64,000 bases of DNA, from NCBI RefSeq assembly GCF_030012175.1, contig NZ_JASCXW010000003.1, positions 1 through 64,000 on the forward strand. The letters run 5' to 3'. Positions 1 to 64,000 of the stretch are shown one piece after another; positions within the stretch are counted from its first letter, which is position 1; the number at the start of each line of letters is the position of its first letter. This DNA is from Peloplasma aerotolerans (GTDB lineage: Bacteria; Bacillota_I; Bacilli_A; Acholeplasmatales; Acholeplasmataceae). The position numbers and the translations under genes are program-made. Below the pieces are notes generated by a model. It had not been told where the DNA came from and did no database searches. It worked only from the letters and a program-made list of their open reading frames with translations.

Positions 1-3
1 AAG

Positions 4-318
4 ATGGAAACGTTAGAAAAAAAAGAAATATTAAATCAACTTTTTGATTTTTATAAGCCTCTATTAACAGAGAAGCAAATCCATTATTTTGACCTCTATT
101 ATCATGAAGATTATTCACTTCAAGAAATATCAGAACTCAATCATGTCAGTAGAAATGCTGTGTTTGATCAACTTAAAAAAGTTGAAGAACATTTATTTTC
201 TTATGAAGAAAAATTGAAGTTATATTATTTACAAACTGAAAGAGAAAAATTGATAGAAAAAATACTAAAAACAAATGATTTGAAATTATTGGAACAATTA
301 AGAAAGTTGGATGAGTAA
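4..318 (+). CDS. ylxM: YlxM-family SRP-associated HTH protein
   Basis: A 104-residue UPF0122/YlxM protein. Residues 20-65 read as a sigma-70 region-4 type helix-turn-helix (LTEKQIHYFDLYY, then SLQEISELNHVSRNAVFDQL), followed by a charged helical tail. The family is found next to ffh in Bacillota and is thought to assist the signal recognition particle; its exact role is unsettled. The TAA stop overlaps the ATG of ffh by one base, so the two genes are translationally coupled. The ATG lies at the window edge, so the ribosome binding site cannot be seen, and ftsY, the usual upstream neighbour, would lie outside. Confidence 0.9.
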   Translation: METLEKKEILNQLFDFYKPLLTEKQIHYFDLYYHEDYSLQEISELNHVSRNAVFDQLKKVEEHLFSYEEKLKLYYLQTEREKLIEKILKTNDLKLLEQLRKLDE

Positions 319-1724
319 TGGCAGAAAATAGTTTAAGTTCACGTCTTCAGATGGCGATGCGTCGCCTCACCGGAAAAGGCTATCTAAATGAAAACGATAT
401 TGATGAAATGATGCGCGAAGTGCGTCTTTCTTTATTAGAAGCAGACGTAAACTTTAAGGTTGTTAAAACTTTCATAGCAAACATCAAAGAACAAGCTGTA
501 GGAGAAAAGATCTTAAAAGGATTAAACCCAGGTCAACAAGTCGTAAAAATCGTCCACGATGAACTAAAAAGAGTTATGGGGCAAGATGCTGAAGGTATTC
601 GATATAATATCAACGGTATCACAACGATTATGACAATCGGTCTACAAGGATCTGGTAAAACAACAGCCATCGGTAAATTAGGTGCGTATATTCGGAAAGC
701 AGAAAAGAAAAAAGTCATGTTCATTGCTGCAGACGTTTATCGTCCAGCTGCGATAGAACAATTGAATACGATAGGTAAACAAATCGATATAGAGGTTTTT
801 GAGCAAGGATTGATTGATGCTAGAGATATCGTTAAAAACGGCTTAAAATACGCAAGAGAAAACGATTATGACGTTGTTATCATCGATACTGCAGGACGTT
901 TACATATTGACGAAAAAATGATGCAAGAACTTATTGATGTTAAGCAAATTGCACAACCTAATGAAATTCTTTTAACAGTTGATGCAATGACTGGACAAGA
1001 TGCAGCAAACATTGCAAAAAGTTTTCATGAACAGTTAAATGCGACTGGTGCTATTCTTACGAAACTCGATGGAGATACTCGTGGTGGTGCAGCATTATCG
1101 ATTAAAGAAGTATCAGGTATTCCAATTAAGTTCGCATCAAGTGGCGAAAAAATGGATAGTTTTGAAATGTTTCATCCAGAGAGAATGGCTTCTCGTATAC
1201 TTGGTATGGGTGATGTGTTAACTCTCATTGAAAAAGCTACTGAATCGATAGATGAAGATGAAGCAAAAAACATGATGGAAAAGTTAATGTCTAACACATT
1301 TAACTATAACGATTTACTCAAGCAGTTTAAAATGATTAAAAAAATGGGATCAATGAGTAAAATCCTGGGATTTATCCCAGGTATGGGACAACTCAAAAAT
1401 GCTGCTTCTCAAGTAGATGATAAACAGTTTGAGCAAATGGGTGTATTAATCCATAGCATGACTGAAGCAGAGCGTAAAGATCCAACTCTAATCGACAAAA
1501 GTAGTCGAAGAAGAGAACGGATTGCTAAAGGGTCTGGTATGAAGGTAGCAGACTTAAATAAACTAAGACAAGCTTTAGAAACACAAAAGAAAATGATGAA
1601 GCAAATGATGAATATGGATGAAAGACAACTAGAGAGTTTATCAAAAAATCCATCTCAGATGATGCAGAACACAAAAACTAAAAAAGGTAAAGGCAAAGGA
1701 AAGGGTCAATTTAGGATTCGTTGA
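318..1724 (+). CDS. ffh: Signal recognition particle GTPase Ffh (SRP54)
   Basis: A 468-residue Ffh, close to the usual 440-480. It binds SRP RNA and signal peptides and, with FtsY, delivers ribosomes to the membrane Sec translocon. The N domain is followed by the G domain with P-loop GLQGSGKTT at residues 108-116, DTAGR (G3) and TKLDGD (G4). The M domain begins around residue 300 and is methionine-rich near its end (KKMMKQMMNM). The tail is Lys/Gly-rich, as is common for RNA contact. It ends in TGA inside the left part of an intrinsic terminator. No SRP RNA gene was recognised nearby. Confidence 0.97.
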   Translation: MAENSLSSRLQMAMRRLTGKGYLNENDIDEMMREVRLSLLEADVNFKVVKTFIANIKEQAVGEKILKGLNPGQQVVKIVHDELKRVMGQDAEGIRYNINGITTIMTIGLQGSGKTTAIGKLGAYIRKAEKKKVMFIAADVYRPAAIEQLNTIGKQIDIEVFEQGLIDARDIVKNGLKYARENDYDVVIIDTAGRLHIDEKMMQELIDVKQIAQPNEILLTVDAMTGQDAANIAKSFHEQLNATGAILTKLDGDTRGGAALSIKEVSGIPIKFASSGEKMDSFEMFHPERMASRILGMGDVLTLIEKATESIDEDEAKNMMEKLMSNTFNYNDLLKQFKMIKKMGSMSKILGFIPGMGQLKNAASQVDDKQFEQMGVLIHSMTEAERKDPTLIDKSSRRRERIAKGSGMKVADLNKLRQALETQKKMMKQMMNMDERQLESLSKNPSQMMQNTKTKKGKGKGKGQFRIR

Positions 1725-1734
1725 CCCTTTTTTT
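1701..1734 (+). terminator. Intrinsic terminator of ylxM-ffh
   Basis: AAGGGTCAA (1701-1709) pairs with TTGACCCTT (1721-1729), followed by a T run. The ffh stop codon lies in the right arm. Confidence 0.85.
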
Positions 1735-1745
1735 CTCCACAAAAG

Positions 1746-1775
1746 TTGTGGAAAATTAATCTATGTATCTATGAT
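1746..1775 (+). promoter_or_regulatory. Putative polA promoter
   Basis: TTGTGG (1746-1751), an 18-base spacer and TATGAT (1770-1775), just after the ffh terminator and about 25 bases before the polA start. It is a moderate match to a sigma-A promoter. Confidence 0.5.
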
Positions 1776-1800
1776 ACAATGAAGGAAAAGGGGAGACACT

Positions 1801-4419
1801 ATGAAGAAAATGATACTTATTGATGGGAACTCCATTATGTTTAGAGCCTATTACGCAACTGCTTATCCAGGCGCTAAACTCATGCAAACAGGACAAGGCA
1901 TTTATACGAATGCTCTTTTTGCATTTGTTGGTATGTTCGAAAAAATCATAACTGAAGACACAACAAACGCACTTGTTGCTTTTGATACTAAAGAACCAAC
2001 AAAGAGACACGAAGTATATAAAGAATACAAAGCAGGACGCATCAAAATGCCAGAAGAGTTAGCGATGCAGATTCCTTTAATCAATCAATATATTGAGTTA
2101 ACTGGTGTCCCAATCTATAGCAAAGCAGGCTATGAAGCAGATGACATTATCGGAACAATGGCCAAACGCTGTGCTAAAGATGGATATCATGTAGAAATAT
2201 ATTCAAGTGATCGTGATTTGCTTCAGCTTGTTGATGATCGCATTACTGTGAACTTACTCAAAAAAGGTATGAGAGAAGTTGCAAGATTTGATCCAAAAAC
2301 TTTGTTTGAAACTTATCAATTGACCCATGAACAAATGATTGATTTAAAAGCATTAATGGGTGATACTTCTGATAATATTCCAGGAATCCCTGGGGTTGGT
2401 GAAAAAACTGCGGTAAAGCTTCTTCAGGAATATGAGACTTTAGAAAACGTTCTTGAACACAAAGATGAAATCAAAGGCAAATTAGGTGAACGTATTAAAG
2501 AGCATGAAGAACTTGCAAAACTCAGCAAACAACTCGTTACAATTGATGTTGATGCTGATATCGAATGTCAAATATCCGATTTAGAAAAAGGTGAAGTGAA
2601 GACAAGCGAACTCATTACCTTTTTTCAAAATCTTGAATTACACGTTTTTGTTAAGAAAATGGAAGAACCAACTGCAAAAATGGAAAGTTGGGAATACAAA
2701 GTCATTGAAGATGAGCATGAGTTAGGAAAAATACTAAAACCTGAGCTTGCTATTCATTTTGAACTAAGTGATTACAATTACCATAAAGCTGAACTTTGGG
2801 GTGTTGGAATAACCGATGGAAAACATCATTACTTTTTATCGCCTGATTTTGCTTTAACATCCATTAATTTCCAAATGTATTTAAGTGATGAATCTATTAA
2901 AAAATTTACATATGACTATAAAGCGGCAAAAGTATTTCTATTATGGCAAAATATGGAATTTAATAACGTAGTATTCGATTTACTTTTATCTGCTTACCTA
3001 ATCAACTCGCATTTAGGAAAAGAAGAATTTAAACGCATTGTCTCAAACTTTGATTATGAAGATATTTTGTATGATGATGTCATTTATGGAAAAGGTGCAA
3101 AAAAAGGTTTACCAGAAAAAGAAATATATGAAAGACATATTGCATCGAAAGCAAAAGCTATATTTGAACTCAGAGATCCTTTATTAAAACAATTGAAAGA
3201 ACAAGAACAACTTCATTTATTAAATGACCTTGAAATTCCATTATCTGAAGTATTAGCGGAAATGGAATATAGTGGACTTTTAGTTGATCAAAATGAACTT
3301 AAAATACAAGGCAAAGATTTAAAAGAGAGATTAGAAACATTAGAAAAAGAAATACATGAGTTAGCAGGTATTACATTTAACGTCTCAAGTCCAAAGCAAC
3401 TTGGTGAAATACTGTTTGAAAAACTTGAACTACCTCATGGAAAAAAGACTAAGACGGGTTATTCGACCAATGTAGAAGTTCTAAATGATCTTCAAAAACA
3501 CCATCCAATCATTGAGAAAATCCTTGATTACAGACAACTTTCAAAATTACATTCAACATATATTGAAGGTGTCAGACAAAACCTATTTGAAGACGGAAAA
3601 GTACACACAATATATATGCAAGCTTTGACAACAACCGGCCGTTTATCGTCTTTAGATCCAAATTTGCAAAATATTCCGATTCGTACTGAAGAAGGAAGAA
3701 AAATTAGAAAATTATTTATTCCAGAAGAAAATAAATATTTATTAGGTTCGGATTACTCTCAAATAGAACTTAGAGTGCTTGCTGATATGGCAAACGTAAA
3801 AGGTCTTATCGAAGCATTTAACCATCACGAAGATATTCATACAAAAACAGCACAAGAAGTATTTCATGTGGATGAAGTCAATAGTGAACAAAGAAGAGCA
3901 GCAAAAGCTGTTAACTTCGGTATCATTTACGGTATAGGAGCATGGAGCCTAAGCGAAGACATTAATGTAACACCAAAAGAAGCACAAGCATTTATTGATC
4001 AATATCTTTCCATCTATCCTGAAATCAAAGATTATATGGAAAATATAGTTAATTTCGCTAAAGAAAATAAATATGTAGAAACGATTATGAAGCGCAGAAG
4101 ATATATTCCAGAATTGGAGTCTCCTGTCTATACTCAAAGGTCATTTGGTGAAAGAACAGCACTGAATGCACCAATTCAAGGTAGTGCTGCAGATATACTT
4201 AAAAAGGCAATGGTGGATTTATATCAATACCTAAAGAAAAATAAAAAGCAATCTAAATTAATCCTACAGGTTCATGATGAGTTAATCTTAGAGGTTCCTG
4301 AATCTGAATTAGAAGAAATGAAAGAGGTTGTGCCTAAGATGATGTCAAAAGCTATTCAGCTAAAAGTAGAGCTTGAAACATCGTGTGATGTTGGTACAAA
4401 TTGGTATGAATTAAAATAG
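1801..4419 (+). CDS. polA: DNA polymerase I
   Basis: An 872-residue family A polymerase for Okazaki fragment processing and repair. The N-terminal 5'-3' exonuclease shows DGNSIMFRAYYA, YEADDIIGT, SSDRDLLQLV and the helix-hairpin-helix GDTSDNIPGIPGVGEKTA. The central 3'-5' exonuclease fold is kept but degenerate: the DxE motif reads HFE near residue 315 and the last acidic motif is lost, so proofreading is probably absent, as in Bacillus and Taq Pol I. The polymerase domain has motif A DYSQIELR, motif B RRAAKAVNFGIIYG and motif C QVHDELILEV. The start follows a GGGGAG ribosome binding site. mutM and coaE follow closely, the usual Bacillota order. Confidence 0.97.
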   Translation: MKKMILIDGNSIMFRAYYATAYPGAKLMQTGQGIYTNALFAFVGMFEKIITEDTTNALVAFDTKEPTKRHEVYKEYKAGRIKMPEELAMQIPLINQYIELTGVPIYSKAGYEADDIIGTMAKRCAKDGYHVEIYSSDRDLLQLVDDRITVNLLKKGMREVARFDPKTLFETYQLTHEQMIDLKALMGDTSDNIPGIPGVGEKTAVKLLQEYETLENVLEHKDEIKGKLGERIKEHEELAKLSKQLVTIDVDADIECQISDLEKGEVKTSELITFFQNLELHVFVKKMEEPTAKMESWEYKVIEDEHELGKILKPELAIHFELSDYNYHKAELWGVGITDGKHHYFLSPDFALTSINFQMYLSDESIKKFTYDYKAAKVFLLWQNMEFNNVVFDLLLSAYLINSHLGKEEFKRIVSNFDYEDILYDDVIYGKGAKKGLPEKEIYERHIASKAKAIFELRDPLLKQLKEQEQLHLLNDLEIPLSEVLAEMEYSGLLVDQNELKIQGKDLKERLETLEKEIHELAGITFNVSSPKQLGEILFEKLELPHGKKTKTGYSTNVEVLNDLQKHHPIIEKILDYRQLSKLHSTYIEGVRQNLFEDGKVHTIYMQALTTTGRLSSLDPNLQNIPIRTEEGRKIRKLFIPEENKYLLGSDYSQIELRVLADMANVKGLIEAFNHHEDIHTKTAQEVFHVDEVNSEQRRAAKAVNFGIIYGIGAWSLSEDINVTPKEAQAFIDQYLSIYPEIKDYMENIVNFAKENKYVETIMKRRRYIPELESPVYTQRSFGERTALNAPIQGSAADILKKAMVDLYQYLKKNKKQSKLILQVHDELILEVPESELEEMKEVVPKMMSKAIQLKVELETSCDVGTNWYELK

Positions 4420-4429
4420 AGGTGAAAAT

Positions 4430-5239
4430 ATGCCAGAACTTCCTGAGGTTGAAACAGTTAGGGTAACACTTGAAAATGAAATATCCAATGAAAAAATTAT
4501 TGGTGTTGATGCGTATTATCAAAAAATAATAACCAATGAAACTAGTGAATTCAAGCAAAAAATCTCGAATCAGAAAATCAATAGAATTGACCGTATGGGG
4601 AAATACTTGATATTTATTTTAGATCGAGATGCATTAATAATTCACTTAAGGATGGAAGGCAAGTTTTTCATCAAGCACGATGAACCTATAGAAAAACATG
4701 AGCATGTTGTATTTCATTTTAAATCAGGAAGAAATTTAAGATACCACGATGTTAGAAAATTTGGAACGATCACATTGATACCACTGAGTGATTATTTAAA
4801 TACTTACCCACTCAATCAACTAGGGAAAGAACCAAAAGATATAGATGTTGATTATTTTTATACTGTATTAAACAAGAAAAATATTGAAATTAAAGCTGTA
4901 TTACTAGATCAACATATTATTGCAGGATTAGGTAATATTTATGTAGATGAAACATTATTTCTAAGCCACATACATCCAACTCGATTGGCATCAAATATTA
5001 CTTACGATGAGACAAAATGGATTATACAAGCAGCGATACAAGTCTTAGATAAAGCGACACAATTAGGTGGAACAACCATTCGTTCTTATACATCTAGTCT
5101 TGGTGTACATGGACGTTTCCAAAATGAGCTGAATGTTCACATGAAGGAAAACGAACCATGTCCACGATGTCAAACCAATATCATTAAAATGAAAGTCAAA
5201 GGACGTGGAACATATGTCTGTCCAAATTGTCAAAAATAA
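4430..5239 (+). CDS. mutM: Formamidopyrimidine-DNA glycosylase (MutM/Fpg)
   Basis: A 269-residue base-excision repair enzyme that removes 8-oxoguanine and formamidopyrimidines and nicks the abasic site. The N-terminus MPELPEVETV gives the catalytic Pro and Glu after Met removal. The H2TH region contains HIIAGLGNIYVDE. The C-terminal zinc finger has C244, C247, C264 and C267. It lies 10 bases after polA with an AGAGGTGA ribosome binding site, so it is probably in the same transcript. Its 3' end overlaps the coaE start. Confidence 0.96.
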   Translation: MPELPEVETVRVTLENEISNEKIIGVDAYYQKIITNETSEFKQKISNQKINRIDRMGKYLIFILDRDALIIHLRMEGKFFIKHDEPIEKHEHVVFHFKSGRNLRYHDVRKFGTITLIPLSDYLNTYPLNQLGKEPKDIDVDYFYTVLNKKNIEIKAVLLDQHIIAGLGNIYVDETLFLSHIHPTRLASNITYDETKWIIQAAIQVLDKATQLGGTTIRSYTSSLGVHGRFQNELNVHMKENEPCPRCQTNIIKMKVKGRGTYVCPNCQK

Positions 5240-5828
5240 TCCAATTTTAATCGGACTTACCGGTGGTATTGGAAGTGGAAAAACAACAGCTTCTCAATAT
5301 TTTAAAAGTTTAAACATTCCAGTTATTGATTGTGACGAGATTGTTCAGGAGCTATGGAAAAGCAATAAACAAATGAAAAAAGAGGTTGAATCGTTTTTCA
5401 AATTCCCAATAAAAACAAAAGAGGATCGAAAAAAATTAGCCAACATTATTTTCAATAACAAAGAAAAAAGAGAACAACTTAATTTGATTGTTCATCCTTT
5501 TGTATACCAAGAAGTTGAAAAGCAAAAGAGAAGTTTGCGTGAACACAAAATCATTATTATTGATATGCCACTTTTAATCGAAGTCGATTATCAAAGAAAA
5601 GTGGATTATGTTGTCTTAATTTATGTTGATTTTGATATGCAAGTCGAACGATTAATGAATCGCGACCAAATATCGCAAAATGAAGCAATGAAAAGAATTC
5701 ATTCACAAATGTCTCTGAATAAAAAAAGGCAATATGCAGATTATATTTTGGATAATGGAAAAACAAAAGAAGCATTATGTCATCAAATTGATCTATTTAT
5801 AGAGGAGATGCGAAATGAAGAACAGTAG
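5214..5828 (+). CDS. coaE: Dephospho-CoA kinase
   Basis: A 204-residue CoaE, which phosphorylates dephospho-CoA in the last step of CoA synthesis. The P-loop GGIGSGKT is at residues 17-24, followed by the DCDEIV motif and the LID region around RLMNRDQIS. I chose the ATG at 5214, ten bases after an AAAGGA motif; an in-frame GTG at 5205 is possible but sits directly on that motif. It overlaps mutM by 26 bases and dnaB by 14, so the group is translationally coupled. nrdR, which often follows coaE in Bacilli, is absent. Confidence 0.93.
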   Translation: MSVQIVKNNPILIGLTGGIGSGKTTASQYFKSLNIPVIDCDEIVQELWKSNKQMKKEVESFFKFPIKTKEDRKKLANIIFNNKEKREQLNLIVHPFVYQEVEKQKRSLREHKIIIIDMPLLIEVDYQRKVDYVVLIYVDFDMQVERLMNRDQISQNEAMKRIHSQMSLNKKRQYADYILDNGKTKEALCHQIDLFIEEMRNEEQ

Positions 5829-6978
5829 TACTTTTCAAATACAAAGTCAATCTGATCTAAGCGCTGCAGATTTTAAAGTGTTGGCACTTTTATATCAACC
5901 TCTTATGGGTCTTGAAGGACAGGCTATTTACACGACTTTTTATCAATTGGTAAATAAAACAGGTCGCGATACATATCAACATACCGAATTGTTTGACTTA
6001 TTAAACTTGAAAAACCTAGAATTTTTAAAAATTAGAAATAAACTAGAAGCATTAAATCTTTTAGTTGTCTATCAAAAAGAAGATCATTTTATCTATTTTA
6101 TGAAAGCACCATTAACAGCTAAACAGTTTTTACTAGATACGGTGTTTGGTAGCTATTTACAAAGCGAAATAGGTGAGAAAAACTTAAATCTATTAACAGA
6201 AATGTTTAAAATGGAAATCCCATCTACAGAGGGTTATGAAAATGTAACCAAATCATTTGATTCATTATATGAGTTTAAGAGCTTAAATTTACTTAATGTC
6301 GCACATCCTCTTCAAGGAAGACAACAAAACGGTGGTAGCCATATCAATCATAAATTCAATTATGATGCATTTGTCGAACACTTACCAGAAAGACTAAAAA
6401 ACTCACAAATATTAACTGAAAAATTTAGAGAACAAATTAATAAAATTTCATTTGTATATCAATTTGATGTTGGAGATATGGTCCAAATTTATGAAGCAGC
6501 AGCAAAATCGAAACAAGTTGTCAACTTCCAACAACTCAATTTTAAAGCTAAACAACATTATGACCAAAAACACAAGCTTTTAACCATAAAAAAGAAAGAT
6601 TTATCTAATAATGTATTAATTGACCAAGTCTCACCTCAAGTCATTATTCAAAAATATGCAAAAACGGATCAACAAGGGATTGCGTTATCAACGGCAACAG
6701 CACTTCTCGAAAGAAATCATGTTGAACCTGGAATTATAAATGTTATCTTAATGTTGGTACTTAAGCATAAAGATGGTATACTACCTAATATCAATTATTT
6801 AGAAAAAGTGTTATTAGATTGGTTGAATAAAGGTGTTCAAACAACTGAGGATGCTATAAATCATTCAGCAAGTTTAGAAACACAATGGGTACAAAAGAAG
6901 GCTGGACAAAAGCAAAATGTCAGCAAACCTGACTGGTTAGATGATTATATTAAAGACCTAGTCAAAATGGAGGAATAA
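5815..6978 (+). CDS. dnaB: Replication initiation protein DnaB (DnaB/DnaD family)
   Basis: A 387-residue homologue of Bacillus DnaB, the primosome protein that helps DnaI load the replicative helicase at oriC and at stalled forks. It is not the helicase. The N-terminal winged-helix region (LSAADFKVLALLYQPLMGLEGQAIY) is followed by a C-terminal DnaD-like helical domain ending in the YxxxIxxW-type motif YLEKVLLDWLNKG near residue 340. It is shorter than the Bacillus protein (about 470). It overlaps coaE and lies one base before dnaI, its functional partner. Confidence 0.9.
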   Translation: MKNSSTFQIQSQSDLSAADFKVLALLYQPLMGLEGQAIYTTFYQLVNKTGRDTYQHTELFDLLNLKNLEFLKIRNKLEALNLLVVYQKEDHFIYFMKAPLTAKQFLLDTVFGSYLQSEIGEKNLNLLTEMFKMEIPSTEGYENVTKSFDSLYEFKSLNLLNVAHPLQGRQQNGGSHINHKFNYDAFVEHLPERLKNSQILTEKFREQINKISFVYQFDVGDMVQIYEAAAKSKQVVNFQQLNFKAKQHYDQKHKLLTIKKKDLSNNVLIDQVSPQVIIQKYAKTDQQGIALSTATALLERNHVEPGIINVILMLVLKHKDGILPNINYLEKVLLDWLNKGVQTTEDAINHSASLETQWVQKKAGQKQNVSKPDWLDDYIKDLVKMEE

Positions 6979-6979
6979 C

Positions 6980-7801
6980 ATGACATTAGAAGAAATGAAA
7001 AAAGTTATTTCCAAAGATCCAGAAACCAGAAATATAGAAGTTCCAGAAGTTGATATATATAAAGTATATCAATACCTTTTAGAACGCGATCAAAAAGGTG
7101 CTAAAAATGGTTATGAACCCGTATTGATGACCGATCCATATATTGAAATAATCTATCGACCAACAAAAGAAAAGGCAATTGAAATTAAAAGAGAAAAAAT
7201 AAGACAACACCTGAAGTTCTACGACAGTGAAGTCTACATACAAGATGCCAGCTTATCAAGGTTTGAAGTATTTAACGATGAACGACAACATGCCTATGAG
7301 GAATCACTAGCATTTATCAATGAATACCGAAAAGATAGATACTCTAAAGGTATTTTCTTCTATGGGAAAAACTGGACAGGCAAAAGTTATCTTTTATCAG
7401 CGATCGCTCAAGAACTTGCTGAAAAAAACATTTCTGTACTCTTTGTTTACATGCCCGACTTAGTGAGAAGTATAAAACAAGGTATGAATGAAGGTAATCT
7501 TGAAGAACGTATTAATCAACTGAAACAAGCTGATGTCTTAATGCTTGATGATGTTGGTGGGGAAAACATGACACCATGGTTTAGAGATGAGATACTTGTT
7601 CCTATCATGCAATACCGTTTATCAGCAAAATTACCAGTCTTTATGAGTTCAAATTATGACTTTGAAAGACTTATTGACTTTTTAGCTGTGAATAAAGATG
7701 AAGCAAGTTTAATGAAGGCAGCAAGACTCATTCAAAGAATCAAAGATTTAATGACGCCAATTCGATTGGTTAAGGAACAATTTAAAGAAAAAAACACTTG
7801 A
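6980..7801 (+). CDS. dnaI: Primosomal helicase loader DnaI
   Basis: A 273-residue AAA+ ATPase related to DnaC/DnaI that loads the replicative helicase. The N-terminal domain (1-110) resembles DnaI. Walker A is GKNWTGKS (129-136), which fits GxxxxGKS although Trp replaces the usual second Gly. Walker B is VLMLDDVGG with D190/D191. It ends in TGA, whose bases also form part of the -35 box of the thrS promoter. It follows dnaB by one base with an AGGAAT-type ribosome binding site. Confidence 0.93.
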   Translation: MTLEEMKKVISKDPETRNIEVPEVDIYKVYQYLLERDQKGAKNGYEPVLMTDPYIEIIYRPTKEKAIEIKREKIRQHLKFYDSEVYIQDASLSRFEVFNDERQHAYEESLAFINEYRKDRYSKGIFFYGKNWTGKSYLLSAIAQELAEKNISVLFVYMPDLVRSIKQGMNEGNLEERINQLKQADVLMLDDVGGENMTPWFRDEILVPIMQYRLSAKLPVFMSSNYDFERLIDFLAVNKDEASLMKAARLIQRIKDLMTPIRLVKEQFKEKNT

Positions 7802-7825
7802 AAATATAATGACAAGTGTTATAAT
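7798..7825 (+). promoter_or_regulatory. thrS promoter
   Basis: TTGAAA (7798-7803), a 16-base spacer and TATAAT (7820-7825). The -35 box overlaps the dnaI stop codon. Confidence 0.75.
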
Positions 7826-7831
7826 ATAGAC

Positions 7832-8036
7832 ATCAACGATGAAAAGGACAATATTTAGATTAAACTTAGCGACGCAGAATGGTGAAAGCTGCGAACAATC
7901 TAAATTACTACCTTGGAGTTGGCTAAAAAAAATAGCCCGGGTCATGCCGTTATCCATATGCTAAGTGCTAGCTATGCTAGAACTAAGGTGGTACCGCGAA
8001 CTTCTCGTCCTTAGAAATTTCTAAGGACTTTTTTTA
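7832..8036 (+). promoter_or_regulatory. T-box riboswitch (tRNA-Thr) upstream of thrS
   Basis: A T-box leader that binds uncharged tRNA and allows read-through into thrS when threonine is scarce. The T-box core AAGGTGGTACCGCG is at 7985-7998. A stem I region with an AGCGA element and a GGTGAAAGCTGCGAAC apical portion lies around 7866-7895. The specifier region reads ACT-ACC at 7907-7912; both are threonine codons, which fits the downstream gene, though I cannot tell which triplet is read. The region ends in the terminator at 8007-8036. Confidence 0.95.
8007..8036 (+). terminator. T-box regulated terminator
   Basis: A perfect 22-base palindrome (GTCCTTAGAAA and its complement, 8007-8028) followed by a T run. 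It would compete with the antiterminator that contains the T-box core. Confidence 0.88.
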
Positions 8037-8056
8037 TTTCAAAGGAGAGATATAAA

Positions 8057-9982
8057 ATGATTAATATTACTTTTCCAGATGGAAGTGTAAAAGCTTTCGA
8101 AGATGGAATTTCTGCACAACGAGTAGCAGAAAGCATTTCAATGAGCCTTGCTAAAAAAGCTATAGCAGCTGTTTATAACAAGGAATATGTAGAGCTTTCA
8201 AGAAAATTGAAGGAAGATGGAACAATTGAAATTTTAACAGAAAAAGATCCAAGAACCTTGGATGTTTTGAATCATAGTACAGCACACTTAATGGCTCAAG
8301 CAATCACAACATTGTACCCTGGTGCTTGTTTTGGTGTTGGACCGGCTATTGATGAAGGTTTTTATTATGATGTTGATTTCAAAGATGATAAAGTTAATGA
8401 TGAAGATTTATTAAAAATTGAAGCTGAAATGAATAGGCTTTCTGAACAAGGATACGAAATCGTAAGACATGAAGTTTCGTATAAAGAAGCTAAAAATATT
8501 TTTAAAAATGATCCTTATAAACTTGAACTCATAGAAGAACATAAAGGTGAAGGACTCACTGTCTATTCACAAGGTGAGTTTACTGATTTATGCCGTGGTG
8601 GTCATGTTCCCAACACTAAGTTTATAAAAAACTTTAAACTATTAAGTCTTGCTGGTGCTTATTGGAGAGGTGATTCTGACAATAAAATGCTTGTTAGAAT
8701 TTATGGAACTAGTTTTTTTAGTAAAAAAGACCTAGAGTCTTATCTAAATCTTTTAGAAGAAAGAAAGCAAAGAGATCATAGAAAAATTGGTAAAGAACTC
8801 GATTTATTTATGATCTCAAAGGAAGTTGGATCTGGACTTCCATTCTGGCTTCATAAAGGAGCAACCATTAGAAGAACTATTGAAAGATATATTACTGATG
8901 TAGAAATAAGTTTAGGTTACATGCATGTTTATACACCTATCATGGCAAACACTGAATTATATAAAATTTCTGGTCACTGGGATCACTATCAAGAAAACAT
9001 GTTCCCACCAATGGATATGGGAGATGGAGAATTATTGGTCTTAAGACCTATGAATTGTCCACATCACATGTTGATTTATAAAAATGATGTTCATTCTTAC
9101 CGTGAACTACCACTTAGAATTGCTGAATTAGGTATGATGCATCGTTATGAGAAAAGTGGTGCATTATCAGGACTTCAACGTGTTAGAGAAATGACATTAA
9201 ACGATGCACACATTTTTGTACGTCCTGATCAGATTAAAGAAGAACTTAAGAGAACGATGCAATTACTATTCAAGGTATATAATGATTTTAATATTACTGA
9301 TTATGAGTTGAGATTAAGTTACAGAGATCCAAAAGATTCCGAGAAATATTTTCCAAATGATGATATGTGGAATAAAGCTGAAAAATTATTAAAAGAAGCA
9401 ATGGATGAAATGGAATTAGATTATTATGAAGCTGTTGGTGAGGCTGCATTTTACGGTCCAAAACTCGACGTTCAAGTAAAAACCGCTTTAGGTAATGCTG
9501 AAACTTTATCAACTATTCAACTAGACTTCTTATTACCGGAACGTTTTGACTTAACTTACGTTGGTGAAGATGGCAAAAATATCTATAGACCCGTAGTTAT
9601 TCACCGTGGTATTGTATCTACAATGGAACGCTTTGTTGCCTTTTTAACTGAAGAGTATAAAGGAGCATTTCCGTTATGGTTGGCACCTGTTCAAGTAAAG
9701 ATATTGCCGGTTAATGTAGTTCATCATCAAAACTATGTAATGGATGTCTATGAGATGCTAAAAGCAAGTGGATTTAGAGTTGAAACCGACTTAAGAGAAG
9801 AGAAACTAGGTTATAAAATTAGAGAGGTTCAAACTCAAAAAATACCATATTCTTTAGTACTTGGTGATAAAGAAAAAGATGAAGGACTTGTAACATATAG
9901 AAAGTATGGATCACAAGAACAAGTCACTGTCTCCATTGAGCAATTCTTGGAATTACTTATGAAAGAGACTAAAAATAATTAA
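8057..9982 (+). CDS. thrS: Threonyl-tRNA synthetase
   Basis: A 641-residue class II synthetase that charges tRNA-Thr. The N-terminal TGS domain (1-62) is followed by the editing domain with [10 protein letters not shown], the class II catalytic core ([11 protein letters not shown] supplies a zinc Cys; motif 2 lies around [18 protein letters not shown]) and the C-terminal anticodon-binding domain ([10 protein letters not shown] onward). The length is typical. The start follows an AAAGGAGAG ribosome binding site just after the T-box terminator. Confidence 0.98.
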
Positions 9983-9993
9983 AAATAATTTTG

Positions 9994-10022
9994 TTGAAAA
10001 AATAATAATAAGATGATATAAT
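9994..10022 (+). promoter_or_regulatory. Promoter after thrS
   Basis: TTGAAA (9994-9999), a 17-base spacer and TATAAT (10017-10022): a near-consensus sigma-A promoter. The predicted start site near 10029 coincides with the GGAG that opens the hairpin described next. Confidence 0.75.
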
Positions 10023-10098
10023 GATGCTGGAGATACAAGCGAACCATTTGAAATTGACTTTCATATGTCGCTTATTCAACTCCAGCTTCATTGTTTTT
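10021..10098 (+). other. Long unclassified hairpin at the transcript 5' end (leader or small RNA)
   Basis: Nested inverted repeats form one long arm. GCTGGAG (10026-10032) pairs with CTCCAGC (10080-10086), and AAGCGA (10037-10042) with TCGCTT (10068-10073). CATTTGAAA (10045-10053) pairs with TTTCATATG (10059-10067) with one mismatch around the loop TTGAC. One internal loop (ATAC opposite ATTCAA) interrupts the arm. Five Ts at 10094-10098 follow, so it could be a short terminated RNA of about 70 bases or a 5' leader of the next gene. I do not recognise it as a known riboswitch, 6S or SRP RNA. Confidence 0.6.
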
Positions 10099-10175
10099 AT
10101 CAGACAATGTTTCGAGAAACTCCATAATGAATGTCATTTAAAGAAGATGACTAAAACCAGGAAGGGAGTGTTATC

Positions 10176-10424
10176 GTGGGTATGCTTATTATCTATATCG
10201 CTAGTGGATTTGCATTTTTCATTTTAATGATGAATTTCATTGTTTGGCTTTTTAGAGCTAAATCGAACGCACTTGAAGAACATGGCTTACGTGAAAAACA
10301 TCAAAATCCATGGAAAGTACAAAAAGATGAAGTCTATGGTGATATTGAAGACGTTTGGGAAAAATTCGATAGAAAAATCGAAAAGCGTGAAAGAGAAAAC
10401 AGATATAAAAATAGAAACAAATAA
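10176..10424 (+). CDS. Small single-pass membrane protein
   Basis: An 82-residue protein with one N-terminal hydrophobic helix (residues 2-26) and a strongly charged cytoplasmic tail rich in Lys, Arg and Glu. The GTG start is chosen because AGGGAG lies seven bases upstream; the internal ATG at 10182 is spaced less well. It is preceded by a promoter and the long hairpin at 10021-10098, and followed 26 bases later by an ABC ATPase gene. It may therefore belong to the exporter transcript. No family was recognised. Confidence 0.65.
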   Translation: MGMLIIYIASGFAFFILMMNFIVWLFRAKSNALEEHGLREKHQNPWKVQKDEVYGDIEDVWEKFDRKIEKRERENRYKNRNK

Positions 10425-10450
10425 CAATGACATAAGGAAGGTAGCAATTT

Positions 10451-11353
10451 ATGCTAGAAGTTAAAAATGCAAGAATGCTTTATGGTGATCTTGTTGCTGT
10501 TGACAGACTAAGCTTTATCATCAAACCAGGTGATATTTTTGGCTTGCTCGGTACCAACGGTGCGGGTAAAACAACAACATTTAGAATGATTATGGGTTTA
10601 CTAGATCCAACAGAAGGAGAAATATTGTATAACGGTGAGAAGGTTGGATATCATAATGTTAATGAAATTGGTTATATGATTGAAGAAAGATCTCTACTGA
10701 CTAAAATAACTGTAAAAGAACTCATGTTATATTTTGGTCAACTTAAAGATATGGAACCTAAGGCTATTTTAGAAAGACTTGATTATTGGCTTGAACGTTT
10801 TGACATTGTTGATTATAAAGATAAAAAAATAAAAGAGTTATCAAAAGGTAATCAGCAAAAAATCCAATTCATTTCAGCAATTATCAATAATCCAAAATTG
10901 CTAGTTTTAGATGAACCATTTAGTGGCTTAGATCCTATTAATACTGAATTGTTTGTTGAAGTTATTAGAGATTTCCAAAAACAAGGTGCGATGGTTGTTT
11001 TTTCATCACACCAACTTGACCATGTAGAATCATTTTGTGAGGAAGTTATCGTTTTAGAAAAAGGTAAAGCTGTTATTGAAGGAAGACTTGATCAAGTCAA
11101 AATCGATTTTAAGAAGCAAAACATCAGAATTATAGGAGATGTCGATATAAAAAAACTTGAAGCTATACCTGGTGTTGATAGAGTTATCGAAAATTCTAAT
11201 GAAATCATCGTAAAAATAGAGTCAGAGCTTGTTGCAAAACATGTGTTTGATTATATTAAAACGTGTGATCATATTATGAAATACGATGTCGAACAAGCAA
11301 GCTTGAGCGAAATATTTATTGCAAAGGTGGGACATAAAGTTGAAAAAGTTTAA
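10451..11353 (+). CDS. ABC-2 type exporter, ATP-binding protein
   Basis: A 300-residue ABC ATPase. Walker A is GTNGAGKTT (34-42), the signature is LSKGNQQKI and Walker B is LLVLDEPFSGLDP, followed by the H-loop SSHQLDHVE. The roughly 80-residue C-terminal extension is typical of the NatA/YhaQ/CcmA group that energises ABC-2 exporters. It overlaps the permease gene by 14 bases. The substrate cannot be told from sequence; Na+, drug or peptide export are family possibilities. It is not a sugar-importer ATPase and so would not serve the glycan importers at 39.7-47.7 kb. Confidence 0.9.
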   Translation: MLEVKNARMLYGDLVAVDRLSFIIKPGDIFGLLGTNGAGKTTTFRMIMGLLDPTEGEILYNGEKVGYHNVNEIGYMIEERSLLTKITVKELMLYFGQLKDMEPKAILERLDYWLERFDIVDYKDKKIKELSKGNQQKIQFISAIINNPKLLVLDEPFSGLDPINTELFVEVIRDFQKQGAMVVFSSHQLDHVESFCEEVIVLEKGKAVIEGRLDQVKIDFKKQNIRIIGDVDIKKLEAIPGVDRVIENSNEIIVKIESELVAKHVFDYIKTCDHIMKYDVEQASLSEIFIAKVGHKVEKV

Positions 11354-12614
11354 ATTTCTAGTTAAATATGGCCTAAAAAAACGCGTTGGAAGAAAAGCGT
11401 TCCTTATCGCAAATATAGTAATTGCATTATTAATGATTATTATTGTTAATATCCCAGCAATTATTAGTTTCTTTGGCGGAGATGATGATCTAGTTGAAAA
11501 CATCAACATTCACGTCGTCAATGAGACTCAAGAAACAAATTTAGTATCCGATTTATCACAACTTTTCAATCAACCATTTGAAGGATATGAATTTTATGTT
11601 TTATCGGACTTAGCAGTCAATCAATTTGATGTTGAAGCTTTTTGGGTTAATTCGGAAGTTGATATAACCTTTCATTTTACTGGAGACATTGAGTCTCCTG
11701 ATGTGAAAATTTATAGTAAATACCCTGAAATGAATCCAGCATTGATGGGACAAATTGAACTTCAAATTATTAATTATCAAATAGGCGATTACACGGGTCC
11801 TAGCTTTGAAACAATTTACGCGCCAGATTATGAAGATCCAAATCAAGAGATGTTTATTAGTTCAATTACAAGTTTACTCGTATTACCAATGTTTATTTTA
11901 ATTACAATGGCTACACAGTTTGTTGGTGTTGATATTATTGAAGAAAAGTCAACAAAAGCTATTGAAACAGTCATTGCTAGTGTGCCAGCAAAAATACATT
12001 TCTTGTCGAAAATTACAGCAAGCATCTTATTTGTAATCATACAAGGGTTGTTAATATTTACTTATGGGGCTATAGCATCATTGATTGGTGGGGTTGCTGC
12101 AGCATCGCCAGGTCTTAATCTACCAACAGGTGGAGAATCGCTATTAGCCTATCTTGCAGAAATGATGCCAAATTGGCCAATAATTATTCTATTTTCTTTA
12201 ATGTTTATGTTACTTGGAACATTATTTTATTTGGTGTTAGCTGCATTATTCGCATCAATGGCAGTAACACAAGAAGATTATCAACAGTTTCAATCACCTC
12301 TTATGTTGATTTTAGTTGGTGGATTTTATATTGGGATATTCGCACCAATGGCTGGAGGGATGGGATTCTTAAAGGTGATGGCATTTATTCCTATTTTTAC
12401 ACCAATTGTTGCTCCAATTGCATTCGCATCAGGGGTATTGTCCATTTGGGAGTCAATCATAGCGCTATTAGGATTAGCAGTATTCTTAGTATTATCATTA
12501 TACATGGTTGCTCCAGTATATAAAGTAGCAATTCTAAGTTATGATCAAACAAAATTCTTCTCAAGAATCAAAGGATATTTCAAAAAAGCTTTTACCAAAA
12601 GTAAAAAAGTATAA
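11340..12614 (+). CDS. ABC-2 type exporter, permease (NatB/YhaP-like)
   Basis: A 424-residue membrane protein. It has one N-terminal helix (about residues 18-42), an extracytoplasmic domain of about 150 residues (acidic, DDDLVENINIHVVNE onward), then five or six helices between residues 180 and 405. This is the NatB/YhaP layout. The TTG start at 11340 is chosen because AAAGGTGG lies nine bases upstream; a TTG at 11319 precedes that motif. It overlaps its ATPase by 14 bases, a tight exporter operon. The gene ends at a hairpin shared with convergent ptsH. Confidence 0.85.
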   Translation: MKKFKFLVKYGLKKRVGRKAFLIANIVIALLMIIIVNIPAIISFFGGDDDLVENINIHVVNETQETNLVSDLSQLFNQPFEGYEFYVLSDLAVNQFDVEAFWVNSEVDITFHFTGDIESPDVKIYSKYPEMNPALMGQIELQIINYQIGDYTGPSFETIYAPDYEDPNQEMFISSITSLLVLPMFILITMATQFVGVDIIEEKSTKAIETVIASVPAKIHFLSKITASILFVIIQGLLIFTYGAIASLIGGVAAASPGLNLPTGGESLLAYLAEMMPNWPIIILFSLMFMLLGTLFYLVLAALFASMAVTQEDYQQFQSPLMLILVGGFYIGIFAPMAGGMGFLKVMAFIPIFTPIVAPIAFASGVLSIWESIIALLGLAVFLVLSLYMVAPVYKVAILSYDQTKFFSRIKGYFKKAFTKSKKV

Positions 12615-12645
12615 AATAATGGCCATCAATCCGATGGCCATTATT
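12615..12645. terminator. Bidirectional terminator between exporter and ptsH
   Basis: AATAATGGCCATC (12615-12627) pairs perfectly with GATGGCCATTATT (12633-12645) around a five-base loop, with A/T-rich flanks on both sides, between convergent genes. Confidence 0.75.
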
Positions 12646-12647
12646 AT

Positions 12648-12905
12648 TTATATCATATTATGTTCTTTTAAATACTTCTCGATATTATCTAAATATTCGT
12701 TTTTATCGGATTCAACACGTATTGTAAAAACCGAATCTTTAGGCAACCCTAAGCTCATAATAGCCATTATTGATTTTGCATCAGCAGCAAACTCTTTATA
12801 AATGAGTTCAACCTTGGCAGGTATTGATGAGACGAATTTGACAAAATTTGTAGCAGGTCTTGCATGTAACCCATTTTCCGCTTTGAGCGTGAATTTTTTT
12901 TCCAT
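12648..12905 (-). CDS. ptsH: Phosphocarrier protein HPr
   Basis: An 85-residue HPr that passes phosphate from enzyme I to sugar-specific PTS enzymes. The active site GLHARPAT has His14 (His15 by usual numbering). The regulatory motif KSIMAIMSLG carries Ser45 (the classical Ser46), the target of HPr kinase in Bacillota. Its conservation suggests that CcpA-type catabolite control exists in this organism. It lies nine bases after ptsI on the minus strand, so ptsI comes first, the reverse of the common ptsH-ptsI order. No sugar-specific EII gene is in the window. Confidence 0.96.
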   Translation of the reverse strand: MEKKFTLKAENGLHARPATNFVKFVSSIPAKVELIYKEFAADAKSIMAIMSLGLPKDSVFTIRVESDKNEYLDNIEKYLKEHNMI

Positions 12906-12914
12906 AATAACTCC

Positions 12915-14621
12915 TTAGACTTTAATCAACTTTTTAAGTTCTGACAAAACTTGTTCTTCATTATCTAATTTTAGCACACTTTTCGATAATTTTTCTAAAT
13001 CGCTATGATTAAGTTTCGATAAAATCTTTCTTATTTTTAAAATATGAGAAGGTGTCATGCTCAACTCTTCAACTCCAAGTCCAAGAAGAAGAGGTCCAGC
13101 ATAAATATCTGATGCCATCTCTCCACATACACTAACTTTTATCTGATGTTTTTTACCAGCTTGTGCGACCATATCAATTAATTTTAGGATTGCAGGATTT
13201 AATGGTTGATATAAATAGGTTAAACTTTGATGCGTGCGATCAGCTGCCATCGTGTATTGAATCAAATCGTTGGTTCCTATTGATATGAAATCAACAACTT
13301 GAGCAAGTTGATCAGCCATAAGAGCAGCTGATGGTATTTCAATCATAATACCTAATTCAAAATCAGCAACTTTAGTTTTTTCTTTTCTTAATGCTTGTTT
13401 AACTTCTTCAACAATAGCTTTTGCTTTAATAAACTCTTCTTTAACAGCAATCATTGGGAACATAATTTTTAAATGACCATATGCACTTGCTCTCAATAAT
13501 GCTCTTAATTGGGTTTTAAATACATCGATGTGATCGAATGATAAACGAATTGCACGCTTGCCTAAAAAAGGATTGAGTTCTTTTTCTAAATTAAGGTAAG
13601 GCAAATGTTTATCTCCACCTATATCTAGAGTTCGGATGACTACAGGTTTAGGATAAACACTTTCTAATACTTTTTTATATTCTTCAAACTGCTCATCTTC
13701 AGTAGGTAGAACTAAGTGATCCAAAAATAAAAATTCTGTTCTATACAAACCAATACCATCAGCATCAAAATTGATAATATGATTGATATCTTTTGATGAA
13801 GCAATATTCCCAAACAATTCATATACATGCCCGTCTTTGGATTGACTTTGCTTACCAATCATTGTTTTCAATGCTGATTTCTTTTTCTCATATCTTTCAA
13901 TTTTGTTTTGATAATCTTGTTTTATTTTATCGTCAAAATCGGTGATGATTTCTCCATGAAAACCATCAAGGATAATTTCTTGATGATTTTTTAATTTTTG
14001 CATCAAATGTTCAACACCAACAATAGCTGGAATTTGAAGCAATCTAGCAATAATCGCACTATGAGAAGTTTTCCCACCAATTTCAGTCACAAAACCACAA
14101 ACAAAATTAGGATCAATCTGTGCGGTTTGAGATGGAGTCAATTCTGTAGTTAGTAAAATAACTTTTTCGTTGATATGGGATAGATCCACGATTTCTATAT
14201 TTAGCGCGTTTTTGATCGTTCTATTGGTTACATCTCTTAAATCAAAAGCACGATCTTTTAAGTATTCATCGTCTAAATGATCAAATAAATCCACGAATCT
14301 GTCAACAACATATTTGATTGCATAAACTAAATTACATGATTCAGCTCTTATTTTAGATTCAACAGCATCATTGACTTCAGGGTCAGTAGCAATCATTAAT
14401 TGTGCCTCGAATATCTTTGAAGTTTCATGATCAAATTTTTTTTCTGTCTCTGACTTCAGTTGTTCTAGTTGAGTAACGGTCTGATCAATTGCTTGACGAA
14501 AAATGCTAATTTCTTCTAATGGGTTGTCTACAGTTACTTTTCGATAATCGATTTGAACTTCTTCAATCTTTAAAACTCGAGCAACTGCATATCCTTCACT
14601 AACAGGAATTCCTTTTAGCAT
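12915..14621 (-). CDS. ptsI: PTS enzyme I (PEP-protein phosphotransferase)
   Basis: A 568-residue enzyme I that takes phosphate from PEP and gives it to HPr in the cytoplasm. The swivelling domain has GGKTSHSAIIAR with the phospho-His at residue 187. The barrel has RTEFLFLD, the metal/PEP site region SIGTNDLIQYTMAADR and the catalytic Cys in VCGEMASD. The length is normal. A TATAAT box on the minus strand (14668-14673) lies about 50 bases upstream, with a cre-like palindrome further up. It is divergent from mrp. Confidence 0.97.
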   Translation of the reverse strand: MLKGIPVSEGYAVARVLKIEEVQIDYRKVTVDNPLEEISIFRQAIDQTVTQLEQLKSETEKKFDHETSKIFEAQLMIATDPEVNDAVESKIRAESCNLVYAIKYVVDRFVDLFDHLDDEYLKDRAFDLRDVTNRTIKNALNIEIVDLSHINEKVILLTTELTPSQTAQIDPNFVCGFVTEIGGKTSHSAIIARLLQIPAIVGVEHLMQKLKNHQEIILDGFHGEIITDFDDKIKQDYQNKIERYEKKKSALKTMIGKQSQSKDGHVYELFGNIASSKDINHIINFDADGIGLYRTEFLFLDHLVLPTEDEQFEEYKKVLESVYPKPVVIRTLDIGGDKHLPYLNLEKELNPFLGKRAIRLSFDHIDVFKTQLRALLRASAYGHLKIMFPMIAVKEEFIKAKAIVEEVKQALRKEKTKVADFELGIMIEIPSAALMADQLAQVVDFISIGTNDLIQYTMAADRTHQSLTYLYQPLNPAILKLIDMVAQAGKKHQIKVSVCGEMASDIYAGPLLLGLGVEELSMTPSHILKIRKILSKLNHSDLEKLSKSVLKLDNEEQVLSELKKLIKV

Positions 14622-14667
14622 GAGACCACATCCTTCAAATTTTTAATTAATGTTTAGTAGTATATTA

Positions 14668-14728
14668 ATTATATTTTACCACAAGAATCTATTCTATATT
14701 CATGATGGATGTGTGAAAGCGTTTAACA
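14668..14728 (-). promoter_or_regulatory. ptsI promoter and cre-like site in the ptsI-mrp divergent region
   Basis: On the minus strand TATAAT covers 14673-14668, with a weak TAGAAT at 14696-14691 (17-base spacer). The AAAGCGTTT core at 14714-14728 gives about two mismatches to the CcpA cre consensus and lies upstream of both divergent promoters. Confidence 0.45.
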
Positions 14729-14761
14729 AAATCACATCGATTAAAATGATTATCGTATTTG

Positions 14762-14790
14762 TTGGGTTATTATGTTTTTATTGTTATAAT
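14762..14790 (+). promoter_or_regulatory. mrp promoter
   Basis: TTGGGT (14762-14767), a 17-base spacer and TATAAT (14785-14790), 20 bases before the mrp start. Confidence 0.6.
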
Positions 14791-14810
14791 AGTTTAGAGG
14801 TGAATCGAGT

Positions 14811-15809
14811 ATGACATATGAAGATTTAAAGAAAAGAATTGAACAAATTAAAGACCCTGGTTTTGATAAACCATTTAAAGAAGTTAATGGTATAAAAAAA
14901 TTAGTGATCGGACCTACTGGTGTTGCTGAGTTAGAGATATATCTTAAAGATAAATCAAAACATGAGCAACAAGTTAAAATAGAGATTATTAAATTAGTCA
15001 AAATAGAATTAGGTTTTCCAGGTATCAAAATAGACTTTTTTGAATCAGAGTTTGTACCAGAAGGTGAAAAGCTAATTCGTTATTTAGCTATAGCCTCAGG
15101 TAAAGGTGGTGTTGGTAAATCAACTGTCACTGCAAATTTAGCAGCAGCAATGATACGTAAAGGTAAAAAGGTTGGGATTATTGATGCTGATGTTTATGGT
15201 GCCAGCATTCCAAACATTTTGAAAATAGATGTTAAACCGTTATCTTCGACAGAGGATGAAAAAATGATACCACTAGTTAAAGATGGTATCGAAGTGATTT
15301 CCACAGAATTCTTTATGCCACCTGAAAAACCTTTGATGTGGCGTGGACCGATGTTAGGCAAAATGCTTGTTCATTTTTTCAGTGGTGTTAAGTGGCAAGA
15401 TGATGTTGACTTAATCTTAATTGATTTACCACCAGGAACCGGTGATGTCGCATTAGATGTTAAAACATATGTTCCAAGAAGTAAAGTTTTAGTCGTAACA
15501 ACACCGCATAGAAATGCATCACATGTTGCAGTAAAAGCTGGAATTGGTGCACAAACCATTGGTCATGAAGTCATTGGTGTAGTTGAAAACATGAGTTACT
15601 ACTTAAATACATGTAACAATAAAAGAGAATTTATCTTCGGATCTGGTGGAGGAGAAGAAGTTGCTAAAAAATTAGGGGTTAAAGTTTTTGGACAAGTTCC
15701 AATTGGACAACCTCAAAATGGTGATTACTTATACACAGAAAAAGATTCAGCAGGTAAAATCTATGATGAAATAGCAGTACAAGTTATGAAAGAGATGGAA
15801 ATGGAATGA
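14811..15809 (+). CDS. mrp: Mrp/NBP35-family P-loop ATPase (ApbC-like)
   Basis: A 332-residue iron-sulfur carrier-type ATPase. The N-terminal 80 residues resemble the MIP18/DUF59 domain. The deviant Walker A GKGGVGKST is at residues 97-105, and IDLPPGTGDV and VVENMSYY are present. In the family, Fe-S scaffold function depends on a CPxC motif just after ENMS. Here the segment reads NTCNNKR, leaving only Cys268, so cluster binding may be altered or lost. It is monocistronic, with its own promoter and a perfect-palindrome terminator. Confidence 0.9.
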   Translation: MTYEDLKKRIEQIKDPGFDKPFKEVNGIKKLVIGPTGVAELEIYLKDKSKHEQQVKIEIIKLVKIELGFPGIKIDFFESEFVPEGEKLIRYLAIASGKGGVGKSTVTANLAAAMIRKGKKVGIIDADVYGASIPNILKIDVKPLSSTEDEKMIPLVKDGIEVISTEFFMPPEKPLMWRGPMLGKMLVHFFSGVKWQDDVDLILIDLPPGTGDVALDVKTYVPRSKVLVVTTPHRNASHVAVKAGIGAQTIGHEVIGVVENMSYYLNTCNNKREFIFGSGGGEEVAKKLGVKVFGQVPIGQPQNGDYLYTEKDSAGKIYDEIAVQVMKEMEME

Positions 15810-15810
15810 T

Positions 15811-15836
15811 AAAAGGGACAAAATTTTGTCCCTTTT
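15811..15836 (+). terminator. Terminator of mrp
   Basis: A 26-base perfect palindrome whose left half is AAAAGGGACAAAA. It is followed by a weakly T-rich stretch. Confidence 0.8.
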
Positions 15837-15925
15837 CGTTAATTTTTATCGATAAAAGTATTTAACATAGATCACAAATTTGATAAAATATTAATAAATA
15901 TTATACGATTAATGGGAGGAAAGTT

Positions 15926-17047
15926 ATGAAAAATAAAATATTCATCGAGTTTCTAGAAAGCGAATTAAATAAATTATCTAGAAAAAAAGATATAAATCAT
16001 ACTTTAATGTTAGTGAAATCTACAGATAACTCATTTTGCTGGAAAAACACATACGGAGAATCATTAAGTACTGACACACCATTTTGGATTGCTAGCATAA
16101 CGAAAATGTTTATTTCATCAATTGTTTTGCTATTGATGGAAGAGGGCAAATTGACATTAAACGACCAAATTATAAGATATCTACCCGAAAAATTAATAAA
16201 AGATGTGCATGTTATCAATGGCATTGATTACTTTGATCAACTTACAATTCATCATCTACTTAAGCATGCATCTGGAATACCAGATTATTTAGAAATAAAG
16301 CAAAATAAAAAGAGTATTATAGACGAAGTTATTGAGAAAGATGATATGGCATGGGGAATAAATGAAATATTAAAAATTGTAAAAAACTCAGGTAAACCTC
16401 ATTTTGAGCCACAAGACATTTCAAAGCCTAAGTATCGAATAAGATATTCTGATACAAATTACCAGTTACTTATTGCTATTATAGAATCGATTACGGATCT
16501 ATCAATAGAAGATGCATATGAGAAATATATTATCAATCCACTTGGAATGAAAAACACATTTTTACCTCATGGCAAAAATCATAAAGAGAAACAAATTACT
16601 TTTCCTTGGATTGGACAAGTTGAATTTAGTAATAAACCAAAAGCATTAAAATCTTTTAATGATTTATACAGTACACTCGATGATTTAGTAATCTTCATGG
16701 AATCTATTATCGATGACAAAGTTTTTAAAGATAAAAATGCAAAGAATATGATGATGAGTTCATGGCAAACTTTCGATTTTGGAGTAAGTTTGCTAGCTCC
16801 TGGATGGCCTATACAGTATGGCAGTGGAATGATGAAAGTAGAAATACCACGACTTTTTACGTGGTTTAAGAAAACACCAAGTTTTATTGGGCATACAGGT
16901 GCGACTGGTTCTTGGCTTTTCTATTGTAAGAAACTAAAGTTAATATTATGTGGTACTGTGGATCAAGTAACAAAAGCTCCAGTTCCATTTAACATAGTTC
17001 CCAAAATACTTAGAAAGTATAATAAAATGATCAGTTCTTTAAATTGA
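15926..17047 (+). CDS. Beta-lactamase-fold serine hydrolase (class C/PBP4* type)
   Basis: A 373-residue member of PF00144. The catalytic SxxK is S57-I-T-K60, the YxN-type motif is YSDTNY near residue 174 and the third motif is HTGATG near 323, so all three sites look intact. Family members include esterases, D-amino peptidases and beta-lactamases. There is no signal peptide (the N-terminus MKNKIFIEFLESELNK is amphipathic), so it is probably cytoplasmic. An organism without peptidoglycan would use it as an esterase or peptidase. A good GGGAGG ribosome binding site precedes the start. A membrane protein gene follows ten bases later. Confidence 0.85.
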   Translation: MKNKIFIEFLESELNKLSRKKDINHTLMLVKSTDNSFCWKNTYGESLSTDTPFWIASITKMFISSIVLLLMEEGKLTLNDQIIRYLPEKLIKDVHVINGIDYFDQLTIHHLLKHASGIPDYLEIKQNKKSIIDEVIEKDDMAWGINEILKIVKNSGKPHFEPQDISKPKYRIRYSDTNYQLLIAIIESITDLSIEDAYEKYIINPLGMKNTFLPHGKNHKEKQITFPWIGQVEFSNKPKALKSFNDLYSTLDDLVIFMESIIDDKVFKDKNAKNMMMSSWQTFDFGVSLLAPGWPIQYGSGMMKVEIPRLFTWFKKTPSFIGHTGATGSWLFYCKKLKLILCGTVDQVTKAPVPFNIVPKILRKYNKMISSLN

Positions 17048-17057
17048 GGTATATGAA

Positions 17058-17921
17058 ATGCGCAACGATAAAATTATAGCAATTTTCTTGATTCTATCTC
17101 TTTTACTAATGAGTTCAATTGGCGTCTTTTATAATCAAATTATTGTTAGTGGAGTAATAAATAATGTTTATGGAGACGAAGTTGAAATGTTTGGTAGAGG
17201 GATTTATGCCTATGAGAGTGTTTTAAAGGGTATTATTTATGTTGGAACTGATGGAGCGATTTTGTTAACAATAATACCCACAATTATCTATTTGAAATTC
17301 ATCAATAAAAACCACACATTATTTAATCAATTAACATTGATAGCTCTGGGTTTTATTACTGCATATTATAGTTCAACTTTAGCTTTTGGAGCGATGATGA
17401 ATCGTCTATTTATAATTTATATTACAGCTTTGTCACTATCTATTTTCTTTCTCATCTTTGAAATTTCAAATATAAAACAATTTGAACCAGATAAATTATT
17501 TAGACAAATAAATATTACCAAAGGAATGTATGTGTTTTTAGTTGTTTTTGCTGCTTCAACCATGATATGGATGTTTGAAATAACCAATGCTTTCTTACAT
17601 AATAGACCTTCTGACATCATTGGTTTTCAAGCAACAGAGATTAGTTTTGTATTAGATTTAGCAATTATCATGCCTTTGACGATTTATGCAATTATTCAAT
17701 TGAAAAGAAAACAAAGTATCGGAATCATCATGAGTATTTGTATATTTGTGTTTGCAATATATTTAGGATTTGTTGTTGTTGGTCAAAGTATAGCTCAAAT
17801 TGTTTTTGAATACCAGTTGAACAGCTTTGAAATGATTATTTATATAATGCCCTTTATTCTAATTTCAATAATATCAACATATTTTGCTAGAAATATTCAA
17901 AAACAACTTAAGTCATTATAA
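17058..17921 (+). CDS. Hypothetical eight-helix membrane protein
   Basis: A 287-residue protein with about eight predicted membrane helices; the first (residues 8-30) resembles a signal anchor. Short charged loops separate the others. No family or motif is recognised. It lies ten bases after the beta-lactamase-fold hydrolase with a GAGG ribosome binding site, so the two are probably co-transcribed. It ends at a bidirectional terminator. Confidence 0.75.
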   Translation: MRNDKIIAIFLILSLLLMSSIGVFYNQIIVSGVINNVYGDEVEMFGRGIYAYESVLKGIIYVGTDGAILLTIIPTIIYLKFINKNHTLFNQLTLIALGFITAYYSSTLAFGAMMNRLFIIYITALSLSIFFLIFEISNIKQFEPDKLFRQINITKGMYVFLVVFAASTMIWMFEITNAFLHNRPSDIIGFQATEISFVLDLAIIMPLTIYAIIQLKRKQSIGIIMSICIFVFAIYLGFVVVGQSIAQIVFEYQLNSFEMIIYIMPFILISIISTYFARNIQKQLKSL

Positions 17922-17940
17922 TAGTCTAAAAATAAACAAA

Positions 17941-17970
17941 TAAATGGTTGCTTGGTTAAGCAACCATTTA
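17941..17970. terminator. Bidirectional terminator between convergent transcripts
   Basis: TAAATGGTTGCTT (17941-17953) pairs perfectly with AAGCAACCATTTA (17958-17970) around the loop GGTT. It serves the + strand membrane protein and perhaps the - strand gcv operon. Confidence 0.85.
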
Positions 17971-17997
17971 TAATTTATATATGTTTTATTCAAAAAA

Positions 17998-19443
17998 TTA
18001 TGCAATATCTCTAAATTTTAAAATAGGTTTTCTAGCTGCTTTTGCTTCATCAAGTCTTCTAACTATAGTATTGTGTGGAGCAGTTTTTACTAGTTCAGGA
18101 TTTTCCTTTGCTTCTTTAGCAACTACACGCATAATTTGGATAAAATCATCAAGCGTTTCTTTTGACTCCACTTCAGTAGGTTCAATCATCATTGACTGTG
18201 AGAATATAAGTGGGAAATAAACCGTTGGTGCATGATAACCATAATCGAGTAATCTTTTTGCTACGTCTAGTGTCTTTACTCCTGTCGATTTATCAAGTAA
18301 TCCATCAAACACAAATTCATGCATACAATAACCTTTGATTGGTAACTCAAATAAATCTTTTAATGAATCTTTGACATAGTTCGCATTTAAGACAGCAAGC
18401 GGTCCAATTTCGCTCATATGCTCTTTGCCAAAGGTCATCAGGTAAACATAGGCTCTTAAATAAACACTTGCATTACCATAGAATTGGCCTAAAGCACCAA
18501 TTGAATTTTTTGAGTCTTCAAAGAAGTAGAAATCATCTTTTTTTCTAACGATTGGATTTGGAAGGAACTCTTTTAATTTCTCACAAACACCAACTGGACC
18601 AGAACCTGGACCACCACCACCATGAGGTGTAGAGAATGTTTTATGGAGATTTATATGAGTAATATCAAATCCCATATCACCAGGTTTAGCTTTTCCAAGA
18701 AGTGCATTTAGGTTTGCTCCATCATAGTAAAGTAAACCACCAGCTTCATGGACAAGTTTAGATATTTCTAGAATGTCTTTCTCAAAAACACCTGCAGTAT
18801 TAGGGTTTGTTAACATTAATCCTGCAGTTTCATCATTTAAGACTGCTTTTAAAGATTCAATGTTGACAGTTCCGTCAAGATTTGATTTTATTTCAACAAC
18901 ATCAAATCCACAAACGGTTGCACTTGCAGGGTTAGTCCCATGCGCACTATCGGGAACGATAATCTTCGTTCTTTTTTGATCTTTATTTTTTTCATGATAA
19001 GCTTTGATAATCATTAATCCTGCCAATTCGCCATGTGCTCCAGCGAAAGGATTTAATGAATATTCTGCTAAACCTGATATTTCAGATAAAATGCGTTGTG
19101 TCTCATAATAAATTTTTAAAACACCTTGCGCAGTATGAACGGGTTGTAATGGATGAATATTAGCAAATCCCGGTAGGGTAGCTAATTCATCATTAATCTT
19201 AGGATTATATTTCATCGTACATGAGCCAAGTGGATAGAATCCAGTTTCAACACCAAAGTTTTTTTGACTGACATTGGTGTAATGTCTAACGACATCGAAC
19301 TCTGATACCTGAGGTAACTCAGCTTTTTCAGAACGGATTATGTTTTTTGGTAATGAGATTTTTGGGAAATCTTTTTTCGTAAAATTATAACCTTTTCGTT
19401 CATCTCTAGACAGTTCAAAAATGAGTTTATCATAATATTTCAT
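17998..19443 (-). CDS. gcvPB: Glycine dehydrogenase (decarboxylating) subunit 2
   Basis: A 481-residue PLP-binding half of the split P-protein. It decarboxylates glycine and loads the aminomethyl group on lipoyl-GcvH. The PLP lysine lies in [19 protein letters not shown]. The split PA/PB form is usual in Bacillota. It overlaps gcvPA by four bases (ATGA) and has an AGGTGGTG ribosome binding site. It is the last gene of gcvT-gcvH-gcvPA-gcvPB; no lipoamide dehydrogenase or lipoate ligase gene is present nearby. Confidence 0.96.
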
Positions 19444-20753
19444 TTTTGGTTCACCACCTTTTCAACAAGTAGATCAATCTCAGCTTTACTACGCTTTTCG
19501 GTAACAGCAAACATGAGTTGATGATCACCTATATGAAGTGGTCCTAATATACCATCTTCTATTAATTCTTTTTCAAATTTTTCAACATCAAAAAGAGCTT
19601 TTAAAACAAATTCTTTATAAAATGGTTGATCATAAACAACTTCAAATTTCTTCGTTTTTAGGAGTTCATTGTATAAGTAATGAGCAGCATTCATCGATTC
19701 ATTTGCAACTTCAACTAAACCATGTTTACCCATTGTTGATAAATAAATGGTAACAGCTAATGCCATTAAAGATTGATTTGAACATATATTTGAATTAGCT
19801 TTTGCACGTCTAATGTGTTGTTCTCTTGCTTGTAATGTTAAAACGAATGCACGTTTTCCATCAACATCAGTAGTAATCCCACAAATACGTCCAGGCATTT
19901 TTCTAACATATGTCATTTTGGTAGCCATATAACCAACGTATGACCCACCATAAGATAAAGGAAGTCCAAATGATTGCAAATCACCACAAGCAATATCAGC
20001 ACCATACTCACCAGGTGTTTTAATTAAGGCCAGTGCTTGACCTTCACCATTTAAAATAAATAATCCACCTTGTTCATGAATGACATCTGCGAACCCATTA
20101 TAATCTTCGATTATGCCATAGTAATTTGGATTTTGAGCGATTAACCCCATCGTATCTTTACCATTTTCTTTGATGAAATCTAAATCGGTGACTCCGTCTT
20201 TTTGTGGCACAACGATGACATCAATATCACGATATTTAGCATAAGTCTTGATGACATCAATAATTCTTGGATTCAATGTTTCACTTACCATGACTTTTGA
20301 TTGATTGGTCAATGCATATGCCATAAACATTGCTTCAGCAGTAGCAGTAGCTCCATCATACATTGATGCATTAGATACTTCCATACCTGTTAATTCACAT
20401 ACCATAGATTGGTATTCAAAAATGTATTGCAAAGTACCTTGTGCAACTTCAGGTTGATAAGGTGTGTAAGATGTTAAAAACTCTTGACGACTAATTAAGC
20501 TTCTAATAATACTTGGGCTGTAATGATCATATGCTCCAGCACCTCTAAATACAACAAGTTCCTTATTGAGACTAGAGAGTTTTTGCATATGTTTTGTCAA
20601 ATCATCATCTGATAAAACATTTGGAATATTATATGGCTTGGTAAGTTTTAAACTTTTAGGTATAGAAGAAAATAGGTCATCAAGGGATTTAGCACCTGTG
20701 ACCTTTAACATTTCTTCTATATCTTTACTGGTATGCGGAAGATATTTGTGCAT
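19440..20753 (-). CDS. gcvPA: Glycine dehydrogenase (decarboxylating) subunit 1
   Basis: A 437-residue N-terminal half of the P-protein, which forms a heterotetramer with GcvPB. Recognisable segments include [37 protein letters not shown]-type sequence and [15 protein letters not shown]. Together the two halves match the length of the fused eukaryotic/proteobacterial GcvP. It begins eight bases after gcvH with an AGGAG ribosome binding site. Confidence 0.95.
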
Positions 20754-20761
20754 ATGAACAC

Positions 20762-21136
20762 CTACTCCTCTATACTAGTTTCGTATTCTTTACCGCTTAA
20801 TAAATCTTCTAGCTCGGAATCATCTAATAACTCAATTTTTAATATCCAACTGCCATATGGATCATCATTAATTGTTTCAGGAGCATCTTCAAGTGTAGAA
20901 TTAACTTCGATTACTTTTCCTGTAACAGGTAAATATAAATCTGATGCAGCTTTTACACTTTCAACAGCACCAAAAGTTTCACCTTTTTTTATAGTTGCAC
21001 CAACTTTTGGTAACTCGATAAACACAACAGCTCCCAAACTTTCTTGTGCATGGTCTGAAATACCAACATACGCTTCGTTACCTTCAACTTTTACCCATTC
21101 ATGACTAGGGCTGTATAACAATCCTTCTAATACCAT
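20762..21136 (-). CDS. gcvH: Glycine cleavage system H protein
   Basis: A 124-residue lipoyl carrier. The lipoylated lysine is K62 in AVESVKAASDLYLP. It shuttles the aminomethyl group between the P, T and L proteins. The ATG follows GGAGGGTT. It lies ten bases after gcvT in the operon. Confidence 0.96.
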   Translation of the reverse strand: MVLEGLLYSPSHEWVKVEGNEAYVGISDHAQESLGAVVFIELPKVGATIKKGETFGAVESVKAASDLYLPVTGKVIEVNSTLEDAPETINDDPYGSWILKIELLDDSELEDLLSGKEYETSIEE

Positions 21137-21146
21137 GTGAACCCTC

Positions 21147-22220
21147 CTATTTTTTATAATTCTTTGTATAAAATTTTTTATTTCTTACTTTAGCTAAAAC
21201 TTGATTTTTTCTAATTTGAACATAAAGTTCTGTTCCAATTGCAGAATGCTCAATATCTATTAAGGCATATGCAAGTGGTTTTTCCACATTTGGTAGTAAA
21301 TATCCTGTTGTGATATGGCCAATCAGTTGATCATTATGATATACTTCATATCCGTGTCTTGGAATATTTCTTTCAAGTAATTCAAGACCCACAACTTTTC
21401 TTTTTGGATTTTCTTTATATTGTACAAGTGCATCTCGCCCTATAAAGTCTTTTTCAAGCTTAATGGCAAAGTTTAAGCCAGCTTCAACAGGATTAATTGA
21501 TTCACTAATCTCATGATCATATAGCGGAAGGTTTGCTTCAAAACGAAGCGTATCTCTTGCACCTAGCCCACAAGGTATTGCACCTTTTTCAATTGCTAAA
21601 TCCCACAACGGTTGAATTAACTCATGTTCAGCATATATTTCAAATCCATCTTCACCTGTATACCCTGTTCTAGAGCAAATCACATATCCTTGTTTATATG
21701 GAACAACTGCATAAGTCATAAATGTTAGTTGATGCACATCGTGATTAAGAATATCTTTTACTGCATCGATTGCATCTGGACCTTGAATAGCAATTTGACT
21801 ATAATTTTCTGATACATTTCTAACTTTAACATCAAATGCTTGACTTTGTTTTTCGACCCATGCAAAATCCTTTTCAATATTGCCAGCATTGACGACTAGA
21901 AGAACTTGTTCAGGTTTAATCACGTAAACAAGTAAATCATCAACAACAAATCCTTTCTCATCACACATCAAAGCGTAAGTAACTTTAGAAGTATCAAGAG
22001 GAACTGTGTTTGTCACTAAATAATTAACAAAATTTAATGATTCTTTCCCGTCAATTAAGAATTCACCCATATGTGATACATCAAAAATGCCCATACCTTG
22101 ACGAACAGCTAAATGCTCTTCAATAATTCCGGTATAGGACACTGGCATATTAAATCCAGCATACTCAATCATTTTTGCGTTCAACGCTAGGTGTTTATCA
22201 TATAAAGCAGTTGTTTTCAT
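21147..22220 (-). CDS. gcvT: Aminomethyltransferase (glycine cleavage T protein)
   Basis: A 357-residue GcvT that releases ammonia from aminomethyl-H protein and transfers the one-carbon unit to tetrahydrofolate. It contains MGIFDVSHMGEF, the folate-site region and GYTGEDGFEIY. It is the first gene of the operon; an AGGAGATG ribosome binding site precedes it. Upstream on the minus strand are a TATAAT box, an AAAAGCGTTTT element and the palindrome TTTCGTACGAAA. No glycine riboswitch is seen. Confidence 0.96.
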   Translation of the reverse strand: MKTTALYDKHLALNAKMIEYAGFNMPVSYTGIIEEHLAVRQGMGIFDVSHMGEFLIDGKESLNFVNYLVTNTVPLDTSKVTYALMCDEKGFVVDDLLVYVIKPEQVLLVVNAGNIEKDFAWVEKQSQAFDVKVRNVSENYSQIAIQGPDAIDAVKDILNHDVHQLTFMTYAVVPYKQGYVICSRTGYTGEDGFEIYAEHELIQPLWDLAIEKGAIPCGLGARDTLRFEANLPLYDHEISESINPVEAGLNFAIKLEKDFIGRDALVQYKENPKRKVVGLELLERNIPRHGYEVYHNDQLIGHITTGYLLPNVEKPLAYALIDIEHSAIGTELYVQIRKNQVLAKVRNKKFYTKNYKK

Positions 22221-22230
22221 TTGTCATCTC

Positions 22231-22294
22231 CTAAAAGCGTTTTCTAATTTCATTATACAACATTATTTTTAATTTCAAAGTGTTTCGTACGAAA
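22231..22294 (-). promoter_or_regulatory. gcv operon promoter with cre-like site and upstream palindrome
   Basis: On the minus strand TTGAAA covers 22278-22273 and TATAAT 22257-22252 (15-base spacer). The AAAAGCGTTTT element at 22231-22245 lies between the -10 box and gcvT and has two mismatches to cre. TTTCGTACGAAA, a perfect 12-base palindrome, lies just upstream of the -35 box at 22283-22294. Confidence 0.5.
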
Positions 22295-22413
22295 AGATTA
22301 TAATATTTTTAAGAATAAAAAAATAGCACCTAAACTATTGCTTATGTAAAACATAAAAATTGTTTCTAGCAATGCAATTTTCGATGTATAATAAAATAAA
22401 AGGGGTTATATCA

Positions 22414-23202
22414 ATGCTGGTTAATAATATTTTATTACATGTTAAAAGAAATGATGTTGAAGCACCTAAAGCTAGTGTAATCATCACGCACGGAATTGCT
22501 GAGCATTCTGGAAGATATGATGAGATTACTGAGCGGTTAAATGAAGCGAATTATACGGTTATCCGCTACGATATTAGAGGGCATGGTCAAAGCCAAGGAA
22601 AACGTGGGGCACTTCGTACTTATCATCAAACCATTGATGATCTTCATGTCATTGTCAACGATGAGAAAAAAAGAAACCCCAAAAAAATATTTTTAATTGG
22701 ACATAGCATGGGTGGACTTATTGTCGATATGTATGCAATTAAATATAAAGATGTTGATGGTATCATTTCTAGTGCTGCACCATCTTATTTTATTAAGGAT
22801 GTTTTACCATTTAGATTCATTGGATACAAATGGTTAGGAAGTCTTACGAGAAAAACAAATTTTGAAAATCAACTTTCTAGAATAACTGAGGTAGAAAGTA
22901 ATTATGCAGAAGATCCTCTTAATCTAAAAAAATTTTATTTTTCATTAGCTGGAAATATGTTTGTGAGCGGTGTTAGATACTTAAATAAAAATATCAACCA
23001 ATTTCAATTGCCAATTTTGATCCTTCACGGAGAAAAAGATACTGTTGTCCCAAAAGAATTTAGTCAAAGACTTTTAGAATTGATTCCGGTTGAGGACAAG
23101 AAATTAATTATATATCCTGATGCATATCATGAAATATTCAACGAAATTGATAGAGATCAAGCTTTTAAAGATGTAATTCAATGGCTAGATGAAAGAACTT
23201 AA
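22414..23202 (+). CDS. Alpha/beta hydrolase, monoacylglycerol lipase/lysophospholipase type
   Basis: A 262-residue serine hydrolase. The nucleophile elbow is GHSMGG, an oxyanion-side HG motif lies in THGIAEHSGRY, an acid residue follows in LHGEKDTVVP and the catalytic His is in YPDAYHEIFNE. This set is typical of the lysophospholipase/monoglyceride lipase family (PF12146). I chose the ATG at 22414 because AGGGG lies eight bases upstream. The longer reading from 22360 would start upstream of the TATAAT promoter box (22387-22392). It is cytoplasmic; the substrate is unknown. Confidence 0.85.
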   Translation: MLVNNILLHVKRNDVEAPKASVIITHGIAEHSGRYDEITERLNEANYTVIRYDIRGHGQSQGKRGALRTYHQTIDDLHVIVNDEKKRNPKKIFLIGHSMGGLIVDMYAIKYKDVDGIISSAAPSYFIKDVLPFRFIGYKWLGSLTRKTNFENQLSRITEVESNYAEDPLNLKKFYFSLAGNMFVSGVRYLNKNINQFQLPILILHGEKDTVVPKEFSQRLLELIPVEDKKLIIYPDAYHEIFNEIDRDQAFKDVIQWLDERT

Positions 23203-23223
23203 AAAGAAGGGAATGATTTTAAC

Positions 23224-24075
23224 TTGAAAGTAGCATGGATAGGAACTGGAGTTATGGGTAGACCTATGGCACTCCATTTAAGTGACGCAGGACACGAAGT
23301 TTTTGCATATAACAGAACATTTGAAAAAGCGAAGGCTTTAGAACCTAAGATTAAAGCATTTGATACTATCGAAGCATGTATCAAAAATGCAGAAGTTATT
23401 TTTACTATTGTTGGTTACCCCAGTGATGTAAAAGAAGTATATGAAGTAATCATACAAAAAGCTAAAAAAGGAACAATATTGGTTGATATGACAACGTCAT
23501 CACCAACTTTAGCATTTAATCTATACCAAAAAGCCTTAGAAAAAGGATTGAAAATGTTAGATGCTCCAGTCACTGGTGGTGATTTAGGAGCAATCAAAGG
23601 TACACTTTCAATTATGGTTGGTGGCGATGAAGAAGTGTTTAACAAAGTCTTACCATTGTTTAAACTGATGGGGACAACCATTACATATATGGGATCTGCT
23701 GGATCTGGAATGCATGCTAAATTAGCGAATCAAACAGTTATTGCTGGTAACATTATGGGAATTGCTGAAGCGTTAGTTTATGCAAAAGAGAAAAATCTGG
23801 ATGTCAACAAAATGTTAAGTGTTATTGTTGGAGGATCAGCTAGTTCATGGCAAGCAGCTAATAATGGGCCTAAGATGATAGAAAATGATTATAAACCAGG
23901 ATTTTTTGTGAAACATTTTCTAAAGGACCTAAAATTAGCAATGGAAGAGAAAGGTGAACTACCTTTAGTTGTACTAGAGAAAGTAACACAAGCATATCAA
24001 ACAATATTAGATCATGGTTTTAGTGAACAAGGAACACAAAGTATTATCGAATATTATTTGCAGAAAATGATGTAA
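23224..24075 (+). CDS. NAD-dependent beta-hydroxyacid dehydrogenase (GarR/HIBADH family)
   Basis: A 283-residue oxidoreductase. The N-terminal Rossmann fold begins GTGVMGRPMALHL, DAPVTGGDLGAIKGTLSIMVGG is the family substrate motif and the catalytic Lys is in GSGMHAKLANQ. The family includes 3-hydroxyisobutyrate dehydrogenase, tartronate semialdehyde reductase and glyoxylate/succinate semialdehyde reductases; sequence alone does not separate them. It starts at TTG 23224 and directly follows the lipase-like gene, probably in one transcript. Confidence 0.87.
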   Translation: MKVAWIGTGVMGRPMALHLSDAGHEVFAYNRTFEKAKALEPKIKAFDTIEACIKNAEVIFTIVGYPSDVKEVYEVIIQKAKKGTILVDMTTSSPTLAFNLYQKALEKGLKMLDAPVTGGDLGAIKGTLSIMVGGDEEVFNKVLPLFKLMGTTITYMGSAGSGMHAKLANQTVIAGNIMGIAEALVYAKEKNLDVNKMLSVIVGGSASSWQAANNGPKMIENDYKPGFFVKHFLKDLKLAMEEKGELPLVVLEKVTQAYQTILDHGFSEQGTQSIIEYYLQKMM

Positions 24076-24099
24076 AATAATTAAATTCGGAGGTTTAAA

Positions 24100-24324
24100 A
24101 TGCCAAGAGTATGTTTGAATTTGAAAGGCATGCATTGCCCAGAATGTGTAAGTTCCATCGAGTATGCGCTATATCAAGCAGGCATCAAACATTTTCAATA
24201 CGATGTAGTTTCACATTTTGCAAAAATTTACTATGAGGATGAAGATGTTAGCTTGATTCAAATAGCTGATGCAATTCATAGAGTTGGTTATGACTTAGAT
24301 GTTATGGAAATTGAGGAATGTTAG
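24100..24324 (+). CDS. Heavy-metal-associated (HMA) domain protein, CxxC present
   Basis: A 74-residue ferredoxin-like HMA domain with GMHCPEC at residues 10-16, the Cys13-x-x-Cys16 metal site of copper chaperones such as CopZ. The strand and helix pattern and the closing GYDL fit the fold. No P-type ATPase is nearby, so the partner is unknown. It follows an AGGAGG-like site (GGAGG). A related gene 66 bases downstream has lost this site. Confidence 0.8.
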   Translation: MPRVCLNLKGMHCPECVSSIEYALYQAGIKHFQYDVVSHFAKIYYEDEDVSLIQIADAIHRVGYDLDVMEIEEC

Positions 24325-24390
24325 TCAACAAGCATAATTAAAGACTTTTAATCAAAAATGATGTAAAACAAAGGTAGAGGAGGTGTTTTT

Positions 24391-24615
24391 ATGCCTACTG
24401 TCTATTTAGGTTTGAGTAAATTTTGCCTTTGTGGAAGAATTACATCAGCGCAACATGCTTTATATGTCAAAGGAATTGACAGTTTTCAGTATGACTTGGT
24501 AGAAAAAAAAGCAAAAGTGGTTTATCAAGAAGATAACATATCCATTGAGGAAATTATGGAAATCTTGGAGAAAAGATATTTAGAAGTTGAATCCATAGAA
24601 GAAATCAAATCATAA
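24391..24615 (+). CDS. HMA-like paralogue with altered metal motif
   Basis: A 74-residue protein of exactly the same length as the preceding gene product and alignable throughout (MPTVYLGL versus MPRVCLNL; HALYVKGIDSFQYDLVEKKAKVVYQED versus YALYQAGIKHFQYDVVSHFAKIYYEDE). The CxxC loop is replaced by SKFCLCGR, giving Cys12-x-Cys14. It has its own AGGAGG ribosome binding site. It probably arose by tandem duplication; whether it binds metal is unclear. Confidence 0.75.
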   Translation: MPTVYLGLSKFCLCGRITSAQHALYVKGIDSFQYDLVEKKAKVVYQEDNISIEEIMEILEKRYLEVESIEEIKS

Positions 24616-24621
24616 CGACAA

Positions 24622-24658
24622 AAAAGTGGTTAGCATATCATATTGCTAGACCACTTTT
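24622..24658. terminator. Bidirectional terminator between HMA pair and gpmI
   Basis: AAAGTGGTTAGCA (24623-24635) pairs with TGCTAGACCACTTT (24644-24657) with one bulge. A run of As precedes it and Ts follow, between convergent genes. Confidence 0.8.
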
Positions 24659-24677
24659 ATTTTTATTTAATCAATTA

Positions 24678-26204
24678 TTATTTTCTAACAATTAAACTCT
24701 TTCCTGTCATTTCTTTAGGTTTTTCAACACCCAATAAATCAAGAAGTGTTGGAGCAACATCACATAATGCACCAGTATTAACTTCAATATCTTTTTGAGT
24801 AATAATGACTGGGACGAGATTTGTAGTATGAGCTGTATGCGTGTTTCCATTTTCATCACGCATTTTTTCTGCGTTTCCATGGTCAGCAATAACAATCGCT
24901 GTTCCACCGATTTTTTGAATCGCCTCAACAACTTCCTTCGTACATTGGTCCACAGTTTCAACAGCGATTCTAGCTGCTTCAATTGAACCAGTGTGACCTA
25001 CCATATCAGGGTTCGCAAAGTTTAATATCATTGTGTCAAAATTTCCTGATAAAATCGCTTCAACTGCTTTATCTTTAACTTCAAAAGCACTCATTTCAGG
25101 CTTTAAATCATATGTAGCAACTTTTGGAGATTCTACAAGGATTCTTGTAGACCCTTCCATAGTTTTTTCACTACCGCCATCAAAGAAGAAAGTAACGTGT
25201 GCATATTTTTCAGTTTCTGCAAGTCTTAATTGCTTTAAACCTGCTTTAGCGATTACATCGCCATATAAATTATCTAGAGTTTGTAGTTCATACGCTAATG
25301 GACCCTTAACAGTTTCATTATAGTGCATCATCGAAACTAAGAAGATGTCGGTTGGAACATTTTTAAGATCAAAATTTGGTTTTCCTGGTGTTTGATACTC
25401 TTTGGTTGCTGTTGGGTTGGAAAAAGCAGTTGCTAAACGAATCGCACGGTCAGGTCTAAAGTTTGCGAATAAAATCGCATCGTGGTCTTGAACTAATCCT
25501 TTTTCATCAGCCACGAATGGAATAATAAATTCATCTGTCACATTTTCATCATATGAAGCTTGTATACCATCTAAAGCATCTTTATAATGTTTTCCGGTAC
25601 CTAAAACCATATTATCAAAAGCTTTTTGAATGCGATCCCAGTTGTTATCTCTATCCATCGCATAGTATCTACCAGATACTGTTGCAACTTTCATGCCGTG
25701 GTCAATTAAATCTTTTAAAAATCCTTTACCAGAGGTTTGAGCTGTATCTCTTCCATCCATAAAGGCATGTAAATAAGGTGTTAACCCGTGAGAAACAGCT
25801 AAATCATGCAATGCTTTAATATGTGTTGGGTATGCGTGTACCCCACCATCACTAACTAATCCGAAAATATGGATTTTTGAATTATTCTTTTTAGCATGTT
25901 CAATAGCTTGTAAAAAAGCCTCGTTCTTGAAGAATGAACCATCCTTTATAGCAACATTGATTCTAGTCAATGATTGATAAACAATACGTCCAGCACCTAA
26001 ATTTAGATGTCCTACTTCACTATTACCCATTTGACCATCAGGTAGACCAACATACTCTCCACTTGCTTGAAGAACATTGTTAGGATATTCTTTAAATAAA
26101 TAGTCTAGAAATGGTTTTTTAGCAATTGATACTGCATTGCTTGGACTATCAGGAGCAAGCCCATAACCGTCCATGATAATTAATCCTGCAAATTTTTTAT
26201 TCAT
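24678..26204 (-). CDS. gpmI: 2,3-bisphosphoglycerate-independent phosphoglycerate mutase
   Basis: A 508-residue manganese enzyme that interconverts 3- and 2-phosphoglycerate in glycolysis. It shows IIMDGYGL at the N-terminus, the phospho-Ser in GNSEVGHLNLGAGR, DGRDT, FRPDRAIRL, and metal ligands in VIADHGNAEKM and HTAHTTN. I chose the ATG at 26204 (MNKKFAGL) because GAAGGAGT lies just upstream. A longer reading to 26261 would run past the TATAAT promoter box. The gene before enolase in glycolysis is thus encoded near eno but on the opposite strand. Confidence 0.96.
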   Translation of the reverse strand: MNKKFAGLIIMDGYGLAPDSPSNAVSIAKKPFLDYLFKEYPNNVLQASGEYVGLPDGQMGNSEVGHLNLGAGRIVYQSLTRINVAIKDGSFFKNEAFLQAIEHAKKNNSKIHIFGLVSDGGVHAYPTHIKALHDLAVSHGLTPYLHAFMDGRDTAQTSGKGFLKDLIDHGMKVATVSGRYYAMDRDNNWDRIQKAFDNMVLGTGKHYKDALDGIQASYDENVTDEFIIPFVADEKGLVQDHDAILFANFRPDRAIRLATAFSNPTATKEYQTPGKPNFDLKNVPTDIFLVSMMHYNETVKGPLAYELQTLDNLYGDVIAKAGLKQLRLAETEKYAHVTFFFDGGSEKTMEGSTRILVESPKVATYDLKPEMSAFEVKDKAVEAILSGNFDTMILNFANPDMVGHTGSIEAARIAVETVDQCTKEVVEAIQKIGGTAIVIADHGNAEKMRDENGNTHTAHTTNLVPVIITQKDIEVNTGALCDVAPTLLDLLGVEKPKEMTGKSLIVRK

Positions 26205-26237
26205 ATATATACTCCTTCTAACGTTTTTGTCAACTCT

Positions 26238-26291
26238 ATTATACTTCAAAAACAAAAACATGCTCGAATCTATGCTAAAAAAACGTTTTCA
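26238..26291 (-). promoter_or_regulatory. gpmI promoter and cre-like element
   Basis: On the minus strand TATAAT covers 26243-26238, 34 bases from the gpmI start; its -35 box is poor. AAAAAACGTTTTCA at 26277-26291 fits cre with two mismatches and lies between gpmI and the divergent FMN-riboswitch promoter. Confidence 0.4.
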
Positions 26292-26302
26292 ATAGAGGGT
26301 TA

Positions 26303-26330
26303 TTGCTTTTTAAAATAAATATGTTAAAAT
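26303..26330 (+). promoter_or_regulatory. Promoter of the FMN riboswitch-ribU transcript
   Basis: TTGCTT (26303-26308), a 16-base spacer and TAAAAT (26325-26330), followed by the aptamer. Confidence 0.6.
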
Positions 26331-26345
26331 ATTGCTGTAATTGAA

Positions 26346-26456
26346 TACTTCGGGGCAGGGTGAAATTCCCGACCGGCGGTAATAGTCCGCGAGCCTTAGG
26401 GCAGACCGTGTGTAACTCATGGACCGACAGTAAAGTCTGGATGGAAGAAGATGATG
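26346..26456 (+). promoter_or_regulatory. FMN riboswitch (RFN element)
   Basis: All conserved RFN blocks are present in order: GGGGCAGGGTGAAATTCCC, GACCGGCGGT, AGTCCGCGAGC, GGACCGACAGT and AGTCTGGATGGAAGAAGAT. FMN binding is expected to favour the terminator at 26479-26498 and so turn off the riboflavin transporter gene. Confidence 0.97.
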
Positions 26457-26478
26457 TCAATTTGACGTTTCCTTTTTG

Positions 26479-26503
26479 TCGCCGAAGTAATTTGGCGATA
26501 TTT
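26479..26503 (+). terminator. Riboswitch-controlled terminator
   Basis: TCGCCGAA (26479-26486) pairs with TTTGGCGA (26491-26498) around a GTAA loop and is followed by a T-rich tract, between the aptamer and ribU. Confidence 0.8.
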
Positions 26504-26526
26504 TTATTAACTAGGAGGTTAAATTC

Positions 26527-27204
26527 ATGTCAAATTACTTACGTTTAAAAAAGATGCTTTATATCGTATCTTTAGCTGCTGTTTCCATTGTTTTGGGATT
26601 AGTAGAGATTACCTGGCCAATCCCAGGTGCGAGTTTCTTAAAGCTTGATTTTAGTGAAGTTGCAATTTTGGTATCTTTACTAGTATTAGGGAATAAAGAA
26701 ACAGTTGTTGTTGTGTTGATTAGAAGTTTTTCTAGAAGACTATTTAACGGGTTTGATTTAGCAGGTATTGTTGGTGAAATGATTGCAATGTTCGCATCAT
26801 TTGCAATTATTATTGGTTACAATATTGCTAAGAAGATTTTGAAAAATAAAGAAAAACCATTAATTTATGAAGTTAGTGTTAACAATAATCATGTTAGCAA
26901 AAAAGAGTTTATTGTGACGACTTTAACGATTACATTATTACTCACAACAGTTTTATTTGCACTAAATTTCTTCATTACAACACCAATATATTACACAATA
27001 CCGAACCCATATGTTCCTGTTTTGAGTATTAGCGGTAGATTGCATTTCCATGTCTTTTCATTTATTCCCGATTCACCGTTCTCATATTTAGAATATTTTT
27101 GGGCACTTTTTGTAATCTATATGCCATTTAACATAACAAAAGGTATATTAGTAAGTGTTGTGTTCTTAATGTTGAAACCAAGACTTAAATATTTAGAACT
27201 TTAA
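26527..27204 (+). CDS. ribU: Riboflavin ECF transporter substrate-binding subunit RibU
   Basis: A 225-residue membrane protein with about five or six helices. Its N-terminal stretch (PIPGASFLKLDFSEVAILVSLLVLG) is typical of RibU S components, which bind riboflavin and work with the shared ECF ATPases and EcfT. Control by the FMN riboswitch immediately upstream supports the substrate. The ATG follows a TAGGAGGT ribosome binding site. The energising subunits are not in the window. Confidence 0.93.
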   Translation: MSNYLRLKKMLYIVSLAAVSIVLGLVEITWPIPGASFLKLDFSEVAILVSLLVLGNKETVVVVLIRSFSRRLFNGFDLAGIVGEMIAMFASFAIIIGYNIAKKILKNKEKPLIYEVSVNNNHVSKKEFIVTTLTITLLLTTVLFALNFFITTPIYYTIPNPYVPVLSISGRLHFHVFSFIPDSPFSYLEYFWALFVIYMPFNITKGILVSVVFLMLKPRLKYLEL

Positions 27205-27236
27205 TATGTTATAATATACCATGAGGATGATACAAT

Positions 27237-27704
27237 ATGAAATTTAGTGAAATGTTGAAAGAACCAATCCAAAAAGGTGACATAATGCCCGTCATCAGAC
27301 AGGGCATTTTTATGTCTTTAATGGGTGGGTTATTAATTGGATCATTACATTTGTTATTCACCTATTTATTCAACTTTTCACTGACGTGGTTAATGCTTTT
27401 TATTTTAGCTTTCCTAACGGCTAAAAGAATTAAAGGAGCTTATATTCAGTATCATATACTTTATTCTATATTAACTGTATTTTTCTTTTTTCTAGCGTAT
27501 TACTTTATGTCTATCACACTATATGGCGGATTATATTTTTTATCTGGTATAACTGAGTTCAGACACTATGTATCTTTATTCAATCCATTGATCCATTTTG
27601 AATTTTTAAATCCATTTACAGGATATTTTTTTGCAGTTGAAAATTTGTTTGAACTGTTATTCTTCATCATTGGGACGATTTATGCATATAGACACAGTAA
27701 GTAA
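27237..27704 (+). CDS. Hypothetical membrane protein downstream of ribU
   Basis: A 155-residue protein with four or so hydrophobic helices (residues 24-47, 50-64, 70-95, 130-150) and short polar loops. No family is recognised. The start follows GAGGATG, and a TATAAT (27210-27215) precedes it. A terminator-like hairpin sits within its first 25 codons, so the protein could instead begin at ATG 27312, just after the hairpin. Its stop lies within a cre-like site upstream of the eno promoter. Confidence 0.65.
   Translation: MKFSEMLKEPIQKGDIMPVIRQGIFMSLMGGLLIGSLHLLFTYLFNFSLTWLMLFILAFLTAKRIKGAYIQYHILYSILTVFFFFLAYYFMSITLYGGLYFLSGITEFRHYVSLFNPLIHFEFLNPFTGYFFAVENLFELLFFIIGTIYAYRHSK
27284..27311 (+). 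other. Terminator-like hairpin inside the start of a gene
   Basis: AATGCCC (27284-27290) pairs with GGGCATT (27302-27308), followed by TTT, within codons 16-25 of the upstream start of the gene at 27237. It could end ribU transcription or act as an attenuator in front of the alternative start at 27312. Confidence 0.5.
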
Positions 27705-27754
27705 ACGTTTTTATTGTTTAAGTTCTTTCAATACACAGACATTTTGTGTATAAT
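27699..27754 (+). promoter_or_regulatory. eno promoter with upstream cre-like site
   Basis: TTTCAA (27726-27731), a 17-base spacer and TATAAT (27749-27754), 50 bases before eno. The TAAACGTTTTTA element (27699-27713) matches cre with two mismatches about 50 bases upstream of the start site. In Bacillus, CcpA can activate from that position. Confidence 0.5.
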
Positions 27755-27792
27755 TAATAGTAGTAAACAAACAGGCAGAAAAAACTAAATAA

Positions 27793-29100
<1,308 letters not shown>

Positions 29101-29110
29101 ACAAAAAGAT

Positions 29111-29144
29111 AAGGCAAGATTTCATTTGAAGTCTTGCCTTTTTA
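29111..29144 (+). terminator. Terminator of eno
   Basis: AAGGCAAGA (29111-29119) pairs with TCTTGCCTT (29132-29140), followed by Ts. Confidence 0.88.
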
Positions 29145-29151
29145 TTTTGTA

Positions 29152-29180
29152 TTGAATTAAAACATTTATCATTGTATACT
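29152..29180 (+). promoter_or_regulatory. Promoter of the 29216 gene
   Basis: TTGAAT (29152-29157), a 17-base spacer and TATACT (29175-29180). Confidence 0.6.
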
Positions 29181-29215
29181 AAAACTAAAAGATATTCTAG
29201 AACACAAGGTGAATC

Positions 29216-29899
29216 ATGAAACTAAAAGATTTAATATGGGTTTTTGTTATTTTGGGAATCACAGCATTCGTTGCTTTTCCACTAACGAGATCTTTATTTG
29301 AAACAGCAACAAATAACTATCCTTATTTCATGGGATTCATTAAAACAGCTATCCTTGCAAGTATGGGTGAGATTTTGGTCAATCGAATCAAAAAGGGAAG
29401 TTATTTTTCTGAAAAAGGAATCATAGCAAAATTTATTGTTTGGGGTTTTTTGGGAATGGTTTTCGTCTTAATATTTAAAGTCTTTGCATCTGGTATCGTC
29501 GCTGCACAAACTGTAAGCCTTTTACCATCCATAAGTGATAATAACTTTCTATCCAATCTTTTAACTGCGTTTTTAATAAGTTTCTTTATGAATTTATTCT
29601 TTGCACCATCATTTATGATTTTGCATAGAATTACAGATAATTATATAGAACTAGGTATGGGAAATCCAAAGCAGATATTAAAAGTGAAGTTTTCACTAGT
29701 CATTGATCGAATTGATTGGAAATTTTTCTTCGGATTTGTCGTCATCAAAACGATACCGTTATTTTGGATTCCAGCACATACAATTACATTCTTGTTACCA
29801 GAAAATTATAGAGTTTTAATGGCTGCTTATTTATCAATTGCTTTAGGAATTATTTTAACATTTTCTAAAACATCAAAGGTAGCATCAAAACAACAATAG
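29216..29899 (+). CDS. Hypothetical membrane protein
   Basis: A 227-residue protein with about five hydrophobic helices (residues 8-26, 38-56, 70-92, 110-135 and 165-215). I do not recognise the family with certainty; helix spacing and the FMNLFFAPSFMILHRITDN segment recall uncharacterised integral membrane proteins of Bacillota. An AAGGTG ribosome binding site and a promoter precede it. Its last 35 bases overlap the end of the convergent permease gene on the other strand. Confidence 0.75.
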   Translation: MKLKDLIWVFVILGITAFVAFPLTRSLFETATNNYPYFMGFIKTAILASMGEILVNRIKKGSYFSEKGIIAKFIVWGFLGMVFVLIFKVFASGIVAAQTVSLLPSISDNNFLSNLLTAFLISFFMNLFFAPSFMILHRITDNYIELGMGNPKQILKVKFSLVIDRIDWKFFFGFVVIKTIPLFWIPAHTITFLLPENYRVLMAAYLSIALGIILTFSKTSKVASKQQ

Positions 29900-30992
29900 A
29901 AATTACCACCATAAAAATAAGCGAAAGTACAGTATACGTTATCAAGTATTTTTTTGTTTCACTCGGATAATCTTTAAGCATATACTTAAAGGTTATTAAA
30001 CTTGCCAATGATGCGATAATTGTTCCCATTGAGCCAACATTTACACCTAAAAGAAGCTGTTGCCAATATGCTTTTGCGGTAAATGTCGATAATAAAACTG
30101 CTGCAGGAACATTACTAATCAATTGACTTGTTAGAAGACCAGTAAAATAAACCGAAAATTTCGAATCAAGTAACCCAATGATCTGAGAATTGATTAGATT
30201 CATTTGCCCTAAATTGCCCGTGAATATAAAGAATGATACAAAAGTTAATAACAACGTATAATCCACGCGTTTAAAAAGATGATTCCCATACAATAAAGCC
30301 AAAAACAAAGTGATTCCTAATGTATACCACTCAGGTAAAATGTTAAGCACACACAAAAGTCCATTGAAGAGGATTAGACTACATAAGCCTAACTTTTTCC
30401 ATAATACTGTTGGTGCAATAATGCTGAGCTGGCAAACAGTGTTAGGAATTTTTATCATAGTAGTGATTGATATTAAAATAAGTCCAACAATTGCTATTGG
30501 TAACGTAGTCAAAATAAACTCAAAAAAAGGAATATCATAAAATGCATATAAATAGATATTTTGTGGATCCCCCATCGGTGTTAATGCACTACCCAAATTT
30601 GCAGCAAATGTTTGTAAAATAATGATGATAATGACATGTTTTTCTTGTTTCGTGTGTCTCGTGATAAATATTGTAAAGGGGACAAGAGTTAACAAGACAG
30701 CATCGTTTGTCAAAAACATTGCTAAAAAAAAGGTTGCTAGTATAATAAAGAACCCTATCCACCTAATGCTTTTAAAATGCATAATGAGTTTCGTTGCTAC
30801 AAAATCAAAAAAATGCGTTTCATAAAACCCTTGAACAGCTATCATCAATGTAAACATGATTATCAAAACTCTCCAGTTGATGTATGTTAAATATGCTGTA
30901 GATGGCGAAATAATAAACATTGATAACACTGCAAGAATGGTTGCGATTATAAAAACTTTATCTCTAAAAAAATAGCGTGCTGTTTTAAACAT
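29865..30992 (-). CDS. SLC13/ArsB-superfamily anion permease
   Basis: A 375-residue transporter with about ten helices. It has the ion-transporter superfamily features TNDAVLLTLVPF, then NLGSALTPMGDPQNIYLY, and late in the sequence SNVPAAVLL. Such proteins carry di/tricarboxylates, arsenite or sodium; the substrate is not predictable. I chose the ATG at 30992 (MFKTARYF) because GATGAGG lies just upstream; the longer start at 31010 is next to a TATAAT box (31025-31020) and lacks a ribosome binding site. Its 3' end overlaps the convergent 29216 gene. Confidence 0.82.
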   Translation of the reverse strand: MFKTARYFFRDKVFIIATILAVLSMFIISPSTAYLTYINWRVLIIMFTLMIAVQGFYETHFFDFVATKLIMHFKSIRWIGFFIILATFFLAMFLTNDAVLLTLVPFTIFITRHTKQEKHVIIIIILQTFAANLGSALTPMGDPQNIYLYAFYDIPFFEFILTTLPIAIVGLILISITTMIKIPNTVCQLSIIAPTVLWKKLGLCSLILFNGLLCVLNILPEWYTLGITLFLALLYGNHLFKRVDYTLLLTFVSFFIFTGNLGQMNLINSQIIGLLDSKFSVYFTGLLTSQLISNVPAAVLLSTFTAKAYWQQLLLGVNVGSMGTIIASLASLITFKYMLKDYPSETKKYLITYTVLSLIFMVVISIVVLMLPLMF

Positions 30993-31084
30993 ATATACCT
31001 CATCTATCATACTAGAAACATTATAATACTTTCATCGAAATATTAATCCATAAAAAAAATAAAATATAAAATAATTCATTTCTA

Positions 31085-31131
31085 TTGAAAAAAGAAAGCG
31101 GTTGCATTATAATGTAACTGAAACGTTTCGA
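31085..31131 (+). promoter_or_regulatory. Main promoter of the glycan locus with cre site and LacI-type operator
   Basis: TTGAAA (31085-31090) and TATAAT (31108-31113) are 17 bases apart. In the spacer, 31092-31106 (core GAAAGCGGTTGCA) matches the CcpA cre consensus with a single mismatch. GAAACGTTTC (31120-31129, extended TGAAACGTTTCGA) covers the expected start site. Both sites are placed to repress, one for catabolite control and one for a local LacI-family repressor such as the one encoded at 51953. Confidence 0.75.
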
Positions 31132-31330
31132 TTAAGATATCGAACGTGACTGCAGATGATTTTCTAACTTAACCCAGTTTCAGTAACACCAAGAAAAGTC
31201 CTTGCTACAACGATGATGTAAGCGATTTCAAATGGATACGTGAGTCTGGATTATATTTTAGACAAAACTCGAAACGTTTCGATTGAACTTTTTTTGCATG
31301 GAACAAGAAACAAAAAATAGGAGGAAAGAA
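31132..31330 (+). promoter_or_regulatory. Long untranslated leader with a second operator copy
   Basis: About 200 bases without a credible gene lie between the promoter and the first gene. The perfect 14-base palindrome TCGAAACGTTTCGA is at 31269-31282. It shares the flanks AACT and GATT with the first operator; the centres are 151 bases apart. A TATATT at 31252-31257 could be the -10 box of a weaker second promoter. A run of seven Ts follows at 31289-31295. No known riboswitch was recognised. The region upstream (30993-31084) holds only the A/T-rich promoter of the minus-strand permease. Confidence 0.6.
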
Positions 31331-34300
31331 ATGAAGAACGCTGTAAAATATTTAACTTTATTTTTAGTTATGGGACTGTTATTTACAATAGCTGCCTGTA
31401 AGCAAGATGATCCAACACCATCTGAACCAACACCTACTGTTGATCCTACGCCTACAGATGACCCAGTGATTGTAGATTTCAATGTATTAGGTAATTGGGC
31501 TGATGATGGTGATGGTGTCTATACGATAACCACAAATACAGCAGCAGAACTTGAGTTCTCATATGCAAAAGGTACATTCCCTAATGCATCAATGAGTAGT
31601 GCACTTATTACTGAAGATTTATCAGTTTATAAAAAGCTGGTTATCACAGTTGAAGGTGCAGGGACTATGTTGTTAAGACTTGAAACAAGTGACTCAACAC
31701 CAACTAGAGAAGTTGGGTTAAATGTTACAGGTATTCAAGGAACTTATGAGTGGAACTTAATCAATGCAGCTAGCTTTTTAGAAAAAGTTAACAAGATAAC
31801 TATTATTGCTGCTCCTGATAAAGAAGATTCAATTGGTGTTATTAGTTTAACTAAATTGATGTTCCAAGAATCAGTTGCTGATGGGTTTATCATTAACGAT
31901 GGATTTAATAATATTCCTACAAACGTCAATGAATACAATGGAACTGATGAAATATTCAATTTCAATGATAAATGGGAAAACTTTGCTGAAGAGACATATA
32001 CAATTGTCAAAGATGGCGATGTGTTTAATGTTGACTTTACAAAAGGTGCAGGATTTGAATGGTCTGCAATGCAATCAAAAGTACAAGGAACATTCACTGA
32101 CTTTAACTTTGTTGTTGTAAAAGTATCAGGTACAGCAGGACAACCAATCATTGTGAAAGCAGCTGATGGCGTTGAAACAAGAATTATATTGAGTGGAGAA
32201 ATCCAAGAAGTAGTCGTTGACATATCAGAGATGGCTGTTGCTCAAAAAAATGCTATTCAAGCTATCTTAATTTTTGGTAATGCAGGTAGAGTAGGATCAG
32301 GTTCATTTACAATTCATGAAGCATTTATGATTGATGATTATGACTATGAAGCACCTGTATTCGTAAAGAATATCTATAATGGCATTGATTCAGAGTTTGC
32401 AGTTGGTCACTGGTTTGATGGTGGAGATGTTGTATATACCATTACTGAAGCAGATACTGAGTATCATGTAGAATATTCAAAACTTGATGGTGGTCTAGAA
32501 TATGCAAATATGCAAGCTCTTATTGAAGGTGACTTTAGTAACTTTGCTAAGATAGAGTTTGAAATAACAGGACAAAATGCAAAAACAGTTTTACTCAAAG
32601 TTGAGGGAACTCAAGGCGTTAAGGAAGTACCAGTTACATTTGATGGAACTAGACAAGTTATTGTTTTCGACTTAATGACAATGACACCTACACAACTTGA
32701 TGCACTTAACAAGCTTGTAATATTTGCTGCTCCTGGTGGTATCGGTGCTGGTGAATTTACAATTCATAGTGTTAAATTTTTGACATCCGATTATGATGCT
32801 AATGGTTTATGGGAAGAAGTCGATGCAGACACTTATGATATTACATTTGGAGAAACGACTACCGTAGCATATACAAAAGTAGCTACTCAAGAATGGGCTC
32901 ACATGAGAGCACTATTTGATGCTGAAGATGTTGCAGGACTGAATACACTAACAATCGTTATTAAAGGTGAAGTTGGAAAAGAAATTCTAATCAAACCAAA
33001 TGATGATGGAGCAATAGAGCAATCTATTACATTCATTGATACTGATCCAGTTACATTAACATTTAAAGCAGAAACATTTGTATCTATTATCTTATTTGCT
33101 GAACCAAATGTTGCACCTGCTACAGGAACATTTGAGATTATCTCAGTAACGCTAAGTTATGTGATACCTGAAGCTGACTTTGATCCAACCTTGATATTAG
33201 ATATCAATAATAACTGGGAAGAAAATGATCCTGACACATATGATTTCACATATGAAGAAGATGGATCAGTTACTGTTGATTATGATAAAACAGGTTGGGC
33301 TTTCATGAAGCAAACCTTTAATGCACAAGAAGTTGCTGGTTTAAATACAATGACAATCGTATTTGAAGGTACTGTTGGCAAGCAAATTATGGTTAAACCA
33401 AATGATAGTAATGCTCTTGAACAATGGATTACATTTACAGAAGATCCATATGTGTTAACAGTATTCTATGAAAATGGATTTACAAATCTATTAATATTCG
33501 CTGAACCAGATACAGTTGCAATGGATTCATTCACTATTATTTCAGCAACACTTAGCTATTCAGTAGACATTAATAGTAATTGGGAAGAAAATGATCCTGA
33601 CACTTATGATTTCACATATGAAGAAGATGGAACAGTTACCGTTGATTATGATAAAACAGGTTGGGCATTCATGAAGCAAACCTTCGATGCAGAAGCAGTA
33701 GCTGGTATGAATACAATGACAATCGTATTTGAAGGCACTGTCGGCAAGCAAATTTTAGTTAAACCAAATGATAGTGGAGCGTTAGAACAATGGATTACAT
33801 TTACTGAGGATTCCCATGTAATGACAGTATTCAATGCAAGTGGATTTATGAATGTATTAATATTTGCAGAACCAGATACAGTTGCAATGGATTCATTTAC
33901 AATCGTTTCAGCTATGTTAAGTTATGTAATGCCTGAAGTTGATTTTGATCCAACATTAGTCTTAGACGTTAATGCTAACTGGGAAGAAAATGATCTAGAT
34001 ACTTATGATTTCACATATGAAGAAGATGGATCAGTTACTGTTGATTATGATAAGAGTGGTTGGGCATTCATGAAGCAAACCTTTGATGCAGAAGAAGTTG
34101 TCGGATTGAACACATTAACAATGGTATTTGAAGGTTCGCTTGGTAAACAAATAATGGTTAAACCAAACGATAGTAACGCACTTGAACAATGGATTACATT
34201 TACTGCTGATCCTCATGTACTCGTCGTTCGTTTTGCAGATGGATTTACGAATGTATTAATATTTGCTGAACCTGATACAGTTGCAATGGATTCATTTACA

Positions 34301-35077
34301 ATCGTATCAGCAACACTTAGTTATACAGTAGACGTCAATAGCAACTGGGAAGAAAATGATCTAGATACTTATGATTTCACATATGAAGAAGATGGATCAG
34401 TTACTGTTGATTATGATAAAACAGGTTGGGCATTCATGAAACAAACTTTTGATGCACAAGAAGTCGCAGGTCTGAACACATTAACAATCGTACTTGAAGG
34501 TACTGTTGGCAAGCAAATTATGGTTAAACCAAACGACAGTAATGCATTAGAAGAATGGATTACATTTGCTGATACTGACCCTGTAACGTTAACATTTACT
34601 GCAGAATCATTTATGTCAGTTCTTATATTTGCTGAACCAGATACAGTGGCAGCAGGTACGTTCACAATTGTTTCAGCGACATTAAGCTATGTTGCTCCAG
34701 TCGTTTTAGATGATTTAGATGTTACATTGGACTGGGCAGACAATGGTGATTCAGTTTATACATTTACTGAAGATGAAGGCACATTAATTGTTGATTATGT
34801 AAAAGTGGATCAAGGGTGGTCAACTGCTGTTTTAACAGCTAGTGATACATCTGGATATAATAAATTCACAATTACAATGACAGGTACTGAAGGAAAACAA
34901 GTCTTAGTTAAGGTAAATGATGCCATTGAAAATTGGGTTACATTTGATGTAGATGGTAATGGCACAGCTACCATTACAGCACCTAATATTCACAGTGTGC
35001 TATTGTTTGCAGAAGGCGGAGTTGATACAGTTACTGGTTCATTTATAATCACTTCAGCAATTTTATCGTACGAATAA
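31331..35077 (+). CDS. Giant repeat lipoprotein, probable glycan-binding surface protein
   Basis: A 1248-residue lipoprotein. The signal peptide ends in TIAAC with Cys23, followed by a Pro/Thr/Asp tether (DPTPSEPTPTVDPTPTDDP). The rest is nine beta-rich repeats of about 105-125 residues, each opening with an NW-E-TYxFT-like stretch and ending LLIFAEP...SFTIxSATLSY. Repeats 1-3 are divergent, 4 is intermediate, 5-8 are nearly identical and 9 is divergent. The fold is probably a jelly-roll like carbohydrate-binding modules, with repeated aromatic residues (GWAFMKQ, QWITF). That is inference from pattern and context: first gene of the glycan locus, GGAGGAAAG ribosome binding site, followed by sugar-binding proteins. 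No enzyme domain was seen. I chose ATG 31331; an upstream start at 31283 lies before the ribosome binding site. Confidence 0.85.
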   Translation: MKNAVKYLTLFLVMGLLFTIAACKQDDPTPSEPTPTVDPTPTDDPVIVDFNVLGNWADDGDGVYTITTNTAAELEFSYAKGTFPNASMSSALITEDLSVYKKLVITVEGAGTMLLRLETSDSTPTREVGLNVTGIQGTYEWNLINAASFLEKVNKITIIAAPDKEDSIGVISLTKLMFQESVADGFIINDGFNNIPTNVNEYNGTDEIFNFNDKWENFAEETYTIVKDGDVFNVDFTKGAGFEWSAMQSKVQGTFTDFNFVVVKVSGTAGQPIIVKAADGVETRIILSGEIQEVVVDISEMAVAQKNAIQAILIFGNAGRVGSGSFTIHEAFMIDDYDYEAPVFVKNIYNGIDSEFAVGHWFDGGDVVYTITEADTEYHVEYSKLDGGLEYANMQALIEGDFSNFAKIEFEITGQNAKTVLLKVEGTQGVKEVPVTFDGTRQVIVFDLMTMTPTQLDALNKLVIFAAPGGIGAGEFTIHSVKFLTSDYDANGLWEEVDADTYDITFGETTTVAYTKVATQEWAHMRALFDAEDVAGLNTLTIVIKGEVGKEILIKPNDDGAIEQSITFIDTDPVTLTFKAETFVSIILFAEPNVAPATGTFEIISVTLSYVIPEADFDPTLILDINNNWEENDPDTYDFTYEEDGSVTVDYDKTGWAFMKQTFNAQEVAGLNTMTIVFEGTVGKQIMVKPNDSNALEQWITFTEDPYVLTVFYENGFTNLLIFAEPDTVAMDSFTIISATLSYSVDINSNWEENDPDTYDFTYEEDGTVTVDYDKTGWAFMKQTFDAEAVAGMNTMTIVFEGTVGKQILVKPNDSGALEQWITFTEDSHVMTVFNASGFMNVLIFAEPDTVAMDSFTIVSAMLSYVMPEVDFDPTLVLDVNANWEENDLDTYDFTYEEDGSVTVDYDKSGWAFMKQTFDAEEVVGLNTLTMVFEGSLGKQIMVKPNDSNALEQWITFTADPHVLVVRFADGFTNVLIFAEPDTVAMDSFTIVSATLSYTVDVNSNWEENDLDTYDFTYEEDGSVTVDYDKTGWAFMKQTFDAQEVAGLNTLTIVLEGTVGKQIMVKPNDSNALEEWITFADTDPVTLTFTAESFMSVLIFAEPDTVAAGTFTIVSATLSYVAPVVLDDLDVTLDWADNGDSVYTFTEDEGTLIVDYVKVDQGWSTAVLTASDTSGYNKFTITMTGTEGKQVLVKVNDAIENWVTFDVDGNGTATITAPNIHSVLLFAEGGVDTVTGSFIITSAILSYE
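33215..33979 (+). repeat. Higher-order tandem repeat, copy 1 (domains 5 and 6)
   Basis: The 765-base coding unit holds two domains (from Trp codons at 33215 and 33581) and ends with the linker encoding PEVDFDPTL. The copy at 33980 has the same internal spacing of 366 bases. Confidence 0.85.
33980..34695 (+). repeat. Higher-order tandem repeat, copy 2 (domains 7 and 8)
   Basis: Domains start at Trp codons 33980 and 34346, each exactly 765 bases after its counterpart in copy 1. Homology fades after the SATLSYV codons near 34695. Confidence 0.85.
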
Positions 35078-35102
35078 AGATATTTAGAATCACAAAAATA
35101 TA

Positions 35103-35168
35103 AATCTAATCAAATTGCGAGCATTTCCTTTTGGCTTTTATGATCAAACTGCTCGCAATTTTTAGATT
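35103..35168 (+). other. Long intercistronic stem-loop
   Basis: AATCTAA (35103-35109) and AAATTGCGAGCA (35112-35123) pair with TGCTCGCAATTT (35150-35161) and TTAGATT (35162-35168), interrupted by a two-base bulge. This gives a 19-pair stem with a 26-base loop. The embedded ATTTTT could give partial termination, but no long T run follows. It probably separates or stabilises the lipoprotein mRNA from the next cistron. Confidence 0.65.
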
Positions 35169-35229
35169 AAACAATGATTTCTTCAAACAAATCACTGTTT
35201 CGTGTTATATATTAAACAAGGAGGAGAAA

Positions 35230-36702
35230 ATGAAAAAGATTTTGATGATATTTGCATTTGTCTTTTTAACTGTTGGGCTAGTTGCTTGTGGAGGATCTAC
35301 TGAAGATCCTACAACACCAGTTGATACAGATGATCCAACATTGTTACCAGGACAAATAGAAATCACATACGCATCTTGGGATTTAGGTTCACCAGAATCA
35401 GAAGAACCTAATATGCAACGTTTAATGATTAAAGCATTTGAAGAAGCATACCCTAATATTAAAGTAAGAATTATTGAACGTCCAAAAGTACCTGGAACAA
35501 ATGATGATTTAGGATGGAATGAGTTTTTAGCAGCACGTGCATCAACACAAACACTTCCTGATGTATTTCAGGCGGATAATATCCCATTTTATGTCATTAA
35601 TGACTGGGCATATAATTTAACTACAATTGCAAACGCTGATGATGAGTATATTAATGTCAGTGAAGATATTAGAGGCGTTGCTACTTATGATGGTAAGGTT
35701 ATGGCAATACCTAACGCAGTACATTATGCTGGATATGTAGTCAATGAAACACTTTATGATCGACAAGGACAAAACTATCCAGAAATCGATACCAACATGA
35801 CTGATTTTTTAGCTTATACTAAAGCAGCAGCAAACCATGCTAGTAATAACAATAACGGTGTTGTCGGTTTAGAAGGTATCGAACATATTATTCACTGGTA
35901 TCCAGCACAGCTCAATGAAAATTATCGCTGGTTTACATTATCAGATAATGGATTTAACTTAAACTCAACTGAGTTTACAACAACCATGGAGTTATATAGA
36001 ACTTTAAGAACAGATACAACTTATGTCTTAGAAGCTTTATATGATGCCGCTGGTGCAGAAGATTCACAAATTGAAATTGGAAATATCTTCCCAGAAGGTG
36101 ATCCGTTTAACAATGGGAATATTCTTGCTAAATGGTTTTATTCTTGGGATTTTGGATGGATTCAATCAAACATAAATTCTGGTCAATACACATGGGATTT
36201 AGAGTTTATAGGAACTCCTGTTGTTAACGGAAACAAACGTGTACCGATTGTCGCAGATTTTTACACAATCGCATCCAATTCATCACACCCTGAAGAGGCA
36301 TACTTACTTGCTAAATGGATGGGATTTGGAAAAGATGGCTATTTGAAACGTGTTGAGCTCTCAGAAACTGTACCTGGGATATCTCAAGTTAATTTTGCGC
36401 CAATTCAAAATGATGAAGAATTACTTGACGCTTATTTTAATCTATATCCTAACTTTCAAGGATTAAGAACAATTATTGAAACAGGTACATTTATTGTTGA
36501 ACCACCTAAATATTTACCTGGTTATATTGCCGCAAGATATACAGGCACGTATGATGCAGAAAACAAAATGTCAGATATTTTGGTTAAATTGATGGCTGGA
36601 GAAGTTGCATTAGCAGATATTAGGACACAACTAAACACGAGAGCAAACGCATTATACAATGAGGCAAGAAACAGTTTTGAAAATGCATTACAGAATAAAT
36701 AG
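35230..36702 (+). CDS. Extracellular solute-binding lipoprotein of a sugar ABC importer
   Basis: A 490-residue family 1 (MalE-like) binding protein. The signal peptide MKKILMIFAFVFL ends in the lipobox LVAC with Cys20, followed by a short Thr/Asp/Pro tether. The mature part starts IEITYASWDLGSPESEEPN, then EAYPNIKVRIIERP and LPDVFQADN, all typical. It should catch an oligosaccharide outside the membrane and hand it to a permease pair encoded downstream. The ATG follows AAGGAGGAG; the longer reading from 35131 lies inside the stem-loop region. It is flanked by hairpins on both sides, consistent with its own expression level. Confidence 0.9.
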   Translation: MKKILMIFAFVFLTVGLVACGGSTEDPTTPVDTDDPTLLPGQIEITYASWDLGSPESEEPNMQRLMIKAFEEAYPNIKVRIIERPKVPGTNDDLGWNEFLAARASTQTLPDVFQADNIPFYVINDWAYNLTTIANADDEYINVSEDIRGVATYDGKVMAIPNAVHYAGYVVNETLYDRQGQNYPEIDTNMTDFLAYTKAAANHASNNNNGVVGLEGIEHIIHWYPAQLNENYRWFTLSDNGFNLNSTEFTTTMELYRTLRTDTTYVLEALYDAAGAEDSQIEIGNIFPEGDPFNNGNILAKWFYSWDFGWIQSNINSGQYTWDLEFIGTPVVNGNKRVPIVADFYTIASNSSHPEEAYLLAKWMGFGKDGYLKRVELSETVPGISQVNFAPIQNDEELLDAYFNLYPNFQGLRTIIETGTFIVEPPKYLPGYIAARYTGTYDAENKMSDILVKLMAGEVALADIRTQLNTRANALYNEARNSFENALQNK

Positions 36703-36717
36703 TTAACCAAGACTCAT

Positions 36718-36750
36718 GTGAGAAGGAGTCCTATATGGATTCCTTTTCAC
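36718..36750 (+). other. Hairpin after the solute-binding protein gene
   Basis: GTGAGAAGGAGTCC (36718-36731) pairs with GGATTCCTTTTCAC (36737-36750), using G-T pairs, around a five-base loop. It is followed by CAAAAATT rather than Ts, so it looks like an mRNA-stabilising or partly terminating element between a binding-protein gene and its permeases. Confidence 0.6.
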
Positions 36751-36772
36751 AAAAATTATATCGGAGAAACAT

Positions 36773-39742
36773 ATGAAAATAACTGTTAAAATGAAAAAAT
36801 ACATAACACTCATATTGGTTTTGATTGTTTCCTCCTTTATCATATTAGGATTGAGTGGTGTTTTTAGAAGTTCAGAGACACCTAAACCGATCTTAACTTC
36901 ACTGGAATCAGTCTATCTAGAAGGCTATTATTCGGAATATTTAAATACATATGGTCATCATCAAATAGACACTGAACAATCTCATAAGATTGATGCAGTG
37001 GATTTTGTGCTACCTGAAGGTGAAACACTAAAAGAAGATTTACAAAGTTATGAATGGGTTGATAATTCTAGTATTTTTATTCACGTTGATATTGAACTTG
37101 AAGGTTTATATTATGTTCATATCAACTACTTGTCGCTATCTGTATCTCACATACCGATTGGTCTTTCAATTAAACTAAATGGAGATGAATTTCCGCCATA
37201 TTATGAGGCATCTCAAATTACACTCAATACATTATGGGCAGAGTCATCTGCACAAATGGGTGTTGATCGATATGGTAATGATGTGAGTGTCACTCAAGAA
37301 ACCTATGACATTGTTCAAGATGTCGTTATTAGAGATTCTAGAAAACTTTATAAAGATGGATTAGCATTTTTCTTAGAACAAGGGGAAAACATTATTGAAA
37401 TAGAGAAAATATCGGGTCAATTACTTTTAAATGAGGTACGGATTGAATCGAAGAAAAACTATATAACATATGAACAATACATTTCTAATTATACTGAACA
37501 AAACATTGACTATATTCAAAGATTTGAAGCAGAAGAAAGCTTGTATAGAAATTCTTCAACCATCTCTAGAGGAATTAGTAGAGATCCTTTAGTTGAACCT
37601 TACTCAATGACAAAACTTAAATTAAATGTCCTAGGAACAGACTCATATGATAATGCAGGTGATGCTGTCACTTGGGCTGTTGATATTGATCATCCAGGAT
37701 GGTATTATATTACATTTAAAGCATCTGTAGGAAGACAAAATACGACATCTTATAGAACGCTTTATATCAATGGAGAATTACCTTTTGAAGAAGCTAGACA
37801 TCTACCTTTTTCTTACGATAGAAAATGGCAGAACATTACTTTGCAAAACATCAATCAAGAGCCATTACAAATATATTTAGAACCAGGTGACGAAATAACT
37901 TTAGAAGTTGATGGCACATTGTTTTCTGCTGTCTATGAAAAATTAAGAATCATAACATCTGAAATGAGCACGCTTGGTTTAGATGTTACCAAACTAACGA
38001 GAAACAATACCGACAAAGGTATCGATTGGGTTATGCTTGATTATTTTCCTAATCTTCATGAAACACTCGCTAACTGGGTGGAAGAATTAAATGAAGTTAA
38101 CAACGTTTTAAGAGATTTATACGGATTCGAAAGAGATGCACAAGTTGTTCGTGATATCGAAGCTGGTATCTCTAGAATTCAAAAGATTCAAAGCGATATT
38201 AATGAGTTACCAAGAAGATTAACACTTTTATCAACAGGTTCATCAAGTGCAGTTCAATTGATTACAAATCAACTTGATAATATATTGAAACAACCAGCAA
38301 TTATTGATGCATTTTTTATCCATACTGATCTAGAAGATTTACCAAATCCTAACCCAGGATTCTTAACGAATACATGGGTCTTTTTTGCAAGATTCTTCTT
38401 ATCTTTTGTCGATCCATCATATTCAGAAAAAGCTAGAGAAGATGAGCTTGAAGTTTGGGTAAATCGTTCTCGTCAATATGTCGATATGATTCAAAAAATA
38501 GCTGATGATCAATTTACTGTAGAAACAGGAATTAAAGTAAAAGTTTCTTTAATTAATGATGATTCAAAATTACTTTTAGCAAATTCAGCAAATCAGCAAC
38601 CCGATGTTGCTTTAGGTATCTCAGCATGGATACCTAATGAATATGGAATGCGTGGTATGCTTTATGATATGAGTCAAGCTGATGGTTTTAGTGATGTCAT
38701 ACAAGTCTTTAATCCAGAACAACTTATTCCGATGACATACGACGATAAACTCTATGGCTTACCAGAGACAGAAAATTTCTTTGTCTTATTTTATAGACGA
38801 GATATTTTAGAACAACTTGATTTAACTGTACCAAACACTTGGCAAGATGTGTTAAACATGCTGCCAGTACTTAGAAGATATGGTATGAGTTTTTATATAC
38901 CATTATCATCATCTAGTGCACTTAAATCGTTTGATTCAACCGCACCTTTTATTTATCAGTTTAATGGTCGAATTTATTCAGAAGATGGTTTGTCCTCTGC
39001 AATCGACCATGAAAACACAATACAAGCATTATCATTTATGACGGACCTTTATAGAGAATATAGTATGCCTTTTCAAGTTCCAAGTTTTTTCAATAGTTTC
39101 AGATACGGAGAAATACCAATAGGTATTGGTGATTTTGGTATGTACTTGCAGTTAATGAATGCAGCATCAGATATTAGCGGTTTATGGGAGATTGCCTTAG
39201 TGCCTGGCATTGAACACGAGGTTTTTGATGAACAAACAGATACTACAGAAAATATCATCAATCGATCAATGGGTGGTGCGCAACAAGCAAGTATTATCTT
39301 TGAGAAGAGCGAGAAGAAAGCAGAAGCTTGGCGATTTATCTCCTGGTGGATGTCAACAGAGACTCAGTTGCTGTTTTCTCAAACCATGGTTAACACATTG
39401 GGAACACGATACTTATGGAATAGTGCAAACATGGAAGCTTTTGAAGCGTTTAGTTGGGATCCAAGCCATAAAGAAATAATTCTGGAACAATGGTCGCATT
39501 TAAAAGAAGTACCCAAAATTCCAGGTAGTTATATTATTGAAAGAGAAATTAGCAACACATGGAATAGTGTGGTTTATAATGACGCAAACTTAAGAAGTAC
39601 AGTCAGTGATGCATTAATAAAAATTGATCGAGAACTCGCACGTAAAATGATGGAGTTTGGTTATTTAGACAGTAGTGGTAATGTTATAAAACCATTTATA
39701 CTACCAACGGTAGAAAATATCATGAGGTGGTATAATGAGTAG
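36773..39742 (+). CDS. Membrane-anchored fusion of CBM-like domains and a solute-binding protein
   Basis: A 989-residue protein. An N-terminal membrane anchor (residues 9-33, no lipobox) is followed by a beta-rich domain (about 40-215). A second domain at about 250-405 starts RFEAEES and has [10 protein letters not shown], which resembles CBM6/35 modules. A helical linker (about 410-545, [22 protein letters not shown]) leads to a family 1 solute-binding protein domain (about 558-989; [52 protein letters not shown]). The anchor would hold the binding protein on the cell surface beside its permease. It overlaps the first permease gene by eight bases. Domain assignment for 40-250 is tentative. 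Confidence 0.8.
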
Positions 39743-40682
39743 ATTTAGTAAAGCCAAACTCAAAATCAATAAATTCATAGATAGAGAGAAAAAAGAATTT
39801 AAAAATGACGATAAGGCGGCATATTTTTTCACGTTACCATACATTATTTTGTTTATTACATTTATCGTCATTCCAATCGCTTTAGCTATGGTCTTATCAT
39901 TTACGACATTTGATATGGTTTCTTTTCCTAAGTTTAACGGATTTAACAACTATATTTATTTGTTAACAAGCGATGAGGAGTTCATGAAATATATCTTGCC
40001 TAATACGATAAAGTTTGCAGTTATCGTTGGACCAGGTGGGTATATTCTTTCATATGTGATGGCATGGGCTTTAGCTCAACTCCCACATAAATTAAGAACT
40101 GTTTTAGCAATCGTTTTATACTCTCCTTCATTAACCGCAGGGGTTACAATGACCGTTGTTTGGCGTGTCTTTTTCGCTGGAGATGAATCGGGCTATTTAA
40201 ACTTTATTTTACTGGAATTAGGTATGATTGTTGAACCTATCGCTTATTTACAATCCCCTAATTATTTATTTACCATTATGATTGTGGTGGCTTTATGGGG
40301 TAGTATGGGTGTAGGATTTTTAGCGATGCTTGCTGGTATTTTAAATGTAGATCAAGAGCTTTACGAAGCTGCTTATATTGATGGTCTAAATAATCGTTTT
40401 CAAGAAGTTATCTATATTACGATACCTGCAATGAAACCTCAAATGCTTTTTGGAGCCGTTATGGCTATCGTTGGAACATTTAGTGCAGGTGCACTAGGTG
40501 TTTCGTTATCAGGTTCCAATCCGACTCCAAATTATGCAGGATCTTTGATTGTTAACCATATTGAAGACTATGGGTTTATTCGTTATGACATGGGATATGC
40601 AGCTGCGTTATCTTTAGTGTTATTACTCATTATTTATTTCTTCAGTAGACTAAGCTGGAAATTCTTTGGCGAGAAAGACTAG
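39735..40682 (+). CDS. Sugar ABC transporter permease (MalF type), pair 1
   Basis: A 315-residue inner-membrane permease with six core helices. The EAA loop reads [25 protein letters not shown], which contacts the ATPase. The first about 35 residues are cytoplasmic and charged. It overlaps the fusion binding protein by eight bases and precedes its MalG-like partner by nine. An AGGTGG ribosome binding site is present. No ATPase gene accompanies it, so a shared MsmX/UgpC-type ATPase from elsewhere is expected. Confidence 0.92.
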
Positions 40683-40691
40683 GAGGTCAAG

Positions 40692-41573
40692 ATGAAAAAA
40701 ATAAAAAACTTTAAAGCAGTTAAAATTAATCCTCCAAAATTCACTTGGGCTCAACTACCATTTTTATTGATGGTTTTACCGATTGCAACATTTATGGTAT
40801 TACCATTAATCTATATTTTTAATCATGCATTTAAACCTTTTGATGAATTGATAGAATATCCGCCAAGATTCTTTGTTAGAAGACCGACATTAGAAAACTT
40901 ATTTGAATTGTTCGAAACAGCGACCACGACTGGTATTCCTGTTTCAAGATATTTATTTAACAGTATTGTTATTACAATCATCGTTGTGTTTTTATCAATC
41001 TTTTTAAGTACAATCACAGGTTTTGCACTTTCCAAACTTAAATTTCATATCAAAGGAACGATATCACACATCAATACGATAGCGATGATGTTTGTTGGTA
41101 CAGCAGTTGTTATTCCAAGATACATCATCATTGAACATCTAGGTTTAGTCGATAATTTCTTTGTTCATATAATTCCAGTAATTGCCATTCCGGTAGGTTT
41201 ATTTTTGGTCAAGCAGTTTATTGATCAAATACCAGATGAAATTATGGATGCTGCCAAAATCGATGGTGCAAGTAGTTGGACGATATACGTTAAAATCATT
41301 CTTCCACTCATTAAGCCAGCAGTAGCAACTATCGCGATTTTATCATTTCAAGCAGTTTGGAATGATGCAAGTATATCAGCAACATACATCAACTCAGATT
41401 CATTAAAAACATTTGCCTATTACATGGCGACTTTAGCATCATCATCAAATGTTGTAGCTGGACAAGGGATGAATGCTGTCGCATCTTTAATCATGTTTAT
41501 GCCGAACCTTATTATATTCATATTCCTTCAAAGTAAGGTTATGAATACAATGGTTCATTCTGGAATTAAGTAG
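40692..41573 (+). CDS. Sugar ABC transporter permease (MalG type), pair 1
   Basis: A 293-residue permease with six helices. The EAA loop is DAAKIDGASSWTIYVKIILPLIKP. It starts nine bases after the MalF-type partner with an AGGAGG ribosome binding site. The two would form the heterodimeric channel of an oligosaccharide importer. Confidence 0.92.
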   Translation: MKKIKNFKAVKINPPKFTWAQLPFLLMVLPIATFMVLPLIYIFNHAFKPFDELIEYPPRFFVRRPTLENLFELFETATTTGIPVSRYLFNSIVITIIVVFLSIFLSTITGFALSKLKFHIKGTISHINTIAMMFVGTAVVIPRYIIIEHLGLVDNFFVHIIPVIAIPVGLFLVKQFIDQIPDEIMDAAKIDGASSWTIYVKIILPLIKPAVATIAILSFQAVWNDASISATYINSDSLKTFAYYMATLASSSNVVAGQGMNAVASLIMFMPNLIIFIFLQSKVMNTMVHSGIK

Positions 41574-41581
41574 GTGACCAT

Positions 41582-43603
41582 ATGAGAAAATATATAATCA
41601 CCATCATTTTAATCATGGGTATCTTGCTTTCCCTCAGCTTTGAGGTGAAAGCTTCTAACCCGTCATCTTATGGAATCCCTTATCAAACTTACACATTAAA
41701 TGCATCAAATCGATTGATACCTACTCAAACCGCATACATGCCTGTTGGGAATTTCGGAAAAGAATTAGGCTTAACCACACCTGAGGATATATTTTATGAA
41801 AACAATTTAATCTATATTGCCGATACTGGTAACAAAAGAATTGTAGTTTCTAGTTTAACAGGTGAACTTATCGATATCATTTCATTTCCTGAATTTATGC
41901 AACCAACAGGGATATTTGTCAAAGATGAACTCATATATGTTGCAGATAAACAGGCTAAAAATGTGTTTATAATCGATATGTTAGCAAATGAAATCGTACA
42001 AACAATCGAGAAACCAACATCCCCAATTTATGGACAAAAAAATGATTTTGTCCCAATAAAAGTTGCAGTTGATTCAAGTGATAGTATATACATCGTTGGT
42101 GAAGGATCAACTTCTGGCATTATTCAGTTAAACTATGCAGGAGAGTTTGTTGGGTACTTAGGTATTAATACAGTCGTTTTAAGTTTAAGAAGAATCTTAT
42201 ATAACATTTTCGTTCAAGATCCAGATTTAGCATCATCTCTTCCTGCATCTCCAACAAATATCGCTTTAGGATCAAAGGGATCGATTTTGACAACAAATGT
42301 TAACGTTAATGAAACATTTAAGAGATTAAATATATCAGGATTAAATACATTACTCCCAACAACTGTTTATCCTACACAGACATTATCGGATATTTGGATG
42401 AATCATGAAGATTATATTTATCTCGTGTCTGAAGCTGGTGATGTTTATGAATATGATAGTAACGGAAACATGTTATTTTACTTTAATACAAGAGATCAAG
42501 CACTCACTCAAACACTCGGTTTAACATCTAATGCCAAAGGTGTTATCACTGATCATAGTGGTAATTTATATATTTTAGATCGCGGCTATAATGCGATTCA
42601 TGTTTATCAAAGAACTGTTTTTGTTGACTTAGTACATGAGGCAGTGACTTTGTATAATGATGGAAAATATTTAGAATCAAAACCTATTTGGGAAGAAATC
42701 ATTCGTCAAAACTCTTCATTTGCATTAGCACATTCAGCATTAGGTGCTGCACTTATGAAAGAAGGAGAGTATGATCGTGCATTAGAAGAGTTTTATGATG
42801 CAAGAGATTATCTTGGGTATTCAAATGCTTTTTGGGAAATTAGAAATGTAGCAATTCAAGAAAATCTTACAATATGGGCATTATTTATCATTGGGTTTTT
42901 CATATTTATGAAAATAGGATTAAGAGTTTTTAGGAAATCCATGGTGTATCCGAAATATGAAAAAGTTAAAAAAACAATCGGAGATAAAAAACTTGTTCAA
43001 GAACTTGCTTTTAGTATGAATACATTTAAACATCCTGGAGATATGTTCTATGGGATAAAACGAGCTGAAAAAGCTAGCTATTTATCTGGACTTATTGTTT
43101 TCCTATTGTTTGTTGCTGTTTATTTAATTAACTTTTATGGAACAGGGTTCCTATTTAGATCAACAAATCTCAATAGTGTATTTGTTCAACTTTTCACAGT
43201 CATTGGTGTATTCATGCTATATGTCATTGTAAATTATTTAATATCAACTTTAAATGATGGTGAAGGAAGATTTAAAGATGTATTTATAGCAACCAGTTAT
43301 ATTTTAGTTCCATACATTATCTTTACACTACCAATGACATTTTTATCACACTATTTAACTTATAATGAAAGTTTTATATTCGAGTTCTATCATCAAATTA
43401 TCTTTGGATGGACAGTTATTTTAATGATTATTTCTATTAAAGGTGTCCATAATTACACTTTCTGGGAAACAATTAAGAATATACTCATTATCATTTTTGG
43501 GATGTTTATACTTGTTTTAATTGGTCTGTTGATTTACTCGTTCTTAGGACAATTGATCGAGTTTGTTTTATCAATCATCAAGGAGGTGATTTATCGTGTA
43601 TAA
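41582..43603 (+). CDS. NHL beta-propeller, TPR and Yip1-domain membrane protein
   Basis: A 673-residue protein of unusual design. The signal peptide (residues 1-24, cleaved near VKAS) leads to an NHL-type beta-propeller (about 45-345; DIFYENNLIYIADTGNKRIVV and later repeats), then a TPR pair (about 350-425; YNDGKYLESKPIWEEII and ALGAALMKEGEYDRALEEFYDA). A membrane helix (about 436-455) and a C-terminal Yip1-like domain with five helices (about 490-665) follow. It sits between two sugar permease pairs and overlaps the next gene by eight bases. The role is unknown; a scaffold or sensor that organises the importers at the surface is plausible. Confidence 0.75.
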   Translation: MRKYIITIILIMGILLSLSFEVKASNPSSYGIPYQTYTLNASNRLIPTQTAYMPVGNFGKELGLTTPEDIFYENNLIYIADTGNKRIVVSSLTGELIDIISFPEFMQPTGIFVKDELIYVADKQAKNVFIIDMLANEIVQTIEKPTSPIYGQKNDFVPIKVAVDSSDSIYIVGEGSTSGIIQLNYAGEFVGYLGINTVVLSLRRILYNIFVQDPDLASSLPASPTNIALGSKGSILTTNVNVNETFKRLNISGLNTLLPTTVYPTQTLSDIWMNHEDYIYLVSEAGDVYEYDSNGNMLFYFNTRDQALTQTLGLTSNAKGVITDHSGNLYILDRGYNAIHVYQRTVFVDLVHEAVTLYNDGKYLESKPIWEEIIRQNSSFALAHSALGAALMKEGEYDRALEEFYDARDYLGYSNAFWEIRNVAIQENLTIWALFIIGFFIFMKIGLRVFRKSMVYPKYEKVKKTIGDKKLVQELAFSMNTFKHPGDMFYGIKRAEKASYLSGLIVFLLFVAVYLINFYGTGFLFRSTNLNSVFVQLFTVIGVFMLYVIVNYLISTLNDGEGRFKDVFIATSYILVPYIIFTLPMTFLSHYLTYNESFIFEFYHQIIFGWTVILMIISIKGVHNYTFWETIKNILIIIFGMFILVLIGLLIYSFLGQLIEFVLSIIKEVIYRV

Positions 43604-45839
43604 AACCTTGATTTTTAAACGCTCATTATACTTTATCATCATGGTTATGTTAATTTCTTTTACAGTTTATGCACTTGATGGATCCACTTTAAATGATGTT
43701 GATATTCCGAGTTTTGATGTTATTAGTCCTTATGTCGACTCAAATAGATATACGCATAAAAAAAGTGATGCAACTGCATTTAATCAACAATATTTCTTTG
43801 ATGACGCATTAGAAATCGTTACAAGTTCTGGAATCGTATATTTAGATGAAGCATCATTAGCTTTTCAAGTTGTCAATAGTAATGGCTATATTTGGTCTTC
43901 AACAATTGATTATAATGTTGCAGGTTTACCTAATACATTTAAGGAACGTGCAAGAAGTGCGATTATTTTAGAATCATATAACACTGAAGCAACCAATTTT
44001 GCGATTACCGAAGAAAACTTGTTTACAAATAATACGGAAATAACAACCCAAATCATTACGAACGGATTCCATTCAACCATCACTTTTGGTCGTTCAGGTA
44101 TCACGATTGGATTATATGTTACATTTGGGCATAATAAAATTACTGTAGAGATACCAGATGATGAAATTGATGAATCAGGTGCTTTTAAAATATCTAGCAT
44201 TAAAGTGTATCCTTATTTTGGAGCTGTCTTAGAAAACAACATCCCTGGTTATGTATTTTTACCAGACGGAATAGGTGCACTTGTCGACTATAAGCCGACA
44301 AATCCACTAGTGAGCACAAATTATCAAAAAGAAATATATGATCGTAACATTGGTTATAATACAGAATCGAATATGAATAACTTCTTGAGCGGAGGGACTA
44401 AGATTTACGCACCAGTTTTTGGATTTGTTCATGGTGTTAATCAAAATGCAGTCTTCGCAGAGATTAAAGAAGGTGCACCTTATGGCATGATAAACTTATA
44501 TTTCCCTGCAAGAACAAGAGGTTATACAACTGTATTTGCAGAATTTGTTTTTAGAAAAACGTATCGACAACCTATAGATAAAGTCGGAAATACCATTTCA
44601 CTTCTTCAACAATTCGGAAACGAGATATCAATAAAAATAGAGTATACATTATTAGAAAATGAAGACGCGAACTATGTTGGTATGGCAAAAGCATATCGTG
44701 ATAGTTTATCATCGGAGTTAAGTGGAAATCGTTATGATTTTGAAGATATACCATTAAAGTTAGATACAATAGGTATTGAGAGAAAAGATGGTTTGTTATT
44801 TCCTCAGACGATTGTGATGACAACGTTTAATCAGTTTAACGATATTGTCTTAGATTTACATGATAAAGACATCCATCATATTATTGGTAATTATCAGGGG
44901 TTTACTAGACAAGGTGTAACATGGTCCGCACCAATGTATGATAAAACATCATCTCGTTTAGGAAATATGAATGATTTAGAATCATTAAGTAAATCCTTAA
45001 CCGAGTTATATTTTGTTACTGAATATATGAAAGCCTCTAGTAGATCTAGTGGATATAACCAGTATTTTGATTTGGCTAAGAAAATAAATGATCAGCTATA
45101 TCAATATATATCTTCAACTGATCGAAAATATTTACTTCAATATGATAAATTGGAGTCATTATTGTTTGAAAGTTATATGGAGCTAAAAGAATATCCAATT
45201 GATGGGTTGGCAATTCAATCGATGGGGAATTTATTATATGATGATTTTTCTAAACAAAAATATTTGCCTGAACTCATTGAAATGCTTAAGTCATCACTGG
45301 ATTCACTAGATGCGAAAATTGCTTTATATGATGTGAATCAATACTTATGGGGAAATATTTCAAGTTTCTATGAATTTCCAATGTATTCAAGTCAATATAT
45401 TACATTCGATGATACTGTTCCCTTCTTATCAATTGTTTTAAGTGGAAGTATTCATTTATATGGACCTTATGCAAATTTCTACCCATATGCAAGAGATGAA
45501 CTATTAAGATTGATTGATTTTGGTGTTTATCCATCATTTATAGTGACACACGAATCATCGATAAAACTTCAAGAAACAGGCCTTGAATCGATATATTCTT
45601 CTAGATATCAAGATATTCAACATTCTATTTCTGCATATTATCATTTTGTTAATAATGCATTAAAGCATGTGATTGGAGCTAAAATTACGCATCGTGAAAT
45701 TCTAGAAAATGGAATTGTTGCAATCACATATGATAATGATATTCAAATTATTGTGAATTACCGAAGTATAAACTATAATTATGCAGATCAAATGGTTACT
45801 GCTAAATCATATTTAATCGTAGACTTAAATGAAGGATAG
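43596..45839 (+). CDS. DUF5696-like secreted protein of the glycan locus
   Basis: A 747-residue protein with an N-terminal membrane anchor or signal (residues 8-26) and a large extracytoplasmic region. The segment GYVFLPDGIGALVDYKP and the surrounding beta-strand pattern resemble DUF5696 proteins, which accompany sugar ABC permeases of the YtcP/LplB type in Bacillota. The C-terminal half looks like an alpha/beta barrel (DKDIHHIIGNYQGF, DGLAIQSMGNLLYDDF, LLRLIDFGVYPSFIVTHE), so a glycoside hydrolase-like fold is possible. A GTG start follows AAGGAGGTGA. The function is not established. Confidence 0.7.
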   Translation: MYKTLIFKRSLYFIIMVMLISFTVYALDGSTLNDVDIPSFDVISPYVDSNRYTHKKSDATAFNQQYFFDDALEIVTSSGIVYLDEASLAFQVVNSNGYIWSSTIDYNVAGLPNTFKERARSAIILESYNTEATNFAITEENLFTNNTEITTQIITNGFHSTITFGRSGITIGLYVTFGHNKITVEIPDDEIDESGAFKISSIKVYPYFGAVLENNIPGYVFLPDGIGALVDYKPTNPLVSTNYQKEIYDRNIGYNTESNMNNFLSGGTKIYAPVFGFVHGVNQNAVFAEIKEGAPYGMINLYFPARTRGYTTVFAEFVFRKTYRQPIDKVGNTISLLQQFGNEISIKIEYTLLENEDANYVGMAKAYRDSLSSELSGNRYDFEDIPLKLDTIGIERKDGLLFPQTIVMTTFNQFNDIVLDLHDKDIHHIIGNYQGFTRQGVTWSAPMYDKTSSRLGNMNDLESLSKSLTELYFVTEYMKASSRSSGYNQYFDLAKKINDQLYQYISSTDRKYLLQYDKLESLLFESYMELKEYPIDGLAIQSMGNLLYDDFSKQKYLPELIEMLKSSLDSLDAKIALYDVNQYLWGNISSFYEFPMYSSQYITFDDTVPFLSIVLSGSIHLYGPYANFYPYARDELLRLIDFGVYPSFIVTHESSIKLQETGLESIYSSRYQDIQHSISAYYHFVNNALKHVIGAKITHREILENGIVAITYDNDIQIIVNYRSINYNYADQMVTAKSYLIVDLNEG

Positions 45840-45848
45840 GAGGACGAC

Positions 45849-46739
45849 ATGAAGAAAAAACATAAAATATCAAGAAGACTTAGAGAAAATCTAATTGGAT
45901 ATTCATTCATCGGCATCTGGATTGTCGGGTTTTTCGTCTTTATGTTTTATCCTTTCATGTCATCGATTATTTATAGTATGAGTGTTGTTAGTATCCTCGG
46001 TAGTGGTATTGACCTAGAGTTCGTTTGGTTTGAAAATTTTAGAAATATATTCAGAATTGAAGAAGGTTTTGCGTTTATAGAAGCCTTAATAGATTTTTTA
46101 AAAGAAATCATTTTTCAAGTTCCAATCATTATCGTCTTCTCAGTTCTAATCGCTGTTTTACTCAATCAACCCATTAAGGGAAGAGGCGTTTTTCGATCTA
46201 TTTTCTTCCTTCCAGTTATCATATCGAGTGGACCCGTTATTAATGAATTGGTTACACAAGGTGCTGGAGGAGCTAATATTTTTGAAAGTTATGGATTTAT
46301 CAGTATTATTGAAAACACGTTAAATCCAAGTCTAGCTGCACCAATCATTAGTGTATTTTCAGAAATCATTATTATTTTCTGGTTTTCTGGTGTGCAAATA
46401 TTAATATTCCTTGCTGGTCTACAAAAAGTTGACCGTCAAATCTACGAGGCTGCATCCATTGATGGCGCAGGACCTTGGGAATCATTTTGGAAAATTACAT
46501 TACCATCACTATCAAGTCTAGTTTTTGTCAATGTGATTTATACGATTGTTTTACTTTCAACATTCTCAGAAAATCCAGTCATTTTAAGAATTAAAGCAAA
46601 TATGTTTAATATTAATACAGGGTATGGCATGGCATCTGCAATGGCATGGGTATATTTCATCATCGTGATGTTAATGATTGGTTTGGTTGCTTTAATCTTC
46701 ATCCCTAAAAATCCGAAAGTAAGGGGGCGAAATCGATGA
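45849..46739 (+). CDS. Sugar ABC transporter permease (MalF/UgpA type), pair 2
   Basis: A 296-residue permease with six helices and the EAA loop EAASIDGAGPWESFWKITLPSLSS. It is the second MalF-type gene of the locus, distinct in sequence from the first and closer to the LplB/YtcP type that travels with DUF5696 proteins. It overlaps its partner by four bases (ATGA). Confidence 0.92.
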   Translation: MKKKHKISRRLRENLIGYSFIGIWIVGFFVFMFYPFMSSIIYSMSVVSILGSGIDLEFVWFENFRNIFRIEEGFAFIEALIDFLKEIIFQVPIIIVFSVLIAVLLNQPIKGRGVFRSIFFLPVIISSGPVINELVTQGAGGANIFESYGFISIIENTLNPSLAAPIISVFSEIIIIFWFSGVQILIFLAGLQKVDRQIYEAASIDGAGPWESFWKITLPSLSSLVFVNVIYTIVLLSTFSENPVILRIKANMFNINTGYGMASAMAWVYFIIVMLMIGLVALIFIPKNPKVRGRNR

Positions 46740-47680
46740 ATCAAACAATACATCAAAAACCTAAAAGAACTTGGAAAACAAAAATAAGAAAATTTATACT
46801 AGGTAATACAGGAGCTGACTCTCCTTTAGCGAAAATTATTATATATATTTTGCTGATTAGTATAGGATTTTTATACATTTATCCGATGCTTTATATGTTA
46901 TCAACAAGTATGAAGAGTCAAGCTGATATTATCAATCCAATTGTTAATTGGGTTCCGACTGCATTTTACTTTGGGAATTATGAACGTGCATTTAGAGTAT
47001 TAAGATTTTTCCCAACCTTAACAGGTAGTTTAGTTATTACTTTAGTCCCAGCACTTATTCAAACATTGGTTACCTCATTTATTGGATATGGCTTTGCTAA
47101 ATTTGAGTTTAAGTTTAAGAAAGTTTGGCTGGTTTTAGTTTTAATGACATTTATTATTCCAGTACAAGTTTATATGATTCCAAGATATGTTATGTTCTTT
47201 GAATTTAACTTGTTAGAAAAACCAATGGCAATCATTTTACCAGCTTTATTTGGTCAAGGTGTTAATTCAGCAATATTCGTTTTGATATTTTATCAATTCT
47301 TTAGAATGATTCCTAAATCCATTAATGAAGCTGCTGAAATTGACGGTGCAGGTCCTTATTACATATTTTTTAGAATCGCAGTACCACTAGCCATTCCTGC
47401 CTTTATTACATCGTTTTTATTTGGTATGGTATGGTATTGGAACGAAACATATATATCTTCATTGTTTTTAGGATCCGGTTATCCTAATTTGCAATTAAGA
47501 TTAGCCAATTTCGTTTCTGAATATTCGCAAATTTATGCAAGTGATACATTATTAAGAATTAATGAAGGTGTTCGTTTAGCAGCAACTCTTCTAATCATCT
47601 TGCCAATGCTGATCGTATATTTTACAATTCAACGATGGTTCGTTGAAGGCGTTGAAAAAACCGGAGTTACAGGAGAATAA
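46736..47680 (+). CDS. Sugar ABC transporter permease (MalG/UgpE type), pair 2
   Basis: A 314-residue permease with a charged N-terminus and six helices. The EAA loop is EAAEIDGAGPYYIFFRIAVPLAIP. It overlaps the MalF-type partner by four bases and is followed immediately by a secreted glucanase gene, which ties import to outside cleavage. No ATPase gene lies nearby. Confidence 0.92.
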   Translation: MNQTIHQKPKRTWKTKIRKFILGNTGADSPLAKIIIYILLISIGFLYIYPMLYMLSTSMKSQADIINPIVNWVPTAFYFGNYERAFRVLRFFPTLTGSLVITLVPALIQTLVTSFIGYGFAKFEFKFKKVWLVLVLMTFIIPVQVYMIPRYVMFFEFNLLEKPMAIILPALFGQGVNSAIFVLIFYQFFRMIPKSINEAAEIDGAGPYYIFFRIAVPLAIPAFITSFLFGMVWYWNETYISSLFLGSGYPNLQLRLANFVSEYSQIYASDTLLRINEGVRLAATLLIILPMLIVYFTIQRWFVEGVEKTGVTGE

Positions 47681-47681
47681 T

Positions 47682-49115
47682 ATGAAAACAAAAATGAGAT
47701 ACAAGGATTTACATATAAATAGGTATTTAATTTTCATCATCTTTACCTTATTTACATTGGTACTCTTTGCTTGTACACCCTATAGCGAGCCTGTTGAATC
47801 AAGTATACCAACTGATCCAATTGATCCAACAACACCAGTAGAAACTCAAATACCAGATGAAAACACGAAACTTTATCGAACAGATGTAAGAAGTGATGTT
47901 AGTCAAGTTGTCTTAGATGAACTTGAACTTGGATTTCTATTTTTCTGGGAGTTGGCAAATGATAACCGTGAATCTAATGGGTATGGTTTAATCCCAGATC
48001 GATTTAATACGTTTACAGGCAATCCTGGAAGTGTTTCTAGTATAGCGTCTGTAGGGTATGGTTTATCAGCACTTCCGATTGGTATAGAAAACAATTGGGT
48101 AACAAGACAAGAAGCTGAAGAAAGAGCATATTACACATTAGTAACTTTTCAAAATATGCAAAGAACTCATGGCTTTTGGTACCATTTTGTAAATATGTCA
48201 ACGGGTCTTAGAGAATGGAATTCGGAAGTTTCTATTATTGATTCAGCTATATTTATTAATGGTGCATTGACAGTAGGTAGATACTTTGGTGGACGTGTGC
48301 AACAATTGGCATATCAACTCTATGAAGAAATTGAATGGAATTGGTATTTTGACCCAGTCAATAATATGTTTTATATGGGTTATCGTCCTGAAAGTGGTTT
48401 TGAAGGGTATTGGGATCATTATGGCGAGCAACTAATGGTTTACGTGTTAGCTGCTGGTAGTCCAAACTACAAAGTTGGAAAAGGCGCATTTCAATTCATG
48501 AAGTTCTCATCAACCCTAACGAGTTCAACAGATAATTATGACAGTTTTTATTTGACTTGGACTGGATCATTATTTACATATCAATATTCACATGCATGGG
48601 TAGATTTTCAATCCTATGTTGATTGGCAAGGATATTCATGGTTTGATAATAGTGTTAACGCAGTAGATGCAGCAATCGCATACGCAAAAACAAGAACTGA
48701 TTATATTGGAATTCACGAGCATTCATGGGGTATGTCAGCATCTGATGGTCCTGGAGGGTATGTTGGTCCTTATGGTAGTGCACCATCAGCAGGATCTGCT
48801 CATGTTGTTGATGGAACAGTCCCAGCATACGGAGCGATAGGATCGATTGTCTTTAGGCCACAACAAGCAATATCAGCCATGGAGAATTATCGAACATATG
48901 AACGTTTTTGGAGCGTATATGGTTTCAAAGGAGCTTATAACCTAGATTATTCATCTAACGGATGGTTTGCTAATGATATTATTGGTATTGATAAAGGTAT
49001 TTCGATTTTAATGATTGAAAATTATATGTCACAAATGATTTGGAAAATATATATGGAAGTACCTTATGTTATTGATGGATTAGAAGCTTTAGATTTCACA
49101 CAAATAGATACATAA
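47682..49115 (+). CDS. Secreted PF10091 (GH144-like) glucanase lipoprotein
   Basis: A 477-residue lipoprotein. The signal segment ends in LFAC with Cys31, followed by a Pro/Thr-rich tether (about 32-70). The catalytic domain matches the PF10091/COG5368 glycoamylase family: LGFLFFWELAN, SIASVGYGLSALPIGIENNWV, HGFWYHFVNMSTGLREWNSEVSIIDSAIFINGAL and WGMSASDGPGGY. The characterised GH144 enzymes of this family are endo-beta-1,2-glucanases, so outside cleavage of beta-1,2-glucan is the best guess. The ATG at 47682 follows an AGGAG site. A cytoplasmic paralogue is encoded next. Confidence 0.83.
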   Translation: MKTKMRYKDLHINRYLIFIIFTLFTLVLFACTPYSEPVESSIPTDPIDPTTPVETQIPDENTKLYRTDVRSDVSQVVLDELELGFLFFWELANDNRESNGYGLIPDRFNTFTGNPGSVSSIASVGYGLSALPIGIENNWVTRQEAEERAYYTLVTFQNMQRTHGFWYHFVNMSTGLREWNSEVSIIDSAIFINGALTVGRYFGGRVQQLAYQLYEEIEWNWYFDPVNNMFYMGYRPESGFEGYWDHYGEQLMVYVLAAGSPNYKVGKGAFQFMKFSSTLTSSTDNYDSFYLTWTGSLFTYQYSHAWVDFQSYVDWQGYSWFDNSVNAVDAAIAYAKTRTDYIGIHEHSWGMSASDGPGGYVGPYGSAPSAGSAHVVDGTVPAYGAIGSIVFRPQQAISAMENYRTYERFWSVYGFKGAYNLDYSSNGWFANDIIGIDKGISILMIENYMSQMIWKIYMEVPYVIDGLEALDFTQIDT

Positions 49116-49132
49116 AACAAAGAGGACATCTT

Positions 49133-50356
49133 ATGAAGAACATTAGCTTAAAAGAAATACAAAAAACAGCATTTGATTATTTTATGAATTATACAAATTT
49201 TAATCCAGAATCTAAAGGGTTTGGTTTAACTGTTGATGCGACACATAAACTACAAAAAGCATCGATAGCAGCAACTGGTTTTATGTTATCAAGTTTAGTC
49301 ATTGGCGTTGAAAACAACTATATTTCACGTCATGATGCCTATGAAAAAGCTTTAATGACCTTAAAGACTTTGGTAAATCATGTAGATCATAAATTTGGGT
49401 TTTTCGCTCATTTTCTTGATATTGAAACCGGTGATAGATATCATAAATGTGAGTATTCAACCATTGATACAGCTTTATGTCTTTGCGGTGTGTTAACTGT
49501 TGATGCATATTTTCAAGATGAAGAGATAGCACAGCTTTCAACCATAATATTTGACCGAATTGATTGGGAAATTCTATTTCACCAATATGAAAATGTACCC
49601 GTATTATACATGTCTTATAACCCTGATAAAGATGGAGATTATGTTGACAAAAAACCTGGGTTTATCCATCAGTGGGATATGTTTGCTGAACAATTAATGA
49701 TGTATGTAATGATTGGTGCGAGTAAATATAGCCATCACGCCAAAGCTTTGTATGAGGGATTTGAAAGAATTAAAGGCAAATATCAAAACTTTGAGTATAT
49801 CCATTCACCTGGCAACGCATTATTTGTTTATCAGTTTCCAATGGCTTGGCTTGATTTAAAAGAAGTTGTTGATCAAAATGGCATCAATTGGTTTGAAAAT
49901 GCTAAAAATGCGACATTAGCACATCAAGCTTGTTCCATTTTTTATCAACATCGATTTAGAACCCATAATCAATATTTCTTTGGATTTACAGCATCAGACA
50001 CACCAAAAGGATATCGTGTCTTTGGAGCATTACCGAACCGTATGAATCGAATTGATAGCGATGGTACTGTTGCACCTTATGGATGTGTAGGATCAATTAT
50101 ATTTACACCTGACATTTGTAAAGCCTCTATAAAAGAAATGGGCAAGATCAAAGGTCTATGGGGTCCATATGGGTTTTATGATGCATTTAATCTAGAGCAT
50201 AATCAATTATGGATTAGCGATCATTACATATCGATTGATAAAGGATTGGAAATGTTAATGATTAATGCTTACTTAACTCAAGATGTTTATAAAGCATTTA
50301 TGTCACATCAAAGCATTCAAATCGGCATGGAGGTTATTGGATGGAAAAGAAAATAG
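49133..50356 (+). CDS. Cytoplasmic PF10091 (GH144-like) glucanase
   Basis: A 407-residue paralogue of the preceding lipoprotein, without signal peptide. It aligns through SKGFGLTVDATHKLQKASIAATG, IGVENNYISRHDAYEKAL, FGFFAHFLDIETGDRYHKCEYSTIDTAL and FGFTASDTPKGY. It would act on imported oligosaccharides. The pair suggests duplication with relocalisation. It overlaps the GH13 gene by 16 bases. Confidence 0.82.
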   Translation: MKNISLKEIQKTAFDYFMNYTNFNPESKGFGLTVDATHKLQKASIAATGFMLSSLVIGVENNYISRHDAYEKALMTLKTLVNHVDHKFGFFAHFLDIETGDRYHKCEYSTIDTALCLCGVLTVDAYFQDEEIAQLSTIIFDRIDWEILFHQYENVPVLYMSYNPDKDGDYVDKKPGFIHQWDMFAEQLMMYVMIGASKYSHHAKALYEGFERIKGKYQNFEYIHSPGNALFVYQFPMAWLDLKEVVDQNGINWFENAKNATLAHQACSIFYQHRFRTHNQYFFGFTASDTPKGYRVFGALPNRMNRIDSDGTVAPYGCVGSIIFTPDICKASIKEMGKIKGLWGPYGFYDAFNLEHNQLWISDHYISIDKGLEMLMINAYLTQDVYKAFMSHQSIQIGMEVIGWKRK

Positions 50357-51966
50357 AATGGTGGAAAAACGCTATTGTCTATCAAATCTATCCATTAAGC
50401 TTTAAAGACTCAAATCACGATGGTATCGGTGATTTGAATGGTATCAACTCAAAACTTGATTATATTAAAAACTTAGGTATTGATGTGATTTGGTTAAGTC
50501 CAGTTTATCAATCTCCAATGGATGATAATGGTTATGATATTAGTGATTATAAAAGAATAAATCCAATATTTGGAACGATGGAAGATATGGAAAATTTAGT
50601 TTCAAACATTCATAAAAATGGTATGAAAATCATCATGGACTTAGTTGTCAATCATACATCTGATGAGCATCAATGGTTTATTGAAGCCAAAAAATCAAAA
50701 GATAATCCATATCGTGATTATTACATATGGAGAGATCAACCAAATCAAATTCAATCAGTATTTAGTGGTCCCGCTTGGACTTATAATGAAGCAACAAAAC
50801 AATACTATTTTCACTTGTTTAGCAATAAACAACCCGATTTAAATTGGCATAATCCTAAGTTAAGATTAGAAATTTATCAAATGATCAATGAATGGTTGGA
50901 TAAAGGTATTGACGGTTTTAGATTGGATGTTATTGATTTGATAGGTAAAGATATTGATAGCATGAGCTTAAGTGATGGTCCTTATTTAAACCAATATCTT
51001 CAAGAAATGCATGATCATTGTTTTAAAAATCGAGATATTTTGACAGTTGGAGAGATGCCTGGACTATCCATAAAAAGAGCTTCAGAAATCACAAATCAAA
51101 AAAACCCGTTATTAAGTATGATTTTCCAGTTTTCTCATATAAGTCTAGATGAGATACCAGGACAAGGAAAATGGGCACTCAAAAAACTTGATTTAGTTGA
51201 GTTTAAAAATGTTTTTAATAAATTACAACAAACTTTGTTTGAAAAAGGTTGGAACAGTTTATTTTTAACAAATCATGATCAACCACGTGCTGTTTCTAGA
51301 TTTGGGAATCTATCATTTCGCAAAAAAAGTTCAAAAATGCTTGCTACAGTTCTATATGGTATGCAAGGAACCCCTTATGTATTTCAAGGTGAAGAAATAG
51401 GTATGACTGGTGTTCAATTTGAGTTAAGTCAGTATAAAGATATTGAGACACTTAATATGTATAGAGATCATTTACAAAAAGGGTATAAACATGATGATAT
51501 CATGACTTCAATTTATGCAAAAGGTAGGGATAATTCAAGAACACCCCTCCAATGGGATGATACACAAAATGCTGGTTTTTCAGATGTACAACCATGGATT
51601 GACATCAACCCAAATTATAAAGAACTTAATGCAAAAAAAGATTTAGCAGAAAAAGATAGTATATATAATTATTTCAAAGAGTTGTTCACAATAAGAAAGA
51701 AATATCGAATATTTGATCAAGGAACATTTGAGTTAATATATCCATCACATCATGAACTATTTATTTATCTAAGAAAAACAAAAAATGAAGCTATCTTAGT
51801 CATTGGTTCGTTTTCTGAAAATAGAATTGAAATCGATTTATCTGAGTATAGTCAATATCAATGTTTAATTACGAATGAGACTCCAATTGATCTCAAGCAA
51901 ACAGTTATACCCCCATATTATTGTGCGATTTACTATAAAAAGGAGGATTATCATGCCAACCATTAA
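50341..51966 (+). CDS. GH13 alpha-glucosidase (oligo-1,6-glucosidase type)
   Basis: A 541-residue cytoplasmic GH13 enzyme. The catalytic triad is visible: nucleophile D196 in GFRLDVIDL, acid E238 in TVGEMPG and D313 in LTNHDQPR. The N-terminus WWKNAIVYQIYPLSFKDSNHDGIGDLNGI is typical of subfamilies acting on isomaltose, sucrose or trehalose-phosphate. An alpha-glucosidase within a probable beta-glucan locus is unexpected. It overlaps the LacI gene by 14 bases. Confidence 0.92.
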   Translation: MEKKIEWWKNAIVYQIYPLSFKDSNHDGIGDLNGINSKLDYIKNLGIDVIWLSPVYQSPMDDNGYDISDYKRINPIFGTMEDMENLVSNIHKNGMKIIMDLVVNHTSDEHQWFIEAKKSKDNPYRDYYIWRDQPNQIQSVFSGPAWTYNEATKQYYFHLFSNKQPDLNWHNPKLRLEIYQMINEWLDKGIDGFRLDVIDLIGKDIDSMSLSDGPYLNQYLQEMHDHCFKNRDILTVGEMPGLSIKRASEITNQKNPLLSMIFQFSHISLDEIPGQGKWALKKLDLVEFKNVFNKLQQTLFEKGWNSLFLTNHDQPRAVSRFGNLSFRKKSSKMLATVLYGMQGTPYVFQGEEIGMTGVQFELSQYKDIETLNMYRDHLQKGYKHDDIMTSIYAKGRDNSRTPLQWDDTQNAGFSDVQPWIDINPNYKELNAKKDLAEKDSIYNYFKELFTIRKKYRIFDQGTFELIYPSHHELFIYLRKTKNEAILVIGSFSENRIEIDLSEYSQYQCLITNETPIDLKQTVIPPYYCAIYYKKEDYHANH

Positions 51967-52912
51967 AGATGTTGCAAAAAAAGCTGGTGTTTCCATATCA
52001 ACTGCATCATATGCTTTAAATCACTTGCCTAATGTACACCCTGAAACAAGAAAAAGAGTATTTCTAGCAGCAGAAGAACTCAATTACTATCCTAATGGAA
52101 GTGCTAAAAATTTAAAAAAGAGAAAAACAGGCAATATTGGTGTTTTCATCTATGGATTCTCTGGTCCAATTTTCAGCGATGTATTGGAAGGTATACGTCA
52201 CAAGTTACAGGAAAACAATTACAACATTATCGTAAGCAGTGGTAAGTCCTCAACAAACCTTTTACAAGAAAGACAGGTTGATGGAGCAGTTATTTTTGAT
52301 GCAGAAATTACAGATTTGGATTTGTCTGCATATGCAAGCCATGGTGTACCAATCATCGTCTTAGATCGTAAACTTGAAGGACCAAACATTTATTCTAGTG
52401 TTATCGAAAATGATAAACTTGTATATCAATTTGTGAATCAAATGATAAAAAAAGGGTATCATGATTTTGCATATGTTAGCGGGCCACTTGATGCATTTAA
52501 TAATAACCAGCGTTACGAAGGGTTTAAAAAAGCACTAAAGGATAAAAATATCACCAATCACCAATATTATCAAGGAGATTTTACAATCCAATCTGGATAT
52601 GAAGCTGGACTAGAAATCATCAAAAGAAAAGATCGACCAAAATTTGTTTTTTGTGCAAATGATGAATCAGCAATCGGCTTAATTCAAGCGCTTAATGAGG
52701 CTAACATAAACATACCTGATGAGATTGCATTATCTGGTTTTGATAATATTTATCTTGGACAATATATTAAACCCAAATTAACGACTATAGGTATTAATCA
52801 CATCCTATGGGGTGAAAAAGTTGCTGAGGCAATGATTAATATAGTCTCAGGTCATACTGTAGAAAAAATCGAAAAACCAGTAGGTGAGATTTATGAACGA
52901 GAAACCTGTTAG
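51953..52912 (+). CDS. LacI-family transcriptional regulator
   Basis: A 319-residue repressor. The N-terminal helix-turn-helix is TIKDVAKKAGVSISTASYALNHL, the hinge helix NGSAKNLKKRKTGNIGV includes the minor-groove Leu, and a periplasmic-binding-like sugar domain follows. The usual TVSRVLN is TASYALN here. The start at 51953 follows AAAAAGGAGGA; upstream in-frame starts lack one. It is embedded in the operon, so autoregulated. The likely targets are the GAAACGTTTC palindromes at 31120 and 31271. Confidence 0.92.
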   Translation: MPTIKDVAKKAGVSISTASYALNHLPNVHPETRKRVFLAAEELNYYPNGSAKNLKKRKTGNIGVFIYGFSGPIFSDVLEGIRHKLQENNYNIIVSSGKSSTNLLQERQVDGAVIFDAEITDLDLSAYASHGVPIIVLDRKLEGPNIYSSVIENDKLVYQFVNQMIKKGYHDFAYVSGPLDAFNNNQRYEGFKKALKDKNITNHQYYQGDFTIQSGYEAGLEIIKRKDRPKFVFCANDESAIGLIQALNEANINIPDEIALSGFDNIYLGQYIKPKLTTIGINHILWGEKVAEAMINIVSGHTVEKIEKPVGEIYERETC

Positions 52913-53849
52913 TTGGATAGAACCAAAAAATTTCAGTGATTTTTGGAAACATCAAATATCGATTATAGAACAAATCGATCCAAAATTTGAGATTATAAAA
53001 ACAGAGAGTTTTCAAGAAACAGGATTATGTGCGTACTTCAAATTTTTTGGTGCACAAAATGAAACACTCTATGGTTTCTACATTAAACATAATCAGCAAG
53101 AAAAAACACCTGTTGTTATCCATTTTCATGGCTATTGGTGGCATAAAGGAGAACCACAAGATTATATAAATTGGTTTCAAGAAGGATATGCAGTGATCGT
53201 TATGGATATTCGTGGACAAAAAGGTGAGTCTAAGGACACATACCCATACAAGAGTGGATATAAAAACAATGATCATCGATTAATGATTCGTGGCATTGAA
53301 GATCCAAATGAATCCTATATATTACATACTTATTTAGATGGGTATCAACTTATAAGAGTTGCTAAATCGCTTCCTTTTGTTAATGAAAATGAGATTATTC
53401 TAGATGGCGTTTCACAAGGCGGGAGTATTGTTGTTGCACTGGGTGCATTATCACAAGTTTGCTTAATTTGTGCTGATGTTCCTGGGAACACACACTTTTA
53501 TTATAGATATTTAAATCGTTCAGGTTCCGGTGCTGAATTCAACGATTACGTAAATGAAAATAATGTTAATGCTGAAACAATATTAAACAATTTAAAGTAT
53601 TTTGATAATGTTTTTCATGCCAAACGGATTTTGTCACCTATTTTGATATCTGCTGGTTCAGAAGATGAGATATGCCCTTTAGAGTATTTCAAATATGCTT
53701 ATAAAAACATTAAATCTTATAAACATTTGGTTGAATATAAAGGTGCTGGCCATGAAGGTGGCGGAAAAAGACATCAAAAAATAAAGCTTACATGGGTAAG
53801 GGAGAAAATAAATGAATGTAGACAACTTGTTAAAACAACTATCAACTAA
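52893..53849 (+). CDS. CE7 acetyl esterase (acetylxylan/cephalosporin-C deacetylase family)
   Basis: A 318-residue alpha/beta hydrolase with all three CE7 motifs: RGQ in DIRGQKGES, the nucleophile elbow GVSQGG with Ser174 and the HE motif in GAGHEGG (His287). The length is typical. It has no signal peptide, so it would deacetylate imported oligosaccharides. The ATG at 52893 follows AGGTGAG. It overlaps lacI by 20 bases and the GH3 gene by 38. Its presence hints that the natural substrate is acetylated. Confidence 0.87.
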   Translation: MNEKPVSWIEPKNFSDFWKHQISIIEQIDPKFEIIKTESFQETGLCAYFKFFGAQNETLYGFYIKHNQQEKTPVVIHFHGYWWHKGEPQDYINWFQEGYAVIVMDIRGQKGESKDTYPYKSGYKNNDHRLMIRGIEDPNESYILHTYLDGYQLIRVAKSLPFVNENEIILDGVSQGGSIVVALGALSQVCLICADVPGNTHFYYRYLNRSGSGAEFNDYVNENNVNAETILNNLKYFDNVFHAKRILSPILISAGSEDEICPLEYFKYAYKNIKSYKHLVEYKGAGHEGGGKRHQKIKLTWVREKINECRQLVKTTIN

Positions 53850-55986
53850 AGAAAAAATAGGACAACTACTCCAACTTGCACCGTTTCATTTTAATGTAGA
53901 TCTAAAATCGGAAGTTGCTGGTAGAGTAAGAAGTCTAAACATAGACACTGAGGGTATTTTCTTATCGGGATCTGTTTTAGGTATCCGTAATGCTGAAGAA
54001 ATGTTAGATATACAAAAAAAATATCTAGACAACTCAAAACATCAAATACCACTCATCATTATGGCTGATATTATTCATGGGTATGAAACCATTTTTCCTG
54101 TACCTATTGCATTAGCATCATCATTTAATCCCCGAATGGCATTTGAAACTGCTAGGATTTCTGCAATTGAAGCATCAACAGCAGGTATTCATGTTACATT
54201 TTCTCCAATGGCTGACCTATCTAGAGACCCTAGATGGGGTAGAGTCGTAGAAAGTTTTGGTGAAGATCCATATTTGGCAGGTGTTTTAGCTGCCAATATG
54301 GTTAAAGGGTATCAAAACGATGGGATTGAGAAAGTTGGTAATCTAGCTGCATGTGTCAAACATTTTGCTGCATATGGTGCATCAGAGGCAGGAAGGGATT
54401 ATAACACTGTTGATGTATCGAGAACTGCATTACACAACACATATCTAAAAAGCTATAAAAAAGCATTAGATGCTGGAGCTAGAATGGTTATGACAGCTTT
54501 TAACGTTCTTGATGGAGTCCCTGCAACAATCAATCAATATTTGTTAAGAACAGTTTTAAGAGATCTATGGAAATCTGATGTTGTAACAATTTCAGACTAT
54601 GACTCATTAAAGCAAGTGTTAGATCATGGTTGTGCTGAAAATGAGAAAGATGCTGCTTATCGAGCAATTCAGGCAGGCTTAGATATAGAAATGGCTTCCG
54701 TTTGTTATGTTAACTATCTTGAGAAGTTAATTGAAGAAGGCATCGTGGATATTCAAAAATTAGATGAAGCAGTATTGCGAGTACTTAATCTAAAAAAAGA
54801 TTTGGGACTTTTTGATAATCCTTACAAAGGAGCAAGTGTAGTTAGAGAAAAAGAACTACTACGATCAAAGAAACATTTTGAAATAAGTAAAAAAATAGCT
54901 TTAGAAAGTGCCGTATTGCTTAAGAACGAAAAAGTGTTACCATTAAATAAAAAACAGAAAATAGCATTAATTGGTCCATATGCGAGATCAAAGTCAACAA
55001 ACGGACCATGGTCATGGCATGGAAACATTGAACATAATAAATCACTTGAAGAAGTGTTTGTTAATCATAAAATAAATTTAGTTTATACTTCAGAAGCTGA
55101 AAGCATTAATCAGATTGAACATAGTGATTATGATCAAATATTGAAAGCTGATATGGTTGTATTGGCTTTAGGTGAAAACACGAGATTAAGTGGTGAAGCA
55201 CGTTCAAGAAGCGATATCAAATTACCAAATCAACAAGAAACACTTGTAAAAATGTCACATACCTTAAATAAAAAGGTTGTTGTTATTTTATTCAACGGTA
55301 GACCATTAGATTTAACAAATATAATAGAATCAGATGCTATCCTAGAGTCATGGTTTTTAGGTAGTTGTGCAGCAGATGCAATTTTTGACTTGATTTATGG
55401 TATTGCTAATCCATCAGGAAAACTTCCAATGAGTTTCCCACGAAGCGTAGGACAAATTCCAGTTTATTACAATCACTTAAATACGGGAAGACCATTATTA
55501 GAAACCAATAAAAATAATGAGTTTTTATCGAGATACCTAGATATTGAAAATACACCGTTATTTAATTTCGGGTATGGACTTTCATATTCATCCTTTATAT
55601 ATTCTAATTTGAGGATAAGTCAATTAGAATTTGATGTGGATACTCAACTACGTGTTTCAATTGATGTTACAAATGAAAGCCAAATTCCTGGTTATGAGGT
55701 CGTTCAACTATACATTAGAGACCATACTGCACAGATTTCAAGACCAGTAAAAGAACTTAAAAAATTTGAAAAAGTATGGCTTGGTAGTAAAGATACAAAA
55801 ACAGTAGAGTTTAGCTTAGATATACATGATTTATCTTATTATGATGCTTACGGAAATGAGATATATGATTCAGGTAAGTTTACAATTATGGTTGGATCCA
55901 ATTCACAGGAAACAATGAAGATTGATATTTGGTTGAAGGGGGTTAAGCATGATTATCAAAAACAAAGTTCAAACCAAAGCAGTTAG
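53812..55986 (+). CDS. GH3 beta-glucosidase
   Basis: A 724-residue GH3 enzyme. The (beta/alpha)8 domain has SPMADLSRDPRWGRVVESFGEDPYL and CVKHFAAYGASEAGRDYN, with the nucleophile Asp262 in TISDYDS. The second domain begins near 365 (LLKNEKVLPLNKKQKIALIGP), and a C-terminal fibronectin-III-like domain contains GYEVVQLYIRDHTAQISRPVKELKKFEKV. It has no signal peptide, so it is cytoplasmic. In Listeria innocua a GH3 enzyme next to the GH94 oligoglucan phosphorylase splits sophoro-oligosaccharides, and the same pairing is seen here. It overlaps the GH94 gene by 38 bases. Confidence 0.93.
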   Translation: MNVDNLLKQLSTKEKIGQLLQLAPFHFNVDLKSEVAGRVRSLNIDTEGIFLSGSVLGIRNAEEMLDIQKKYLDNSKHQIPLIIMADIIHGYETIFPVPIALASSFNPRMAFETARISAIEASTAGIHVTFSPMADLSRDPRWGRVVESFGEDPYLAGVLAANMVKGYQNDGIEKVGNLAACVKHFAAYGASEAGRDYNTVDVSRTALHNTYLKSYKKALDAGARMVMTAFNVLDGVPATINQYLLRTVLRDLWKSDVVTISDYDSLKQVLDHGCAENEKDAAYRAIQAGLDIEMASVCYVNYLEKLIEEGIVDIQKLDEAVLRVLNLKKDLGLFDNPYKGASVVREKELLRSKKHFEISKKIALESAVLLKNEKVLPLNKKQKIALIGPYARSKSTNGPWSWHGNIEHNKSLEEVFVNHKINLVYTSEAESINQIEHSDYDQILKADMVVLALGENTRLSGEARSRSDIKLPNQQETLVKMSHTLNKKVVVILFNGRPLDLTNIIESDAILESWFLGSCAADAIFDLIYGIANPSGKLPMSFPRSVGQIPVYYNHLNTGRPLLETNKNNEFLSRYLDIENTPLFNFGYGLSYSSFIYSNLRISQLEFDVDTQLRVSIDVTNESQIPGYEVVQLYIRDHTAQISRPVKELKKFEKVWLGSKDTKTVEFSLDIHDLSYYDAYGNEIYDSGKFTIMVGSNSQETMKIDIWLKGVKHDYQKQSSNQSS

Positions 55987-58900
55987 AAATGGCGATTTAA
56001 TTTTTAACATCCTTGAGAGTGGAGATATTTTTAATATTGAATATCATGACCATCAAATCAACTTACTCAATGGAAATATTATTGATGGAACAGTTGCGAA
56101 TATATATCTTCGTATATTTCATGATCATCATATATCTTACACTAAACTGATTGGAAGACACTCACCAAGTTCATATGAATTATACGCTGATAAAATTGTT
56201 TATCAGGGTCAGTTTGAGAATGTAAATTATCAAGTAGTTTTATCAGTTGAAAACTTGACATGGCAATATGATGTATCAGTCAAAAGTGATGATCAAGTTG
56301 TCTTTGATTTAGTATATGGTCAAGATGTTGCCATTTCAAATAAAGGTAGTATCTTAAGTAGTGAAACTTATACTGTACAGTACATAGACTATAAAGTTTT
56401 TAACCATCAAAATGGTTACGTTTTATGCGCAAGACAAAATCAAGGAAGACCACAGTATCTTCAATTAGGATCGCATCACAAGAATGTTGCTTATACAACC
56501 GATGGGTTTCAGTTTTTTGGATTATCATATAAAGAAACAGGACAACCTCAAGCAATGATGCAAGATCGATTGATTTCAGAAATCTATCAATATGAGTTTT
56601 CATATATGGCTTTGCAAAGCGATAAAATGGTGATAGACAATCATGAGGAAAAATACACTTTTTATGGTCATTATCAAGATGATTATCAAAAAACTATTGA
56701 ATCAAGCATCGATGTTAAACCATTTGAAATGAATAGCAAATGGTTTAAAAATAATCACAAAAAACCTAAAGATTCAATACTTAGTACCAATAGACAATTA
56801 AATGGAAATCAGCTTGATATAACTCAGATTAAAGAAGAATTTAGTGAACTTTTTTTGGAGGAATACCATCAAAAAGAACTCATTTCATTTTTTACTTCAA
56901 ATAATCACCATGTGGTTTTAAAACAAAAAGAACTATTAGTAGAAAGACCTCATGGGCACTTGTTGCTTCATGGTGATTTGAAACATGTTAGTGAAAATGT
57001 GATGGCATCAACAAACTTCATGTTTGGTGTTTTTAGTTCACATGTAGTTTTAGGAAATACGACATTTAATAAATTAACTGGGAGTTTAAGAAACCCCTTA
57101 AATACGACAAAAATTTCTGGACAAAGAATATATATAAAGATTAAAGGAATGTACTATATTCTAGGAATTCCAAGTTATTACGATATAGGTGTTAACAGCA
57201 CCAAATGGGTTTATGTATTAAATGATGATGTTTTGGTTGTTGAAATTTATGGTCATATGAATAACATGCAGCAGACACTAAACTTATATTCTAAAAATGA
57301 CATTCATTATGATTTTATGATAACGAATCAATTGTTAATGGGACCTAATGAGTATGCTTATGATATCCCCGTTGAAATCAATAATCAGGAAATTCTTGTT
57401 TTGTGTCCTAAGGATTCAATGGCAGTTCATAGATACCCACATTTAAAATACAAATTTACAATTAGTAAATCATTTTCTATTGTAGATGAAAATAAAGTCT
57501 ACAAAACAACAAATCAATTTGGACTACTAATGATTAAGATTGAAAAGCAATCACATTTTTCAATCCATGTTTCAGCAACAATCCAAGAAGCATTTCAACC
57601 TATCATTATAAAGACATATGAAGAGGTTGATGAAGAAGGAACATTATATTTCAAATCATTTGCACACCATTTCAGTCTAGCACATAAAGAAAATGAGGAG
57701 GATATAAGAAAGATTAATAACATCGTGCTTTGGTATACGCATAATGCATTGACGCATTACGCATCACCACATGGACTCGAACAAAGCAATGGAGCTGCAT
57801 GGGGAACAAGAGACATTTGCCAAGGTCCAATTGAGTTTTTTTCAGCAACACAACATTATGATATTGTTAGAGAAATTATCCTCAAAGTGTACCAAAGACA
57901 GTTTTTAGAAACTGGAGATTTTCCTCAATGGTATATGTTCGACAAATATTATCAAATTCAAGCACATGATTCACATGGAGATATTATTATTTGGCCACTA
58001 AGATCATTAGCTTATTATTTGAAGGCAACAAACGATTTCTCAATACTAGATGAAAGTGTTCCGTATATGTCATTAGAACTAAATGATTTCACAGAGAAAG
58101 TGTCTTTGCTAGAACATTTAAAATTGCAAATAAATACAATCATTGATTCTTTTATTCCAGGAACATATCTACCAGCATATGGTGGTGGAGATTGGGACGA
58201 TACACTACAACCAGCAAACCATGACTTAACGAAAATTATGGTAAGCGGTTGGACAGTTTCATTACTTTATGAAGCACTAAATCAACTCAGTATTGAAATC
58301 AAAGACTATGATGCAAAATTTTCAGGAAGTTTAAACAAACTCGCTGAAAATGTCAAAACTGATTATGAAAAACATATTATAGCTGATAATATCCCTTCAG
58401 GATTTGTTGTTTTTCATAAAGAACATAAAACTTATTTATTGCATCCAAGAGATCAAAAAACTGGATTAAAGTATCGTTTACTTCCATTTACAAGAGCGCT
58501 TATCTCTGAAATATCAAATCAGTCGCAAGTCGAACCATATCTTCAAATCATTAATCAGCATTTTAAACATCCAGATGGCGTTAGACTTATGGATACAGCA
58601 GTGGAATATAGAAGTGGAAAGATGACGTATTTTACAAGAGCTGAAACTGCTGCAAATTTCGGTAGAGAAATTGGATTGCAGTATGTACATGCACATATCA
58701 GATATATCGAAGCCATGGCTAAAATTGGGAAAGCTAAAGATGTATATGAAGGATTGTTAACCATCAACCCTATTTTGATAGAAAAACAAGTACCTAATGC
58801 TTACTATAGACAAAGCAATGTATATTTCAGTAGTTCAGATGCTTGGTTTAAGGATAGATACGAAGCTAGAAGAGATTTTGATAAAGTTAAGTCTGGTGAA

Positions 58901-59239
58901 ATACAAGTCAAAGGTGGCTGGCGATTGTATTCAAGCGGTCCAGGTATTTACTTAAATCAACTTATATCCAACTTTTTAGGCATCAGGGTTGAACATCAAC
59001 AATTGGTTATTGATCCAGTTCTTCCAGAAAAACTTGATGGTTTAGTCTTCAAGTATCACTATGATGAAACACCAATTGAGATACATTATCATTACGGAAA
59101 ACAGAATCATTTAATAAATGGTCAACCACTCGCATATCAAAATTATCCTCAAAAATATAGACAATCAGGGATTAAGATTCATCGTGAAACCATGACTAGT
59201 ATTGAAGGGGATATCAAATTAGACATATGGTATCAATAG
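55949..59239 (+). CDS. GH94 phosphorylase, probable 1,2-beta-oligoglucan phosphorylase
   Basis: A 1096-residue GH94 protein. The length and the segments NGAAWGTRDICQGPIEFF, DSHGDIIIWPLRSLAYYL and YGGGDWDDTLQPANHDL (GGGDWDD at 745-751, carrying the expected catalytic Asp) match the large oligoglucan phosphorylase type rather than cellobiose (about 800) phosphorylases. It would phosphorolyse beta-1,2-glucosyl chains to glucose 1-phosphate, saving ATP. It is cytoplasmic, the last gene of the locus, with an AGGGGG ribosome binding site and a terminator behind it. The substrate is inferred from family and neighbours. Confidence 0.87.
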   Translation: MIIKNKVQTKAVRNGDLIFNILESGDIFNIEYHDHQINLLNGNIIDGTVANIYLRIFHDHHISYTKLIGRHSPSSYELYADKIVYQGQFENVNYQVVLSVENLTWQYDVSVKSDDQVVFDLVYGQDVAISNKGSILSSETYTVQYIDYKVFNHQNGYVLCARQNQGRPQYLQLGSHHKNVAYTTDGFQFFGLSYKETGQPQAMMQDRLISEIYQYEFSYMALQSDKMVIDNHEEKYTFYGHYQDDYQKTIESSIDVKPFEMNSKWFKNNHKKPKDSILSTNRQLNGNQLDITQIKEEFSELFLEEYHQKELISFFTSNNHHVVLKQKELLVERPHGHLLLHGDLKHVSENVMASTNFMFGVFSSHVVLGNTTFNKLTGSLRNPLNTTKISGQRIYIKIKGMYYILGIPSYYDIGVNSTKWVYVLNDDVLVVEIYGHMNNMQQTLNLYSKNDIHYDFMITNQLLMGPNEYAYDIPVEINNQEILVLCPKDSMAVHRYPHLKYKFTISKSFSIVDENKVYKTTNQFGLLMIKIEKQSHFSIHVSATIQEAFQPIIIKTYEEVDEEGTLYFKSFAHHFSLAHKENEEDIRKINNIVLWYTHNALTHYASPHGLEQSNGAAWGTRDICQGPIEFFSATQHYDIVREIILKVYQRQFLETGDFPQWYMFDKYYQIQAHDSHGDIIIWPLRSLAYYLKATNDFSILDESVPYMSLELNDFTEKVSLLEHLKLQINTIIDSFIPGTYLPAYGGGDWDDTLQPANHDLTKIMVSGWTVSLLYEALNQLSIEIKDYDAKFSGSLNKLAENVKTDYEKHIIADNIPSGFVVFHKEHKTYLLHPRDQKTGLKYRLLPFTRALISEISNQSQVEPYLQIINQHFKHPDGVRLMDTAVEYRSGKMTYFTRAETAANFGREIGLQYVHAHIRYIEAMAKIGKAKDVYEGLLTINPILIEKQVPNAYYRQSNVYFSSSDAWFKDRYEARRDFDKVKSGEIQVKGGWRLYSSGPGIYLNQLISNFLGIRVEHQQLVIDPVLPEKLDGLVFKYHYDETPIEIHYHYGKQNHLINGQPLAYQNYPQKYRQSGIKIHRETMTSIEGDIKLDIWYQ

Positions 59240-59289
59240 AAGATAAAAATGTAGAAATTGAAATGTATTTCATTTTTCTCCCTAATAAG

Positions 59290-59325
59290 AAAAGTAGTAC
59301 CATACCATCTGGTGCTACTTTTTCT
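59290..59325 (+). terminator. Terminator of the glycan locus
   Basis: AAAAGTAGTACCA (59290-59302) pairs with TGGTGCTACTTTT (59310-59322) with one G-T pair, followed by Ts. Confidence 0.85.
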
Positions 59326-59370
59326 TGAAAATTATATCAATAAAGATGTCATTTATAGCTTTATAATATC

Positions 59371-59398
59371 TGTTTAAGCCCTAACTATATGTTATAAT
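59371..59398 (+). promoter_or_regulatory. Putative rnr promoter
   Basis: TGTTTA (59371-59376), a 16-base spacer and TATAAT (59393-59398), 17 bases before the rnr start. The -35 box is weak; a second TATAAT occurs at 59362-59367. Confidence 0.45.
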
Positions 59399-59415
59399 AT
59401 ATTCGAGGTAAACAC

Positions 59416-61461
59416 ATGGAAAATTTATATTTAGAGTTTTACAATCAACAAACAAGAAAATTACATCAAGACATAACAAAGGATGTGGATTTAGATAAAT
59501 ATCCTCATATTATGTTTGACGATCCATATTATTGTTTAAAACCCGATATTTTAATTGGGCGATTAGACCATAAAAAGACTTTTGGGTTCTTAAGACAAGA
59601 ACTAGAAGACATCTATATCGATCAAAGATATTTAATAGATTCAATGCACGATGATATTGTACTCGTTAAAGAAGGCGTTGAACCTAAAATTATAGAGATT
59701 GTTAAAAGAGCATTAAACGTTATCGTCGCGACCGCAAAGAAAACCAAGACTGGTTTGTTTTTTGAATCAGATACATATTTGGATCGGAGACTTGAAGTTG
59801 ATCCATATGATGGATTAGTTGCAGGTCATGTTGTTATGCTTGAAGTCGAAGCAATCGAACAGTATGCTGTGTTTGCGCATGTCACGAAGATTATCGGTCA
59901 TATCAACGATCCGGATATCAACACGTTAAAAATCGTTAACAGTTATCAATGGCCACAGACATTTAGTGATGAAGTGATTACATCACTCAAAGATATTAAA
60001 GTTGATTTGGAACAAGAAAAGAAAGAAAGAATTGATTTAACTGAGCAATTTATCATGACGATTGATGGTAAAGATGCCAAAGATTTAGATGATGCGATTA
60101 GTTTGATTTTTAAAGATAAGCAATATCATTTAGGTGTTCATATAGCCGATGTTAGTCATTACGTCAAAGAAGGAACCCCATTAGATGAAGAAGCATATAG
60201 GAGAAGCACAAGCTCATATTTAGCTGATCGAGTAATTCCAATGTTGCCACATCTATTATCAAATGATTTGTGTTCATTGAACCCCAATGAAATTAAATTA
60301 ACTTTATCTTGTCAAATGGTATTAGATGAAAATGCTAAAGTCATCTCATATGATATCCAAAAAACTTTTATAGAAAGTAAAAAAAGATTAAACTATGATG
60401 AAGTTAATCAATTTTTAAATCAAAACAAATCGCTTCAAGATCCTAAACTAGAAGAAATGTTATTAAACATGAATGAACTTTCTCAAAAACTAAAAGTTAT
60501 TAGAAGACAGCGTGGAGAAATTGAGTTTGAAAGTAGCGAATTAGGATTTATCGTTGACAAGGTTGGACGCGTTCTTGATATTTATGAAAGAAAAACTGAT
60601 GTAGCAGAAGAACTTATTGAATCATTTATGTTGATTGCTAATGAAACGGTTGCATTTCACATGTTTCACGCAGACCTTCCATCTATCTATAGAATTCATG
60701 AAAAACCTGATGTTGTTAAATTAAAAAATGCACTCCAAACAGTAGCTAAATTAGGTTTTCCTGTTAATATGAAGCAAATAGGAAATCCAAAACCACTACA
60801 AGTGCTAACGAATAAAACTGCTGATACAACTTATGGATATATCATTCATATGCTGTTATTAAGAGCAATGCAAAAAGCAAAATATAGCGAAATTCAAGCA
60901 CCACACTTCGGTTTAGGTGCTAGATATTATACGCATTTTACATCTCCGATAAGAAGATATCCAGACTTTATTTTACATCGATTAATTCATCGATTTGTTT
61001 TAGGTGAGTCTAAAAACATGAAAAAAGATATATACTATTATCAATCGATGATGCCAGAAATAGCTCAGCACACATCTGATCAAGAAAGAAAATCCGTTCA
61101 AATGGAACGCGATGTTGCTAAATTGAAGAGCTGTGAATATATGCAAGATAAAATAGGAGATTACTTCAAGTCAACTATCACTCAAATGATGCCTTCAGGA
61201 ATGTTTATTAAGCTATCTAATGGTATTGAAGGTTTTGTGTCATTAAGATCTTTAGATGATTACTACATGTATGACGAAAACAATCTTACTTTTATCGGTA
61301 ATCGGGGTAAAAAATATCGTTTAGGAGATCAAGTCAAAGTTGAATTATTAGACGTTGATTTATCAACAAAAAAAATGGACTTTGGAATTGTAGATAAAAC
61401 AAGAGGAAAACAAGGAAATAGAAATGAAAATTATCGTTCAAAACAAAAAAGCAAGACATGA
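59416..61461 (+). CDS. rnr: Ribonuclease R
   Basis: A 681-residue RNase II/R exonuclease that degrades structured RNA and works with tmRNA in quality control. Cold-shock-like N-terminal domains are followed by the RNB catalytic segment [16 protein letters not shown] (catalytic Asps), [19 protein letters not shown] and a C-terminal S1 domain ([25 protein letters not shown]). A basic tail ([19 protein letters not shown]) is typical of RNase R. Its 3' end overlaps smpB by 38 bases, a pairing conserved in Bacillota. Confidence 0.96.
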
Positions 61462-61867
61462 TTTCTTTATTGAAGAAACATATGAAGCTGGTATTAAACT
61501 ACTCGGTAGTGAAATTAAATCAATTCGCTTAGGAAAAGTGCAAATTAACGATGCATTCGTCACCATCAAGGATGGCGAAGCTTTTGTGCACAACATGCAT
61601 ATTGCAAAATATGATTTTTCTAGCATTTTTAATCATGAAGAAACAAGACCTAGAAAACTATTACTACATAAAAAAGAAATTATCAAATTGTTCAGTAAAA
61701 TAAAAGAGCAAGGATATACTATCATCCCTTTAAAGTTATATTTAAAAGAAGGACTATGCAAACTAGAAATAGGGTTAGCTAAAGGTAAAAAAGATTATGA
61801 TAAGCGCGAAACATTGAAGGAAAGAGATCAACAGATGCGCATGAAAAAAATATTAAAAAACAGGTGA
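61424..61867 (+). CDS. smpB: tmRNA-binding protein SmpB
   Basis: A 147-residue SmpB that brings tmRNA to stalled ribosomes. It shows [27 protein letters not shown] and [23 protein letters not shown], with a basic C-terminal tail ([26 protein letters not shown]). The ATG lies within the end of rnr. The tmRNA gene was not found in the remaining window. Confidence 0.97.
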
Positions 61868-61871
61868 CAGA

Positions 61872-62753
61872 ATGAAAAGTAAAGTTGGTCTTGCACTTGG
61901 TGGTGGAGGAGCAAGGGGGAGTTATCAAATCGGAGTCTTAAAAGCACTTGATGATGCCAAGGTTTTTAAGAATATTCGCCATATTTCGGGGTCATCTATT
62001 GGTGCTATCAATACCTTAATGATTCTTGGGGAACTTTCATTTGATCATATGATTGACCTATGGCAAAGCATCAGTAATGATGATTTATATGGACTCAATT
62101 TTGAGCGATTTAAAAAAGATCGTTTAGGAATGTATAGTCTAGATGAAATGCACGAAAGATTATTAAAAGAAGTTCCACTCACGAAAATTAGAAAAAATAA
62201 AATTCAAGGATTTGCTACCGCAGCCAAGATTAATAAAGATAGTTTATTAGAGCAAATTATGATCCATCACATGGAGAAAACTACATTTCATTTAAACAAG
62301 TTTTCAGACCCCCATAGAGCTGTACTGGCAAGTGCATCAATTCCTGTATTGTTTGGATCTACAACAATAGATGATACGCATTATGTTGATGGAGGTGTTA
62401 TCGATAACTGTCCAATCCAGCCATTAATTGATGCAGGATGTGATATTATTATCGCAGTTCCAATTGATGGTAGATTTCATCCTAAAAAGTTTAAGAAAGA
62501 AGATATATTATTAATTGATATTGAAACCAGAAAATTATTTCACACCATCCCATATGATATTTTAGACTTCAAACCAGAAGTTGTGAAAAATAAAGTTGAG
62601 TATGGATATCAAATGGGAAATATGATGATTCAAAAATTAATTGATTTAAAATATCTTAATCAACGTGGTAGTTGGAATAGACCAGAAGGACACACTTTGA
62701 TTTCCATAACAAAAGATGAAGAGAAAAAAATAATAAAAGAGGTGAATAACTAA
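61872..62753 (+). CDS. Patatin-like phospholipase (RssA/NTE family)
   Basis: A 293-residue lipid acyl hydrolase. The oxyanion loop GGGGARGSYQIGVLKAL is followed by the nucleophile Ser42 in GSSIG and the catalytic D173 in YVDGGVIDN, the full dyad. Its natural lipid substrate is unknown. It starts four bases after smpB and its stop shares a base with the PAP2 gene, so two lipid-phosphate enzymes are coupled. Confidence 0.9.
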   Translation: MKSKVGLALGGGGARGSYQIGVLKALDDAKVFKNIRHISGSSIGAINTLMILGELSFDHMIDLWQSISNDDLYGLNFERFKKDRLGMYSLDEMHERLLKEVPLTKIRKNKIQGFATAAKINKDSLLEQIMIHHMEKTTFHLNKFSDPHRAVLASASIPVLFGSTTIDDTHYVDGGVIDNCPIQPLIDAGCDIIIAVPIDGRFHPKKFKKEDILLIDIETRKLFHTIPYDILDFKPEVVKNKVEYGYQMGNMMIQKLIDLKYLNQRGSWNRPEGHTLISITKDEEKKIIKEVNN

Positions 62754-63613
62754 TGGATTTAGATATTGTAAAATGGATACAATCATTTAGGAACCCAGTT
62801 TTTGATTGGTTATTTTATATCATTACACAAATTGGTGATCAATATGTGTTTATTGCGGCTGCAGTCATCATTTATTGGACCATCGATAAAAAGTTTGCTC
62901 ATAAATTTGTTTTTACCTTTATGGTGAGTGCTATTGTGAATTCAGGTATCAAAGAGTTATTCAAAAGAGTTAGACCATTTTATTTACCAGGTGTTGAAAC
63001 AGAACCACATTGGAATACCGATGGTTACGCATTCCCAAGCGGACATGCTCAAGCAGCAGGGGTTTTAGGTTATACGCTTTATGATGTATCCAAAAAAACT
63101 CAGAAGAAATGGGTATGGTACATCGGGATAGCGATTTTGATTTTAGTGCCACTATCAAGAGTATATCTTGGTCAACATTATTTAAGTGATGTCATTGTAG
63201 GTGTTGTTTTAAGCTTTGTTATTGCTCACTTTGTATTTAAACTTGTTGATAAAATGGGTGATGATGAACATATCTATACATTAATGCTTGCACCGATTTT
63301 TATAGCTTTATTATTTTTTGTTAAGAATCATGATTTATATATTGCAGCTGGTGGCTTTGTAGGGTTTGCATGCGGGTATTACCTTGAGAAAAAATATGTA
63401 AGTTATGAAGTCAAAAACATTTTGTGGATTCAAGTTTTAAAAGTAGTGATTGGGTTAATCATTGCTTTAGCAATTAAAGAAGGATTCAAAATGATTTTTC
63501 CAGATGTCCTTTTCTTTGATTTTGTTAGATATTTACTGATTGGAGTTTGGGCAGCTCTTGGAGCTCCCTATGTATTTAAACATGCTTTCAAAAATCGTAA
63601 AAAAATCATTTAA
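62753..63613 (+). CDS. PAP2-family membrane phosphatase
   Basis: A 286-residue membrane protein with about seven helices and the three PAP2 motifs: KELFKRVRP, PSGHAQAAG and SRVYLGQHYLSDV. Such enzymes remove phosphate from phosphatidate, phosphatidylglycerol phosphate or undecaprenyl pyrophosphate. The extra C-terminal helices resemble a bacterial subgroup. It is translationally coupled to the patatin gene (TAATG) and its end overlaps the next gene by 32 bases. Confidence 0.92.
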   Translation: MDLDIVKWIQSFRNPVFDWLFYIITQIGDQYVFIAAAVIIYWTIDKKFAHKFVFTFMVSAIVNSGIKELFKRVRPFYLPGVETEPHWNTDGYAFPSGHAQAAGVLGYTLYDVSKKTQKKWVWYIGIAILILVPLSRVYLGQHYLSDVIVGVVLSFVIAHFVFKLVDKMGDDEHIYTLMLAPIFIALLFFVKNHDLYIAAGGFVGFACGYYLEKKYVSYEVKNILWIQVLKVVIGLIIALAIKEGFKMIFPDVLFFDFVRYLLIGVWAALGAPYVFKHAFKNRKKII

Positions 63614-64000
63614 TGAACTGACAAATGAAGAATTGTATCGTATATTTGACCTAAGATTTAAAGTTTTTGTCATGGAGCAAAAAATTTTATATTTAGACAC
63701 TGATTTTAAAGATCAAAATAGTATTCATTATATGATCTTTGAAGATGATCAACTTGTCTCATACTTAAGGTTAGTTTTACCTGGGTTTAAGTATAAAGAA
63801 TATGCCTTAAGTAGAATTGCAACAGACCCAGATTATCGTTTAAAAGGACTTGCTACAGAATTGATTAGAGTGTCCATGAATGATGTCAAAGGACAGCCCA
63901 TAAGAATATCTGGTCAAGCGTATTTAAAAGATTATTATGAAAAATTAGGATTTAAGGTTGTAAAAGGTCCTTATATCGAAGAAGATATTTTGCATTATGA
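63582..64000 (+). CDS. ElaA-like GNAT acetyltransferase (3' truncated by window)
   Basis: The first 139 residues of a GNAT protein; it runs off the window with no stop. The N-terminus FNELTNEELYRIFDLRFKVFVMEQ is typical of ElaA. The acetyl-CoA region is ALSRIATDPDYRLKGLATELI (a variant of the R/QxxGxG/A motif), then ISGQAYLKDYYEKLGFKVV. The ATG at 63582 overlaps PAP2 and gives the family's usual start; the ribosome binding site is not strong. The substrate is unknown. Confidence 0.82.
   Translation, partial: MLSKIVKKSFNELTNEELYRIFDLRFKVFVMEQKILYLDTDFKDQNSIHYMIFEDDQLVSYLRLVLPGFKYKEYALSRIATDPDYRLKGLATELIRVSMNDVKGQPIRISGQAYLKDYYEKLGFKVVKGPYIEEDILHY

Follow-up and report, generated by a model that had tools for sequence, protein, structure and literature searches.

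A nine-domain repeat lipoprotein leading a beta-1,2-glucan locus in Peloplasma aerotolerans, a putative lipid-anchored glycan-capture coat

Introduction

What does a large lipoprotein made almost entirely of repeated domains do at the head of a glycan-utilisation cluster? The question is raised by the window analysed here, a 64,000-nucleotide stretch of the Peloplasma aerotolerans genome. Beta-1,2-glucans are bacterial signals and virulence or symbiosis factors, and enzymes that cut them were discovered only recently. A dedicated beta-1,2-glucan binding module was not found in the literature searched.

Results

The array protein consists of nine homologous domains

The first gene of the cluster encodes a protein with a signal peptide, a lipobox (IAAC, residues 20-23) and nine tandem domains, D1-D9, with no catalytic domain (Table 1). 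The mature protein has a pI of 4.05 and Cys23 as its sole cysteine, and its lipidation is plausible because the genome carries three Lgt genes. The nine domains are homologous, measure 122-134 residues each and fill residues 48-1248. Leave-one-out HMMs, each modelled on the other eight copies, recovered 9/9 domains with E-values from 2.8e-10 (D1, the weakest) to 1.8e-53, while the best E-value among 1000 shuffled control sequences was 0.007. Directly 5' of the gene lie a sigma-70-like promoter, two operator copies and a ribosome-binding site.

The open reading frame, the lipobox, the HMMs and these upstream elements confirm what an earlier note on this DNA had described, a 1248-residue lipoprotein built of nine related domains and leading the locus. 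The domain length given there, 105-125 residues, becomes slightly longer with the present delimitation, and the repeat nature stands. Aromatic and acidic positions are indeed kept (W9, Y17, Y31 and W36; E77), and to these must be added the conserved basic residues K33 and K69, which had gone unmentioned. Two repeat subfamilies, which are homologous (E 8e-20), both keep W9, Y31, W36, G60, K69, E77, F103 and G112, and K33 is conserved only in the subfamily of the array under study. W36, K69 and E77 are natural candidates for residues of a putative binding site.

Table 1. Features of the array gene, its flanking elements and the surrounding cluster (window coordinates)
Feature	Position	Strand	Basis or remark
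Sigma-70-like promoter (TTGAAA-17-TATAAT)	31085..31113	+	11/12 matches, consensus match only
Operator copy O1 (CTGAAACGTTTCGA)	31118..31131	.	just 3' of the -10 box
Operator copy O2, perfect palindrome TCGAAACGTTTCGA	31269..31282	.	only exact TYGAAACGTTTCRA site of the genome
Ribosome-binding site AGGAGG	31319..31324	+	
Nine-domain repeat lipoprotein gene, 1248 aa	31331..35077	+	ORF and translation
Signal peptide and lipobox IAA-C (Cys23)	31331..31399	+	translation; three Lgt genes in genome
Repeat D1 (head), aa 48-181	31472..31873	+	leave-one-out HMM
Repeat D2 (head), aa 206-336	31946..32338	+	leave-one-out HMM
Repeat D3 (head), aa 353-486	32387..32788	+	leave-one-out HMM
Repeat D4, aa 487-611	32789..33163	+	leave-one-out HMM
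Repeat D5 (copy used for structure prediction), aa 621-744	33191..33562	+	leave-one-out HMM
Repeat D6, aa 745-866	33563..33928	+	leave-one-out HMM
Repeat D7, aa 876-999	33956..34327	+	leave-one-out HMM
Repeat D8, aa 1000-1121	34328..34693	+	leave-one-out HMM
Repeat D9 (last domain), aa 1127-1248	34709..35074	+	leave-one-out HMM
Stable RNA hairpin (AAUUGCGAGC.. / ..GCUCGCAAUUUUU) between array gene and transport genes	35103..35168	+	folding, z -4.84
Lipoprotein solute-binding protein (start MKKILM)	35230..36702	+	
Second solute-binding protein, membrane-anchored, 989 aa	36773..39742	+	
ABC permease pair A	39735..41573	+	
NHL / TPR / Yip1 membrane protein	41582..43603	+	
DUF5696 protein	43596..45839	+	
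ABC permease pair B	45849..47680	+	
PF10091 beta-1,2-glucanase, lipoprotein (lipobox LFAC)	47643..49115	+	
PF10091 enzyme without signal peptide (cytoplasmic)	49133..50356	+	
LacI-family regulator	51875..52912	+	
GH3 beta-glucosidase-like enzyme	53812..55986	+	
Phosphorylase with Pfam SOGP domains	55949..59239	+	best PDB match 5h3z

The head is fixed and the tail has expanded

The nine copies differ widely in how alike they are: D5-D8 are 77-84% identical to one another, and the divergent D1-D3 share 16-32% identity with the other domains. In a tree built from 94 repeats of 13 genomes, the same two parts separate. D1, D2 and D3 each cluster mostly with the equal position of other genomes, and D4 joins the D4 of most genus members and of G043 and G048. 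Many tail copies cluster instead by their own genome, so the tail has expanded independently in several lineages; D5-D8 of the present array group together (support 0.98), and in G007 D4 pairs with D6 and D5 with D7. Genus members have 8-10 copies, and close relatives beyond the genus have 6 in their complete arrays.

Linker lengths recur across genomes in the order 26, 17, 0, 8-10, about -1, 8-10, about -1. As read from sequence, the tail is a series of two-domain units in which a zero-length junction inside the unit alternates with a short linker of 8-10 residues that is often PE(V/A)DFDPT. Synonymous changes dominate in comparisons among D5-D8 (dN/dS 0.13-0.29), which indicates that these copies are kept under purifying selection. 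A mobile-element or phage origin of the array was considered and rejected, as phages, plasmids and viral contigs gave no match.

The repeat is predicted to adopt a CBM-like jelly roll

A structural model of D5 was generated using AlphaFold2 from a 94-sequence alignment (pLDDT 97.5, pTM 0.90). It is almost all beta, and a single repeat is predicted with high confidence to be a jelly-roll beta-sandwich. Foldseek comparison of this model with the PDB returned mostly CBM6, CBM29, CBM22, CBM86, CBM11, CBM16 and CBM27 at probability 1.00, with moderate TM scores (query) of about 0.5-0.67 for most of them. Eph ligand-binding domains and Cry toxin domains were also among the matches; since the jelly roll also serves binders of ligands other than sugars, the fold supports sugar binding without proving it. 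The model of the whole array (11 sequences; pLDDT 80, pTM 0.37) suggests beta-sandwiches on a flexible string.

By sequence, the repeat stands apart from described families. The best Pfam match of the array protein reached 21 bits, under the curated cut-off of 27.6, the NCBIfam search gave no match, and searches of the PDB by sequence and by profile gave no significant match for the repeat. Membership in CBM_4_9 (PF02018) was not supported, with no HMM match and an hhalign profile-comparison probability of 1.7%; CBM_4_9 is thus treated below as a positional analogue only. Distant copies of the repeat also occur as accessory modules. In G119 two of them stand after the GH16 domain of a lipoprotein, with repeat E-values of only about 1e-7, and G264 has a similar gene, also with two repeats.

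Two features of the CBM class are thereby found, a CBM-like jelly-roll fold (predicted) and use as an accessory module of a carbohydrate-active enzyme (the GH16 fusion). By fold and context the repeat is filed here as a new CBM-like family, not a proven CBM. The earlier note had not recognised the domain family, and the protein falls within no sequence family of Pfam, NCBIfam or the PDB; the comparison of a single predicted repeat with CBM families, which it had proposed, yielded a jelly roll whose best PDB matches are mostly CBMs.

The cluster reads as a beta-1,2-glucan utilisation locus

The phosphorylase has PDB 5h3z as its best match (E 3e-253), which we take to be the entry of a 1,2-beta-oligoglucan phosphorylase, and its Pfam SOGP domains agree. 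Both PF10091 proteins have 8xul as top match and also match 5gzh, an endo-beta-1,2-glucanase; PMC12102758 identifies 8xul as XcSGL of Xanthomonas. Other members of the cluster are a GH13 protein and an AXE1-type esterase, and there are in all two solute-binding proteins and four permeases. From its gene content the cluster reads as a beta-1,2-glucan utilisation locus, resembling the loci of other bacteria described in PMC11842490.

Those close relatives that carry a name are metagenome assemblies of Tenericutes and Acholeplasmataceae. The genome yielded only two Mur-ligase-type genes, one of them weak, which fits a wall-less cell; the host is probably an Acholeplasmataceae-type cell without a wall.

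An operator links the array to the pathway genes

The LacI-type operator TCGAAACGTTTCGA precedes the array gene here and in relatives, and a LacI-type regulator presumably binds it. A counterpart of O1 is conserved in nine genomes (G003, G007, G008, G013, G002, G005, G006, G016 and G019). The nearby promoter is a consensus match in a region where promoter-like sites are not enriched over shuffles. The TYGAAACGTTTCRA pattern occurs in 26 of 61 related genomes, all phosphorylase-positive, and the reversed control pattern in 0. Its 60 sites include 24 within 6 kb of the array, 21 of these at no more than 0.4 kb, and a further 30 that lie up to 25 kb from PF10091, so that 54/60 are close to one or the other. 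G043 and G048 each have a single exact TYGAAACGTTTCRA site, and in both it is found upstream of the operon that contains the array. This distribution, together with the G043 and G048 sites, very probably places the array in the beta-1,2-glucan regulon.

The hairpin 3' of the array gene was missed by a simple terminator scan because its loop is long, and was revealed by folding. A hairpin occupies the corresponding place in 6/6 relatives examined (G003, G004, G007, G008, G013 and G016), although its stem differs in sequence in G007 and G008, and a U run follows it in 5/7 genomes. It may be a leaky terminator in the five genomes with the U run and may protect the upstream message in the two without; either effect would raise coat protein over transporter.

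Strong array matches are confined to pathway genomes

A strong array match was defined as E below 1e-10 and scored in the 61 relatives. The array is present in 17/61, and the phosphorylase in 17/17 of these versus 14/44 of the others (p 5e-7, kinship ignored). Outside the genus, the corresponding figures are 5/5 and 9/36 (p 0.003, kinship likewise ignored). Phosphorylase and PF10091 are present in an identical set of 31 of these relatives. Across a wider sample of 392 genomes, the 10 best-matching are all PF10091-positive, with PF10091 present in 32/392 (p 3e-12, again with kinship ignored). Related genomes are non-independent samples, and the p-values therefore overstate the evidence. A peptide-pattern scan of contigs with D5-D8 had found no relative, probably because such patterns are over-specific; many were recovered by the profile search of whole genomes.

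The association has two bounds. Of the 31 relatives with the phosphorylase, 14 lack a strong array match, so the pathway does not depend on the array. Among the 19 genomes of the 392-genome sample with any repeat match at E 1e-5, PF10091 is present in 11 and absent from 8; given these weaker family members in PF10091-negative genomes, beta-1,2-glucan specificity cannot hold family-wide.

Within the genus, the array leads an identical gene order wherever contigs permit a view. Elsewhere the order is reshuffled: the array is convergent with GH3 in G026, follows SOGP in G052, lies between GH3 and LacI in G211 and G231, and follows PF10091 in G346. In G043 and G048 it lies apart from the pathway genes, next to a LacI gene that shares 61-64% identity with that of the present locus. 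A link that survives such reshuffling is better evidence than inherited order. The distribution that the earlier note had marked for checking thus favours its reading, strong array matches being restricted to genomes that carry both PF10091 and the phosphorylase and sharing the operator of those genes.

Discussion

Proposed role and alternatives

The array protein probably forms a multivalent coat, anchored by lipid, that captures beta-1,2-glucan through putative binding by its repeats. The earlier suggestion of a multivalent, SusE/F-like glycan-capturing surface coat is supported by the predicted CBM-type fold and the glycan-locus distribution; we infer that it binds sugar, which ligand it holds, how abundant it is at the surface and in what order the steps follow. 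The shared regulon makes beta-1,2-glucan the likeliest ligand.

Under the proposed mechanism, Cys23 would anchor the protein on the outside of the single membrane, exposing nine CBM-type domains as a fixed head (D1-D3, with a D4 that other genomes share) followed by a variable tail that consists of two-domain units. By avidity the repeats would retain beta-1,2-glucan, linear or cyclic, at the cell surface, and the extracellular lipoprotein glucanase would cut the captured glucan. Solute-binding proteins and permeases would import the oligosaccharides, whose breakdown the cytoplasmic PF10091 enzyme, the phosphorylase and GH3 would complete. A LacI-type repressor would govern the array promoter, and the hairpin probably permits an excess of coat over transporter.

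The same predicted fold would suit a glycan-binding coat or adhesin for another ligand, holding the cell to a glycan-bearing surface or a neighbour near a glucan source. Distant members in GH16 proteins and other cassettes point this way, and indicate that ligands vary across the family. For the present array we regard this as unlikely, given its strict co-occurrence with the phosphorylase and the shared operator.

We give rather little credence to an S-layer-like structural coat or stalk that binds no sugar and spaces enzymes and binding proteins from the membrane. The long acidic array, its copy number varying from 6 to 10 and the low whole-array pTM, with the flexible string it suggests, would suit such a spacer. 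A general coat, however, is not expected to be confined to the genomes of one glycan pathway or placed under its operator, W36, K69 and E77 are conserved across both subfamilies, and similar repeats come after a GH16 domain. With respect to the S-layer class, the Pfam search of the array protein found no known surface domain, and the distribution is tied to one pathway. It is improbable that the repeats bind protein partners as a cohesin-like scaffold gathering the lipoprotein glucanase and solute-binding proteins, for although the array shares transcription order with those genes, it is not adjacent to them in G043 and G048, and no partner domain was noticed in a non-systematic look.

A further reading is put forward tentatively, as possible but short of probable: the repeat would be a CBM family without catalytic function, the first to be dedicated to (cyclic) beta-1,2-glucan. 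Wall-less bacteria would deploy it as a lipid-anchored array open to expansion, in which the two-domain unit spans the ligand. The module, if confirmed, would be a ready tool for detecting beta-1,2-glucans. The finding would also be an example of a Sus-like strategy of capture at the surface of single-membrane bacteria that probably lack a wall, with duplication changing the length of the array over evolution.

Comparison with known systems

The repeat resembles CBM6, CBM29, CBM22, CBM86 and CBM11 in its predicted jelly-roll beta-sandwich and similar size, but shares only 8-16% sequence identity with them, and the array has nine tandem copies and no catalytic domain. SusE and SusF, surface glycan-binding proteins of Bacteroidota, are likewise non-catalytic, multidomain, lipid-anchored and encoded in glycan loci, a likeness that extends to the array by inference. 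The array belongs to another sequence family and would be served by ABC import; no SusC/SusD-type partner is present among the annotated locus genes, which include ABC permeases instead. By this analogy the array would work like SusE/F without belonging to SusE/F.

Known beta-1,2-glucan clusters share with this locus the phosphorylase, glucanases and an ABC sugar-binding subunit, whereas the available text of PMC11842490 and PMC12102758 describes no repeat array or beta-1,2-glucan CBM in them. Two putative C-terminal carbohydrate-binding domains are described there (PMC12102758) for the enzyme PgSGL4 only.

The nearest positional analogues are the CBM_4_9 lipoproteins of sister DUF5696 cassettes, which share lipoprotein nature and head position in a transporter cassette, and are fused in some genomes with T2-type or distant repeats; their own domain has no significant profile similarity to the array repeat. 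In the sister cassettes of G008 and G013 the head lipoprotein has CBM_4_9 domains followed by 3-5 second-subfamily (T2-type) repeats, and in those of G334, G335 and G346 the CBM_4_9 domains are followed by distant repeats. The same slot in the present genome (C11) holds a CBM_4_9 lipoprotein without recognisable repeats. With CBM_4_9 domains found there with or without repeats, the DUF5696 cassette appears to accept different non-catalytic domains in one slot.

Regulatory sites and possible partners of the repeat array

The operator TYGAAACGTTTCRA, a LacI-type palindrome upstream of the gene for the nine-domain repeat lipoprotein (the array), marks the beta-1,2-glucan regulon and is present in 26 of the 61 relative genomes. 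Six of its sites lie distant from known pathway genes and could serve as pointers to further regulon members. In two genomes whose array is encoded away from the pathway genes (G043 and G048), a DUF4886 lipoprotein gene is found within the array operon, and a single protein of genome G211 combines a repeat with DUF4886. DUF4886 may therefore act on the array's presumed ligand.

Features and their positions (G, genome, G000 being P. aerotolerans; C, contig; L, locus)
Feature	Position
TYGAAACGTTTCRA, example	G000:C23:31269
TYGAAACGTTTCRA, outlying	G024 C34; G005 C156; G026 C3; G040 C62; G050 C1:72051; G060 C58
DUF4886/array loci	L044:16297-19899; L045:17406-19091; L088:9798-12203
Conserved transporter cassette	window 35131-47680; also G000 C11, C2, C34
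GH13 gene	window 50341-51966
Mur-ligase-type match	G000:C34:91973

Transport, degradation and possible synthesis of the glucan

The cassette comprises a pair of solute-binding proteins, of which one is 1000 aa long and anchored in the membrane, together with four permeases, an NHL/TPR/Yip1 protein and DUF5696. The latter scores above its family cut-off in 41/61 relatives, with up to 7 matches per genome; no paper on DUF5696 turned up among those searched. Cassette copies in G000 neighbour GH130 and GH38 genes.

ORFs of ~2560 aa containing PF10091, the beta-1,2-glucanase family, occur in small genomes from the class to which P. aerotolerans belongs (family f13: G250, G288, G294, G322, G358, G360 and G404). 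Their size suggests cyclic beta-1,2-glucan synthases, making these genomes possible producers of beta-1,2-glucan.

The GH13 gene scores above the NCBIfam cut-off for the alpha,alpha-phosphotrehalase subfamily, an odd presence within a beta-1,2-glucan locus; its substrate is possibly an alpha-linked variant of the glucan. G000, probably the genome of a wall-less cell, has a 500-aa frame that weakly matches the Mur-ligase type.
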